Shown: piece after piece, positions 1 to 64,000 of the stretch
How the letters are laid out: the number at the start of each line of letters is the position of its first letter
Position numbering within the stretch: the stretch's first letter is position 1
DNA from: Polytrichum commune
Lineage: Eukaryota; Streptophyta; Polytrichopsida; Polytrichales; Polytrichaceae
NCBI GenBank assembly: GCA_950295325.1
Contig: OX485808.1
Span: 21,906,527-21,970,526 of the forward strand
Direction: 5' to 3'
DNA length: 64,000 nucleotides
Notes under the pieces: model-generated
The model's database searches: none
The model's input: the letters and a program-made list of their open reading frames with translations, nothing else
Told to the model about the DNA's origin: nothing
Translations under genes and position numbers: made by a program

Positions 1-60
1 TGATGTTTTTTTCAAGCAAAGGGAGTGAGATAATTTTGTTATTGTCACAACTCATTGGTG

Positions 61-830
61 TGCATTATGGTGTTGTTTCATATTTCAATTGGTCTTGTGT
101 AATCTTGAAACAAACATCACAAGAATTAGAGGAAACTTATTCTTGGAGGGTTTTTTTCTCAAAATTGAATGCCTTTAACGGGAATGAACAAGTTGGCAAG
201 TGCTTATCTTGCCCAAGAGCAAATCCCTAGCAATGGACAATATTAGAGGTCAATAGAGATTGATGGTATTTGCTAGAGATACAACTCTTTGAGGTTGTTC
301 TCTTTCTACATGTAATCCAAAACAAGCATCACGAGAACTAGAGGAAAGTAAAAAAAAAAATTGTCTTCTTTCAAATGTGGAGGCCTTGAACAGGCATGGA
401 CAAGTTAATCTGCACTTATCTCCCTCAAGGACAAACCAAATTTGAGATTGCTAGAGATGAATATTGTTTCCGAACATACAACTCTCTAAATCTTATGTCA
501 TCAAGTCATGCTTTAGGGCAAAGAAAGAGAAATGATTTAGATGTTGCCACCAGTATGAATGATAGTGTTCCACATCTTCAAGTTGGTCTATTTCTATATG
601 TAATCTTGAAACAAGCATCCTAAGACTTTCAGCAAAGTAAAAGAATATTGTCTTCTCTCAAGGATGAAGATCATGAATGGGCATGAACAAGTTGGCACTC
701 ACTTGTCTCCTTAAAGGGAAACCCCCTAGGTTTCATCATGGTTGGTGATAAAAAATAAATAAAAATAAAGCAATTTCCCTCACTAGGATGGGTGGACCAC
801 AGTATTTATAAGCCTATAACCCTAAAATAC
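61..830 (+). repeat. dispersed repeat family A, three direct copies
   Basis: Three related direct copies lie at about 66-226, 290-440 and 565-830. Each runs through a block reading roughly TATATGTAATCTTGAAACAA, then GAGGAAAGTA, then a CTTGAACGGGCATG block, then TTGGCACTTGTCTCC. Further copies occur at about 1640-1775 and 8615-8850. The third and the 8.6 kb copies both continue into a segment resembling CACTAGGATGGGTGGA. No protein of recognisable type is encoded; the short open frames here are not supported by any motif. The repeat may derive from a small LTR or TRIM element, but I see no clear termini. Confidence 0.6.
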
Positions 831-1017
831 TTATGTCATATTGTGTCTTTCTAGAAGAAAAATAGAGAGCATTTTAGCATTGCCACAATCGGGATTATGC
901 TAAAGTTACTTTAATGTTTCTATACATTTATTATTCATATTATCAAAATTATCTATATGGTTGTCAAGTGATGGGAACTACCTCTTGAACTAAAAGTGCA
1001 TGGGGGATAAGATATAG

Positions 1018-1335
1018 AACTACACTAAATATGATATTTAGTGTCATATGGTTTTTAGTGTCACCATGGTAACTTTTTGCATGACACTTCTTATCAATAA
1101 GTGAACAAACATGGTCATGGATGATAGATGAGGTCATCCATTGGCCACAACCCGACCTTCTCTTGTCAACAACTTGTGATGAAATATTGTCATGGATGAT
1201 TGAAATTTGGAAGAGAATATCACTTGGTAAGTGACAGTAATTGCAACACTGTAAATCTATAATCCCCCAAAAAAATTACAAGGAATGACAAAAAAAATGT
1301 TGGGTTAACATTTATTGTAGGTGACACTACACCAT
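1018..1335. repeat. CACTA-like palindromic terminal motif (weak)
   Basis: At about 1021 the sequence CACTAAATATGATATTTAGT is a near-palindrome of the kind also found at 20604, 20978 and 61507. At 1322 a GTGACACTACACC motif occurs. The spacing suggests a ~300 bp CACTA-like MITE, but the right end does not match the left well and no target duplication is visible. Confidence 0.3.
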
Positions 1336-1455
1336 GGTCTACAATTAGTATTTTACTACAATTGTTATTTTATGTTTTGCATGTTTGTGCATTGTTGCTA
1401 GAGAGCTTGTTGCTTGAGATATTGATTCTAGATTAATATAGTTACTACATCTTTG

Positions 1456-1623
1456 TTTGTTTTATTTTTATTTTTTTTGGAACACAAGAAGCGTTTGATC
1501 ACTTGGCTAGTTTCCTGTCAAGTAGAGAGATGATTTCACGGCGAGGAATCGAACCACCAACCACTCCGTTCAGTTTGGGTACCTTTCCACTATCATCCGG
1601 TAGTTTAGGGTCATCTCGGACCC
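1456..1623 (-). mobile_element. tRNA-derived SINE with 16 bp target-site duplication
   Basis: On the minus strand this 168 bp unit starts with GGGTCCGAGATGACCC and ends in an A-rich tail (AAAAAAAATAAAAATAAAAC). A perfect RNA polymerase III B box, GGTTCGATTCC, lies at 1545-1555 (minus strand), and an A-box-like GATGATAGTGG lies upstream of it. The 16 bp sequence AGTTACTACATCTTTG flanks it exactly at 1440-1455 and 1624-1639, which is strong evidence for target-primed insertion. It landed inside a copy of repeat family A, since the sequence after the right duplication continues as that repeat. A diverged relative lies at 11891-12041. Confidence 0.9.
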
Positions 1624-1639
1624 AGTTACTACATCTTTG

Positions 1640-1775
1640 AAGTGCTTTGCTTCTATATGTAATTATGAGACATGCATCGTGACAATTAAAGAACTCTCAA
1701 AGGAGTTTGCGTTCTTTCAAAGACAAATGCCTTGAACATGCATGAACAATCATGGCCACACCTATCTCTCCACTA
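1640..1775 (+). repeat. repeat family A, copy interrupted by SINE
   Basis: The sequence matches the TATATGTAAT, CTTTCAAAG and CCTTGAACATGCATGAACAA blocks of the copies at 61-830. Its left part lies before the SINE, so the SINE is the younger insertion. Confidence 0.55.
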
Positions 1776-1971
1776 TAATTACATGGACCATAATGTGTAC
1801 CATACATCAAGTTCTCAAGAAGGCCATCTATCTTGAAGGCACACGTTTAAATGTTAACGAAGTCAACAAGAACCACTAAATGACCAAAAAAATTGAACAC
1901 CCTCCCCCCCCCCCAAATTTAAGTGTCATCAATTTTTTACGGGCAACAAGAATCAACAACATGCATGATTA

Positions 1972-2356
1972 AGGTAGGGGTGGCAATTTCCGTGCGGGTC
2001 CTAAAGTCGACCCCTATATCGGAAGCACCTATCTAGGTGCTTTTACATGGGTTTACAAAAGCACCTATCAAGGTGTTTTTACCGTTCACAGTGCTGCCAA
2101 CATTTCATTGGCTGCCAGCGGTCGGTTTTAGAAATCCACCCTGTGGATATACCACGTACCCTATGTGCGAGTGTTGGTCACTCTACAAGGTTTCCTTTAA
2201 AAATTTGTAGGAAATCATAAACATGTTGGAAAATTTTGATTTTTTCATAGTTGCTCTTGCACCAGCTTTGCGGAGCGCTCAAAATTTATTAAAAAATAGT
2301 TTCAGCATCCCAACTAGGCACATCTGAAATTTGGACGGAAATTGCCACCCCTACCT
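1972..2356. mobile_element. MITE with 22 bp perfect inverted ends, TA target
   Basis: The terminal inverted repeats begin AGGTAGGGGTGGCAATTTCC at 1972 and have their exact complement ending at 2356. TA dinucleotides flank both sides (1970-1971 and 2357-2358), as expected for a Tc1/mariner-type target. The 385 bp interior has no coding potential but contains a small hairpin around AGCACCTATCTAGGTGCT. The inner part TAGGGGTGGCAA resembles hAT ends, but no matching 8 bp duplication is present. The element at 51149-51460 shares the AGGTAG start and GGGG-rich end. Confidence 0.8.
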
Positions 2357-2358
2357 TA

Positions 2359-5300
2359 TAGGGAGCAGAGGAGGACTTGATTTGCATAAATGACATTGAT
2401 TTCCTCAAAAATCTCACCAACATTGGAATAGTTTGCATTTCATTCATTGGAACAACTGGCACATGAAAACCTACTTGAGGTTCCGATGGGAGGCAGGCTA
2501 AGGCCTTGGGTTCTAGCCACTCTTGCATCTTAGTGAAATGTATGGTTTAAGTTATGTCAATGTTGATCAATTAGCTTGCCAATACCAATCACTTATCAAG
2601 ACACTACAAGCATATGAGTCATGGACATTTGTCATGCATCACTGGAAACTTATACTATATCACTAAGAGAAATTACAAATCTACCAACAAACCACATCAG
2701 ATTTGCATTGTTCTTTCATTGGTCATGACGATTGATTAGGACTCGTATGTTGGTAGTGAGAACTTACCATTTTCCATATCAATCAATTGTATTAGCATCA
2801 CATGAATGGACTATGATACACTTACACGATGGTATAATGTAGTGATATGAGTGACGTTCAACGGGTGGTTAATTTGAACCCTTTCATATGAAGATTTTGT
2901 CATGAAAATTCTTTCCCTTGCTATTCACAACATCACATGTGATGCTTGCAACGGATGGAGACTTGAATCTAAATGCGATGCACTTGTTATGTGCACAATT
3001 AGGATGTTTGGCTCGATTATGGGCACTTTGAATTGCACAAACAATTTTGGCTACTATATCATATTGGGAATATTCTCATCCACTTAACAATTGCAAATCA
3101 CAAGGATTTTCAAATTCAAGTTTCAAAATCAGAATTGAGATGCAGAAGTTACAAGGGAATATTTTTTTGCTTTCAATTTTTACAATCCCATAGGTCTTCC
3201 CAATTGTGTTAACCATCAAACGTAGGATGGTTAATATTTCTTGTGAATATGGGCCAATTTCATCACAACATGTTTCTTTATGATGTTTGTCTTCAACTAC
3301 TAAAGGTTGATAGTAGGTTTGTAGGCTCAACTACTATATGGGCAATTTTTTCCCAAAAATTAATTAATTTCAAAAACAGCTTAGGCAACTTGTAAAAAAA
3401 ATCTAAAAAAGAAAACATGTATATTTATATTATTTATTTAGGCACATAGGATATCCTATGTACAAATCTATGTATTATAACTTATATTCCATTCATTCTC
3501 CTTGAATTTAGTTTGAGCTTTCCAATGCACCAAATTTTGTAGAATATAGGCATTTTGAAGAAAAAAATTATGATTAATTTCTTTGAAATATTTTCTGCTT
3601 AACCTACTATTGGCTTATAGAATAAGCCTTGCCAAATACCACACAAGATTAGTTATTCAACTTAGAAGAGTGACCACGTAAGGCGCACATGCCTTAGGGA
3701 CTTGATCACGTAAATTTAACTTTGCAAGCTTGAAAGAAAACTAGTTTTGGGATGGCAAAGAGTCATCATGAAACACTATGGGGATGTCATGGTCTTACTA
3801 CTCATTCCTAACCGCTACATGGTTACCAAATCTATGATTGTGATTCCAAATCTCCCCTCCTTGTTGGAGACCCTTTCAAGCTCGCAAAGTTGTCCCGAAA
3901 GGAGGTTATTATTCTTACCTTGAAGGTTGGTAAAACATGATCATTGTAAAGGGAACGCTCTCCATCCATGTCCGAGAACAAATAATTGATGATTATTTTA
4001 TTTATATATGCTTCAATTTCTTATTTTATTTTCATAGATCATAGTGGTCAAGAACGAGTGGTAAAACCACATGATTTCCGTAGTGAAACTTCAATCAATA
4101 CAATGAATTGTTGTTTCAATGTGGCCCACACTATTCTATTAAATCCTACATCAATTATGATGTTGGTAAATAAAGTGGACCATGTTAATGTCTTATGTAG
4201 AGACTACATGTGGTCATGTTTTCAACTTTCTTTATATGAAATGTAACATGTATGTACATTGATACATGCAATTAAATTTACCCACACTAATTTATCAACA
4301 TTCCACACTACTTTGAATATTTTCCACCACAATAACAAAATCCTATAATTTTTTTACTTTGGTTGCTAAGTGGATAATTAAATAGAGTTATAAGTTTTTG
4401 GGATCTAGTTTTGACCCAACAATCTATTTGCAAAGGCAAGTGTCTCTGAAGGAAACCTAATTGTACATAGCAATGTTGCATTGATGTTGGGTTCATGTTG
4501 GGAAGTCTCCAAAGGTTTGATGCAGGTATAATCCTAATATGGAATTACTACTAAGTTGATATTTCCAATATTCTATTATATTTGATGTTTTCCCTTCAAT
4601 TGTATGTATGTATGTAGCACTAATGTTGGGAAGGTGTTGGGAAATCTCCAAGGTTTGAAGAGAGTAAAAGGGAAGAAGCGGCCAACTCTATCAATAGCAC
4701 AATTTTGGCACCTATTTTTGGTTTTTCATGGACAGCAACAATCTCTTAATCGGTGAGCACCCCATGCATTTATTTTCATCTTGTTGGAATTTGTGATGTG
4801 TGATGAGACTCCACACTAGCCACCCTACTGCCTACAATCCAAATCATAGCAAGATGGTATGGAGTTAAATATTTTCATAAAGTAGGTGCCTATGGTTTGA
4901 GTTAAGTGGTTCTTGCCCTCGTTTAGGGTTTATGTCGTGTGGCCTATTGCAAAGTAGATGGGTGAATTCATCACCTTGACTAAACTATTTCGATGTTGTC
5001 CACTTCAAAACTTGTCCTCACCTTATATTTGCAATTGCATGATCAAAATCAACAATATTCACCAACCAATATACAACATACAACATCATAGATTTCGAGC
5101 AACTACATGCATGCATGAACTTAACACTATTCCAACTTAAATTTTATTTAAAGGATATATTACAAGTAAGTGTGATAAGCAAAAAAAATTGAGCCCATGT
5201 GGCGATTTTCACACCCGTGCGATTGTATCATCATGTCAAACTACATGGCTCCCAATTTCAAACCCCCTTCAAAAATGGACCTCACAATATACAAATAAGG

Positions 5301-6112
5301 GTCAATCAACTTTTATGACTTTGAATGTTTCTACAACTTTACGTAATTTGTGTGTCATGTGATCTTAATGTCTTAGTGCTTGTAATTTAATTGCTAATCC
5401 CAAAGAGATAGAGAAAAAGTCCATGTAAGATAAGGGACTATAGTGCTCAAGGTGTCCAACATAGACACTTTTACCTTATTTATGATTCAAATATATTTTG
5501 ATTAATTATTCTACATTCAGTATTGAACATTGTAACTTGGAGGACCTATGTGTTCAATTCAGGAATCAACAATCATGTATGTTCGATAACCATAAATAAA
5601 TCATGGGAAGTCCGATTTTCAATCTAATTGTTGTTGATGCTTCATCGTAGATTTGCTAATTTAAATTTTCAATTGAGTCTTCCGGCCACAAACTCAATGG
5701 CAGTCGACACAAAGCAACAACATAATTATGATTCAAAAGATCATGAACTTTGTGGTCCAAGAATCCCGGGTTGTTGTTTTTGTTTTCAAGTTGTTAGATT
5801 TATGAGAAATCAATAGTTTGTCATTTCCCAAGAGTTCTAGGGCCGCATTACCACAAACCAAGAACCATGTCTATGAAAATTGAAGGGAACAACTTACTTA
5901 GCTAAACAAACCCACCTACCACAAGGGTAGCCAGTAAATCCTACCTTTAAAACAAAGGAACTCCTGAGCAAGGTAGGGCCAACGTGCTCAAATTTACGTC
6001 AGTGGAAAGACTCACAAACTCCTTTCTTTTTCTTTTTTTCTTTCTTAAGGACCCTTGAAAATCATTTACATGCGGTACCCTAGGAAACATAATTTCAATG
6101 TTGTAATTGATG
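2359..6112. other. no recognisable gene
   Basis: This is AT-rich sequence with only short open frames that lack recognisable domains, codon-use signal or splice-consistent extension. A short local duplication containing GTTGGGAA and TCTCCAA blocks occurs around 4496-4530 and 4625-4660. I see no transposon termini. Confidence 0.6.
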
Positions 6113-6182
6113 GGCCCTCAAGCTTAGTGTAGAGTGAAAGTGGACCATAACATATGTGTGGGTTCAAATCCCCATCATGGCA
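6113..6182 (+). mobile_element. possible tRNA-derived SINE head
   Basis: An A-box-like AGCTTAGTGTAGAG is followed about 35 bp later by a perfect B-box-like GGTTCAAATCC, the spacing of an internal Pol III promoter. The sequence begins GGGCCCTCAAGCTTAGTG, and a partial second copy (GGGCCCTCAATCTCTAG) lies near 6449. No tail or target duplication is evident. It does not fold into a convincing full tRNA. Confidence 0.35.
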
Positions 6183-7064
6183 ATATATTATTTCTAGAAG
6201 TGAATGATAATTTCATTGATTGCCACGGTCTCTAACTTGGCGTTACACCCACCTCTTTTTTATAGACTTGATGCAACATATGATAGATCACAAAACATTA
6301 TCCACTTGGTGCCATGTAAGATGCCATATAAATTTTTATATATTAAAAAACAATCGCCCCTTAAGCCTTCAAAATCTAGTGTAACTTTAGTGAACTTGGA
6401 GTGTCTTTGGCTTCTCGACCAATCACATAATTTGTATATCATCGGTCAAGGGCCCTCAATCTCTAGTATAAAGTGGCCCTAACTTACCCACATTTGAACA
6501 AGCGGTATGTGAGTCAAGTATGACCCAAATATAGAGCAATTGGCCCCGAACTTGATAAAGGGCTTAAAGGGGACTCCAAGGCATGATCCTCCACAAAGTG
6601 ACTTAGCACCTCAAGACAAAAGAAGGCGAGGCCGGAAGAACTTCTCAAGACACATTCATTCTACATATAAGAAACCGGATAGTAGAAGTAATCTCTACCT
6701 CACATTCAATACGACAATTAATACACACAAATGGTTAGCCTCAAAATCAGGCCAAGGGTATGTAGATGTTGGGCTTTTTAGCAGGGACCCACCCATCCTA
6801 GGTAAGATTAAAACGTTAAAAACGCAGTCAACTATGATATTATAACATATGCATTTATCTCTAGTTCTAAAAGAGACTCCAAATTGTATTATTTTATTAG
6901 TGTGGGAATATGTATAGTAGTGTGACGTACAGTACCATCGGCAACTTTATAAGTGTGGCCCACAATATAAACTATCATGCAAGGAAATAGTGCACAATTG
7001 TAATTACACATGAACCTTCAACCATTCACTATGTTCTCAATGCTCATTTCTAGAGGTGGACTAA
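6183..7064. other. no recognisable gene
   Basis: Apart from the partial repeat near 6449 I see nothing supported. The open frame at 6540-6845 is rich in basic and polar residues but shows no domain. Confidence 0.5.
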
Positions 7065-7074
7065 GATATCAAAT

Positions 7075-7384
7075 ATAATAAATAAATAAATAAATATAAC
7101 GCCCGTATATTACATACCAACGTGACTGTGAGCCCGTTAACCTTGTATTGATCACGGTTCCCGTGATGCAGTATAGGGTGTTATGCCTCCTTTGGGAGGT
7201 GGGCTTTGATGTAGTGCTAGCTTGCCCCCACCTTATGGTGGGGGGGACGGTGGTTTGTTTGTTGTCAAGTTTCCTTTTGTTCAAGACTAGGTAAGTAAGG
7301 TATTTGATGGCATTTTGATGTATGTTTTTCATGAGATTTTTTATGTGAGTTTTGGGGATTTTCAGCTCTATTAGTTGTTCAATG
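7075..7384 (-). mobile_element. 5'-truncated LINE-like insertion with 10 bp target duplication
   Basis: The 10 bp GATATCAAAT flanks it exactly at 7065-7074 and 7385-7394. Read on the minus strand it ends in a (TTTA)n-type tail at about 7075-7097, as in RTE-type non-LTR retrotransposons. The minus-strand frame from about 7392 encodes an Ile/Lys/Asn-rich stretch including YLTYLVLNKRKLDNK, plausibly the C-terminal end of a reverse transcriptase ORF. The 3' ~95 bp are closely related to the insertion at 17749-17861. The clade assignment is inference; the target duplication and the shared 3' end are seen directly. Confidence 0.7.
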
Positions 7385-7394
7385 GATATCAAAT

Positions 7395-8614
7395 GAAAGT
7401 TATTTGAGACTACGAATCCAAATCATAACTTTCTTCAGCCATATGTTTGAGTCATGTTTCTGTATTTAGCATGTGATAGGGGCCTCCAACGTCTTACCTT
7501 CATGAAAGAAACTTTGGTAATAAGAAGACCTTGAAGGTTGTATGCATAATGGATGTGATTAACATGAATAGTATGAGTATTATGAATAGCGCCAGTATTT
7601 TCGGTGAATAATGTTGCTTTGATAGGATGAAAAGTGAGTCAAGTGAACTGAATGCTAGGAATATGACACCACCTGAATTTTCGAGTATAAGCTTGAATGT
7701 ATGAACGGTAACCAAATATTACTACTTTGTGTGTGTGGGGGGGGGGGGCACATAATGTAATCACTTTGTTCCAAGGTCCAATGAATAGAATGCTATGGCT
7801 AAGTAATGCTATGATCGCCTATTCTTACATCATAAGTTAATTTAGCGAGAAACATTGACGACTGACATGAAGAATGATTGATCTTTTAATGGTCATTGCA
7901 CCCAAATGACTAAGGGTTAGGAGGCAATCTTGGTGCCTATGGAGAGAACATGAGAAACTCAACAAGATGGATTGTTTGGTTATGAAAAAAAAACAAGATT
8001 TAGAAGAGACGTCATGACTAAAAGCAATTCAAAGTGTTTCTTGAATGTTGGTTGGATGGTGATCACCACCTTTATTGTTTGCATGTCTCACTTCAAGGAG
8101 AGAAAGCCACTAGTTGAATTAATAGCATTACATTGCACATTATTTTCAATCCACTAGAAATGTTATATAACCTACAACTTGAACCTCTAATGTTCAATAG
8201 TGTGGGTTAACATATAACGTGCACCGCAACATTATCCTCAAAAAAATTAGGTGAAAATAAGCCATAGTGTGACCCAAAATTATTACCATAATCAATGTAA
8301 TGTAAAGGGCGAGAGTGAACTATTGCTTGCGAGCGTACATGTCATCCATCCAACACAAAAACTTGACACCTTATAAGTTTGTTGCCAATTCATTTCAAAT
8401 AACTTGGACTAGACTAATTTGTGGTCTTTAAAACTAATTCTTATGTCATTTCAACAACCAATTTTTTTCGTTGAGGTGCATGCTATCAAGGACTATTATG
8501 TTGGATGAATGAGAAGTTAGCACATATGCAATAATTCACTCTCACCGTTTAGAAACAAACAAACAAACAAATAAACAAAGACGACTCTGATGCGCCACTA
8601 GCATGAATTTTGGT
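7395..8614. other. no recognisable gene
   Basis: AT-rich sequence with a G11 run near 7736 and an AAAC/AAAT simple repeat near 8553-8577. No coding or terminal-repeat structure is supported. Confidence 0.55.
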
Positions 8615-8850
8615 GTTGCTTCATTTTCAAGTTGGTCTAAATCTAAATGTCATCGCAAAACGGGCATTGCAATAATTAGAGGGGGCCCCACAACTACCGC
8701 CTCCTTTTGAAGGTGGATACCTTGAACGGGAATGGACAAACCAGTTGGCACTTGTCTCCAACTCCCAAGGGCAAGCCCTTAGGTTCCCACATGGTTGGAA
8801 ATATATGGTTCACTCATATACCCCCACTAAGATTGGGTGGAGCATAGGCG
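8615..8850 (+). repeat. repeat family A, distal copy
   Basis: It carries the same ordered blocks as at 61-830, including TTCAAGTTGGTCTA, CCTTGAACGGGAATGGACAA, TTGGCACTTGTCTCC and CACTAAGATTGGGTGGA. It runs directly into the 5S-derived segment. Confidence 0.6.
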
Positions 8851-8852
8851 AT

Positions 8853-8946
8853 AGGGTGCACAATAAGTGCTAGGAAAGTCACCCATCCAAGTACATTCTT
8901 GCCTTGGGCGGCTTAAACTTAACCACGGAGTTCCCACGGGGTCCAC
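8853..8946 (-). pseudogene. 5S rRNA-derived sequence
   Basis: On the minus strand the order of blocks follows plant 5S rRNA: GAACTCCG, then GTTAAG (A-box region), then TGTACTTGGATGGGTGACTT (C-box region), then a TGTGCACCCT end. The intervening positions are diverged, so it is not a functional 5S gene. Such 5S-like segments are known in Cassandra TRIM retrotransposon LTRs and in SINE3-type SINEs. Its position abutting repeat family A suggests that the family may be a 5S-bearing TRIM, which is inference. Confidence 0.6.
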
Positions 8947-9111
8947 GTCAAAGGCCTTGGGTTTAAGTCACCACTTTGTTTAAAAGGACTCAATTAGGAG
9001 GAATTGCTAACATTGCTCAACCCTAGGGTGTTGCAGCGCTAGTGCCAAGTATTATAGAAGAATTATTCTCCCCTTATGTTGGACCTCCCTCACAAAATGA
9101 ATACACCCTAA

Positions 9112-10152
9112 CAGGGTTAATTTTTGCACCCGTCACAGCCCGTCACATGTCAAATTTCCGTCGAATTTTACCACAACTCGTCACAAGACAGAAAAATGTA
9201 AAACTGAATCTGTCAAAAGACATAAAGCTTTTAAAATGCCCGTCAAATGACAGGACCCAGTCTGAGATGACCTGTCACAGATTTAACTTTACAAGTTCCC
9301 TACATTCATCTACTAATCATCTTAAATTCCCAACAGGCATTCATTCATGCTAGGGCTCCCGTAAAGCATGATAGAAGCCGCCACGACAAGTTAAACATTG
9401 TTTCATAGACAACAGCTTATCAGCCTTATCTGTTGAGGTTTGCTTCTCTCAGCTCGTCAAGTTGGGATCTGTTGAGTACCCGAGGTATGTTCTTATGCAT
9501 TTTTCGTAGCGTATCTGCGGTTGCCATAATGTCCTGCAATGTTGTCTCTTTGAGAAGCTCGCACATCACTTAACGTAGAGCAGTAGACTCAGTGGAGGAC
9601 CAATTGGCCCAATCTCACAAGATTATGGCAGAAGGTGCTTGTAATACCATCGAGTATTGCAATATGCGAGAGGGGATTTTCAAAGCAAAATTTGGTGAAG
9701 AGTGCATAGCGTTCTCGACTTCGATTGAATACATTGGACGCGTTAATGCGCGTATCTCTATGTGGCATAGATGTGGGAGATATAGATTGGTTAGCTGTTA
9801 TGCAAGAATGGAGAAATATGCGAGATAGACGTATTCTAGCATTGGATTGAGTGATCCCAATTTTTTTGGGTTGAGGTTGTGGATAGTGGACATTTACATA
9901 TAAATGTTTTTGATATAAGAGTTTATTGGTATTTTAGTACAAGAATTTATGATGTATTGCAAAGGGACTTCATTCTTTGAATACATGTTGAAGTTTACTT
10001 TGTAAATGAGCATTAAATAAATTCAACCCGTCAAATGAGAATTTTGCCCGTCAAAAAACTGGTTTATATTGGATGAACCCGTCACAAAAACAGGTCAAGA
10101 AATTACAGCCCGTCACAAGATAGATGGGACCCCTTGTCAAAAATTACCACTG
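9112..10152 (+). mobile_element. hAT transposon remnant, exact 8 bp target duplication
   Basis: The ends are CAGGGTTAATTTTTG (9112) and, inverted, CAGTGGTAATTTTTG (10152), 13 of 15 identical. The 8 bp CACCCTAA flanks both sides at 9104-9111 and 10153-10160, diagnostic of the hAT superfamily. The first ~250 bp and last ~130 bp are dense in CCCGTCACA and CCCGTCAAA motifs, likely subterminal transposase-binding repeats. The 1041 bp interior keeps only the C-terminal coding part of a transposase, so this is an internally deleted, non-autonomous copy. Confidence 0.95.
9585..9864 (+). pseudogene. hAT transposase C-terminal dimerisation domain remnant
   Basis: The plus-strand frame in phase with position 9665 encodes LWQKVLVIPSSIAICERGFS, followed by KQNLVKS, then a stop (TAG at about 9710), then RLRLNTLDALMRVSL and IDWLAVMQEWRNMRDRR. 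The pattern I-P-x-S followed by C-E-R-x-F-S is the core of the hAT C-terminal dimerisation region, and a stop follows the basic end. Upstream the frame opens only after a stop at 9584, so the N-terminal BED finger and catalytic core are gone. It sits inside the 9112-10152 element in its natural place near the right end. The premature stop and truncation make it non-functional. Confidence 0.85.
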
Positions 10153-10160
10153 CACCCTAA

Positions 10161-10469
10161 CCTCCATAACATCACTCCCTCTCTTATACCTCAAAATCCC
10201 AATGAACGGATGTACTCCGTTTAAATCTCCCTCCTTATCGTCACATTGCCCTCCCATATATTTATCACATGCTTCGAAATTAAAACAGTCCATCAAAGTA
10301 TTCAAACCACATTCTCGCACGCATCACATTGTCATTATTGCAATGTTCACTTTATGGTATTCCATAATCCACACGTTACACTATTTCTCTACTATCACAC
10401 ATCCATGTTACCACTGCAGACCTCCTTAATATCACGTGCACTTGGGACCCCTTGCAAAACCGGCCCTTA
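10161..10469. other. no recognisable gene
   Basis: C- and T-rich sequence with overlapping short open frames that show no domain. Confidence 0.5.
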
Positions 10470-10472
10470 TTA

Positions 10473-10966
10473 GGGCCACTTCGCACACAAGATCGAGAGC
10501 CCGTGACCGATACACTTCAAGCACTCTCATTGGTGGGAAAGGCAGAGCCGGTCCAAGTTCGCTTCACACTACGCTTGAGGGACCAATGGAGTATGTGAAT
10601 GCAAGATGGATGTAAAGTCTACATGGATTCATACATGGCAACGACTGGATTATGTTTCATACTTGGACTTTTTTCAAAAACCATCTCTTGGAGGTAGGCC
10701 TAACACAAAACCGGGAAACCATGGCACTCCGAACACACACAACCGTTGATTTATTCTATTTTACCATGTGTGAGGACCCGCATGAATAGAAATTCATGGA
10801 AATAGCATTTGGTTGAGGGCCCGGTCACATATGACTTCACACTACCCTTGAGGATCCGTGACCACACCAGGTGATTTTCGAGGTGTCTTGGACGGCCTTT
10901 GGACACTTTCTTTTGGGCTCTCACAGTTTCATGGTCACGGCTCTTGGCTCGAGTGCGATGTGACCC
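10473..10966. mobile_element. PIF/Harbinger-type MITE, TTA target duplication
   Basis: Imperfect inverted ends of about 37 bp start GGGCCACTTCGCAC on the left and GGGTCACATCGCAC on the inverted right, both running on to a CCGTGACC block. TTA flanks both sides (10470-10472 and 10967-10969), the hallmark TWA target of the PIF/Harbinger superfamily. The 494 bp interior is non-coding and holds an extra GCTTCACACTACGCTTGAGG motif related to the MITE at 23338. Confidence 0.85.
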
Positions 10967-10969
10967 TTA

Positions 10970-11890
10970 GGGGCGGTTTACACTATGGACCAACTATAGT
11001 GCTAATCACAACATGAGGGAAACCTGCAGCTTGCGCCTACCCAGAAGATCAATGCCATTAGCAAAATGGGGGGGGGGGAAATCGTATTGAAGAAAAGGCA
11101 ACAATTGTCAACTTGCGTGGGGCCGGCACAGGCTAACCACTTGTGTTTCGAAGTCTACTAGCCACTCAAACCCTAAATATTAGAGCAGTGCCCATGCAAG
11201 CACTTCCACTAGGGATGCATGAGGATCCCTAAGAATCCGAGAACTAAGTATGAATATATAGCGGGGGCTTACTTAGATTACTATTTACTCCATGGCAGGC
11301 CAGCCAACATGACACCCGTTCGATCTCCAAAGGAAAATAATAATGCCGCCTGTCGGACTCTTGTAGCTTGGTAGGCCATGCAATGGTGGCCTTTCAAATG
11401 TAGGAAAGGAAGAGAGTGGCCCAAGGATTTTGTGATAAGTTAGTCTACGGCCATGGCACCATGACGAGTCATGAGCTCTACAAGTTGTTCTAAGAATGTA
11501 ATATGTGAAGAAGTAGTGTCTTTTTCACTTGAGGTCCCTTCAGGCAACAAAGAAGTCGGGGCTGCTCGTTGGTGGGAAGATGCTTGTTGGCCTTCCAAAA
11601 AGCTGACCCCCCAAAAAGTGACTAAGTTAAGTCGCAAACGTCGTCATCGTTTTTCCGCCATCTCTCAAGGTGCATTCACACCAAGGGTCAAGTGGGGGAA
11701 CCAAAGTGTGTTAAGGTGGATGGGGTGTTGAATGGTTACCTTTTTTTCTTTTTTTTTCGCCTACCCACTTTTCGTAGGAATTAAATAATCAACGTCGGGC
11801 AATCTGTCGTGAATTTGAGCCTGTTGGTCCTACCCTGTTCGAACATTTTTTTTATTGTAGGGTGGGGTATATTGCCTACCTTGCGGTGGG
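10970..11890. other. no recognisable gene; possible start of a second MITE at 10970
   Basis: Immediately after the shared TTA, GGGGCGGTTTACACTATGG resembles the left end of the MITE at 23338, but no matching right end is seen downstream. The two opposed open frames at 11440-11731 show no domain. A G10 run lies near 11068. Confidence 0.45.
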
Positions 11891-12041
11891 TGGAATCTTG
11901 GCTTCCTACTTATCTAGCTAGTTTTTTTTCCCCGTCAAGAAGAGAGAAGATTTCACATTGGGAATCGGACCACCAACCACTTCGTTCGGACATGGGTACC
12001 TCTCCACTATCACCCAATGGTTTGGGGTCGTCTTGGGACCC
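11891..12041 (-). mobile_element. diverged second SINE copy
   Basis: Read on the minus strand it follows the SINE at 1456-1623 block by block, from GGGTCCCAAGACGACCCC through TGATAGTGGAGAGGTACCCA to a B-box-like GGTCCGATTCC (11961-11971) and GTGAAATCTTCTCTCTTCTT. It has one B-box mismatch. The A-run (A8) is internal and no target duplication is recognisable, so it is older. Confidence 0.75.
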
Positions 12042-13559
12042 TTCTCGTGGGATATGAAATGCATGATGAGTGTAACATGGTTAGCAACTTCATATCAAGG
12101 CAGTGGCCACTTTCGTCATCATTTTTGGAGCTCGTATGAGTATTCATTGTTACCAAAGTGGAGATGCTCGTGCTCGTTAAATGGTTGTACAACTTCCCTC
12201 TGCGATTATGTTGACTATTGAGTCCATTATGGTTATAATATCGCGAGCACATAGTTCAATTTTTTGTGTAACACGTGTCTTCTTGGTCTCTGTTCTTAGA
12301 GCCACATCAAACCACATACTATTCAAATATAAGTATCCTAATAAGGAGGACGTAATCGAATAAGGGTTGTCTACCTGATGTTGCAAGGGCCCTATTGTGA
12401 GCACTTCCAACTATAGAGTCTACATTTAAAATAGGTCCAAGGATAATTTATTATGGTGGTTATTGATACGCCATACCTTGAAACTTATTAAATATTCTCA
12501 ATGGTAGAGAACAAGGTGAGTGTATTTGATAAGTATCATTGTGTTTCACAAAAGGGATAGTCAAGGGGAATACCAAAATACACTCGCACCTTGTTTTTTA
12601 TTATTAGTATTTTGCACATAAGTCCCCCCCCCCCCCTCAATGATAACATGTGGTTAACATGGTCAATATGGACTTTAGAGTGGAAACAATGTGGGCCCAA
12701 GTCCCCTTTCCCCATGCACATGCACTTCACCGAATTCAAAAATAATAGTTTATGTGTTTATGTGTTTACACTTTATTATGTACATTGTCCTACTGTATGT
12801 CAAGGAGAAAATAAAAATATACTTACACTAAACACTAATGATTTAAAATACCACACATGTATTTGCATCCACAGGCAACCAAGCTGCATATTTGAACTTA
12901 AATCTTTACTAACATCAAGATGTCTAAATTATTCAAATAATGCATGTGAATAATTAGTTGATTTTACATAGGGTAACTTTTGACATAAATAGTTAAAATT
13001 TAAAGTATGTAGATCAAATATATTGTTTTTCGCTTGGAGAGGCTCAGTTTGGGCCTTTTGGACACTTAGGAGTTAATCTTCATGGAAAGAACTAAGTCTC
13101 TTGGTTTTGTGCTCAATTTCAAAACACCAAAACATTGAATCTGATAATTAACATATGTATTTACACAAGGCGATTGTTGAGCTCCTTTCCTATGGGGTGG
13201 GCTTTGTTTCTCAGCATTTATCAAGGGGGGGATAATTGAAACATACCCCCTATAGGTTTGTTGTTATTCATCCCACTCTAATCCCACAAGACTAATTTGG
13301 GGTCTTTGAAACCGATGTAGGCACAACCATTATAATTAACAATGATTAGGAAATTCAAGGCATTGATCAAATTGGGAATTGGCTCATCCGGTCAGCAATT
13401 ACAAATCGTGAAAATTTTCTCGAGATGCCCATTATTAATGCCGATGATTGATATCATGCATTTACCTATATATTGGTCCAAAATTGGTATTGACTCTTAA
13501 GGACCTAATTTTGTGAAACTCTAAAAATGAAAACGGAGCACCTATATTTTATGTCATTG
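12042..13559. other. no recognisable gene
   Basis: AT-rich sequence with a C13 tract near 12625. The open frames around 12181-12953 overlap on both strands and carry no motif. Confidence 0.55.
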
Positions 13560-15400
13560 TATCAAATCCAACAACTACACTCTCTTCAGTGCCACCCCAC
13601 AAACCACATATGAAGTCTGTAACAAAAAGCATTCAAGCAAAAACTCACAACACTCTCGACCATACTGCTCAACAACATCACACCCAAAACTTAGTTGCTC
13701 TCTTATCACAAATACCAAATCCTACCACAATAATCTCACCTCCAACCACACGTTACCTCTACCCCTAGAATCCAAACACTCGTCACTCCTAACCTTAGAA
13801 CGCAACAACATTCTTGCTCACGACCAAGAACAACCAACTCACCAAGACCTCACACATAGGTTACCAAAAAGAAACCACAACATAGGTTTGCATGTTGAGA
13901 TAAACAAAGCATTGGATCGAAGAACACATGCCTAGGATACGCCGCAAATAAACCTCGCATCTCGGCAAGAAGTTCCTCCTACCTATAGATTGCGCTTCAC
14001 CTACACACATGCCAACCCATGACCAAGACGAACATACACACCACTACTTTCACCTATGTAAACACACATCCCCCCAACGGCCATTCTAAAAAATGCAACT
14101 AACCTAGTTTGCTAACGACACCACAATCAACTCCCAACACAATCCCCCACAAACTTGCAATCCACCAGCAAGCAACATCACCAATGGCCACACTCACCCA
14201 TTACACTATTGCCCATAAACACAAACCTACCTACATTCCTCCTTAGCAAGCCATCAAACAACCATACACACCACAAACAAACAACCATCATGTCGTGTGA
14301 ATAGCGATCGTGTGTCACTGCAGCTCGAGTAACAACCACCACTAACAAACAACACTAACACATAGCCAAGTCACACATAAACAACATACCTCGACAGAGA
14401 AGGAAGAGAGTCAAACCCTTGTAAGAGCTCTAAATCTCTCTTCAAGTGCACACGATGAGTAAAGTTTTCTCTCACTCCACCACGGGAGAGTCCAAGAGTG
14501 TAAGTAAGGGGAGAAGAATTCAAAATTTATTGCAAAAACATGCAATCTTCACCTCACACAAGCTCTCTTTCACACGCTCACTCACAAGGCTTGACTTGGC
14601 AAGAATGCCAAGCCAAAGAGGAGGCTCCTCACTTAGGAGCCTCCCTCTCCACATCTACGATTCATCCATCCAGATCTAAATGAATAAAACCCAACAGATA
14701 AGGTGCAGCCGCCGACACTGTATACCGTGACAACCTTACACCCTTGATCGGACAATCATCCGAACACCAAATAGGAAATCACATACTTGTCACCAACCAT
14801 GCCACCCCCAATGGTCAAAGAGCCACACCTCCATACAAGCAACAAAAACATCATCTCATCCTGTAGCTACCTCTCCTCCACCTCCAACATCAACCCACAC
14901 TTCCCATTCATAGTAACAAACTACCATCACATTAAACACACAACACCTTCATTCAACACACCTCTCCTTCACCTAGAGTCAACTCCAACGTAATCACCCA
15001 CAATGTCCTCACCACACAAGCTACGAATTTAGGTAGCAAATCCCAACATCCCAATGGCTACTTAGGTTAGGTGATCTCATGCAGAGTTGACAATCTCACA
15101 CACACACACACACACACAAAAGTAGCAATTTAGTATTCACACATAGGTGTTGCATCAAGATCACAAAAACAACGTCTTCACCCACCACATACATAAGGAG
15201 CTACCAAATATACCAACACGGCCACCACTTACCACCTAATTGAGAAGTAGAAGTCCACTCCAACCAACACCCACAATGCACTCATACAAACCATACACAT
15301 CAAGCCCAACTGCAAGACAACACATCATATTGCAACCCAATCTACAACAACACGGTCTCATGTCACACCAAGGCATCCTATCTAGCCAATATCGAGAGAT
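13560..15400. other. A+C-rich, G-poor tract of about 1.8 kb
   Basis: The plus strand is conspicuously poor in G and rich in CAAC, ACCAC and CACA words over the whole interval, with a (CA)n run at 15097-15118. A perfect 10 bp hairpin, GGAGGCTCCT with a CACTT loop, lies at 14620-14644. No long frame is open on either strand, so I cannot call a gene. Strong strand asymmetry is common in LTR-retrotransposon non-coding regions, but no ends are visible. Confidence 0.5.
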
Positions 15401-15949
15401 TAAAGGTTATATCATGAACCAACAAACAACCACACTAGTTGGAGCAGGGGGAGTGTTATCTTGTGAGCGGTGAGCAGTAACACGTGAGCGGTGAGGAAGA
15501 ATTTTTTTTCGTAATGGGCCCACTAATATCCTATAACCGTGGTATTTTGGCACAATGGTAGGGTTAAAAAAAAGAAGGGTGGGGAGAACAAACAACAAAA
15601 TTCTAGATTACAAGTAGTAAAACTTGAAGATTGAGAAGTGAAAATGACAATAGGCATATATATATGTATCATATAGAAATCTTAATAATTGTATTGCATC
15701 CTTCATGACATGATAATAATAATTATCATTAACATTCACAATAAGACCAACTTAAAAAATGAAACACAATATATTACAAGAATTACTTAAATTTGTAATA
15801 AGTCTATAATACAATACAAACATAGAAAATGCAAGGAAAATAAAAGTGGATAGAAAACATGTGTAACTCTAAGATATAAATTAAAGTATATTAAAAATGA
15901 TGAAAAAAATAAAAGCCTCAATTTTGGTACTTGAACAAGTGCTACCAAA

Positions 15950-17045
15950 GAACTTACCATCATTAGAACTTGTTGAGATGAACAAAATAGATTAACGGCC
16001 TCGCGATTAACAATTGGAAAATCATCCGAATCTTCATGATTGATGTCTTTGCCAATAGGTAAAGGGGATAGCCTAATCAAAGGCTTTAAGATGGAATCCA
16101 AAAACATCTTTGTGGCCTTCCAATTAATGCCCAGAGGTGATGCAAAGTGCGGCAAACATGTATGGAGGGTCCTATCAAAGACATATATTAAAACACATTT
16201 ATGAAGAGAACAATCAATGACACATGGTAGTTGATATTGCAAGCATATGAAGAAAAAAAATATCAAAGACAAAAAAAAAAAATTTATACATGTCGATGCG
16301 GTGAGGTCTGCAACAATGCCCTCGGGTTTTGAAAAAACATTGATCAAAACTTGAAAGAATAATGGATGCTTTTCTCGTGGACCCCTTCAAGGTGTAATAC
16401 CGCGATCTCTCATAAGTTGAGAAGTAGCATCCGTAAAGTTATATAAAACATCATATTCCAATTTCATATAATTGTCTGAAAGATCTTTGTCAATATTCAT
16501 TTGAAAATGCAAAGACATACGTTTCTATCTAAAAGTATTATAAAAAGAATGAAGAAGCAAGAGTGTTGTAAATTTGATTGTTTGCAAAAGCAATGAAAAT
16601 CAAAGAAAATAAGAAACCAATCATAATATAATGTAACAAATCAAAATTACTTTTGAAACTGAAAGAAAACGTGACAGAAAGAATTGGAAAATGAATTGTT
16701 TTGTTGGAATTGCGGGGATTGGCCAAACGAAGTGGATTCACGCAAATCCAAGGTTCATGGCCAACCTTGAAATTATAATTTAAGAAATAAGAAGACAATT
16801 TTTTTGTCCGTTTCGCATCATTAGGATAAAAATACCAATGAAGTACCATTGTCATGAAGATATAGCATGCAAAATGAAAACAAAGCAAGAAAAAAATTAT
16901 TTGATTTTGCATTTCAAAGGGGTATAGAAGAAGCATGTATTGAAAATCCAGGCACACGAAGCCCTTATGGGAAATCTGCAATATCCAAATGAATAACCGA
17001 TGGTGTTATTTGAACTCCTTGAAAGTAGAAAATGCGATTTGTACC
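15950..17045 (-). pseudogene. decayed beta-class DNA amino-methyltransferase-like gene
   Basis: Minus-strand segments in order resemble the beta arrangement of N4/N6 amino-methyltransferases (catalytic motif IV before the AdoMet motif I). First comes FYFQGVQITPSVIHLDIADF and then KGFVCLDFQYMLLLY near 16920-17035, where LDFQY could be a degenerate DPPY. Next is VGHEPWICVNPLRLANPRN near 16700-16765. Then comes DRGITP, a stop where Trp is expected, KHPLFFQVLINVFSKPEGIV and ADLTAST near 16290-16420, the likely motif I. A phase-compatible intron (16289 to 16172) follows, and then SIHVCRTLH and, after a frameshift, LGINWKATKMFLDSILKPL. The first codon after the intron reads TGA where motif I would need Gly. 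Several stops and a frameshift make it non-functional. The family call is inference from motif order and spacing. Confidence 0.5.
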
Positions 17046-17556
17046 AATCTAAGCAACAAAAATATTGGGGCTCTTTGCAACTCCAAAGATGGGACTAGAA
17101 AACATGGCACCCCTGCTCCTACATAAAAGGGATTAAAGAAGGAGTATCACTCCACCAACAATGTGGAGTACGAGTTTTGGTTTTGCCCTGATGACATCAA
17201 ACGTTGTGTAAATGGTTGCATTAAAATTTGAAAAAATTAAAAATTAAAAATTAAAAAATTAAAACGTGTTGGATTGGCCTATAGTACCCAACACATGGCC
17301 GGTGAAAATAGATACCAATTCCTTAAAGCATGAGGTATTAGCACTCGAAGACGTTGGGTTCCAATTGCATCAGAGGGAGGTTCTCTCTCCTCGCCGCAGG
17401 CTTTCCACAATCACCACACATCCAATCCCTTGAATGGGTTTATGTGCTCCTCTAAACCCAGATGTCCACCCAACTTCCAGGTATGGGAAGACGATGCGCC
17501 GTAATCTAGCAACATCGATAGTAAAACAATAAAACAAATGGGAGAGTGCTAGGCTC

Positions 17557-18005
17557 ATGGACGGTTATTATGTGGTTGGAGTAACTGTCATTCCATATCC
17601 TCGATTTAGAGTGTTAATCAACATTATCTCCAAGGAGGATACTGCATACCGTGTCACAATTGGTGATATACTGCAATGCACATGCCTTGACTTCACAAAA
17701 ATGTCAGCTCAATCTTTGGGAAGAAAAGGAAAATGGGTGTATTGCAAAGAAAAGAAAAGAAAAAGTAACGCTAGTATATGATACCAGCGTGAATGCGAGC
17801 CCGTTAGCCATGCACTGATCACGGTATTCATTGATGCAGTGTATGGTTTTATGCCTCCTGTGGTGTATTGCAAATATCTTAATTATGTGTGTAGATCTTT
17901 ATGCAAGGTGGATTACAATAGTGACAAGTTTATGCACGCTCCAATGTACTCTTATAATGAGGTCATGAGGCTACTTGAACTTGCAAGTATGATAGATTGT
18001 GAGTA
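17557..18005 (+). pseudogene. SWIM-type zinc-finger protein fragment, split by LINE insertion
   Basis: The frame from 17557 reads through YYVVGVTVIPYPRF to GDILQCTCLDFTKM and KGKWVYCK, then is interrupted at 17749. After the insertion, frame is regained with VYCKYLNYVCRSLCKVD and DKFMHAPMYSYNEVMRLLEL, ending in a stop at about 18005. The C-x-C followed by C-K-H/Y pattern is the SWIM finger (C-x-C-xn-C-x-H); here the His is Tyr, so even without the insertion the finger is degenerate. The paralogue at 44862-45329 (minus) keeps C-S-C and C-K-H. SWIM domains bind DNA or protein and occur in MULE-type transposases. Confidence 0.65.
17749..17861 (-). mobile_element. 113 bp LINE 3'-end insertion, 13 bp target duplication
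   Basis: GGTGTATTGCAAA occurs at 17736-17748 and 17862-17874, flanking 113 bp. On the minus strand the insert ends in TTTTTCTTTTCTTTTC, and its ~95 bp body matches the 3' end of the insertion at 7075-7384 (shared blocks ATGCAGT, GATCACGG, GAGCCCGTTA, TATGCCTCCT on the plus strand). It disrupts the SWIM frame, so it postdates that gene. Confidence 0.85.
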
Positions 18006-18290
18006 ATATTGCAAGGGTTGTATTCAACTAGATGTTTGATAATTTCTGTAAGCGGGATGTATTAGTGTGGATTGTTATAATAAAAATCAACAATGGATTG
18101 ATAGTTTTTTTTAATTATCCATGGTAATAGGCTCCCTTCATTTTTCTCTCCCAAAATGCATATATATTCTAATATATTTTGTGATAAATACACATACCAA
18201 ATTTAGAATGTGTACCTTAAACTAGTTATTATTTGCTAAATTTGGTGGTTTTTACTGCTCACCGTTCATTGCTCATCGCTCATGTCTTAG

Positions 18291-18935
18291 CTTCCCTCAT
18301 AAGACATTTAACAGACATCATACTCAATAAGAGAACACTAGACAAGCAACAAGCCATAACATTACTCAGTGTTCAACTCTCGTTACATGGGCTCACGAAA
18401 TATAAAAAACGGATGCTCAAAAAATTTATGCAATGAGACTTAGATTTAGACCGAGCTCCCAACATCCAACTATGATATTTTAAGGGCCCATATCGTTGAA
18501 TAAGTTATGTCCAATTCTATTGGAGTAAAATTAATAAACATCCTAACCTAATACACAATATAAAATAAAATAAGTAATTATATAATACAACTAACACTAG
18601 CCATGGTCCACCTATGAGAATATGCATTAACCCATCTCCACCCCAATAACCACACAACTATGGACTGTACGTGACGAACAAACATCGCATGTCAGTGTAA
18701 AAATCTAAACATTGACATTTTCTTTTTTCTTTTTTAGAGTTCAATCTCCCCCCGCCCCCTCCCCTCCCTTGTAGTATCAAAAGTTCTATGCAACCTTCAT
18801 TGGTAGATTATAAAATACCCAATCAACGATGAACGGATCAACCATAAAGATATTTTTTGAAGTCTTTATCATGAAATCTACAATTTAAGGAAAAACAACA
18901 AGTTCAGTGACATTATAAATTTCGTAATGTTCTAC
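18291..18935. other. no recognisable gene
   Basis: The open frame ending at 18436 includes ASLIRHLTDIILNKRTLDKQ, which resembles the LINE C-terminal stretch at 7075-7384, so a LINE remnant may overlap the element end here. The rest is AT-rich with nothing supported. Confidence 0.4.
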
Positions 18936-19140
18936 TAGTGTCCGGGGAGATTTTTGGACGCAATTGGTCAAAATCATGGTATTTTCAAGTCTAATTGGTT
19001 ACATGTTGTGATCTTTTGGTTTTTCTTTAATAATTTGTAGTAATATCTATAGATTTTTATAAAACGATCGGTTATTTTTTTGAATTTTCAACTTTAACTG
19101 GTTATTTTTTCAAACTCAACTGATGTGGGCCGGTAATTAG
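18936..19140 (+). repeat. dispersed repeat R2 (four copies in window)
   Basis: It starts AGTGTCCGGGGAGATTTTTG, continues CGCAATTGGTCAAAATC and ends through ACTGGTTATTTTTTCAAACT. Related copies: 21494-21590 (plus), 24255-24476 (minus, the longest match) and 38899-38990 (plus). The CAGTGTCC-like start resembles an hAT end, but no matching inverted end or target duplication was found at any copy. Confidence 0.65.
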
Positions 19141-19689
19141 TCAAAACATAGGTATTCATGTGTGTTATTGTTATCTCAAATATGTATGTAGATGAAAATT
19201 AGTATGATATTGTATTAATCATGTTCTAATTAGTTGTTTAATTAAGAACCGATCTTGAGTTCAAAACCGGGAGAATTTGGTAGATAGGACTAATGATTAG
19301 GGTTAGGGAAGGTTAAGGTTTACCGGTTGCGGAAACCGTTACCTAGCCACTCAGGAGTCCTTGATATCCCAACCCGAATGATTTCCTATTGCCTGAAGGG
19401 GCAAGGAGAAAAATGATTCAAGGGGTTCAAGAAAGGTGGTGGGTCATTATGAATTGGACATTCGAAGTTTGGAGGAGTTGAAGACCTTAGAGGAGTTTGA
19501 AGGCGTTGAAGACCTGGGACAAATGATGTAGATTATTGACGAAGCTTTGGTGACCATCAAAGAACATTGGTGAGAGGCCTAAGAACATTGCATAAGTGAA
19601 GTAAACTATTAGCATTGCATGAGTAATGCAAAAAACTCGAGTGATGGAAATAACAAACGATGATGCATGAGTGAAGAATTTAGCTAACT

Positions 19690-20047
19690 TTGAGTGAACG
19701 ATTTAGAATTTTAGTTTGACTGAAAGATTGAAAGTTTAGTTTGAATGAAAGATTGGAAGTTTAGTTTGAATGAAAGATTGGAAGTTTAGTTTGAGTGAAA
19801 GATTAAAATTTTAGTTTGAGTAGAAGATTGAAAGTTTAGCTTGAGTGAAAGATTGAAAGTCTAGTTTGAGTGGAAGATTGAAAGTTTAGTTTGACTGAAA
19901 GATTGAAAGTTTAGTTTGACTGAAGGATTGAAATTTTAGTTTGACTGAAAGATTGAAAATTTAATTTGACTGAAAGATTGAAATTTTAATTCGAATGGAT
20001 GATTGGGAATTTAGTTTGAGTGAATGATTGAGAATTTAATTTTAAGT
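19690..20047 (+). repeat. 25 bp minisatellite, about 14 copies
   Basis: Tandem units close to TTTAGTTTGACTGAAAGATTG plus GAAAG, with point variation (GAGTG, GAATG or GACTG). The array starts and ends gradually. Confidence 0.9.
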
Positions 20048-20603
20048 GAATATTGCAATTCATTGCATGAATATCTAATTTATATGGAAAATATAATATA
20101 ATATAATCAAGATATTTTTATGAAAAAATGAATCATTAGAAAGTAACTTGTATTTCCTGAACACATTTAGATTACAAAACTTACACTACTAAAAGCCCTG
20201 TGCTTCCAAACAAATACAAACAACAAGACACCGGTATACCTGTAATTGGTAATTGGTTCTCCCCGTTCATTATTCTCTACCACAATATATTCTCATAGTT
20301 CTAACTAATCAAACCACATTTCACATGTTTTTGGGAAAACATGGTTTTCTAACTAAAAACGATCATAGAAATGTCTTGTGAAACTATCAAATGCTTACCA
20401 CGAGATTCCAACCACTTTGAACTAACATCATTCTCATCTTACATACTCTTTTTGTGTGTGTTGAAATCCATATTAGGTCTTCAAATCATACTTTATACTA
20501 CATTGTTGATTTGTAGTGTACCCTCCACAGCTGCTTTAAGAGCTTAATGCAGGTATTGAATTAAGACGGTAAATGATTCAACAGACTTACATTATCATCA
20601 CCA

Positions 20604-20978
20604 CACTAAATACAATATTTAGTGTCACCAATTCTATTTTGTCTTGCTCAATACTAATTGTAAACAGCCCATATAGTGTTACCAACACTAAATGGAAACC
20701 TACCATTATTTGTCATTTCTTGTAAATTTTTTTTGGGTATTATACATTTACGATGTTGCAATTGCTGTGACTTACTAAGTAATGTTTCCGCCAAACTTCA
20801 ATCATGTATGACTACATTTCGTTACCAAAATGTTAGGATGCAGAATATACTAGACTTTGTTCTTATAGAGTTAAGTCGGGATGATAGTACCTGTAAAATT
20901 ATTCATAAAAATAAATGTCATTAGAAAAGTTATAAAAGTGACATAAATACCATATGACACTAAATGCAATATTTAGTG
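20604..20978. mobile_element. CACTA-like MITE
   Basis: The left end is CACTAAATACAATATTTAGT and the inverted right end is CACTAAATATTGCATTTAGT, both followed by GTCA. Each end is itself nearly palindromic. The 375 bp interior is AT-rich and non-coding. No convincing 3 bp target duplication is visible. Confidence 0.5.
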
Positions 20979-20989
20979 CAGCACTCCAC

Positions 20990-23337
20990 AATGTTTTTTT
21001 GAACATTACAAACTTAATAATAAAGGTGTTCTTATGATATCAATTGGTCACATATTGCTCTACTATGTTTACTATTTTGTATGAACATCTTGCCATGTCA
21101 CTGAGGTGTTGTGCATGGTTGGTGTGTGGTTGTGGGCAAACCACATTCAAGTCATTCATTCATAAGGTTGCATTGTATGGTCTACGAAACTACTTGGGCA
21201 ATCCGAAAAAAAACTTCCAACACGTGATATTTTGCAAGATGAAGGGGTTGATTGTTCATCCCATTGTATGAGAGCATTTGTGTGGGATAGTGAGGTTCCC
21301 TAAGTTCCCAATGGAGTTCCCCGGAGGCATCATAGCAGCCCTTAGATCTGTTAGATCGCAATCGACGGTTGAGATCTTCCTAGTCCCGACCACACTGGAG
21401 GCGTTCACAATGCCTCAGTGACACATGACATCTTGTGTCTTAAAATAGCCATATGCATTGTGTATCGATGAATTTTAAAATAATTTTCAGCATTGTTCGG
21501 GGGATTTTTGGACATAATCGGTCAAGATCCCAGCGTTTCCAAGTCGAATCAGTTATGTGTTTTTTAAAAATTTGATGTTTCTTTATCGAAGAAGAGAAGG
21601 CATACTCAAAACCAACACACGACCTATAATCATCAATCAACACCATGCACCACTCTCATATATTTGAAGCACCCATGTTTTCTTAAGCTAAAAAAAACCA
21701 AATTGTGAAAATTTTGAAAACAAAACTAGAATACTCCATTTCAACAATGGCTAATTTCAACAATGGCATCGTGAACAAATATCCTCAAATCACTAAAAAA
21801 GAGTTGGACCAAATCACCTACACGGAAAGAACTTGTCCATATTTGGATGCAAATTTGCAACACTAAGCTTATCCAAACGCGGGACTTATCACTCCAACAA
21901 ACGTTGCCATTTTGGCTTTCGTGGTAGATACCACAAATGTAAGAACGTGGTAGATTGTATTGGTTGTGGCTCGTGTAGAAAGTATGTCGAGAATGGATTA
22001 CATTCAAACTAGTGGTCCCAATTTTGGGTGCCACAAATCTTGGAAATTGTCTGAGAAACCGAAGAATATGCTTGCATATTCTTCATTAAACTCGGAATCG
22101 TCCTTTTGAGTACCAGTGGAATTTGTTTACACTTACAGGGCAGCCTAGCCAACTTTCACTTCTAGTCAAAGATTTTGGCCACGATATCGGTTACCTAGAG
22201 TATAAAAAAACGAGGAGGCTATGGATACTACTACTACCACTAGTAGTAGTAGTAGTCGTTGAGAAGAAATCTATGCACACTTTTTCAAGCGTTTTTTGGT
22301 CTTCATGGTGGCTCCCCAACCGGTCCATTGGACGCTTCAAATGCTCTTATGTCCTTCACCAAGGGTCACCAAGGTCATCGAGGCCCACCTTGATATCATG
22401 CCACAATTAAGCTACAAGATGGTGATGATGTGGCAAGAGTCATTACAAAGTGCAAACCGGTATTTTGACCCCACCCTTTATCCCGAAATGATCTCATAAT
22501 AGGACACCTATGTGTAACTAAATTGAGTGGGTCCATGTCCGTTAGTAGAAATCATGGTTTTTGAACAAGATAGTTCTATATATTCTATAGATAGTTCTAT
22601 GGTTCTATATGTTTTGTTGAGTTGGTGTGTTCAATCTATACCTCTCATAGATTTTTTGGTGTCAGTTTTACATGTACGTTGTTTGATGACTTGTTGTTTG
22701 AACTATGTTTTCTACTAGTGATCAACGGATGCTCTAGCATTAAGTTGACCTCATTTCATGTCAAACATGAAGGTTTTTTTAGGAAAAAAAGTTGGAGACC
22801 ATGGTAAGGGCACACTTTCATGTGCCAATCAAGTAAGCATAATTCACTAATTATCAAAATAAAATAAAATGGAGATTCCATCCACAATTATTATACTTTA
22901 TGTTACTTGGAGAAGCAAAAAATTGGTGGCTAACGCAACTGTAGATTGAGGAGAGGGTGTCCGTTGTAACTCAACACAAGACCCGGAATTGGCTATGTTT
23001 GAGCATGGAAAAGTTGTTTTGTATGTGATTTGTATAAGCTTTGTTGGTGTGAGTTCGAGATCTTGTTGTATTTTGCAATAGCTCTTTTATGTTGACATGT
23101 TTTTATTATTCAAACAACCTTCAAGTTTTTTATTATATTTAAAAAATTGAGGAATAAAATGTAAGGTACCATTGCATCATGCTCCAATCATGCAACGTGT
23201 AAAAATGGATAAATGGAAGGACAACCACATTCCGGCTCGTGTGTTTGACAACGAAACAATTCGATCTCAAAAGTTGACCCTACTCAACATGAAAGTGCTC
23301 GGTCATCAAATTGTTGTGAGATCCCACCCAAAGCTTA
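20990..23337. other. no recognisable gene (contains one R2 copy)
   Basis: A copy of repeat R2 lies at 21494-21590. The plus strand between about 21740 and 22140 can be read with few stops (for example ARVESMSRMDYIQTSGPNF) but I do not recognise a family. A TAC/TAG trinucleotide palindrome lies at about 22222-22258. Confidence 0.45.
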
Positions 23338-23904
23338 GGGGCGCTTCACACTATGGCCAAAGGTTGAGAGGCCGTCAATCTCCACCAATTTAATTGCAAG
23401 GAACCAAGAGTTCAGCCTCTCGACCCTTCACACTATGGCCAAAGCCCAAAGGTTGTCACAATTTAAAATGATTACTTTTTGAAGAAGATGATGGACTCTT
23501 GAAGGAAGTTTGGGTCGGACAGGAATGGAAACCCAAACTATGGTCGAGAGGCCATCGGTTTTTTTGTCATTAAATAATCAACCATTGACAAGATCTTGGC
23601 CGTTAGATTGGAGGGGTTATTTTGAGCAAGGAATAAACTGGGATGCTCTTTTGGTTTTGGACTTTGGGCTCGGTCTTTGGAGGCTTCACACTATGGCTGT
23701 CCAAGTCGGGAGGCCATGGGAGTTCATGGCCAAAAGTTTGGACTTTGGGCTTGGCCTTTGGAGGCTTCACACTATGCCCAGCTGAAGGCTCCACTTACTA
23801 TATTTTATTGTCTATTTTCAACTCATTTCTTTGGACTCTCAACAAAGTTTGGCCACTCAATCCCACGGCCTCTCGACTTGGACGGCCATAGTGTGAAGCG
23901 ACCC
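23338..23904. mobile_element. PIF/Harbinger-type MITE, TTA target duplication
   Basis: The inverted ends GGGGCGCTTCACACTATGGC (left) and GGGTCGCTTCACACTATGGC (inverted right) continue into GAGAGGCCGT. TTA flanks exactly at 23335-23337 and 23905-23907. The 567 bp interior has several more CTTCACACTATGG copies in both orientations, so the two halves fold on each other. It is related to the termini near 10970. Confidence 0.9.
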
Positions 23905-23919
23905 TTAGCCAACATGTTT

Positions 23920-24080
23920 GCCTCAACTTTTCAAAAGGAATATGTGGTAGCAAATTATTGGTTTCTAAGGATGAAATCTCCAAATAACTACCCAAAAGGG
24001 ATGAAATTTCCATGTTGTGGATGTAGACATACATTTTCATCCAATATATATGTTCATTATAATGTGAGTCTATACCTTCT
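23920..24080 (+). other. unrecognised short coding-like stretch
   Basis: The plus frame includes MKFPCCGCRHTFSSNIYVHY, with a Cys/His cluster after MFASTFQKEYVVANYWF. No stop occurs for about 50 codons, but I do not recognise the family and no splice-consistent neighbours are evident. Confidence 0.25.
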
Positions 24081-24254
24081 TTGAAGATGTGTCAAATTTA
24101 ACAAGCAACGTTTGTTGTCTTTATTTATCCCAAGTGACCATATTCAAGCACCGGTACTAATAAGTAGCCCCTACTAAGGCCCCCATCAATCCCTTTTTAG
24201 GTGACCTAAATTTTGGACTTGCGCAACTCCTAAATGATGTTCCGTTCAATGAAC

Positions 24255-24476
24255 AAGGAGAATCAACCGCTAGTTTCAGATGAACCCCTTGAGTTTGGAA
24301 AATAACCGGTTGAAGTTCAAGACTTCCGGAAACTTACCCACCATTTAAGAGGAATCTATGGAATATACCCCCACATTACTAAAGAAAAATGAAAAGATTC
24401 CACCATGTAACCGGCTGGCCTTGAATACACTACGATTTTGACCAATTATGCCCATAAATCTTCTCAGACATTGTTT
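24255..24476 (-). repeat. dispersed repeat R2, minus-strand copy
   Basis: Its complement follows the 18936-19140 copy from GATTTATGGGCATAATTGGT to ACCGGTTATTTTCCAAACTC, then ends in TTCTCCTTGTTCATTGAAC. Confidence 0.7.
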
Positions 24477-24579
24477 CCATGAATCCCTAATTACGGTTCG
24501 GGTCATTTACGAAACCACCACTTTCTTGGAGTGGCCTTGGGGCTCTTAACAAGCTCTAATCGATCCAGTCATTTTGGCT

Positions 24580-24781
24580 AAAGTAGGATGTAATTATGAC
24601 ACACCATCTCCATGAACCCATTCATGATTTTGAGTGAAACATGAAGTGTAGGGGGTGTAATGGGAATGTTTCATATGTCCCTCAAACTCATGAATGGGTT
24701 CATGGAGATGGTGTGTCATAATTGCATCCTACTTTATGAAACATTCCCCCTACACTTCATATTTCACTTAAAATCATGAAT
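24580..24781. repeat. interleaved inverted repeats (A-B-A'-B')
   Basis: Arm A (24580-24634) pairs with A' (24681-24735) over 55 bp with two mismatches. Arm B (24632-24675) pairs with B' (24735-24770), with an 8 bp bulge. Because the order is A-B-A'-B', the two stems cannot nest. B' also continues into an inverted copy of the A-B junction. Confidence 0.85.
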
Positions 24782-26164
24782 TGCAATTATGGAACATTGA
24801 GTGAAATATGAAGTTAAGTTTACTCTGTCGGTGGAATTAGGGGTTGGCAACTTGATGCCGCCAATGACCAGCAACGGCGTGTTGTCTGGGCCTGCGAGCA
24901 AGCACCTTCATTGCTAGTTGAGAGCCACATGGCTGTTGTGATGAAGTAGGTAGTTAGGGTGCTTGTTACATGGCCACATTGTAGGGGCATCGGTAGGTTT
25001 CAACACAATGGGGTAGGTCGCTATTAGATTTTGCAAGGTTGGTGACTTACCCAGAAGGTTGCAACATGAGCAACCACAATCAGAGCCAAGTTTCAAATCC
25101 GGCCCTCGATGATTTGCCATTGCGGCATAGTAGAGTCGATGATGCATTTCCACCTTATTTTCTCACGTGAGTGTAGTTCATAATCGGGGATCCTCACATC
25201 ATTTGTATGCAGAGGTACTTCTTTTGAGTTTCCACTTGCATCACAACATCTCATAGCTTCAACGTGAGTTTCAATTTCAATCATTTTCAAATTCGATGTT
25301 GTCATTTCTTCCTTTCTAGTTTCGATTACGATCATCGATTAAGCGGATTCATAATGTGTATGGAAATTTCTTTGCGAGGTTGGTTGTTGGTTTGTGCCTG
25401 CATTTTAGATTCCATGCATTTTGGTGTCAAGGTCCACTCCATGTCCTTTGCATTCTCCTCAATTGGGTCATAGGCTTTCTTTTCAATAGTTTATCCATAC
25501 CAATGGTACTCTATGCATGATTTGGTTCTTGTTGCCTACTAAATTATTAAGTTGGTCAATGATACAATGAATCCTAGTCCCATTGTCTTTGGGCCTTGAT
25601 GCTTGTTTTGCATGTGTTTGCAAGTATATCTCTTCCAATATATCAATGCCTACAAACGTGCATGGTTGACCTCCAATCACTCAATGCAAAATTCCATCTT
25701 ACCCACCACTTGGTGTTGGGGTGCAAGGTCGCTTGAGGCATTCGCCCAAAGAGGTGATTCTTCTCAAAGGTTTCCTTGGGCAAGGGGGTGGCACCAAAAT
25801 CTGAATTTTTTTAATACTTTACATTTTTCTCCATAAATCCTTATAGCCCAATTTGGTTGCCCATTTTAACCCACATTCCTTATCCCGCGTACTCTTTGGC
25901 CGATGAATGGCTTGGGTTTGAGTCCGAAAGGATTCATGGGTCTTATAGTGCAAATTGGAAACGGGCTTCGTCCCAAGGAGCTCCCCTTCCAACGAGGCCC
26001 TACCCCACATTGATGGCCATGGAGGTGAACAAATTTTGACTGACAACACCAAGGTGGCCCATAGCAACACCCAATTTTTTGTGAAGAAGCAACTTTCACA
26101 TGCTCGTACACAAATGACATGACTATATCAATTTAATTTACCACATGGTTTTTGTTTCACAACA
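24782..26164. other. no recognisable gene
   Basis: Multiple overlapping short frames on both strands (for example around 25819-26120) have no motifs. No element ends are seen. Confidence 0.5.
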
Positions 26165-26360
26165 TTATGGTAGTAGTTGGTTGCACTTTAGTAATCGACT
26201 ACACATAAGTAGTTGGCCCTATAGTCGACTATTCACATTAGCAATCGGCTGTCGCAGTAATAATCGTTAGCATATAAGTAGTCGGCCCTTTAGTCTATTG
26301 CTTATTTGAGCAGTTGATTATTATTGGGAGTAGTTTTTCTCTGTAGTCAACAATCGGTAA
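26165..26360 (+). repeat. degenerate tandem repeat
   Basis: Three loose units of about 70 bp share AAGTAGTTGGCCCTATAGTC, GTAATCG and GACTAC words. Confidence 0.5.
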
Positions 26361-26929
26361 AGCAATTGACTTCACATAATTGCACATTCCAACCACACAT
26401 CCCAATCATACACCCCAATCACACACTTCAATTTTTAGGCTTCTATCCAACTCCAATGGAGCATAATGTTGTCTATGGAAAAAATGTTGTGTTCCACATT
26501 TCCATTGTGCAATTCTGACATGAGCCATATCAAAGCCGACGACAACATTACCATCTTCTTCCGGAAACCTTTCAACTTGGTCCCATTGTTGTCGTGATGT
26601 TGGACCCATGAACATAACGTAGTCATTTGGTCAGTGCACTCTCTCTCATATATTCATTCCTTGTAGACTTCTCTCATTCCACCATAGTATGTAGCATGCA
26701 TTGGACTCACCACTGATCAACCAAAACTTGATGAAGCCAGGATGTGCGTTCTTGAAAACGAATGCCTCAACACTAACTTGGATCCAAGCTGCCCGTAGAT
26801 TGGTGGTCTTTGGAGTTTTGGGGGCCCGTGGTATATTTGGAGACAAATGTTCGTCACCCTTTGTGAACCCTTTGAGTGGTCCACCACTCTGCGGGATCAC
26901 TTTTAGTTAGAATGTTAGCATTAAAAGTT

Positions 26930-28700
26930 AGAATTGATAGGGAATTTAGGGAAAATTAGTTCATTTAGCATTTAGCCTAGAAGAAGGAAGGTCAAAATGA
27001 AACTAAGTAGTGCTAGAAGATAGCAAAGTAGAAAAAATGTGCTAGCTAGTAAAAACAACTAGCTAAGCAAATATTAGTAGATGCTAGTTATTAAGCAAAT
27101 GTTAGTAGATGCTAGCTAAGCAAGTGTTAGTTTATTAGTTAGTGTGAGGCACACAAGACTATTGGAGGTGTTTTACGTAAGAAGATAAAATCGGCGTGAA
27201 GAATTTTGAAGAAAAAAAGAAAGAGAGCAAGGGGGATACTTGCCCACTTGGCCCCTTGCCAACTCGATGGCGGAAAAATTAGAAAGATTTCTAAAGGTTT
27301 TTTGTCGGAGCCACCTCGGCGAGAGGGTGGCAACCTCAACCGGGAAAACCCCCGAGCCAAAATTTCGGGAAAGGGTTTGAAAAATGGATCCGGTGGAGGA
27401 GGGGTCCAACCCTTTTGTGAGAGGGTTTAAAAACCCCTCCTTCCACCTTGTAGCTCTCGCTCTTTCTCTAGTTTTTGGGCGAAGCCCTGCTTCAATGTAG
27501 TTAGGAAAAAATCCTTTAGCATGTATTCTCAATGGTCTAAAAGAAAGGCTTGAGAACCTCCTCTACTCTCTCTCTCCTAGTTAGGTTGTGTGTTTATTAA
27601 CACACCAACAAAATTATTCCTTCTTTTGTAGAGGTAGGTTGGATGGTAGAGTTTTGAGTAGAGGCATTATAGACCTCATCTGCCAATGCCCTGAAGGCTT
27701 AGTTCAAAAGCTAGAACAAGATACTTATCATTTTTCTCTTAGAGAGATTTCATATAGCCATCCATAGCCGTTTCCCATTTGTGATTTGGTTGAGATGACA
27801 ATTAGTTATGGATTTTCAAAGATGGAGTAGAAAAACTGGGTGGTCTTGTGGGTAGCGGCTGCTGGATCAGACCTGCGACCCCAATAGGAATTTTAATTCC
27901 AAGAAATTATATTTTTCCCAAGTAGAACTTTTGTGTAGCTTTCCAAAATGGCTTAGAACATTTGATTTGAGCATGATTTGAATTAGATATGAATTGTGCA
28001 AGATGGGACACATAGTTTGAGAACTTTTGGTTGACTGCTGCATTACAGAGGACCTGCTGGGTTCACTTCGGCTTACCTTTCTAATCACATATTTTTATCA
28101 AATACATCTTTTTAATATCTCTCCAGGGTCATATAGAACGTTTGATTTGACTAAGATTTGAATTAGATATGAATTGTTGAAGGCGAGATACATAGTTTAA
28201 GCCTTCTTGATTGACTGCTGTGTTACAAGGAGTCCGCTGAATTTCTATTAGCTTAACCTGCTGATGTCATAATTTTTCTAGTTAGAGCTTGTTCATAGCT
28301 TTCCAATGGTATAAGGAAAGCCTAGATCCAAGTAGTAAGGAATGTGCTATGAATTTTTGAAGTTAGAAGGTAGATAGGTGGGTTGGAAGGGTCGGTTGAA
28401 TCGACCTCACACTTCCAACCCTCATAACTTTTGCATTTCTTATCCGATTAGAGTGATTTTTAGATCATTGGAAAGATAATTTGGTGCACTAAGTATAAAT
28501 ATTATGCTTAAGATTAAATTACAGGGCAGAATAACACTTTATATTTTAATTGTTAACTAAGGTACGCTTACTACCAAACTAGTTACAAAGAAGGAGGCAA
28601 GGTTGACGCTCGGAAAGTGGAGCAAGGAAGGAGGTAGCGGCTCGGCCTACATCAAGCCCAAATCAACCGAGGAAAATTGAGGTAAATTAACTAACCTTAA
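26930..28700. repeat. LTR-like non-coding repeat region
   Basis: It begins with short direct repeats of TTAGTAGATGCTAG (27060-27125), then a G+C-richer segment around 27230-27430 that reads open on both strands without motifs. Two tandem ~180 bp units at about 27905-28260 share TTTGATTTGA and GAATTAGATATGAATTGT. The tail holds CATAACTTTTGCATTTCTTA, a style frequent in plant LTR retrotransposons. No LTR pair or pol domain is present, so it may be a solo or broken LTR. Confidence 0.4.
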
Positions 28701-29699
28701 GCCTTCCATTTAGGATTGGAGGGAGCACGGCTAAGGTACGCATCTCTAAACCCACTCACCTATCTCGTAAGGTCAAGTGGCTTGACCACTTGACCGCCAA
28801 GGGAGTACCCAATTCCATTATTTTCGGGGCCCTTGGTATGTTTTGTGGTAGTAGCTTCATTTATTAGCAAGTTTCGTGTGTGGTAAGTCGGATTAATCAC
28901 CGACACGACCACTCTGAATGTTGTTGGTGGAAAGGTGGGGTTAATGACCCGCGAATCCACTATTATGTTGTTGGCCCCATAGATTGGGAGTAATGGCCCC
29001 AATTTATGAAGATTGCGCAACAGGTTGAACCTACAGGTCGCCCGTCACCTTGGTCCCATTGAGTTGCATTTCGTGGTCTATCCAGTGTAAACACATTTAA
29101 CAATCAAAACATACAAAATAAATCGTAAATCCTTGTTGGCAAGAGACCCGAGGTAAGGGGTGATGCCTAATATGTTAATGTAGTAAGTTAGGACGTGCAA
29201 ACAAAAGTAAGTAATTAAGAAGGAATTTGTGTGAAGGGTGGGACTTAGGCCAAGTTCCCCCGCTTAGAAAACTAAATAGAACTAAATAAAGAAATAGGAA
29301 GAATTGAATGGTCCATCAAATTGTCGTTATTCCGTTCGTTGAGTTAGGGTGGTATGAGTCACACCCGGTTGGGTGTATCAGAACCATCCCAATTCACAAA
29401 TTAGGATTGCCTTGGTTTCAAGGCTGGTGCGTCTGCGCGTAGAATAGGTTGTAGGTTAAGGTTAGAACTAGATATGAAATTGGTTAGTGGAGTTTAAAGC
29501 CACACTAGTAAAAAACTAAGGCCTAACCTCCGGAGGTACTACGACGCATATTTAATCTCCCTTAAAAATCTAACTACTCACGTTATACACCTATCATCCG
29601 GGTTCGGCTTGGGCGCCTGCAAATGCAGGCCACCTTCACCGAAGGGCTTGTGTGATACTTTTAGGCTCCCTCGAAAGGGGGTGGCCCAAAAGTACCACA
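28701..29699. other. no recognisable gene
   Basis: Moderate GC with occasional palindromes (for example CCTCCGGAGG near 29528) but no domain or terminal repeat. Confidence 0.45.
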
Positions 29700-30360
29700 C
29701 CCTTAATCTTCATCTTGATAATCTCCCTTAATCCCCATTTTTTTCTTGCTCTCCAAGACAACCACCTTTGCCATATTGGGAATTCAAAGTAATTGGCATG
29801 GGCAAGATGCCCTATATTATTTCTCCAACTTATATTCCTTCCAAGGAATTGCTCTGCTAGCCATCTTGGAAAACCCTTTGGTGCAGGATTCCCACCATGC
29901 AAGCAATGCATGCATTTTCGTTGCTTGAGGGTAAACCACCTCAGCTATTTCAAGGGGGGGGGGGGGTTGGGGACATTATCAACCAATTGCTTGAGGTTGA
30001 AGACTCCAGTTTGGGCCTTATTCTTCATCCAAAAATCAAAATATGCGAGATTTTGATCCTTCATAAATTTGGGTGCATCTACTACATATCTAATTGCTTC
30101 CTTAATTTACTTCGGCATGTGGTCAGCCACTTGATCTTTTGGATAATACATGAGAAATTTCCATTTGATGTCGCCTGCATTGTTACACACATACCAGTCT
30201 AGGATGCCGTCATGAACCCTTTTTGTTATAGCTTCCAAGAATTTCACCTTACACTTCCCCCTCTTGATGAATGACCCCAAGGCCTTAGAAGGTCCTCCTT
30301 GCCCACACATGAAGTGGCATGCATCACGGTATGATAAATGCAAGCCCATTACCACCTAAC
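29700..30360 (-). pseudogene. decayed coding region of unrecognised family
   Basis: The minus strand from 30355 is open through SYRDACHFMCGQGG, KRVHDGILDWYVCN and DIKWKFLMYYPKDQVADHMP to a stop, then continues in the same frame with IKEAIRYVVDAPKFM, FDFWMKNKAQTGVFNLKQL and, past a poly-C tract, further codons with frame changes. The amino-acid composition and the single stop across about 110 codons look like a decayed real gene, not chance. I do not recognise the family. Nearby elements suggest it came from a mobile element. Confidence 0.4.
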
Positions 30361-30481
30361 CTAGGTGATTATGCATTCTATCAAGATGTCCAAGTGGCTT
30401 CTATTGTCATGACCTTGTACATGTTTACTGACATGTTGTGGTGATTAGTAGTTTGCCCTAACTAGCCTGATTAGCCACTAC

Positions 30482-30872
30482 CAGTGTTCAAGATTGAAGT
30501 CCTCATATGACTTTCATTTTGAAGGACTCTCAAATTTCAGCCCTTCAGTCGAGGGTTGGTTCAAATCCAAGATGTCAATCCAAGAATATAGAAATGAAAT
30601 ACAAAACTCATATTAAATTTGTACATGAATTATATGGTATATGTTTTCATTATAATGTGAAGAATTAGGAATCAACCATCTAACTCCATTTCTTGTAGTG
30701 ACAATGCCCTACGATTGTTGGTTCTTGTGGCAAGAAAATCATATTGAGCACTTCAAGTGACGTCTTCGTTTTCAATTTGGGGTTGCGTTTTGAAGGGTTG
30801 TTTTGAGAGAGGTATACTTTGAAGGGCCAAATCGCGTTTGAAGGGCATTGATGACTTCAATCTTGAACACTG
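30482..30872. mobile_element. hAT MITE, exact 8 bp target duplication
   Basis: Twenty-bp perfect inverted ends CAGTGTTCAAGATTGAAGTC lie at 30482 and, inverted, at 30872. The 8 bp GCCACTAC flanks at 30474-30481 and 30873-30880. The 391 bp interior is non-coding and carries repeated TTTGAAGG motifs near both ends, likely subterminal sites. Confidence 0.96.
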
Positions 30873-30969
30873 GCCACTACTTTTACAAAAGCACTTAAGA
30901 AGGTCCCGGGTTAGATCGCCCGCCCCTCCCATGCCTCCTTCATTGCCCAGTCTTCCTACCCGCAGTTAC

Positions 30970-31154
30970 GTGGGAAATCTTCCCTGTTGGGAACCAATGT
31001 GACAATACCCAATCACTTAAGCCATTAAGGTCCTTTAGCATGTGAAAGAACTCCATCAATTAACTTGGGAATAATGAAAGTGATGTCAACTTGAATATTT
31101 GTAATTTTGACCGGGTATTGTCACATTGATTCCCAACGAGGAAGAGTTTCCAGA
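30970..31154. repeat. foldback with ~32 bp arms
   Basis: The arm at 30979-31010 (CTTCCCTGTTGGGAACCAAT then GTGACAATACCC) pairs with 31113-31144, with three mismatches; weaker pairing extends outwards. TGTTGGGAA is a common start of Copia LTRs, so this might be two facing LTR ends, but its small size favours a MITE. Confidence 0.7.
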
Positions 31155-32190
31155 CATGTGCGGATAGGACGACCAGGCAACAAAGGGGATGTGAGATGGG
31201 CGGGGCCCAGCCGAATGAAGATGTGATCTAGCCCGGGGCCTTAAGAAGTGCACCATAAGTGCATGATGCCCACGAAAGTGCCCGGAAATAGCCTGCATAT
31301 TGGTTGTTAGTAACTAGAGCGATTTACCCAACTTGCTACCACTGTCTCATATGGCCGGAAATGTGGGTAGATAGACTTAGCTTATGCCCCCTTCCCACTT
31401 GACTTTAGCTAAGACTAAAAGTTGGTTCTAACAACCCGGCCTTCACACCATCGACATTATCTAGTGCCAAGCCTAGTTGGCAAATGATGTGGCATGGCTT
31501 AAAAGTGGAGGTTTTAAGCCTCAAGCACGCACCGACCCTCCCATTGGTACCTAAACATGAGGCAAGAATGTAGGACCTTTAAAAGTGTTGCCTCCCGCCC
31601 TTGGGATTGGTTGCTTTTTAGTCTTGGTTGTGAGGGCACGAGGAGTTTCATTAACAAAAACTGATGGTAAGATAGATGAGTACTGTAGTAAGGCATTTGG
31701 GGATGGGACAAAAACTGCCCAACATTCATTGCTTGGTAGGTAAAACAATGGACGTGTGTGAAAGCTACTTAACTAAGGGCCGTACCCCACTGGGGGCATG
31801 CACTTCTATTCCAAGCCGATGATTGGCCCGTCAGGCATTTCAGCTGCCAAACTGGGGGCAGTCCCGGTGGCAGTCCCGGGGCGGGAATCCGAGCTGGCAG
31901 CTCCGTTCCCCGGGCCCAACTTCCAGCCCTCCCCGGCTGGCACTTGCACCCCCGCCGGTGCCGGGAAGAAAATCCCCCCCCCCCCCCCCCCCGTGTGCAC
32001 CCGCTCCCGCTCCCAGGTCTGCTCCGATTCCAGGAGCTTCTCCGGCACTGTGGCAGCACAGTGTTGCTGGTCGCCATCGGTACTCCGTCGTGTTTACTTT
32101 GATTTAATTTTTTTTCTTGGTTTTTTCTTGGTCATTTGGTTTTCCTTCTCGACAAGTACCCATTCCATTGTACATTGGGTTGTGTTCTTC

Positions 32191-34139
32191 ATGGAGTCAC
32201 AAGGGAATTTGCCGGAAGCATGTGGTCCCAATGCGAGTGTTGTGACGGGTGGAATTCCCCTTGTCGCAATTTCCGGACAAAGGCCTCCCATTCCTCCCAC
32301 TCCATTCTTTCATGGCTTTAGGGGGTCAGAGAATCAATTGCCATTCTTATATTCCCATTCCTACATGCCTCCAATTCCAAGTTTAGGGTTTGGTGCTCCC
32401 GTGCAAGGCACTCCTAGCGCCACAATTGACCTCACGGAAGGGGAGAAAAAACGAGCCCCCCAAGAATCGGTCCTTGACCACTCCAAGCCTGCCAAGAAAC
32501 GGAGAGCCCCCAAGAAGAAACCGGAAATTGTCGAATTGGACGATGCCAAAGAGGATGTGGAGCTTTTGAAAAATGCTCACCATTGGAGGGACCATTGGGT
32601 CATTCATCTCATATCCGTTCGGGGGGAGATGCAAAACACATTCAACGCCCCGCCAAAGCAAGGTGTGCCTCTTGAATTTCTTTTTTTTTCCTTTTTTTTT
32701 CCCTTTTTGTTGTACATTTGGCGCTTGATGTGTACATGGCAAGTACAGGTCGCACTCAAATCATTCATGTATTATAACACATAGACATGTTCAAATCACA
32801 TAATTATTAAGTATTGTGGACAATCTCAATGTGCACTACATCACTCCATTCTAAGTTGTGTAGAATTGTTCTTTGGTATGAATGTACAAGGATAAGATGG
32901 ATGGATTATCTGTTCCAAATTCTTTGTTTGAGGTGCCGCCCCGGATTCAAAACTCTTGTCTATCTCTCTATCCATCTTTCCATTAGATTTTCCAACACCT
33001 ACGACCTATTTTCGTTGCCTCACTAAATAAATCGTGCACATTTATTGAATTAATTATTTTTTATTTATTTTTTAGTATCACAAGCTTGCAACTTTGTGAA
33101 TTTTATTTCTTTTGTATTTGTTTTTTCTTTATTTGTTGTAATCAGTCTGCACACTGTATTAGGGCCTGTAATCTGCCTTTCAGGGCCTGTTAATCCTAGC
33201 TGTAATCAGAATCTGCAATCAAACTGTAATCAGTCTGTACCCAGACTGTAATCAGTCTCTGTAATCAGACTGTCTGCAGACTCTGTAATCTGCTGTCTGC
33301 CCACTGTAACCGACAGACTGCACTGTTTTTTTACCGGCAGCAGACTGCACTTCAAATTCCCGGCAGCAGACTGCAGACTGTCTGCACAGTGTTCTGCTGT
33401 CTGCAGATTATAGACTGCTGCAGTTTTCAATTTTTTTATTTTTGCTTCAGACTGCGCTGTTTTTGAAATTCAGATTTGAAATTAACCATGCCAATTGCCT
33501 ACATATTTTTCATCTTCAGATTGTTTCGTTCAATGTTAACACGAATTTCGTTCAATTTCATTCTCAAATGGTTTGGTTTCGTAATGGCATTGCCAAGTAG
33601 TAGTTCGCATTCTTGTAATTAAATAATAGTGTGTTGTTGGCATTTGTTGTGCAGGTGTGGACAATTGGGCCCGGTTGCACACGAAACTTGTGTCCCTCTG
33701 TCCGGATTTCACAAAGGACAGCGAGGCTTGCAGGAAGAAGTGGAGTACCATATATAACGACTACAAGGAGGACAAGGCCATGAATATGCGGTCCGGATCC
33801 GACCGCTCCGAGAAATGTCGTTGGTATCAACTCGTGGATGAGTTCATGTCTGATAGGGCACATGTTGTTTCACATGCGCACGCGAGTGCGATGGCCCCGG
33901 ATGGTCCGAAGGCCGCAAGCGGATCAATCACGAACTCCATGCATCATAAGAGTGGTGAGAGCACTTCAAAATCTCCCGAGCCTAAGCGCAAGGACGACAT
34001 TTTTCTAGAACGATGTCTTGCTAGAATTGAGGACAATAGCAAGAATCTTATGGATAGTTTGAAGGAAAGTGATGACATGAAAATGTCTTTATTGATTAGT
34101 ATGCAACAAACAATGGCTAAACTAGTAGAGAAACTTTGA
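32191..34139 (+). CDS. PIF/Harbinger Myb/SANT (trihelix-like) accessory protein
   Basis: Two exons, 32191-32662 and 33655-34139, with a GT-AG intron in phase 1, give about 318 residues with no stop. Residues ~1-90 are Pro/Gly-rich; a basic nuclear-signal-like stretch (KPAKKRRAPKKK) lies near residues 100-112. The Myb/SANT-like trihelix spans the splice junction: HWRDHWVIHLISVRGEMQ, then NWARLHTKLVSLCPDF, then ACRKKWSTIYNDYKEDK. The C-terminus (NSKNLMDSLKESDDMKMS and on) looks coiled-coil. In PIF/Harbinger elements this protein binds subterminal DNA and helps import the transposase. An in-frame ATG at 31798 exists, but the extra 131 residues are low-complexity across a poly-C tract, so 32191 is preferred. 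Unlike the partner transposase it appears intact. Confidence 0.8.
33140..33430 (+). repeat. CTGTAATCAGTCTG-like repeats inside the Myb-gene intron
   Basis: About ten degenerate copies of words such as CTGTAATCAGTCTG and CAGACTGCA, with CTGCAGAC inversions, crowd the second half of the intron. Similar CTGCAG/GGCAGACTGCC words recur near the element's right end (35660-35720). Confidence 0.6.
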
Positions 34140-34152
34140 AAACATGTTGTCT

Positions 34153-35555
34153 CTATTCTACATCATCAATGAAAATTTGAGCTATGGAAGCCTTTGTCTT
34201 TGCCATCCAAAGACTCTTTGCTATGCTATTTCGTCTTGCGGACAACTCTTTGAATGACTTTCCGGTAGTGCTCATTGAAATTTCGAATGCCAAAGCGTCT
34301 TCTTGCTTTAGGTATTCTAGCGTTTCTCGTGATTGGTCGTCAATCCCGGCCAAATTATGCAAAGCCTCGTTCGCCACAGCCATTCGCTCGCTCCTGGATG
34401 AACCCGGTACGTTTGGGATGGCCAATCCGTTGTGCACCTCATCGGTGACCTCCCGCATTCATTCTTCTTTCCAAAAGGTGTCACCAAAAATTATGCACAT
34501 GTTGTGCAAAACCAAGCACGTTGTCACCAAGTCGGGTACGTTCTTCAAATGCACATCTATTCTCTTCAAAAGGATTCGCCATCTACCTTTCAGCATTCCA
34601 AACGCTCGTTCGACGCACATGCGTGTTGAACTTTGGACAAAGTTCCAATGATATTCTTCTCGCGAAAGCCTGTCTTTGTGCCCCTTAAAAGGTGCCAACA
34701 TCCAAGGACGACACGGATAAGCTGCATCACCAACCAAAGTATAGGGCCAAAGTTTGCCTGCCTCACAGTACTGACCTATAGCAGTCCTACCCCAAAGGTT
34801 CGCATCATGCATCGAACCCGCCCAGCCTATGTCGAAATCCCAAAACAAACATTTGGCCGACACAATGCCTTGCAAAAGGACTGAATGAAATCCCTTGCGG
34901 TTGTAGTAATCTGGAGCATGTAGTCGAGGTCCAATGATGGGAATGTGAAAGCCATCCATTGCCCCCACCACGTAGGGAATCTGGTGCAAGTCTTGGAACT
35001 CTTATGCATATCTTTCCATAACGGAAGAAGAGGGCCAATTGATGAATTTCCTTAGCAAATTTTTTTTATGGCACTACAAAATTGGGAGACTGCTAGTTGA
35101 CTAGAAGAAAGCCCAATTTTGTACAAATCGGCAATGCACGACATGGAATTACCTGTGGCCAATCTAGAAATTGCTACAGCCACCTTTACCTGGACTGGAA
35201 TGGCCAAACGCAACCTCGTGTCTTGTCGGTGCAAGTCGGGTGCGAGAGTTGTACACAAGTACTCAAAAGTTGAAACGTCCATTCGCATGCGGCCTTTGAA
35301 CTCCCTCGCATTGAAGGAGCCCAAAAGATTTTGATCGAAAAATCCTGGTTTGTGCAACCCTCGATCATGAGCCCACAAACGTTGTTGTTGTCTCCCACTC
35401 CACGACTTCAACCCATGCATCGCAAGTGTCAACCCTATTTGTTGAGCGTGCCACAGTAAAACTTTCTCTTTCTCTCTGGATATGGACTCCATGGTGGCGA
35501 ACAAAGTGAGTTGTAAGACTAGCAAAATAAGGAGCTTATGGACATCGGGGTCCAT
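34153..35555 (-). pseudogene. PIF/Harbinger DDE transposase, decayed
   Basis: From the ATG at 35555 the frame runs through a charged N-terminus and a helix-turn-helix-like region (MDVSTFEYLCTTLAP; IADLYKIGLSSSQLAVSQF). A one-base loss in an A8 run near 35060-35067 then breaks the frame. The DDE_4-type core follows in another frame: YVVGAMDGFHIPI (first Asp), DYYNRKGFHSVLLQ, GWAGSMHDANLWG, LVGDAAYPCRPWMLAPFKG (second Asp), RMCVERAFGMLKGRWRIL (Glu) and LHNMCI. Two in-frame stops also occur: TAA near 35004, where Gln is usual, and TGA at 34459-34461, where Trp is usual; the remaining 101 codons run to 34153. About 468 residues if whole, normal for the family. All three catalytic residues survive but the frame does not. 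Confidence 0.95.
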
Positions 35556-36119
35556 TTTTTCAACAGCCCTAGTTCTAAATCTCTGGGTGCAGCTGGGAGC
35601 AGAGAAGAGAAAGAATTTTTTTTTCGAGCCCTGCTGTTGAAGAGGCCCCTGGAATCAGACCCGGCTGCAGAGAGCAGGCAGTGTGAGGAAGGTTCCCGGC
35701 AGCTGCGTTTGGGCAGACTGCCGGTCCCGGTAGTGGGGTCCCCTCCGCCCTCGTGGCACACCACTAAGGCCCTCCTAGGCCTGTTAAGCCTAGCCACAAG
35801 CCTCACACTGCCTATCGGCAGTGTGGTAGCAGCCTAAAACCTACTTGAAAATCTCCATAGCAAGTTCTTGTAGGCGCATTGGGATAGCCAGATGCCTCCG
35901 CTATAACCAAGGGAGCTTTACCTGGTTTTTAGGAAATACTTTGGTTATCAGGTAGGAAGGGGGCAATAGGCCAATAGCAGACATAATCATCTGCTCCCGA
36001 TGTTTGCCGTTGGAGCAAGGCCCACTCATAAGAAAATGACCCCGGCCTGGATATTAGAGAGGGGAAGGTAGTGGACCGGCCAGTGGTAGTCCACTATGAG
36101 CCCAAAATGGTTGCTCATA

Positions 36120-37440
36120 TTTGTTTTATGTTTAGAATTTACTTAGAATTGCATTTGGAGTGTTATTGAAACAATCAAAAGTATAAAAAAGAGTGAGGCT
36201 TGGTGTGGTTTATGTTTTAGGCCTTAAGCCTATTTTGTGTGGTTAAGTAGAAGTTTAGTGACATTAGGGAGTGTTTTGGTTAAGTGAGTAGTGTTTGATG
36301 AAGCAAGAGGAAGGGCCGTGGATTTAAATGTTTGAATTAGAACATGCTCTTGTTGGTTTAGAGGGTGAGGATTTAGTGGATAGGATAAGGTCCTACTAAG
36401 TAGGAGAAGGTTAAGGGGTTGTGGTCTTGGGTGCCCTCTCCTCCTCCTCCTCCTCTCCCTCTCTTCTCTTCTCTAGGATGTTGAGCTCTTAGAGCTCGGA
36501 AAAAAGTGTGGGAATTAGGTAGGGGACTTAGTGGGATTAATGGAATTAGGTAGGGGAATTAAATAGGGGATTTAGTGTAATTAGTAAGGGTTACTAAGGA
36601 GGATTGCTGGATTAAGCTAGCGGCGGGTTACTAAGGAGGACGGCTGGACTAATTAGCTTTTGGTTGCAAGGAGGACTGCTGGACTAATTGGCTTCTGGTT
36701 GAAAGGAGGACTGTTGAACTAATTAGCTGCGGGTTGCCAAGGAGGGTTGCTAGACTAATTAGCTTCTGGTTGCAAGGAGGACTGCTGGACTAATTAGCTG
36801 CGGGTTACTAAGGAGGACCGCTGGACTAATTAGATTCTGGTTGCAAGGAGGATTGCTGGACTAATTAGCTGCGGGTTACTAGGAGGACTGCTGGACTAAT
36901 TAGCTTTTGGTTACTAATGATGGCCGCTGGATTAAGCCAGCTGCGGGTTACATAAGGGGAGAAACTTGATAGTAGGCCAATAGGTTAGGTTATGATTAGT
37001 CAATAGAGTCATGACATAATATTAATTAGATAATTAGTTCACTAGCAAGGTGACCACAAATCAAGAGAAGGTGGCATTAGGGGGTTGGACTTGTGGTTGA
37101 GTGTGTGGAGTGTAATTGAGTACGCTAATGACGCCATTATAGAGAAGAGTGTTTTTTTAACACTTGTAATCTTGTTGTGGAATAAATTGGTGTGCCAAAC
37201 ATTGATGTGAAATGCAATGGAAGTTAATGACATGGGAATGGTTTAGCTAGGTTAGTATGAATGTGATCCCCACTCCCTCACCCGGACTAGGACGCTTAAA
37301 GGTGGGTGGTTTGGCCTCACATCCACATCCAATGTTGGGGTCATTTGTTTTGCTTGTTGCACGTTACTTTCACCCTACCCTAAACGATTTGGGCGAACTA
37401 ACCCATACACTCATTTCTTGTTGGATGCCTAAACCCTAGC
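36120..37440 (+). repeat. LTR-like repeat E, copy 1
   Basis: Shared blocks with 45480-47660 include AAAAAAGAGTGA, CCTACTAAGTAGGAG, a pyrimidine-rich CTCTCC tract, a minisatellite, a TTTTTTTAACACTTG block (37146) and, after it, GGACGCTTAAAGGTGGG with TGGTTTGGCCTCACA. This order suggests an LTR plus the start of an internal region. No gag or pol coding is recognisable. Confidence 0.55.
36586..36955 (+). repeat. ~36 bp minisatellite, about 10 copies
   Basis: Units alternate around GGTTACTAAGGAGGACTGCT, GGACTAATTAGCT and GCGGGTT or TCTGGTT. It lies within repeat E where copy 2 has a different array. Confidence 0.9.
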
Positions 37441-38718
37441 CTCCAAGGAACCAATGTACAGGTTGGTTTGCCCCCGCCACCCTAAACCATACTTGTGATT
37501 CACGTCGAACATGATGGGGAAGGCATCTCGGATGTAAAGTTCTTTGAACCTTCTTCAACATCTTACCAGCCCCACCCAACCTATCTATTCAGCTGCATAA
37601 TGTTATGAAGTTGTCGTTCATAACTCGGAAATATTAAATATATAAATACTTTTTGAAATCATTTGAGATTTTTTTTTTAAGGTTGGGTTATTGCATGCTT
37701 TGTCCAGGTTTTGTACCCACCAACACATCTCCAATTATGACTTCAACTGGTAGATGTTGAGGATACGTTGCGTTTGAGTGTCATGTAAATTTCATATCAA
37801 TTGCGAATGATTTGCACATATGGATCAACAACAAAAATAACATGTTTAGGATATGTTGTCCCTAAAGTGTGGAGGTGACAAATGTCAAGTAGGCATTTGT
37901 GGAGTAGTTCCACTGTAAACCAGTTGAGAGCACGCTCCCATATTTCAATCAATATAAAAACAACTAACTATGTTGAATCAAAATTATCCACATGGTAGGA
38001 CTCAACAAACCTGAACACGAACATGAACATAAACATGAGGAGTGGTTGAAATAGTCCAGAATCCATCGGAAGTGGTATCAAAGGGGTCATAGAGAACTAT
38101 TCACGACCATATTATGGTCGCATAGGACATCAAGGGTTAAATAGGTTGTAATTTGGAACTAGTTCTTGGTCCAATTATGATGGCCGATTCATCTCAAATG
38201 ACTTTACAACACTCATTCGAGGTCTTTATAACATACTCCAATATCAAATAATCTAAAAAATTATAACCTTCGGGATGCATTCTATTTCACGGATTTAATG
38301 TTAGATGAATGAGAGGTAAGCTCGTATGCACTCAATGAACGGGGAAAACCAACTACTAGTTACTAATCAACCAGTTCATTTTTTTTCTTCTTCTTCAAAC
38401 TCCCGGCTCAGAATCAAAACCCTAGGAAATGAACTAAACCATATTCTATAGTTTTCTATTTTGAGCTAAAATACAAGAAACAATAGAAGCATTTCAACGA
38501 ATAACTGATTGATAATGGAAAATAGAAAGGACAACAACCGAGTTAGCTCAAAATTTCTCCCCGTTCGATGTAGGGGATTACAAACCCCCCCCCCCCTCTC
38601 CCTCCCTCTCTCAACTTTTAATTGAGCAAAGTCTTTTTAATTTACTTATATTTTCAAAGTGATTGGTGGAGGCAGGATGATAAAGGACATGAGCACACGT
38701 TCATCTTGTTGATGCCCA
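37441..38718. other. no recognisable gene
   Basis: AT-rich sequence with a C-run near 38587. A GAACGGGGAAAA / inverted GAACGGGGAGAA pair at 38338 and 38566 could bound a 229 bp element, but the ends are short and no duplication is seen. Confidence 0.5.
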
Positions 38719-38722
38719 TACA

Positions 38723-38845
38723 CTCCCTCCATCCCAAAATGATTGTCCTACCCCCCAGAGTTTCATGTCCCAAAATGTTCGTCCTAGAAACATTTTGGGA
38801 TAAAAAACTCCAGGAAATAGGACAATCATTTTGGAACATAGGGAG
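38723..38845. mobile_element. Stowaway-like MITE, 123 bp
   Basis: The left end CTCCCTCCATCCCAAAATGA and the inverted right end CTCCCTATGTTCCAAAATGA continue into TTGTCCTA on both arms. The CTCCCTCC start and TA insertion site are typical of Stowaway (Tc1/mariner) MITEs. TACA is present on both sides (38719-38722 and 38846-38849). A second internal pair around CAAAATGTT and AACATTTTG gives a nested hairpin. Confidence 0.9.
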
Positions 38846-38898
38846 TACATACAGGCAAGACACCCTAGGTCAAGAGCCATTGAACCAAGTCCTCAAAA

Positions 38899-38990
38899 TC
38901 AGTGTCCATGGGAGATTTTTGGGCGCAATCGGTCAAAGATACTAATGTTTCCAAGTGCAGCTGGTCACATATCACGATCACCGAATTTTA
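38899..38990 (+). repeat. dispersed repeat R2, fourth copy
   Basis: It matches the 18936 copy from CAGTGTCCATGGGAGATTTT through GCGCAATCGGTCAAAG to GGTCACAT. Confidence 0.6.
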
Positions 38991-39588
38991 TTTGGGCGAT
39001 TATTCGCATTTAATGCTATATTCTAAATGATGCCACGAAATTCCCTATTAGAATAATCAAATCTAGGTGTCCCCAAATCGCCCAAATCTACCATGAGTAG
39101 AAGCAGTAAAGCTCCTCCATGCTGCCCCCACCTCCCGCCCATTCCGTCACGTCGCCGTTGGGTCACCTCGCCAACCCTACACATCGGCGGCCCATCCCTC
39201 CACTCCGCCACCTTATGTCGCCGGATTCTCCACGTCGCTCTTGGCCATTTGCAGCCGCCTGTTCATATGGATGAAGCCCTTTCGCAGACTGGCAGATTCA
39301 TCCGTTGGTTCCATTAGCGGCAAACTTGTGCATTGTCCATTCTCTCCAGAGTCCAGACTCCAGATCTGATAGACAATGCTGTGCATGGTTGTTCTGTTGA
39401 GGCCGTCAGAGTTGGAGGCTTGGAGCCACATTGAAGTCTGGGCATTTTTTAGGTAGGGTTTGTGCACAATTCTCACTGCATTCACTAATGAGGATGATGA
39501 TGGGTGTGGCTATAGGGAGTGGGCGTTACAGAGCTGGGAGTGGCGACATCTTATTTATGGAATCTGCAATCAACAGGTATGTGCAATT

Positions 39589-39700
39589 GTTGTGTGTGCA
39601 TTGGTGCATTGGCGTCGCCTTTGCCCGATCTGGTTTTCTGTGATCGCATGTTGTGTGTGCATTGGCGTCGTCGCCTTTGCCCGATCTGGTTTTGTATGAT
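39589..39700 (+). repeat. tandem duplication of ~57 bp in the leader of the hAT gene
   Basis: TTGTGTGTGCATTGG, CGTCGCCTTTGCCCGATCTG and GGTTTT occur twice, separated by a few bases. A good donor (CAACAG|GTATGTG at 39577) and acceptors near 39808-39815 suggest it may lie in a 5' untranslated intron. Confidence 0.7.
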
Positions 39701-39832
39701 CTCCTGGTGTTCGCCGTGCCACGCCACTCCACATCGCCTGGCTACCTGGGAGTTGGTTTTGTGTGGTTGCCTGTGGATCTGCGATCCCCTGCTCCGGCAG
39801 TTGCAGTGAGTGCAGGTGGCAGTTGCTCTACC

Positions 39833-42800
39833 ATGGCAATGCCTCCTGAATCTGGTTCTGGAAAACGTCCCTCCTTCAAGCAGAGGGTGTTGATGATCAC
39901 CCCTGGGGGAGAATTATCAACTGCCGCAATGCAAGAGGTTGTCCAGATCTCTTCAACCGCGTCTGCAACCATTTTTTCTCCCACCCCACTGCATGTACCT
40001 GCTCCATTTGAGGCTAATGCATTGGACATCAGTGGTTCTCCATTCACTGTCGATGCGCCTTCAAGTGGTGGTAGCAACAACTTAGATGGCTTCCATGAGC
40101 AATCAGACACCCAATTGCTACCAACCTCACATGAACCTCCAACAAAGAAGCGAAAAATTCCAAAAAGAAGGTACCTCCTAAACCCTAAACCATGGCTATA
40201 TTTTTTGGGGAGTAATGCATTGGCTAAGATTATTCTAAAATGTCGTCTCAATTTCCGATTTCTAAGCATGTGTCGTTTCAATTTCTAACATGTCAATTGA
40301 TGTGTGATATTTTCTCTTTCTCAAGTTTTTTTCTTTCTCAAGTTTTGACGTGTACCCATTCTTGAGGGCCTCAGCATAGGAAGTGGCCCCTGAACCCATA
40401 ATGTTTGGGGAGACACGTGCGTGGCGGGTTTGGGTCGGGTATAACCCCCCCCCCCCCCCCCCCCCGGGTCTAGAGGAGGTGGAGCGGGCTCTTCCGGTAG
40501 ATGTCACGTTTAGGCCTTCTGGTAGAGGCCACATGTAGGCCCTTCCGGTAGAGGCCAAGAATAAGTTTCACAAGTTTTCACAAGAAAAAAAGTGGCCTCA
40601 ACCGGTAGGGCCTAATCATTTTTGTCTTGTGAAAACTTTTTATTCTTGGCTTATACTCGAAGGGCCTACATGTGGCCTCTACCAGAAGGCCTAAACGTGA
40701 CATCTACCAGAACAGCCCGCTCCACCTCCTCTAGACCGGGGGGGGGGGGGGGGGGGGGGTTTATACCCGACCCAAACCCGCCACGCACGTGTCTCCCCAA
40801 ACATTATGGGTTTAGGGGCCACTTCCTATGGGGATTTTTTTTGGCATTTTGAGGATATGTTTTTGATGATGTCTTGTTTCTCACTGGTTTAGGGTGGTTT
40901 TGGTGCAGATTTCAAGAAAATTGGGCAGCAAAATACCCATGGTCTCAACAGGACCCTGAAGGGGATGGTACATTTGACAAAGTTCGATGTATCATCTGCT
41001 CTAAAGTAAATGGCAGAGACAAAATACTGGATGCAAAAGATGACAACCTGAAAAAACACCAAGGATGGAAGAGAGCACTTAGCGACTTACCTTCTTTGAA
41101 GGTGAAGAAAGGTGAATGGTATTGGGACCAGAACTCTGTCCACAAGCGTGCTGAGAGGACATTTGCAGCACTGCCTGTTAATGATATTGGAGCCCTAGTT
41201 ACAGCTGGGGCTCCTCCAAAACGCAAGGAAGTGCAAATGGCAGTCATCTTTCACTTGTTACAATTTGGAAGACCTATGACAAAATATCCACCCATGAAGG
41301 AGCTGTTACAATTCCTGGGCGTTCCTAAGGTCAGAATCTTTCATTTCCTTTCAGTTTCAGTTGCTCATGTTATTAATTTTGTTTTGAAACATCGTGTTGG
41401 TTAGTAATGGCACTTGAGTGTATGTGCAGGTTCCATTGAAGCATTGGACCGAGGGGTCGGGTTGGGAAATGGCTGAGAGTTTGTTTAACGTTGTGCAAAC
41501 AAGGACAAAAGAAGTAGTAAGTACAACCCCTTACTTCTCTATCACTTGCGATGAAGTCACAACGTTGGACAACCAATCTTGGATTAGCATGCATGTTTAC
41601 ACAATTCAAGATTGGGAAAGAGTGCCAATGTTGTTGTGCTTGCAACGTGTGACTGAGGGTGGTGGTGCCGATAATATAACCAAGATGATTCTTGGTGCAC
41701 TCACTAATGAAGGTGGGTTAACCCCACATCAGATTAGAGACCGATTCATGGCATTTGGGACAGATGGTGCATCGGTTTTGCAAGGGAAAAGAAATGGTGT
41801 CACTAACAAGCTGCAGATTTCTCATGCGCCACACATGCAAGGCATGCATTGTGTGGCACATCGAAGCAACCTTGCAGTGCAATGTCTATCAGATCTGGAG
41901 ATGGTGGCTAGGATTGAAACCCTACTGGCTGCTTTGCACAAATATTTTAGTAAGTCCCCAAAACGTCATTTGGAGCTCCAAAAACTTGCTGAATTGCTTG
42001 AGTCTAAGGGCAGAAAAATTCTTCAAAATATAAAAACGAGGTGGATTTCAATGTTGAGTCCATTGAAACGTGTTTTGTCGGAGTACCGTACCCTTTTGGT
42101 GAAGATGTACTCTGATCATCTTGTAAAACCAACAATCCCGACAGCCAAGGTAAATTATGAACTCATGGCTGATATCAAGTCCTTACTGACCTTGGCTGCA
42201 GTGCTACCTCTTCTAGAGGCTGTGAAAGCCTTGGTTGTCTTTGCACAATCCCCCGGTGTATATGTGTGTGATTTCACAAGGGCATTGAGCCTTTGTATCT
42301 CAGATGTGAATGACTTGTATTGTACAAACAATGCATTCATTTCAGATGCATTTTCATGCTTCAAAAAGATATGTGATTTTTCGCATGAGAGCATCCGCCT
42401 AAGGTGGCATCCAGATGTTAATGATTGTGTTGAGCACTTGGTTTTTGAGGCCCATTTGTCAACTTCAGCCGGTTCCCACCTCAATGCGACTTGCGTTGAT
42501 CATGTCACACACTTGAGGAATTTTGTGACAAGAGAATTATTTGATAGAACGATATCGGAGGTGAAGGTCGAGGTTGCAGGTATGTGTTTGTTTTTAGTTT
42601 TGTTTCTTAGTTTATGTTTTTGCATCTTTTGATTATATCAAGGTTTTGCATCCATGAGCATGGATCTAATGTGTTGGTTTTTTATTGCAGATGCTGCAGC
42701 CATGATGGTGATGGAATTGGAAAGTAGGTTCCCCCCTAGTGAGGTAATATATGCACTGTCCATTGTATATCCTCAATTTTGGCTTGAGCCAGGGCATGAG

Positions 42801-43424
42801 GACAAACTCACAGGGTACATGAACACTTTGAAGCAAACATATGCTCACACCAAGGATTTCTCTAGCGCTACAAATGTTTGTGATACATGTCCAACAGTGT
42901 TGAGTGCTATAGCACTTGATCGGCAGTTGCATTGGTTTGCTGTGGCTATGGCGAATAATTCTCCTCATGCAATGAGGGCCATGGACACCCACATTCATCC
43001 CTTAACCAAACTATGGCGTGCCTTGGCACAATCTGCCCCTTTGAAGGGTATGTTTCCCGAGTTCTTTAAGCTCGCAGAAATTGCGATGATCCAGGTACGG
43101 GGTTATATTTTGAAAATATGTTACTTCTTTAAACTTTCTCATGCTTTTTGTATTCATGTTCTTGGATGCAAGTTGGCTTCTTACTGACTTTGTCTCTTTG
43201 CATCCATTTTGTAGGTTCTTGGGAGCGTAGAAGACGAAAGAACATTTTCCAATGTTTCTTTCTTGAAGAACAAACTCCGCAACCGCTTAACTGAACATTT
43301 ACCTCTTGCTACAACAATGTTTGCACAAAAACATTACACATTGACATCATTCCCGTACAAGGATGTCGTTTCAGATTGGAGAGCTTGCAAGCCGAAGCGC
43401 GGCCGATATGCACTTGGTGTTTGA
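39833..43424 (+). CDS. hAT superfamily transposase-type protein, intact, five exons
   Basis: Exons 39833-40170, 40909-41329, 41430-42579, 42691-43094 and 43215-43424 have GT-AG introns with phases 2, 0, 1 and 0 that all agree, giving 2523 coding bases (840 residues) with no stop. Residues ~100-113 are a basic nuclear signal (TKKRKIPKRR). A BED-like finger follows (C140-x2-C143, H163; the second His is unclear). The catalytic core shows FSITCDEVTTLDNQSW (Asp294), AFGTDGAS (Asp365), GMHCVAHRSNLAVQ and KTRWISML (Trp458). The C-terminal dimerisation domain has VLGSVEDERTFSNVSFLKNK (Glu779-Arg780). It would bind element ends and cut DNA in the nucleus. No inverted ends or 8 bp duplication were found around it, so it is either an autonomous element with eroded ends or a co-opted gene. 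Intron 1 carries a large foldback and a telobox-like AAACCCTAAACC at its start. Confidence 0.9.
40375..40830. repeat. long foldback (two ~205 bp arms) in hAT intron 1
   Basis: The left arm (40375-40588) starts CATAGGAAGTGGCCCC and the right arm (40621-40830) ends with its complement. The arms agree at roughly 95% over their length, including a C22 run paired with a G22 run and GGTAGAGGCCACATGTAGGC. The loop is only ~32 bp and holds GTGGCCTCAACCGGTAGGGC, another degenerate copy of the arm motif. The foldback lies wholly within the intron in neither splice site, so it would be transcribed with the pre-mRNA. A MITE or foldback element is likely; no clear target duplication is seen. Confidence 0.93.
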
Positions 43425-43556
43425 TTTGCATAGCATGAGACATTTAGGGGGTTTTTCCCACTTCTTCATAACTATTTAGAATACAAGGATCTTATATAAC
43501 TTCTACTTTTAAGAGCCTACATCTCATACGGCTTATTGGCGATGCATGCCATTGTA

Positions 43557-43562
43557 AATAAA
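43557..43562 (+). terminator. AATAAA polyadenylation-type signal of the hAT gene
   Basis: AATAAA lies 133 bp after the stop codon, followed by T-rich sequence, consistent with a plant near-upstream poly(A) element. Confidence 0.5.
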
Positions 43563-44580
43563 GAAGTGGTTTCCTCCTAAATTTTTTGTGACGTAATTTG
43601 TGGGATGTAATTTCGCATATTTACTGCTGCATTTCCTTGTTCCAATAGTGGCCTTGTAATATTTTTTATTTTTCACTTAGCTAAACTTCCAAAAGGCATC
43701 ACAACAAGTATCGCATTTGCATTTCTCTACTGTCCATTTTAGAGAGCGGCAATTTCATTCTACCACACATTTCATCGCAATGTTTACAATTTCCTTACAC
43801 GTTCACATAGCCGAAACTGCAATGTAAACAACCATTATAATAGCCATTTCACCCCCCAGTAAAAAGTGAAAAAAAATTCGTTGGTTATATGCCGTGAGTG
43901 TAGTGCCTGGATGAGGCTCTGCCACTTTGAGATTTTTCTCAATTAAAAATGAGTATCCTGGCCCTTGTCTACATGTACGTTGGCCTTTATTACCGAGCTA
44001 TTTTTAAAGGCATAACCTATTACTTAAGAGTTTATAAGTGAAGTCGATAATGAGGCATCACAAAGTCATTGGCTGTTAACCGGCCAATCCTTGGAAGACA
44101 TGCTCATGCTTACTATTTTTTCTTAAGCACGTTAAATTCATAATTAGAGTTAACTTATTGTTCAGTGTGCAATACGGGATCTAGGCTATCCAGCTGAAGT
44201 GCAATATACAAAGACAATTACTAAGTGGAGATGCAATTTGAAGAGTATAGTATAAATTGAGAAGTGGGAAATTGGACATGGAATAGGCTTAAGTACGGGA
44301 GGGTGTATGTGATGTCCTAAAGAAAGTACTCTTTTTTAGGGTCGTGAATTACCAAGCTTTCAGTTTAGACATAATATTACTCAACACTAGGGTGTTGCTG
44401 GGAATTTAAGAGGAATTATGTCCCATTTATGTTGGGTTACATGAGCCTCAATATTATTCACTTTTAGGAGGACCGAAAGCTAGGCCTATCCCAGGTTGTG
44501 CTTACCAAAACATCTAGGGCATGTCTAAGGTTTATGTAGTTTAAAATAACTATGCCAACATGCATGTCGCAAGGGAAGTT
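43563..44580. other. no recognisable gene
   Basis: AT-rich 3' flank of the hAT gene. A segment at 44380-44455 (CACTAGGGTGTTGC then TTTATGTTGGG) resembles 9012-9085, a small dispersed repeat. Confidence 0.5.
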
Positions 44581-44650
44581 AGTATGTGAGCAGTGAGTAG
44601 TAAGCAATGTGAGTAGTGAGCAGGAACATGTGAGTGGTGAGCAATGTTAT
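44581..44650 (+). repeat. GTGAGCAGTGAG array, as at ends of 15463-18290
   Basis: Three or four copies of GTGAGCAGTGAGTAG-like units match the ends of the composite element at 15.46-18.29 kb. It lies about 210 bp beyond the C-terminal end of a SWIM fragment, the same arrangement as at 18.0-18.29 kb. Confidence 0.6.
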
Positions 44651-44861
44651 CCATCATTTTTAGTAAGTCTTGCCATAGATTCAACTTTAGTATCATATAT
44701 ATATATATATAAAGGTGTGGATTTTGTAACTTATTACCATGGATTTCTTACAATGCCAACCATGGTAATAAGGCTTGTTTCACATGTGAACATATTTATA
44801 AAACTCACACCTTTATTCAATGCCAATCCTAACACTCATTAAGCCTATACCTAACCATCAT

Positions 44862-45329
44862 CTATCCCGATGTACTTATGCATGCTCCACCACACACAAC
44901 AAGCTCAAGCAGACACATGACCTCATTGTCATTGAAAGTTGGGGCGTGAATGAACTTATCCGTGGTTTCATCAACCTTGCAAAGAAATCTAAACACATAG
45001 TACAAATGCTTGCACAAAACCCATTGACCCCTCTTCCTTGCTGCCAAAGAGGACATTCTTGTGAAGTTTGAGCAACTGCACTGTGGAATAGCAACTATGG
45101 ACACAAGGTATTGTTTTTCATCCTTGGAGGCAATCATTATAATGGCTCCGTATCCAAGATACGAAATAGTAGTTACTCCAACCACAAAATACCCTCTCCC
45201 ATTTAATCTCGTGCTTTGGTGTAGGTGCAAATGGATTGTGTCGCATTGTATTTGAAAACATGTTGTTAGGTGCACTTCCAGATTTGAAGGCACATGAAAA
45301 CGCGCCTGCGGGATGGGGAGGTTTGGCAT
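44862..45329 (-). pseudogene. SWIM zinc-finger C-terminal segment
   Basis: Minus-strand residues include GYFVVGVTTISYLGYGA, then VAIPQCSCSNFTRMSS, RGQWVLCKHLYYVFRFLCKV and DKFIHAPTFNDNEVMCLLEL. C-S-C plus C-K-H fits the SWIM consensus C-x-C-xn-C-x-H, so this copy retains all four ligands, unlike that at 17557. It is a fragment: no start, and the N-terminal part appears displaced to 47.6-49.0 kb by repeat E. It ends close to the GTGAGCAGTGAG array. It likely belongs to a MULE-like or other SWIM-bearing transposase; no DDE core is visible. Confidence 0.6.
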
Positions 45330-45479
45330 AGTACCCTATCAACGGCGGGGAGACAATGCCTCATGTTGTTGTAACTAGAACGTTATGTCCTCCAATGCAA
45401 AGACCTCCTCTCGAGAAAGGTTGGTGCCAACGTTCACTAGCCATGTGTGTGAGCCCAAAAGGGTGCCCACATTTAGTCT

Positions 45480-47660
45480 TAGACCCTTGAAACGTTAGTT
45501 GATGCACTTTGAAGTAGCATGTTACTTCACAAAAATATAAAAAGAGTGAAATGTTAGTCTTAGAAGTACCATGTTGTAAGAGGCTAGGATGTGAGTTGTT
45601 ATTGTGTTTTTACCTTCGGAAGGATTTGAATGAATGAGGATAGGTAAGGAGAACTTGGATTGAGTAGTTAGTGAGTAGGCTAGTACAAATGGATGGAGAC
45701 AACCAAAGTGACTCAAGAGGCAAGTGCATTCGAATTGGGATGAATGGAGGATCACATGAAGCGCACAAGTGGACCACCTCATCATGGCCACTTAATGGGG
45801 AAGGCCCAAGGAAGAATGCAAGGTGGAGGATAAGCAAATTCTCAAAGCACCAATCAAATCACGAGTTAAGCATCGTGGTTTGAATTAAGTGGTGAGCGAC
45901 GATTTGGGAAAGTAAGGGGAGAAAGTTATGGCGGCGGAAAGCGAAGGAGGCTAAGTTTGGGTTGAAGCATCCCAAGTTTGGTAAAGTGTGGTAGGTAGAA
46001 AGCCAAGGCTAGTTAAATGTTCGAATTAGGATCCTTGTTGATCATTTGAGGGAGGAAGGCTTAGAAGATAGGATTGGCGCCTACTAAGTAGGAGGAAATC
46101 TCAAGGGCTTATCGTGAGCCTTGAGGGTGCTCACCCCCTCAAGCTTACTATATAATCCCTCATTCTTCCCTCACTCATCCTCTCTTTCCTTTGTGCTCCA
46201 AGGCACCCCACGAGTTATAAGTGTGGGTGTGGGAAGCCATATTGAAGCACATGTGTGTGCTTAGTTTTTAGTTTGAGAGCCAAGGCTTGTTAGCCTTGAA
46301 GAGGGCTTGACCTCTTGGTAGAATTAGTGTTGACGTGAAGGATTTTAAAGTTAATTCATGATTCCAATTTGTGGTACTTAAAGTTCATGTTTTGAATACA
46401 CGTGGTTGCAAGTTCCATGTTTAAGAGTTGAGCACTTGATGTTGTGATGAGTGCAAAAATATACTTGTGTGGATTAGTTAGTCTTAGTGAAGTTAGGAAA
46501 TTCTCTCTCCCCCTCTCCTCTCTAGGATTTTAGGATTTTAGGATTAGAGAAGAATTGTGTGATTAGAAAGGGGTTGTTAGTAGAATTAGGGAAATTAGGT
46601 AGGAAGATTAGTTAAGGGCTTGAATAATTAGTGAGGTAGTTGGGGATTACAACTACAAAGTTGTGGGTTTATGAAGGAGCTGGGTTTGTTTAGTTAGAAA
46701 GTAAAGAGCTGGGTTTATGAAGGAGCTGGGTTTGTTTAGTTAGAAAGTAAAGAGCTGGGTTTATGAAGGACCTGGGTTTGTTTAGTTAGAAGCTAAGGAG
46801 CTGGGTTCATGAAGGAGCTGGGTTTGTTTAGTTAGAAGCTAAGAAGCTGGGTTTATGAAGGAGCTGGGTTTATGAAGGAGCTAGGTTTATGCAATTAGAA
46901 AGTAAAGAGATGGGTTCATGAAGGAGCTTAGTAGATAGCCTACCTAATTAGCTCATAGACAAGTAGTTAGTTACATTATGCTAGTTAGTGTTATGGTGGC
47001 TTTCACAAGTAAATGTATTTGAGATTGACTATAGAGAATAGTGTTTTTTTTAATACTTGCATCCTCTCTTTAAAAATAAACCACGTGCACAAATTAATGG
47101 AGAATGTGGAGCACTCTCGCGATGGCAAGACAAAGGAAGCAAAGACCAAAGGTGCGAGGGAGAGATTGACATAAGTCACATAAGTATTTCTTAATACTTA
47201 AAGGCTTATGTACGGTATGGAGACACCAAGTGAGACCTCTTATAGTAGCGATACGGAATACACAAGTGATAGTTCAAGTGGTAGTATAGAGTCAACGGCA
47301 CGGACTCCATTTAGGAGAGGGATATCCTTAAGGGCTTGTGTAGCTAAAGCGGCCGGATGGACGTTAGAAGCAAACAAAGACAAAATAGCACCCGAGCATA
47401 AGGAGGTTAAAATAACATAGTTAACTTGTGCATTCTCCACATACGTATTGAAATTGTACATTGAGTTGTTAAAAGTGAAATTCCAGTTAAATCCAAGACC
47501 ACTTGAAGGGTGAACCTTGCACTATGGACTCATCCAAGTCCAAATCCAATACCGCGGAGGAATGTGAGCCCAAACCCACTACTCGGACTACGGACGCTTA
47601 AGGGTGGGGGGTTTGGCCTCACAATGTGGACAGAATGTTGGGCCAATCAAGCACCTATTT
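45480..47660 (+). repeat. LTR-like repeat E, copy 2
   Basis: It parallels 36120-37440 in block order (CTACTAAGTAGGAGG, CTCTCCCCCTCTCC, minisatellite, GTTTTTTTTAATACTTG, GGACGCTTAAGGGTGGG). After the LTR-like part a 70-codon frame at 47208-47420, rich in Ser/Thr/Glu (SSDTEYTSDSSSGSIEST), might be a gag start, but it is too short to classify. It lies between two parts of a decayed minus-strand SWIM/zinc-finger gene. Confidence 0.5.
46670..46930 (+). repeat. ~46 bp minisatellite
   Basis: Five to six units of GAGCTGGGTTTATGAAGGAG and CTGGGTTTGTTTAGTTAGAA. It occupies the position of the different 36 bp array in repeat E copy 1. Confidence 0.9.
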
Positions 47661-49000
47661 CTTCTTGCTTCCCTTCATGCATTGATTCATGTCTTCATCG
47701 CAAAACCAAAAGTTGCGCAGAATGTGGTTGTTGGACCAAAATTCCTTTCTTCATTCTAGTGTAAGTTGGTGCAAGAGTGCCAAGGATGTCCTTACTAAAT
47801 TTGCCCTTGCATGGATGTCTTGTGATTGCTTGCAAAGCTTGACACTATTTCTTGGACAAATAAGGCAATCAAGCAATATGCCATTGTGATTTTGGGCATT
47901 CCAACTCCAAGACACGTGTAATGTGAACCATTCCATTATATGTAGTTTGCAACGACTCTTCAATTTGGGTCCTCTTGGATCTTGTGTTCGATCGAGGGAT
48001 TGAGTAGTATAGTTTGTATGGGCAAGGAGATTTGTATTTGGACCCATAGGGCAAGTCCAATTTTTGTTGTTGTTGATTCAAACAATTTATATCCCTCAAA
48101 TGCGCAATCTTTTGTGTTCATTTCTTGTGCTCCAACATATGACTTCATTGCTTTGGCAAAAAGCTTAGGGTTTTGGTGTATGTTGCAACCTTCAACTTCA
48201 AGTTGGCTTGGTCAAGGCCCTTACTAGATACACCACCCTTAATTCAACTGTGGTAATTGGCGATTTGCATGAAGGCCTGGACCATGTCATTCAACGATGG
48301 CCTTGTAAAGACGTGTCATCATGTTTCCGGATTGTTGTAGCCATTTGGAATGCAATGTTTCCGCAAGATTGCAAGAGGGCATCTGAACGCGATCTTCCAA
48401 AGTCATATCCTTCTTGGAAACAAAAAAATACAAACCTTCAATATCATGAGCAATGAGATGAGTATCGACTATGGTGTAGAAGCAATTGTGGTGGATGAGT
48501 AAAAGGGAGATTTACTATGAGCATTTGTCCACCCCATTGGGCATAATACGATCGGGAGACTCCAAAGTAGAAAGCTTATCCATGACCACCTCTAATGAGC
48601 TCCTGCGCAAGTGGTCCTTCGCTCTCGCAACAAATGTTTTTAGCAATTAATCCGCTTCAAATTATTTGCTCGTTGCCATAACAATTTTTAATTTTTCTTT
48701 TAATTTTTTTGCATTGGATGTTTTGCTCATTCTTTTGTAATGCATTGATCAGCCATGTCGATGGATTCATGACATATCCCTTGAGAAACTGGGTGTTTAT
48801 GAACTCCTAGATGTATACATGCATATGACATGCCAAGTGTTGTGGAATGTACATAAGTGATTTTGGCCCCACATACTTTTATGCAAGCATGGATTGTATG
48901 ACAAACCTTGTAGTGTAGCTTTGATTTCTTTGACGGATCCAAAACCACACAAAATGGAGAGGGGGTGATGCATGTCTATTCATTGTTGTTACAACGCCCT
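47640..49000 (-). pseudogene. decayed zinc-finger protein gene, probable N-terminal part of the SWIM gene
   Basis: Minus-strand reading gives, in order, PSKKSKLHYKVCHTIHACIK then ITYVHSTTLGMSYACIHLGV and HKHPVSQG (48727-48960), a Cys/His pattern ending in H-x-H like FLYWCH/GCM-type fingers. Next is DMTLEDRVQMPSCNLAETLH and KWLQQSGN (about 48330-48440), then QAFMQIAN, and then NGMVHITRVLELECPKSQWH (about 47890-47950), a stop, and a Lys-rich tail. Stops and frame changes are frequent. The order and strand fit a single gene continuing into the SWIM fragment at 44862-45329, split by repeat E. The finger classification is tentative. Confidence 0.4.
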
Positions 49001-50463
49001 CCATTCCTCAACAAGTAGTCGCATTGGTCATTCAAGCACTCCAAATGACCGACATAAGAGGAACATCAAAATGTCAATTCAAACTCATTCTAGATATTAA
49101 TGGTTTTTTGTTGTATACCATGCATGGCCGCCGTATATTTTATCCATGCCATCCATCCCCTTGCCATAATTATTGGGGATCCTAGTGCTCAATGGGGACA
49201 AGATAAAAATAACATCACCATCAAAAGACGGAGTAAGGTACGTCACATCCTTGACATCTATTTTATCAAAGTCAACATATGTTAGCTCATACTTAGGAGC
49301 AGTTCCTACATTTTCTAATTTTCAATGCATCTAGAATTTGGACATCGTTTGTTCAAGGGAAATAATGAATGGGAAGATGAATGGTAGTCACTGACTTTGA
49401 CGCAAAGAGCATGTACATAGGCACGTATGGAGACTTGACATTATCCACAAACACATGGTGAACTACACCGTTGATCCAAAGGTGAAAGGAGACATATTTG
49501 CTAGATCTATTGTTGGCAATGTACTATCATTAGAGTCGTTGAGTGCTATCACGTCTTCAAGCCCTGGTTCAACTTTCACGTGATGAAGAGGGAGATTCAA
49601 TGTGTTGGTGTTTGATTCATTAGTCAACAACATTGTGGATGCATCCATGATAGCCTTAGACATGCCTATTACACTATATGAGCTAGCTAACAATGCCCAA
49701 CGACATCATGTTTCATCTCTGAGTTTTTGGACAAGGACAATTCCACTGACCTCCCCACTGTCTTATAACACTTCTTGTTTGATGTAAAATGTACCGGCAC
49801 AATAATCGAACTTCAAGCATAGCAAACCTCCTTCACCACTATTATCCCATCTTTATTCAAAGGTAAAGTGAAAGACACTGCACATCTAATAACTCAAAGC
49901 GCTACCATGTTGTTAAAGCAAAACCGATGAATGGGTCACCCTGGTATTTGAACTACACACAAAGACTAAGATGAAATGAGGCGAGGGAATTTAGTGGAAT
50001 AAAATACCATCCCTAACTTGTTGGGATCCCCAATATAGTATGTGGGCAATGACACCTATCTAATGTGTAAAGGTAAGACCATAATGTCAAGTGGTATAGC
50101 TCCATAATAATGTCAAATTTTATTTTGTGTCAATTGTGTATATTTTATATTAAAATAATATTATTTACAATTTAGAAGAAAATATCCACAAGGACATCCG
50201 CAACACATTCATACCCTTTCAAACAAGACACCAATTTTCTTGTGCAACAATGGTAGGGGAAGATGCTAGAGGGAGATGCAAGTGCTAGGACAAGTTACGC
50301 AAACCCAAAGTGAAGAGGAGGAAGAAATGTGCCTTTTGATATTCAAGTACATGGTAGTTATGGCGATCTAAAATGAAGTAGACATTACAGAGTGCGACAT
50401 TTTAAACACAACATGTACATTGTTCCAAAATTATGGCAATAAAGGTCTTGGCACCAAGAGGTC
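49001..50463. other. no recognisable gene
   Basis: The minus strand at 49463-49790 is open through HVKVEPGLEDVIALND and may be a further upstream piece of the decayed gene at 47.6-49.0 kb. The rest shows nothing supported. Confidence 0.4.
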
Positions 50464-50613
50464 TTTTCCAAAATTTTGGAACTCCTCTTCAAACATGTGC
50501 ATGCTAGGGATTAGGAAGCCCAAGTGGCACCTTTTGGTCCCTCTTTTTAAAAAAAATTTCCCCCCCCATTCAATGTTGTGTGTATAGTTATGAGGAGTTC
50601 CAAAATTCTAGAA
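50464..50613. repeat. short inverted repeat
   Basis: CCAAAATTTTGGAACTCCTC ending at 50487 pairs with GAGGAGTTCCAAAATTCTAG starting at 50592. The sequence between resembles the tandem repeat at 52876-53075 (GCTAGGGATTAGGAAGCCCA). Confidence 0.55.
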
Positions 50614-51146
50614 CAACTCTGCGATTATGTGTATGCCAGTGCTTGAAGAGGTTGGATACAAGGTGCCCCCCCTGTCGCGCACCTTTCCATGAGGAGTGCC
50701 CAAAACACCGTGTGCACAAGGGGGACCCTAGAGTGACACCCGGGACTTGTGGCACCGTTGGTGAGAGGGCCCAAGTGATCCTAGTGTGGGTGAGGGCCCC
50801 GGGTGTTGGGAACGCCTCCCACCCACGGAGACTAGGAGGTACAAGGGTAAGGCCATGAGCTATGCGTAGCTTATGGCGTGTAGATTCTAGAATGCTCAAG
50901 AACACCTCAATCGGAGGTGTGAGCTAGGAGTTATGGCAATTTGAGTGGGGCGCTGTCCTGGGACAGCGCCCTGGTACAACAGTGGCCTAGGAGTGGCTCC
51001 CGGGATTGCCAAGGTTTGAACAGGTATGACTTCCTCAATAATTGTCCAAATGGGGCAAGAGAGGAGTCCATCGGCATCTATGTGAAGCGTAGATGAAGAT
51101 GGAGTGGTCGCTTCTTAACATCAGATATCACATAAGGAAGTTATGA
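50614..51146. other. no recognisable gene; LTR-like, GC-rich
   Basis: A GC-rich block open on both strands without motifs. A perfect hairpin, GGGCGCTGTCC / GGACAGCGCCC with a 2 bp spacer, lies at 50948-50971. Confidence 0.4.
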
Positions 51147-51148
51147 TA

Positions 51149-51460
51149 AGGTAGAGGGGCCCTTTCCCGCTCGAATTTCAGATTGGCATGTTCATTGGGG
51201 AGTTATTAAGGGGGAATCAATCTTGGAAGATGTGCAAAGTACATTGGAAATTGGACCAATTGGAATAATTAATTTTGGATTAATATTGAATTAGTTATGA
51301 ATTTTGGAAGGAGAACTCATAGGGGTACCCAAAACCACTCACCCCAAAATGTACACCATGATTACATAGAAATTTGAGGTTGAAAGCTATAATGTACCTC
51401 TTGTTTGGATAGGTCTAGTGAGCGGTTTAAGGACCCGAGCGGGAAAGGGCCCCTCTACCT
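51149..51460. mobile_element. MITE with 25 bp perfect inverted ends, TA target
   Basis: The ends AGGTAGAGGGGCCCTTTCCC then GCTCG are identical on both arms. TA flanks at 51147-51148 and 51461-51462. The 312 bp interior is AT-rich and non-coding. It shares the AGGTAG..GGG start and TA target with the element at 1972-2356, suggesting related transposases. Confidence 0.88.
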
Positions 51461-51955
51461 TAGTCTGAAGCTGCTAGGGGCTTCTAGGCCCAGCGGCTAA
51501 GGGAAAATGTCTACTTGGCCCCAACTCTTGGTAGAGAGACAAAAGGTTTCTTGACGGTGGTGTAGGGGCCCCGCCTAGAGTCCTAGAGGCTTGTATGGGT
51601 GAGGTGGTGTGGCCTCACCCACCCGAGGCCGAACGGCACGGCCTCCATGGGCATTGGCCCAATGTGAGGCCATAGTTGTCTAGTATGGTTCGGGTTGTTG
51701 TATTGTTGCTCCGGCAACGTGATGATCAACATAAGATTGGACTTCCATGGATGGAAGTCCACATCTAAGAATTAGTTACCGATTAAGTGGTGAGTCCCGA
51801 AAGCAAAGTAGGAGGGTTGGTTCCCCTCCTATGAACTATAAGGCCCGGGGTAGGAGGAGCTAACCATTAGCATGGCGGAATGCGAAGGGTTAGCGCTCGT
51901 GACCCTTGTTAGAAATGAAAATGGGCAAGATAGTTAAGGGTGCTAGCAAGGGTTG

Positions 51956-52846
51956 CAGACCTTGGACAACTGCCAAAATAACTAAAGTTAACTAGATTTT
52001 TTTCAAGGCATTTTAGGGAACAACTATAGTTAACTAAAAAAATTTCAAACCCATTTGAAAAACAACTAAAGTTAACTAGAAAAAATCAAGACCAAATTCA
52101 AGAACAACTATAGTTAACTAAATTTTTTTTAACAACTATAACTATGTATCTAACTATAGTTAACTAAAAAAAACTTCAATAAAAACTTTAGTCAATTGTA
52201 GTTATGAAATATAAACATCAAGCCTCATATTCTTCATCTGCCTCAATGTTGTCCTTATCTTCATCGTTGGTGTCGTATTCCGACATAACTGGTCGCTTAG
52301 GAATAAAATTCTCCCATTGCGAGTCAAGCTTGACTACCTCAGATACGTCAGAACAAAGTAAATGCTTGTTCATCTTTAGGAACATGTTGACTTCAATTAA
52401 ACTTGCTCGCAAAGAAGATTGCTTTGGAGCAATGACATCATTCATACCACCAAGATTCACAAGAGTTTGAAGCCTAATCCACAACCACATCGATGACTTG
52501 AGTTAGTTGACACAATAAAGCATAGATACCTTGCTTGCTCCAGATTGTCAAGTGTGCTCTCAAGAGGCTTCAGACCAAAAGGAGGAGAAGCTTCAAGATA
52601 TAATAATTATTTTGAAAACCATTAGCCTTTAGCCCCTCATTCCTCGTCATCCTACCATAATTTCAGGCTGCACTTAATGTTAGTTAACTAGATATAACTA
52701 TAGTTAACTAGATTTTTTGGTAGTTTGAATTCAAAACAACTATAGTTAACTGGATTTTTTGACCGGTCAAATCGTGAACAACTGTAGTTACGAAGGGCAA
52801 CTAGTTAACTACTAGTTGATTTAGTTGGTTAGTTGTCCAAGGTCTG
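51956..52846 (-). mobile_element. hAT transposon remnant, exact 8 bp target duplication
   Basis: The 16 bp perfect inverted ends CAGACCTTGGACAACT are flanked by AAGGGTTG at 51948-51955 and 52847-52854. Both subterminal regions are packed with AACTATAGTTAACTA-type palindromes (about ten in all), probably transposase sites. The 891 bp interior keeps the C-terminal end of a transposase on the minus strand. Confidence 0.96.
52218..52490 (-). pseudogene. hAT transposase C-terminal remnant
   Basis: The minus-strand frame reads RLQTLVNLGGMNDVIAPKQ, then SSLRASLIEVNMFLKMNKHL and an acidic end (SEYDTNDEDKDNIEADEEYE). The S-L-x-x-x-L...K-M-N-K pattern and acidic tail fit the end of an hAT transposase after the dimerisation core. 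The catalytic part is missing. Its placement inside the 51956-52846 element supports the call. Confidence 0.55.
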
Positions 52847-52875
52847 AAGGGTTGTGACACCCCCCCCTCCCTCCA

Positions 52876-53075
52876 ACCATTTCATTTCCTCATGTGTGTA
52901 TGTTAGGGATGCGGGAGCCTAAATGGTTCTTCTGAATTTCATTTATTTATTTATTTTCCTTCTCATGTGTGTATGTAGATTAGTGAGGGGGTTGAATACA
53001 TGTGTTTGCCCCATCCAACCATTTCATTTGCTCATGTGTGTATGCTAGGGATTAGGGAGCCCAAGTTGCTCTTCT
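52876..53075 (+). repeat. tandem repeat, two main copies
   Basis: CCAACCATTTCATTTCCTCA, TGTGTGTATGTTAGGGAT and GGGAGCC recur at 52876-52935 and 53015-53075, with a partial middle copy. Confidence 0.7.
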
Positions 53076-53280
53076 TGTTCTTTTTATTTCTTCATGAAAT
53101 TGTGTGCTTTTGTGTATGTAAGGGGGTAGGATACAGATTCTAGCCCCCTCTAGCCATTAATGGTGCTAATGTATATATGTGAGGGAATGGGGGTGGTTGA
53201 TTTGAATGTTGGAGTTGACATTGTTTGCATTTACAATGTCCTTGACTTAACTTATATTTGATTGAATGCATGATGTATTG

Positions 53281-54918
53281 GTCTCTACTATAGAGGGGGT
53301 TGCATGATGTTGACGATAGTGTCCGAAAAATGAGAAATTTGCAAAACAAAGGTTTTAATTTAGTAATTTCAAGGTTGAAAATGTTACCTACAAAGGAATT
53401 CCACATATATTTTCCATTATGTTATATGATTCTAATGCTTGCAATGAGATCCATTCTAGAGGTGGATGTGCAATTGTTAGAAAATGAGTTCAAGAATGGG
53501 TAAAGGGACGGTGACAAGGTGTTATATTTGTCATTTGTGGACAAGGATGGTAAGTCACAAGATGTTATTACTGAGATTATTGAAGGGTGGGATTTGCATT
53601 AGCACTATTCAAATGATGCATTTGAATCATTCCTTTCCCTTGATTTGGATCTTATCGCATTGAAAAGTAAGATGCTATATGTATGGGAAAGCAACCATAG
53701 ACTACTAGCTTTCCATTGCCACAACCAAAATTTCCATGTTGATAAGGACTAGCACATATCAATTGATTCTATTTATTTGGACACAACAAGAGTTGTTGGC
53801 ATTCTACTCAATGCACTGCATGACATCAACTGGTAATTGCTATACTCATATTTCTTTGATTTGATATATCGTTTGTACATTTCACCCTTTGATTGATTTC
53901 AATGCCATGTATTATTTTTGTAGGTAAACGGAGAATGACCATATCAAAACAAATGTGGCTCATAAACTGCATCATATATGAAGCTTTGAGATATTGAAAC
54001 TCCAAGGTTTCAAAGATTTGTTGCCTCCTAAGGACTATGACAAGTGTGAGGAAAAAAACAAATACATGGTATCTACTTATCATTGATGTTTAAACTTCTA
54101 TCATTTATAGGGTGAGTTTCTTCATTAAAGGTTTGCAATTTATTAATTGATCCATTCATCTCATTCAATGATGTCCTTCTCTTTGCCATCACTCATATTG
54201 ATTGATTAGTGTGGCATCTTTGCTGCCACCAAATATGCAATTCGAGAGTACAATGAGTTAACACCGCTTGACAAAAGGTCTCCAAAGGGTAGTTGGGATC
54301 GCATGCAAAAAACGGCGAAGAAAACCATAACGATAATACATCCAAAGGAGTTTGATAATATGTTGTGTGTTGCCAATCCAACCAATGGTGACAATTGGCT
54401 GCTTAAATTGATTTGCTTTTATTTCTTCATGTTCATTTTATGTATGTGCATTTTGAAGAGCCGTTATCAAAAGAATTGTTCAATGACATTACAATGTTTG
54501 TTCAAGCATATCAATAAACATTGTAGCCTTTGTGAAACCTGAAATGAGATAAGACAAGCTTCAGAAAGTAGCCACATCAGCGGTTGGTGGGACATGTTGG
54601 CTAAAGTGGTGGAATTCTAGCTCAATATTGCAACAATCCTTGAAGTTTCCCGTGGGTGATGTTATAGAGGTTGAACTAGATACTTGGCTTTCAAGAGCTT
54701 TTTTTTGGGCACACATACATTTTGTTGATATCATAAAATGGTTTGACTTTGTTTCGTTTATTTTTCATCTTTTTCTTTTTTCTTTTTTCTTTTTCTTTTT
54801 CTTTTTTCTTATGTCTTATTCGTTGATTATGAGTTTGGAAGAAGTTGTTACAAAATTTGAGGCTATTGAAGAGAATCTAGGTGAAATTTGCACGGGTAGG
54901 TCACTTAGTGCATTTTAA
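53281..54918 (+). pseudogene. decayed gene with ParB-like N-H-R domain
   Basis: The plus-strand frame from ~53290 to 53833 reads MLPTKEFHIYFP, RDGDKVLYLSFVDKDGKSQD, VITEIIEGWDLH, a stop, FESFLSLDLDLIALKSKMLY, VWESNHRLLAFHCHNQNFHV, a stop, then HISIDSIYLDTTRVVGILLN and ALHDINW before a GT donor. The V-W-x-x-N-H-R-L-x-A motif resembles the GxHR core of ParB/sulfiredoxin-like domains. Later exon-like pieces follow: IKTNVAHKLHHI (about 53945), AATKYAIREYNELTPLDKRS and TITIIHPKEFDNMLCVANPT (54210-54390), SLKFPVGDVIEVELDTWLSR (54640-54700) and SLEEVVTKFEAIEENLGEI (54830-54890). Three in-frame stops, two of them where Trp fits, show decay. In bacteria and phages ParB-like domains are often fused to amino-methyltransferases. 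Confidence 0.45.
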
Positions 54919-55352
54919 AAACGATGTGCGGCGTAATATAGAGAGGATTAAAATCATTTGAAATAAAAATTATAAAGGAATTCCAAATAATGAAGGGGCC
55001 ATTAAATTGAGACAATCCCATTATAAGTAAGTTAGATGGACATAAAACGTGGGCCATTATTTTTTTTTGTAAAATTAATATAGGGGCTGAAGATAAGGAT
55101 CCTAGAAGGTATGTTTAGTATGATATGTAAATGGGTTTAGGACTCACGGGGATGGATGATAATTGGGATTTCCGTCTATCCAAAAATGGATGAAAAGGGA
55201 ACGGGCCGTCGTTGGGGTCGTCTTCCCCACACCCGTTTGCATATGGCTAGGGTTTCAATTTGCTTTGCGTTTTCGTCCATTTTCATCATGAAGTGCTCAC
55301 ACACTCACCGGATAACCATGATAATTATCTTCAAGCATGATCTTCATGTGGG

Positions 55353-55860
55353 GTGCATTTTGTCCAACGAAGCACGATAAGGCTATCGTCAACTGTAAGA
55401 TCCGCTGCCAAACAAAAAAGGGGACGTTCAAGTAATGTTAATAAAGCTGGAAATGCTACTAACATATTGAACGGAGTAGATGAGGGGTCATGGTGGGTGG
55501 GCAGGGTGCAAGCTATGTGGCGTCGCAATGGGAAACAATATGGAGTATTGAGGCAAGCGGTTGACCTCCTTGCCCGAACAAAGGAATCAGGGAGGAGAAA
55601 TCCTAACAATCGTCATATTGAAGTAATGTTGTAATATTATAGAAAACATCCTGGCCGTGATGAGTTTAAATATGATCACACACATAGCCAATGGATTGAT
55701 ATAGATTGTGTTATATCTACTGTGACCATGAGCTACAATTCTACAAACAAAGTATACACTCTAGACATGAATGATTCAGAGTAGCTGTCCAAGTTTGTGA
55801 CAAACCAAAGTATATAGGATTTAATACCAAGCTTGGATCATCTTCGACTGCTTCACACAA
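55353..55860 (+). pseudogene. decayed coding segment, unrecognised (WWVGRVQ motif)
   Basis: The frame reads ILNGVDEGSWWVGRVQAMWR, YGVLRQAVDLLARTKESG, NNRHIEVML, a stop, YYRKHPGRDEFKYDHTHSQW, IDIDCVISTVTMSY and NKVYTLDMND before further stops. The W-W-V-G-R-V start recalls small barrel domains such as Tudor or BAH-like folds, but this is weak. It follows the ParB-like pseudogene on the same strand, so both may belong to one gene or element. Confidence 0.35.
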
Positions 55861-56739
55861 TGTAAGTATTCAACCTTACAGCATGTTAGAGTTTAAAGAT
55901 TGTCATTTCTTAAGAAAATTTTTATGATTGATGAAATGTTATATGAAATGGGGGTTTAGGTATTTTGAATTCAAGGTTTTTGTATGTTCACTGCAATGCA
56001 TTAAACCCTAAATGCCGAACATTGGATTAAGGAATTATTGCATTTTAGTGGTGAATTATTGCATTTTAGTGAATCATTACATTTTAGTGGTGAATTATAA
56101 CATTTGAGTGAATTTATGAATTATTTTGTTCATAAGCACTCACCTTCTAGATCATGCGCTTGATGTCTTTGGCAACTGGGTGTTGAGTCGCTGCCATGCC
56201 CAGCGGGAATGAGATCGCGTAGATCCCACAGACGAGGACCGCGCTAGTTTTATGAAGCTTCTTCCCCGTTTGGCCGTCATCCACAGCTCTGCCAAAGAAT
56301 TTGTAGGGAGCATAGTGGAATTCGCAGCCTTCCGACTAAACCACTGCCATTCTTCCCGTTTTTTGATGAGTTTGGGTCAGCATTTTGTAAACTGCATGTT
56401 GTGTTTGTGAACACACGGACATTTTTCCTCTGTTTCCACCCTTACCTTATTTGTGGTGTACTTGGGGTTATTTTGTACGCGCTGTAACATTGTGACTCCA
56501 CCCTAAATCATAAATTCTAAACCCGCTTTACTATGCTCTGTGTTTTTGGTCACTTGCATTGCAATGACCGCTATGGTATTTGTGTTGTCATCTCCTATGT
56601 ATTTTCATCATAACAATGTTTGCAATGGTATTACTTTGCTATGGTCTCCTATGTGTTTTCTTCATAACTCTGTTTGCAATGGTGTAGTAAGTTTTTGCTA
56701 TGGCTCAAAACAATAAAACCCAGGAAACAAAGTCTCCAG
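55861..56739. other. no recognisable gene
   Basis: Local repeats of GAATTATTGCATTTTAGTG at 56030-56110. Otherwise nothing supported. Confidence 0.5.
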
Positions 56740-58370
56740 GAAGACTGAGATAGCGTCTATAAGGGTTAATGTCACATTGGATTAAGGTTCTTAATAACAT
56801 CTTAGGGTCTTTCTTTCTTCATTCCTTCATTATTCCACTTATTCTCCACTCTTATGGTCCCTTGTGCTTCCTCCGTCAAAAGTGATTCTGTCCTATCTTT
56901 AGGGAAAGTTTCTATCACTCTATGTCTTTGACCTATTTCAGTCGTGAAGCTCAAAAGCTTGGCAAGTAGTCCTTGGCAATTTGTCAGGACCGAAGTCCGG
57001 GGTAATGTCTTTTGCATGCCACATCGTCTTTCACAACAAGAATCGAACTTCTGCAGCAATCTCAAATTAATCCTTTTTAGTTTAACTTACAGTCTTTCGG
57101 CCATTCTTCTCAAAACTGTAACCATCCTCTTCATCTCCAATTCATCTGGCAACTCATCACCACAAACAACCACAAGATTATATATATTCAATGCATCGAC
57201 AAATTAGGCGATAATCTTTGATCAAAGCTCAAGTTTATTTCCAGCTTAGAAGGGATACACCCTCGGTAATGTCTGTAGCAGCTCTTGGTCTGCTGTTAAA
57301 GATCCTTGTCTGTGCAGTCACTGCATTGGTTTCACACCAAGTAATGTCTAGTACCCATGCCCAGGCTATAGTCTCTCATGCTAGCCTCTTGGTACCCTTT
57401 CCCTCTCAGGGACACATATGTAAAGCCTATAGCCTAGCTTGTCCTTTCCCTGGCTACACGGCTCCTCTCAACGGCTACAGCGACGTTTGCCTCTCCCTCT
57501 TGCTAATCACCTCTCTGATTACATGTGGGCGATCGCCAAAGAAACCAGGCGATAGCCTTTCTTGACTACCTGCCCTTACTGCGTGGTCCTTCTCTCTCTC
57601 TCTCTCTCGGCTGCTCTCGCTACTGGCCTATTGCCCTGATTCTTGACTCTCACCTCATTGTTATCGTCCAAGACTTTACTATCCACTCGCCTATTTGCCT
57701 CGGTTCCGTGCCACTATCACGACTATTGCCCTTGCCTTCACCCACTGACAATAGCCTCTCCCTTCTACTTCAGACTCAAAGAAACTTCTCACTTACCTAT
57801 GGCCTTTCTCAGATTTTGACCATTGCTCTTACGACAATCTTTCTCTCAAAGCTCATTGCCCTCTTGGTTGATAATACATCTATTTTAGCACGCAAGACTA
57901 TTGCCAAACATCACACAAGACACTTTCTTTATTCCTGCACACACTCATACAACAACTACTTCAAAGACGCTTGCATTTCCAAGATACTTTACTCCAACTG
58001 TAAAAAGTTCCAAGGTCACTTAGAGTCCGAATCACTTGGCTCTTCTCCCTATGTCTATTCCTAAAAGCATATTGCCAGGCTAAGTGTTTATGGCCGAACT
58101 CAATCACTGAGCTTCGACGTTCACTGCCTATTGCTAATCTAAGCTGAGGCTACGTCAGATTCTACTGCATTGAAAAAATAGCCTGTCTTGACAATGGCTA
58201 GCCCCCTCCCTATCAGCGGAGGAGGAGACGGTGGTTACAACCGCCTGCCCACTGGCTATTGCCTTCTTTCACACTGGCTAATTGCCCTTGAGTGACTATT
58301 GCTGTTACTAATCACTAACTTAGTGAGTTGGGCTTCGAAGCCAGGCGATTGCCAAAAATTTGAGCTTACA
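56740..58370 (+). repeat. long direct repeat, copy 1 (LTR-like)
   Basis: It shares with 59481-61409 the order AAGACTGAG, CACATTGGATTAAGG, GTGAAGCTCA, CTTGGCAA, TTTAACTTACA, CGGCCATTCTTC (copy 2 TTGGCCATTCTTC) and a common end CCAAAAATTTGAGCTTACA. With TGAG as start and TTACA as end it has the TG...CA form of an LTR; AATGGTATTATTG immediately after could be a degenerate tRNA-Met primer site. The 3' half is pyrimidine-rich with many TATTGCC or ATTGCC words. The long open frames here are low-complexity and not called as genes. Confidence 0.6.
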
Positions 58371-58654
58371 AATGGTATTATTGTTTGCACCCTTCTTTAT
58401 TTTCATGCTTTCCCTCAACACTCGTCAATTGCGTTAGGAAGTAGATTAGCTTTTATTACTTAAAAGGAATATAGAGTACAAAAAATTGCAGTGACTTGGA
58501 CAATATAAATAATAAAAGGGTGCAAACAAATGGGCCATTTTTGAAATATAAGTAATTATAGGGAGGCTTTAATTCAACCCTTGAAGGTAAATAGCCCCAA
58601 AACAAAAAAAACCCCAGCCGCACGTGGTGCACAAAAATGCCTTAGAGTGACCTA

Positions 58655-58840
58655 CCCGTGGAAATTTGGTGGGAGGATGGGATACTCAAGCCTTCCGAGT
58701 ACAATGAATGTTGGCATATTGGCATGTGGGAGAAGGCATTTAATATACTTATAAAAGGGACAAACTTTTTTACTAAATCTTCCAACCTTTTTGAATTCAT
58801 TGGAAGAGAGGCCACCTTCAAGTGTGTTCTTTATAAGTAG
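58655..58840 (+). pseudogene. unrecognised exon-like fragment between the direct repeats
   Basis: The frame reads VEIWWEDGILKPSEYNECWH, IGMWEKAFNILIKGTNFFTK and SSNLFEFIGREATFKCVLYK and stops. Its composition looks like real protein, but I do not recognise a family. It is the only coding-like piece in the ~1.1 kb between the repeats (58371-59480), which otherwise shows nothing. Confidence 0.3.
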
Positions 58841-59480
58841 TGGTTGGTTGCAAGGTTTTGTTAAATTTTTATTTTATTGAAATAACAACTATTGCACGTG
58901 TTCATTATGTTCTAGCATGTTTTCAATGCCTAGGTATTTGAAGCGGATACTTGTGGCAAGGAAAACAGTTGCAAAAATGCCCTTCCTCCTTTCTTGGCAT
59001 GATGGATTGGCAAGTCCACTGGCATGTGTATAAATACACGAGCATAATTAAAAACTTTGACATTGTGCCTATTGCAATGTTGTTCTTGGTTTATATAGTG
59101 TCCGTTTGATTTTTACTATGTAGAGGAGGAAGAAGAGCAAAAGTCAGTATATGGCATTCTCCCATCCTAAGAACAACATCGCAATGATAATGAATTCATT
59201 TTGGCACTTGACGCTACACAATTAGGTGAGGCTGCACAAAATAACACAAGGAAATGAGGAGCTGAGAATGCTCCTCTTGTGGTCCATGTGGTAGTGGCAA
59301 CACCCAAAAACGTTGGAAAACCCGTATCATTAAACAATACACAATGACCATCCATTCAACAATCTCAACGTTTGGTAAATTGACCTCAAGTGCATCAAGA
59401 TAAGCTTGCGATTTTGTAGTTAGTTGTTTGCTATCACTTAAACACTCAAACAAAAACAACTCAACGAACTAGATCATAAA

Positions 59481-61409
59481 GAAGACTGAGCTCGTGTCTA
59501 TAAGTTCTAATGCCACATTGGATTAAGGATTACAATAACAATCTAGGTCTTTTACTCCTTCAATCTTCCTTCATTAAGCTTAATTCATTCTCTTATGGTT
59601 CATTATACTTCTTCCGTCATGGACGATTTGCATCCTAGGTTCGTGTGGACTTCTATCACTCTAATTCCATCCTCTAATCAATTGTGAAGCTCAAGAGCTT
59701 GGCAAACTGTCAAGACAAAGTTCGAGGCAATGTCTCTAAAGTACCACATTGTCTTTAAGTGTCATGAATTATGCATTGCAATAATCTAAAATTTAATTCC
59801 TCTCAGTTTAACTTACAATCATTTGGCCATTCTTCCAAGACAGTTTTCACCATCTTCATCTTCAGTTTATCTGATAACTTTTCACAACAACTATTCACAA
59901 GATTATGCAAGAATCAATGCATCAAAAACTAGGCTATATCCATTATTTAAAGTCTTAGACTACTTTAGTCTCAAATTGAATCGCCTTTGGTAAAGTCTTA
60001 CTCTAATCAAGCAACTTCTCCTACTCGGGATGGTATTGTCGTTTGCATCTTATAGCATGCTACTGAGTATGTCCATTGCTTGCATTCATACCATTAGCCT
60101 CATACCAGGTTAAGTCAAGTTACTGCTTCCATGCTATATTCTTTAGAGCTCTCTCTCTCTCTCTAGACACATGTGAAACCTATGACCCAGTCGGTATGTC
60201 GTCTCGTGACTCTACCTCTCCCACCGGGTCCCTACATCATTTCCTCTCGCACTCAGGTGAATCCCTTCCTCAGTCTTTGTCGACTCTTCAAATTCTAACT
60301 ACCCATCTCAGGCTCTCCATCTCTCGCTCCACACTCAGCGGTTTCCTTGCTTTACACGCTATGGCCTTTCTCGAGGCCTCAACTTCGTCTCACTAAGTAG
60401 GCAATCGCTTCTTTCTAACTAATTGCCTCTTGACTAATTCCAAATCATTGTGCTCTTAATTAACTCTCTTAGGACTATTGCTCTCCCTTACATGTTCTTG
60501 GCTAATCACCTACATTTACCACTCTCATGCTAAGTGTCTTACTCTAAGATTATTGCCTAATTGCTTAATTTCACAACTCTTTTCTGTCAAAGTCCTCTCT
60601 CAGGCAACTTGACTTTGCCAATCACTAGCTCACTTAGGCTCACTCGCAGTCCCACAGTTTACTAGTCTCTTGCCAAAGACTACTTGCCTTCATTAAGCTC
60701 ATGTTCTCACATCCTTCAACTAGTCACTTGCCTATTGGCTTTCAACTCTTCGTCCTTCACAAGGCTATTGCCCTTCTTCCTCAACAATTAGCTCTCTCTC
60801 CCTCTTTGAATCGACTCTTGTGCTTATGGCCTTAGTCTGGTTGTAATCCTTATTAACTCACTGACTTTACCTTGATCTTCCTCGCCTTCTTGGCGGTTAG
60901 TTTGCTTATTTTAATGCTCATGGCCATAATCAGCAATCACACAAGACATTAATTTCGTTCAGAATCATAATCAACAATCAAAATTCCACTCCAAGTCAAT
61001 TGCACTTTGATAGACTTTTGTTGTCAATGTCAGAGTTCTCAAGACAATTTAGAGTGTGAATCACTCGGCTCTTTCAAACTAGTTTTACATCTATAAGCAT
61101 CTTGCTTGAACATTTCCTAATGTTAAGTATTCAACCTCAATCCTTGAGTGTTGAATCTTCAAGAAGGCCTATTACTTCTAATTTGAGACTACGCTCGATT
61201 CAACCTGAAGTAAATAGCATGATTATCTAGTGGTTGACCTCCTCCTTATCAAAGGGGAAGAGAATGTAGTTATGGCAACCGTCTTGAAACGGCAATAACC
61301 TCCTAAATCCACTTGGGATGAACTTCTAACTGCCTATTGCTTGCTAACTCTCATTAATTTTCAAAATTTAGCCTACATGCCAAGCTATAGCCAAAAATTT
61401 GAGCTTACA
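59481..61409 (+). repeat. long direct repeat, copy 2 (LTR-like)
   Basis: It is homologous to 56740-58370 along its length but about 300 bp longer and diverged. It ends CCAAAAATTTGAGCTTACA at 61409. The divergence of the two copies implies an old insertion, if they are LTRs of one element; no flanking 5 bp duplication is recognised. Confidence 0.6.
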
Positions 61410-61506
61410 AGATTCATATTTTGATTGAGAATATCTCAATCTTGAAGATAGGTATTTTTTATTTACATTTTCTTACAAGTTTTTTTTCACTTTCAATTTT
61501 AATGTT

Positions 61507-62023
61507 CACTACACCGTTTATGATATTTAGTGTCATGTACACTATTTGCAAAGGGTCTAAACTAGAAGCCTAGGTCTCAAATGTCATGTCCACTAATTGC
61601 CAACATGATATTATTTGTCAACTTAAGTAATTTTTCAAATTGAAGTTTTATTTACATCGGACATTTAGCATAACACATTGGAAAATTTAAGATGATGGTT
61701 TTGCATTTTAGTATGCAAGGGGAAGATATTGTTGAGGATACTAATGGCAAGTGTCATGTGTTACATTTTAGTATGCAAGTGTCATTTGTGTAAACATTAG
61801 TCAACTCGTAAACCATTGTGTAACATAGGCATACACCACATAGCACTATTGAACATACTTACGCCAAGATATTAGTAAGGGCACTTGAACACCAAGTGTT
61901 AATAGTTATGATGTGACACTAATAATGAATTTATTGATCTTTAGTGTAACATTGCATACACCTCCAAATAGGGTAAGTGGCATTATTATACATGTGACAC
62001 TAAATATCATAAACGGTGTAGAG
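61507..62023. mobile_element. CACTA-like MITE
   Basis: Inverted ends of 29 bp with one mismatch start CACTACACCGTTTATGATAT on the left and CTCTACACCGTTTATGATAT on the inverted right, and continue TTAGTGTCA. CACTACACCG is typical of plant CACTA (En/Spm) ends. The right terminus has one base changed from CACTA. A (CT)n microsatellite follows, and no clear 3 bp duplication remains. The interior is AT-rich and non-coding. Confidence 0.8.
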
Positions 62024-63458
62024 ACTCTCTCTCTCTCACTCTCTCTCTCTCTCTACACTATGTTTTTACTTTAGCATAAACAAATCCACCCAATATCGAA
62101 ATTTAACCCTAACAAAATTCATTGCTTTAGAGTTAGGTAGAATCTATCTAACAAACGTCCACTGTAGATCCAGTTCTATGAATCTACGGTCAAGGGTACT
62201 TACGAATCTTATAGTAAGTAAAAGGGAAACCATGAGAGCCCTCTCTCAAAGGTTAAGTAGTAATGGTTGTTTACCCTAAGTAACCCATGTGATAAGGAGG
62301 TAAGTAGGTGGAAGGAGTGTGTAACCTACCACAAAGCTCAATCTCACGAGGTTCAAATGGCTAAAGAGAAAATAGAATATTCAATGGGAATATGTGTATT
62401 CGGTGATATGAAATGTATGATTATGCTATACATGACTGTGTGACGTAGATAACAATTGGGTTCTCCTGATAATCATCTTGTGTATGTTACTAACCTTCTA
62501 TGTGAATTTGGTTGGTGGCATGGGCACATGTGAGGCATACCCTTCACAAATTTGGCGGCACTCTTAAGTTTTGTATTTCATCTTTCCTGAAATATAGTGT
62601 ATGTACGAGGCTTAGATATTCCTCGATGATATTTTGGAATACAAAGCATTTTGATTTGAGATAGACTTTTGAGGCTATTTTTTAATATGTCTCATACACA
62701 AGTTTAAACTTGACAAAGTATGTAGTAATAGTTTTACCTATGGGTAAAAAGAACCACATAGATTGTTGAACAAGTTAAAAATTTTACTTTGAGAAAATGA
62801 CCTTAGATAGGAAAATACCAAATGAGTGGAGATGGTTAGACAAATATTTTCCTTAAGGAATGGTCCCACCCACCCTCCCGGGTGTTGAAAAATACACAAA
62901 TATGTAGGGGAATAGAATGGCCTTTGAAAATGAAGATGTACTAAAAAGTAATTAAGCTTGAAAGTAAGCATAGATCTATACTTAAGTTAATCGTATTATT
63001 ACGTGGAGCTATTAGGTTTGTGATTGAGGTTTCTTTCAATTTTGTTATCAAACAAGTTTGTTGAAAGTGAGTCGAAAGTAAACTTGAAATAGGTAAACTA
63101 CTATGGTATAATTTGATTGGCTTAGAAAGGTTCCTAATAGCATAAGATTATTTAGACTTTAATTACTGTTATGTGGGGGCCCCCAAATTTGGTGTGAAGA
63201 TGCCCGGATCTTACATAGGATCCGCATCTCGGTAAGGCTGAAGACAAAATCCACCCTCCCAACTAGGTTGGCATGCTTGAACAACAACCAACATCTAATG
63301 ATGTTATGAAATGAAAAAAAAATACATCATAAAACAATGGGACAAGATTATGAACAAAATGTTTAGATTAACTTGCTTCAGGATGCTCTTGCTAGTTGTT
63401 ACCTCGGTTGTGTCCTCTCCACTTTGTCATCTCCATCTGCCAAGCTTTTGATGCATGA
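62024..63458. other. no recognisable gene
   Basis: A (CT)n run at 62026-62052 and AT-rich sequence. Open frames are short and unsupported. Confidence 0.55.
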
Positions 63459-63473
63459 GTAAGAGGGGGATGA

Positions 63474-63556
63474 CTCAACCTGGTTGGTTGTATTTTGAGT
63501 TCTTTCTACAATTGAATTTTCAATTTGTGCCCAAAAAAAAAAAAAAAAAAAAAAAA
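63474..63556 (+). mobile_element. mini-retroposon: 59 bp plus A24 tail, 15 bp target duplication
   Basis: GTAAGAGGGGGATGA occurs at 63459-63473 and 63557-63571. Between them are 59 bp (starting CTCAACCTGGTTGG and ending CAATTTGTGCCC) and an uninterrupted A24 tract. This is the signature of a severely 5'-truncated, LINE-mobilised insertion. The perfect duplication and pure tail suggest it is recent. Confidence 0.92.
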
Positions 63557-63571
63557 GTAAGAGGGGGATGA

Positions 63572-64000
63572 GAGCTTGGTAGCCAAACGCAAGCTCAACT
63601 CTCAATCAATCCAAGATTACTTGAGAGGTTTTAAGAATGTACTTTCTTTTGCTTCCGTCTAGGAAAGAAACACTTGTACCACTTGTACCACTTGTACCCA
63701 CTTCTAGGTTCTCCCCGTGAAGGTGACCGACGCATACGCAAAAAGCTTGAAAAGGGTCATACATTGCGGTATTCCAAAGTCTTGCACGCGTGGGGTGTTC
63801 ACCCAATGCACACATATTACCTTCTCCTTCAAAATTAGCTTGGAACTAAACAACTTGAGGCTCATTTGCTCGAGGTTGATTGCCACATCGAGCTCCACCA
63901 AGCAAATTTGCCAAACAAAGGTCATGAATGTGGCTAAGTTGCAAATAGGCCTTCTTTCCAAGAAATGAGTGGGGCTAAGGTACGCGGTTGTTAATCGGTT
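63572..64000. other. no recognisable gene
   Basis: Overlapping frames on both strands at 63606-63968 lack motifs. A short triplication of TTGTACCAC lies near 63674-63698. Confidence 0.45.

Follow-up and report, generated by a model that had tools for sequence, protein, structure and literature searches.

Large DNA transposons in Polytrichum commune carry a multi-exon gene that joins a ParB-like N-terminal domain to a methyltransferase-like C-terminal domain, and the stretch at 53281-54918 of the window is a dead copy of this gene. The window is the whole stretch of DNA that was analysed (64,000 nucleotides; G000:C6:21906527-21970526), within a genome assembly of 408 Mb with seven large contigs. 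A MIR166 gene that scores above the Rfam gathering threshold and domains of the LEAFY family in this genome are in keeping with a land-plant host. Our model as a whole is that the stretch is a dead accessory gene of large plant DNA transposons and that the intact protein would bind palindromes of its own element and alter chromatin or transposition; we regard it as evenly poised between right and wrong. A first-pass annotation of the same DNA had proposed a decayed ParB-like gene belonging to a ParB–methyltransferase family spread by transposition. That interpretation is partly supported, and it missed the transposase and the structure of the element, as well as the altered catalytic motif and the arrays of palindromes.

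Searches of the window with the proteins of intact genomic copies (tblastn) recover the decayed gene where it had been reported, at 53327-54738, with E values for combined HSPs of 2e-43 for the L021 protein and 4e-62 for the L024 protein. The ParB-like exon is 38% identical to the L021 copy and 44% identical to the L024 copy, and is broken by three in-frame stops, ending at 53503, 53602 and 53752. Its VWESNHRLLAF corresponds to VWEGNHRLTAW of the intact copies, a motif that varies little or not at all among 11 aligned intact exons. The former splice sites can still be made out, with a donor after ...CATCAACTG at 53832 and an acceptor GTAG at 53920-53923, and exons 3 and 4 fall in a tblastn match at 53898-54401. 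The gene extends beyond the end given in the first-pass annotation, because exons 6-7 follow exon 5 after about 3.9 kb of other DNA; beyond these, tblastn with the L021 and L024 proteins found no methyltransferase exons. The whole of this first copy spans at least 44.9-59.2 kb (tblastn, Tandem Repeats Finder) and has the layout of the intact elements: a transposase on the minus strand, then tandem repeats in the place at which intact elements have their arrays, then the ParB–methyltransferase gene on the plus strand. The observed/expected CpG ratio is 0.31 in the ParB pseudogene of the window versus 0.76-0.77 in intact gene regions, as would be expected if dead copies had long been cytosine-methylated.

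Features of the two dead copies, in positions of the window
Feature	Position	Strand	Evidence
Copy 1, decayed transposase	44904..49699	-	tblastn with C7-copy transposase, E 1e-9 to 1e-29
Copy 1, related 42-bp tandem repeats	51980..52790 (51980-52122, 52696-52790)	.	Tandem Repeats Finder
Copy 1, decayed exon 2, ParB-like, with VWESNHRLLAF	53327..53833	+	tblastn, L021 residues 66-235; L024 protein
Copy 1, decayed exon 3, TENDHIKTNVAHKL...	53924..54090	+	tblastn; acceptor read directly
Copy 1, decayed exon 4	54210..54401	+	tblastn
Copy 1, decayed exon 5	54508..54738	+	tblastn
Copy 1, decayed exons 6-7	58652..59155	+	tblastn E 1e-6 / 1e-7
Copy 2, remnant of methyltransferase exon 10	16113..16175	-	tblastn, joined with exon 9, E 4e-8
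Copy 2, decayed methyltransferase exon 9, motif X to motif I region, RGPREKHPLFFQVL...	16291..16506	-	tblastn E 2e-11 (L024), 2e-7 (L021)
Copy 2, decayed methyltransferase exon 8, motif IV region, LDIADFP*GLRVPG	16833..16994	-	tblastn E 1.7e-4 (L024)
Copy 2, decayed transposase C-terminal half, strand opposite to methyltransferase	17109..17979	+	tblastn E 2e-25

The methyltransferase-like pseudogene that had also been noticed at 15.95-17.05 kb is confirmed by tblastn as a member of this gene family. It is part of a second dead copy, at 16.1-18.0 kb, which is inverted and internally deleted, so that methyltransferase exons on the minus strand lie beside a transposase C terminus on the plus strand. 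On these matches, each of the two pseudogenes represents a separate dead element, and both elements come from one family. A search of the window for the family’s TIRs gave no match, both copies being too decayed, truncated or of another subfamily. Elsewhere in the window, nearly open PIF/Harbinger-like transposase frames (34459-35654, minus strand) and long hAT-like transposase frames of 404 and 183-184 amino acids (40853-43187, plus strand) were recognized by eye.

The decayed exon (window 53603-53833) has 912 candidate matches in the genome, of which 150 were scored; all 150 matched, many of them with an open frame of about 190-230 amino acids. The pattern is thus no accident: the stretch belongs, as a dead member, to a large family dispersed through the genome. 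Spread by transposition, as had been suggested, is borne out by hundreds of copies that are the cargo of DNA transposons with TIRs and TSDs. One copy on C3 (L021) has 11 exons with GT-AG introns and no stop, and encodes 1,087 amino acids, with the exon structure read from sequence as predicted splicing. Over 7.6 kb, two further copies (L022 and L023) match it at 99.5% identity, and no stop interrupts the first eight exons of L022 either. In the predicted protein, a short leader and the ParB-like exon (VWEGNHRLTAW) are followed by a middle region of some 500 residues and by a methyltransferase-like part with GLDLLFADIPENLPVP..., then REKHP...DVIMDWQC(G/S)VGGS..AC....RHIVALE. Both parts are thus read from ONE gene; with an intact copy assembled, as the first-pass annotation had recommended, this copy neither lacks the ParB-like part nor carries it apart from a methyltransferase. 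Between L021 and the diverged L024 copy, identity is 56% for the ParB exon and 42% for the methyltransferase part.

Between copies, the ParB exon has a median dN/dS of 0.12 (14 exons and 55 comparable pairs, the pairs not being independent and the exons having been picked for open frames), and values are far below 1 at synonymous distances of up to 1.5. As judged by these ratios, the exon is under strong purifying selection, which argues that the cargo is maintained for its protein. Searches of viral contigs and of bacterial and archaeal genomes returned no relatives of the ParB exon, and so gave no sign of a close donor among prokaryotes or viruses.

Element ends were set by comparison of pairs of young copies, giving lengths of about 20.9 kb (A2), 16.2 kb (B2), 21.2 kb (D2) and 21.3 kb (E2). 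The TIRs are 42-43 bp in length, 88-95% identical and built of GCGGAGA-like heptamers, and all 4 full elements are flanked by 10-bp TSDs (CATCCATCCG, AGAAACTCGG, ATCAAAATAG and TATGGGCGTT). When the flanks of A2 are joined over one copy of its TSD (CATCCATCCG), they match 39 other places, nearly all end to end and at up to 98% identity; such places are unoccupied sites within a different repeat family, one copy of which is interrupted by A2. This target repeat (left flank, L031:399-4667, C3:5226989 on) has 221 candidate DNA copies in the genome and a gene of its own with a second ParB/GmrS-like motif, FWIIDGQHSLEASQLIL, whose GmrSD_N match (E 0.068) is below the cut-off.

In every full element the ParB–methyltransferase gene lies on the strand opposite to a two-exon transposase, and the two genes are kept together in 4/4 full elements and in both remnants in the window. 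The transposase is open in two frames in B2 and is broken by a 2.1-kb insert in A2. Motifs recognized in it by eye are VYDSTY, MADSAQAN, RTCQFHW (C..H) and CNLAE, and a SWIM finger scores 17.5 bits (E 0.003), under the cut-off of 19.6. The order of the motifs and the SWIM-like finger suggest the Mutator superfamily, and the 10-bp TSD is within the range of 8-11 bp of Mutator-like elements (PMC6446971). PF10551 (MULE) has no match in the transposase and none at family loci in the genome listing, so we call the vehicle ‘Mutator-like’ rather than MULE. AlphaFold gave no usable model of the transposase core. Near the left end, elements of both subfamilies also encode a small charged protein of about 155 amino acids (MGDERDMF...; D2 6110-6580, A2 5187-5657) that has no family match. 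The C7 element contains an SNF2-helicase-like fragment (D2 13605-13901, which is L029:3605-3901, minus strand), possibly captured cargo, within a part in which D2 and the C3 copy E2 agree at 99.6%; no counterpart was noticed in A2, and the piece was dropped as a candidate for a shared element gene.

The identification of the N-terminal domain as ParB holds at the level of the GNHR motif and not at that of Pfam, in which PF02195 (ParB_N) has no match in the family. Pfam and PHROGs searches with the L021 protein or the ParB exon gave no useful match either. In the motif G-x-[HR]-R-x-x-A and the strand that follows it, GNHRLTAW is conserved and the alignment is in register but weak; HMM scoring likewise places GNHR on the ParB G.RR helix in the correct register, with tiny scores. 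A profile comparison of the family with seven plasmid ParB_N segments is marginal, giving a score of 20.2 that is reached by 1 of 400 column shuffles, with a reversed-family control at 18.1. The AlphaFold model of the exon, from 11 close sequences, has a pLDDT of 38. Given the negative ParB_N search, the marginal profile score and this pLDDT, we name the domain only ‘ParB-like’; of the proposed fusion, the methyltransferase half is confirmed, whereas the motif is the basis for the ParB half. The assembly itself has four ParB_N hits, all on small bacterial-looking contigs; C10, C12 and C23 (G000), which are small and have clear matches in long open frames, are probably bacterial contamination.

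The proposed match to N6_N4_Mtase is real: the L024 copy matches PF01555 above the cut-off (E 4.4e-7, 30.5 bits, cut-off 26.7), although the L021 copy alone has no PF01555 match in Pfam. Among solved structures, a two-sequence profile retrieves DpnA (2e-4) and CcrM (1e-3), a PHROG DNA methyltransferase matches at 2e-10, and searches of phages and plasmids with the methyltransferase returned ordinary methylases (best E 3e-5). The motif order—IV, then X and I—is that of beta-class amino-methyltransferases. The SAM-binding motif I (MDWQCGVGGS..AC / LDWKAGTGN..AC) follows a motif X-like REKHP/REKAP, and its glycines are mostly retained.

Motif IV is different. It reads D[ILV]PE instead of (D/N/S)PP(Y/F/W) in two subfamilies that are 42% identical, and DIPENLPVP is conserved across subfamilies, the residues being kept despite differing codons (synonymous turnover). 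A genome search for A-D-x-P-x-N-L-P-V-P gave 142 matches; among the 100 listed, all have D[ILV]P, the fourth position is E except at a few sites with K, one with A and one with a stop, and none has DPPY/F/W. Compared with the canonical motif, the METHYLTRANSFERASE is odd: its motif IV lacks the catalytic aromatic. In amino-methyltransferases this aromatic is expected for ordinary N6A/N4C catalysis, and its loss makes canonical N6A/N4C methylation less likely; SAM binding or an unusual substrate may be compatible with the altered motif. A 16-Mb stretch (G000:C4:41.9-58.2 Mb), about 4% of the genome, holds 23 of the 100 listed DIPENLP-coding sites, a marked concentration, and is perhaps heterochromatin or a non-recombining region.

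In the A subfamily, a 7-kb block of tandem repeats lies between the divergent genes. The sequence CTCGGATCCGAG occurs 43, 27 and 47 times in three young A elements, mostly within a perfect palindrome of 20-26 bp; a shuffled A array has 0-5 palindromes of at least 12 bp. Other subfamilies have arrays of other unit lengths at the same place, and several share the core CTCGG-N2-CCGAG: GACCCTCTCGGATCCGAGAGGGTC in L006, L007 and L013 (units of 138-151 bp), AGGCCTCGGATCCGAGGCCT in L008, and CTCGG-CT-CCGAG and CTCGG-TT-CCGAG in L005 and L016 (units of 84-86 bp). The sequence common to pairs of arrays mostly extends little beyond the palindrome, but reaches 30 bp for A and L008 and 47 bp for L007 and L013. 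With 11 arrays combined, palindrome content exceeds that of shuffles (Fisher 5e-7, the arrays of related copies not being fully independent). Taken singly, the arrays of L009, L011, L016, the D subfamily and the window, with its 42-bp units, have palindrome contents that are not significant against shuffles, and the core palindrome was not found in those of L009, L011, the window or the D subfamily (L024, a different array). Across the genome, TCTCGGATCCGAGA occurs at 764 places and the reversed control at 0; one cluster, at C2:21080230-21080528, precedes by 2 kb the ParB exon at C2:21082577, and L006 and L008 have further palindrome sites past the ParB exon. A second motif, ACCAGATTT(TG), was seen upstream of the ParB exon in the unlike repeat units of L005, L007, L009, L011 and L016, alongside or in place of the palindrome.

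Arrays beside a ParB-like gene resemble both ParB–parS and VANC/VANDAL, which is why we favour binding of the element’s own palindromes. The ParB-like domain, probably as a dimer, would bind these palindromes (GAGGCCTCGGATCCGAGGCCTC as candidate target DNA) and the bound protein would load along the element. Binding of SAM or DNA by the methyltransferase-like domain, or its action on an unusual substrate, would in turn set the chromatin state of the element, with protection from host silencing or control of transposition as the most likely net effect. A more specific form of this proposal, which we consider possible but somewhat doubtful, is a eukaryotic ParB–parS-like system that would bind CTCGG-N2-CCGAG arrays, spread, and mark or shield the element through the altered methyltransferase, with protein and sites co-evolving as in VANC/VANDAL.

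The palindromes might instead be bound by the transposase or a host factor. In one alternative, the accessory protein would mainly help or regulate transposition, as second genes do in other Mutator elements, with arrays that are transposase-bound or cis-regulatory for the divergent genes. The position of the array between divergently transcribed genes and the constant pairing of accessory gene and transposase in full elements and window remnants fit this explanation, which we hold to be rather unlikely: the A-subfamily sites are central and not subterminal, as is usual for transposase sites, and sites lie beyond the ParB exon in L006 and L008, neither of which identifies the binder. The N-terminal domain could also be some other DNA-binding fold, with GNHR a chance motif that is unrelated to ParB. 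The confinement of the genome’s Pfam ParB_N matches to bacterial-looking contigs points that way, as do the one shuffle in 400 that reaches the profile score and the close reversed control. We think it unlikely, given that in the alignment the motif coincides with the ParB G.[HR]R..A helix and the strand after it, and that algal proteins of the same order, size and setting are annotated as ParB-like in the passages considered here of PMC12477816.

Active self-methylation, in which the protein would bind the transposon and deposit N4-methylcytosine or N6-methyladenine, is a hypothesis stated for the Ectocarpus protein in those passages (PMC12477816). It gains from the N6_N4_Mtase match above the cut-off and from the conserved motif I region (DW..GVG / DWKAGTGN with AC....RH.VA.E). 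However, the loss of DPPY weakens any model of this kind, D[ILV]PE being found in two subfamilies and at nearly all of the 100 listed sites, and we judge the proposal quite improbable. Gene capture is frequent in Mutator-like elements, and the D subfamily also has an SNF2-like fragment; the gene could accordingly be a captured passenger, a functionless fragment as in Pack-MULEs. This reading is already disfavoured, and is in our estimation very improbable, because ParB exons of different copies have a low median dN/dS, the multi-exon frame is intact and DIPENLPVP is conserved across subfamilies.

How transposons act on host chromatin is rarely known, and this family is an intact and recently active example in which both a protein and its likely DNA sites are available from several diverged subfamilies. 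Should the ParB-like domain read the palindromes, the family would be a second, unrelated sequence-specific system of anti-silencing or self-marking beside VANC. If our favoured model is true, machinery of a bacterial plasmid type works in a plant nucleus, land plants join algae as hosts of ParB–methyltransferase transposons, and loss of the standard catalytic motif does not prevent retention of the methyltransferase part.

ParB–parS systems have palindromic site arrays near the ParB gene, and their genes, like those of bacterial ParB-methylases, are prokaryotic and intron-less. The family resembles the former in its palindrome arrays near the gene, and resembles the bacterial ParB-methylase Bce_0392, in which ParB is joined to an adenine methylase (PMC5512222), in its domain pairing; unlike these prokaryotic systems, it has a ParB-like domain that is missed by the ParB_N profile and a methyltransferase without the canonical motif IV. 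VANC binds VANDAL repeats and removes silencing in Arabidopsis (PMC5735166, PMC10398659). In both families a Mutator-like element has an accessory gene and motif-bearing, fast-varying noncoding tandem repeats, whereas VANC carries DUF1985, which has no Pfam match in our family, and anti-silencing is shown for VANC and inferred here. The family-specific motif repeats are, by this comparison, a likeness of working to VANDAL/VANC and not membership. Other transposable elements likewise have DNA-modification genes of their own, although of other enzyme classes and in other elements: KDZ transposons have TET/JBP genes (Iyer 2014, as cited in PMC12477816) and retrotransposons have DNMT genes (de Mendoza 2018, PMC5890265).

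The first-pass annotation did not recognize the family as described, but transposon-borne ParB-methyltransferases are already published from algae, and this cargo is a known kind. In the passages considered of Dinatale et al. 2025 (PMC12477816), the 21.5-kb Sola1 element Sola1-1_Ec32 of Ectocarpus encodes a 1,104-amino-acid ParB-like/methyltransferase protein on the strand opposite to its transposase. Compared by description and not by sequence, it shares with the elements reported here its two domains, its protein length (1,104 versus 1,087 amino acids), its size (21.5 versus 16-21 kb) and the orientation of the gene. It differs in its host, a brown alga rather than a land plant, and in its Sola1 transposase, which contrasts with a Mutator-like one with a 10-bp TSD; those passages mention neither palindrome arrays nor the state of motif IV. 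Transposon ParB-methyltransferases of green and red algae (refs 50, 51 of PMC12477816), compared here through that citing paper, have the same domain pairing and transposon setting. No report of such transposons in land plants was found in the literature searched, which misses most subscription journals. As far as can be told, the land-plant host, the Mutator-like vehicle, the D[ILV]PE motif, the palindrome (parS-like) arrays and the evidence of selection appear to be new.
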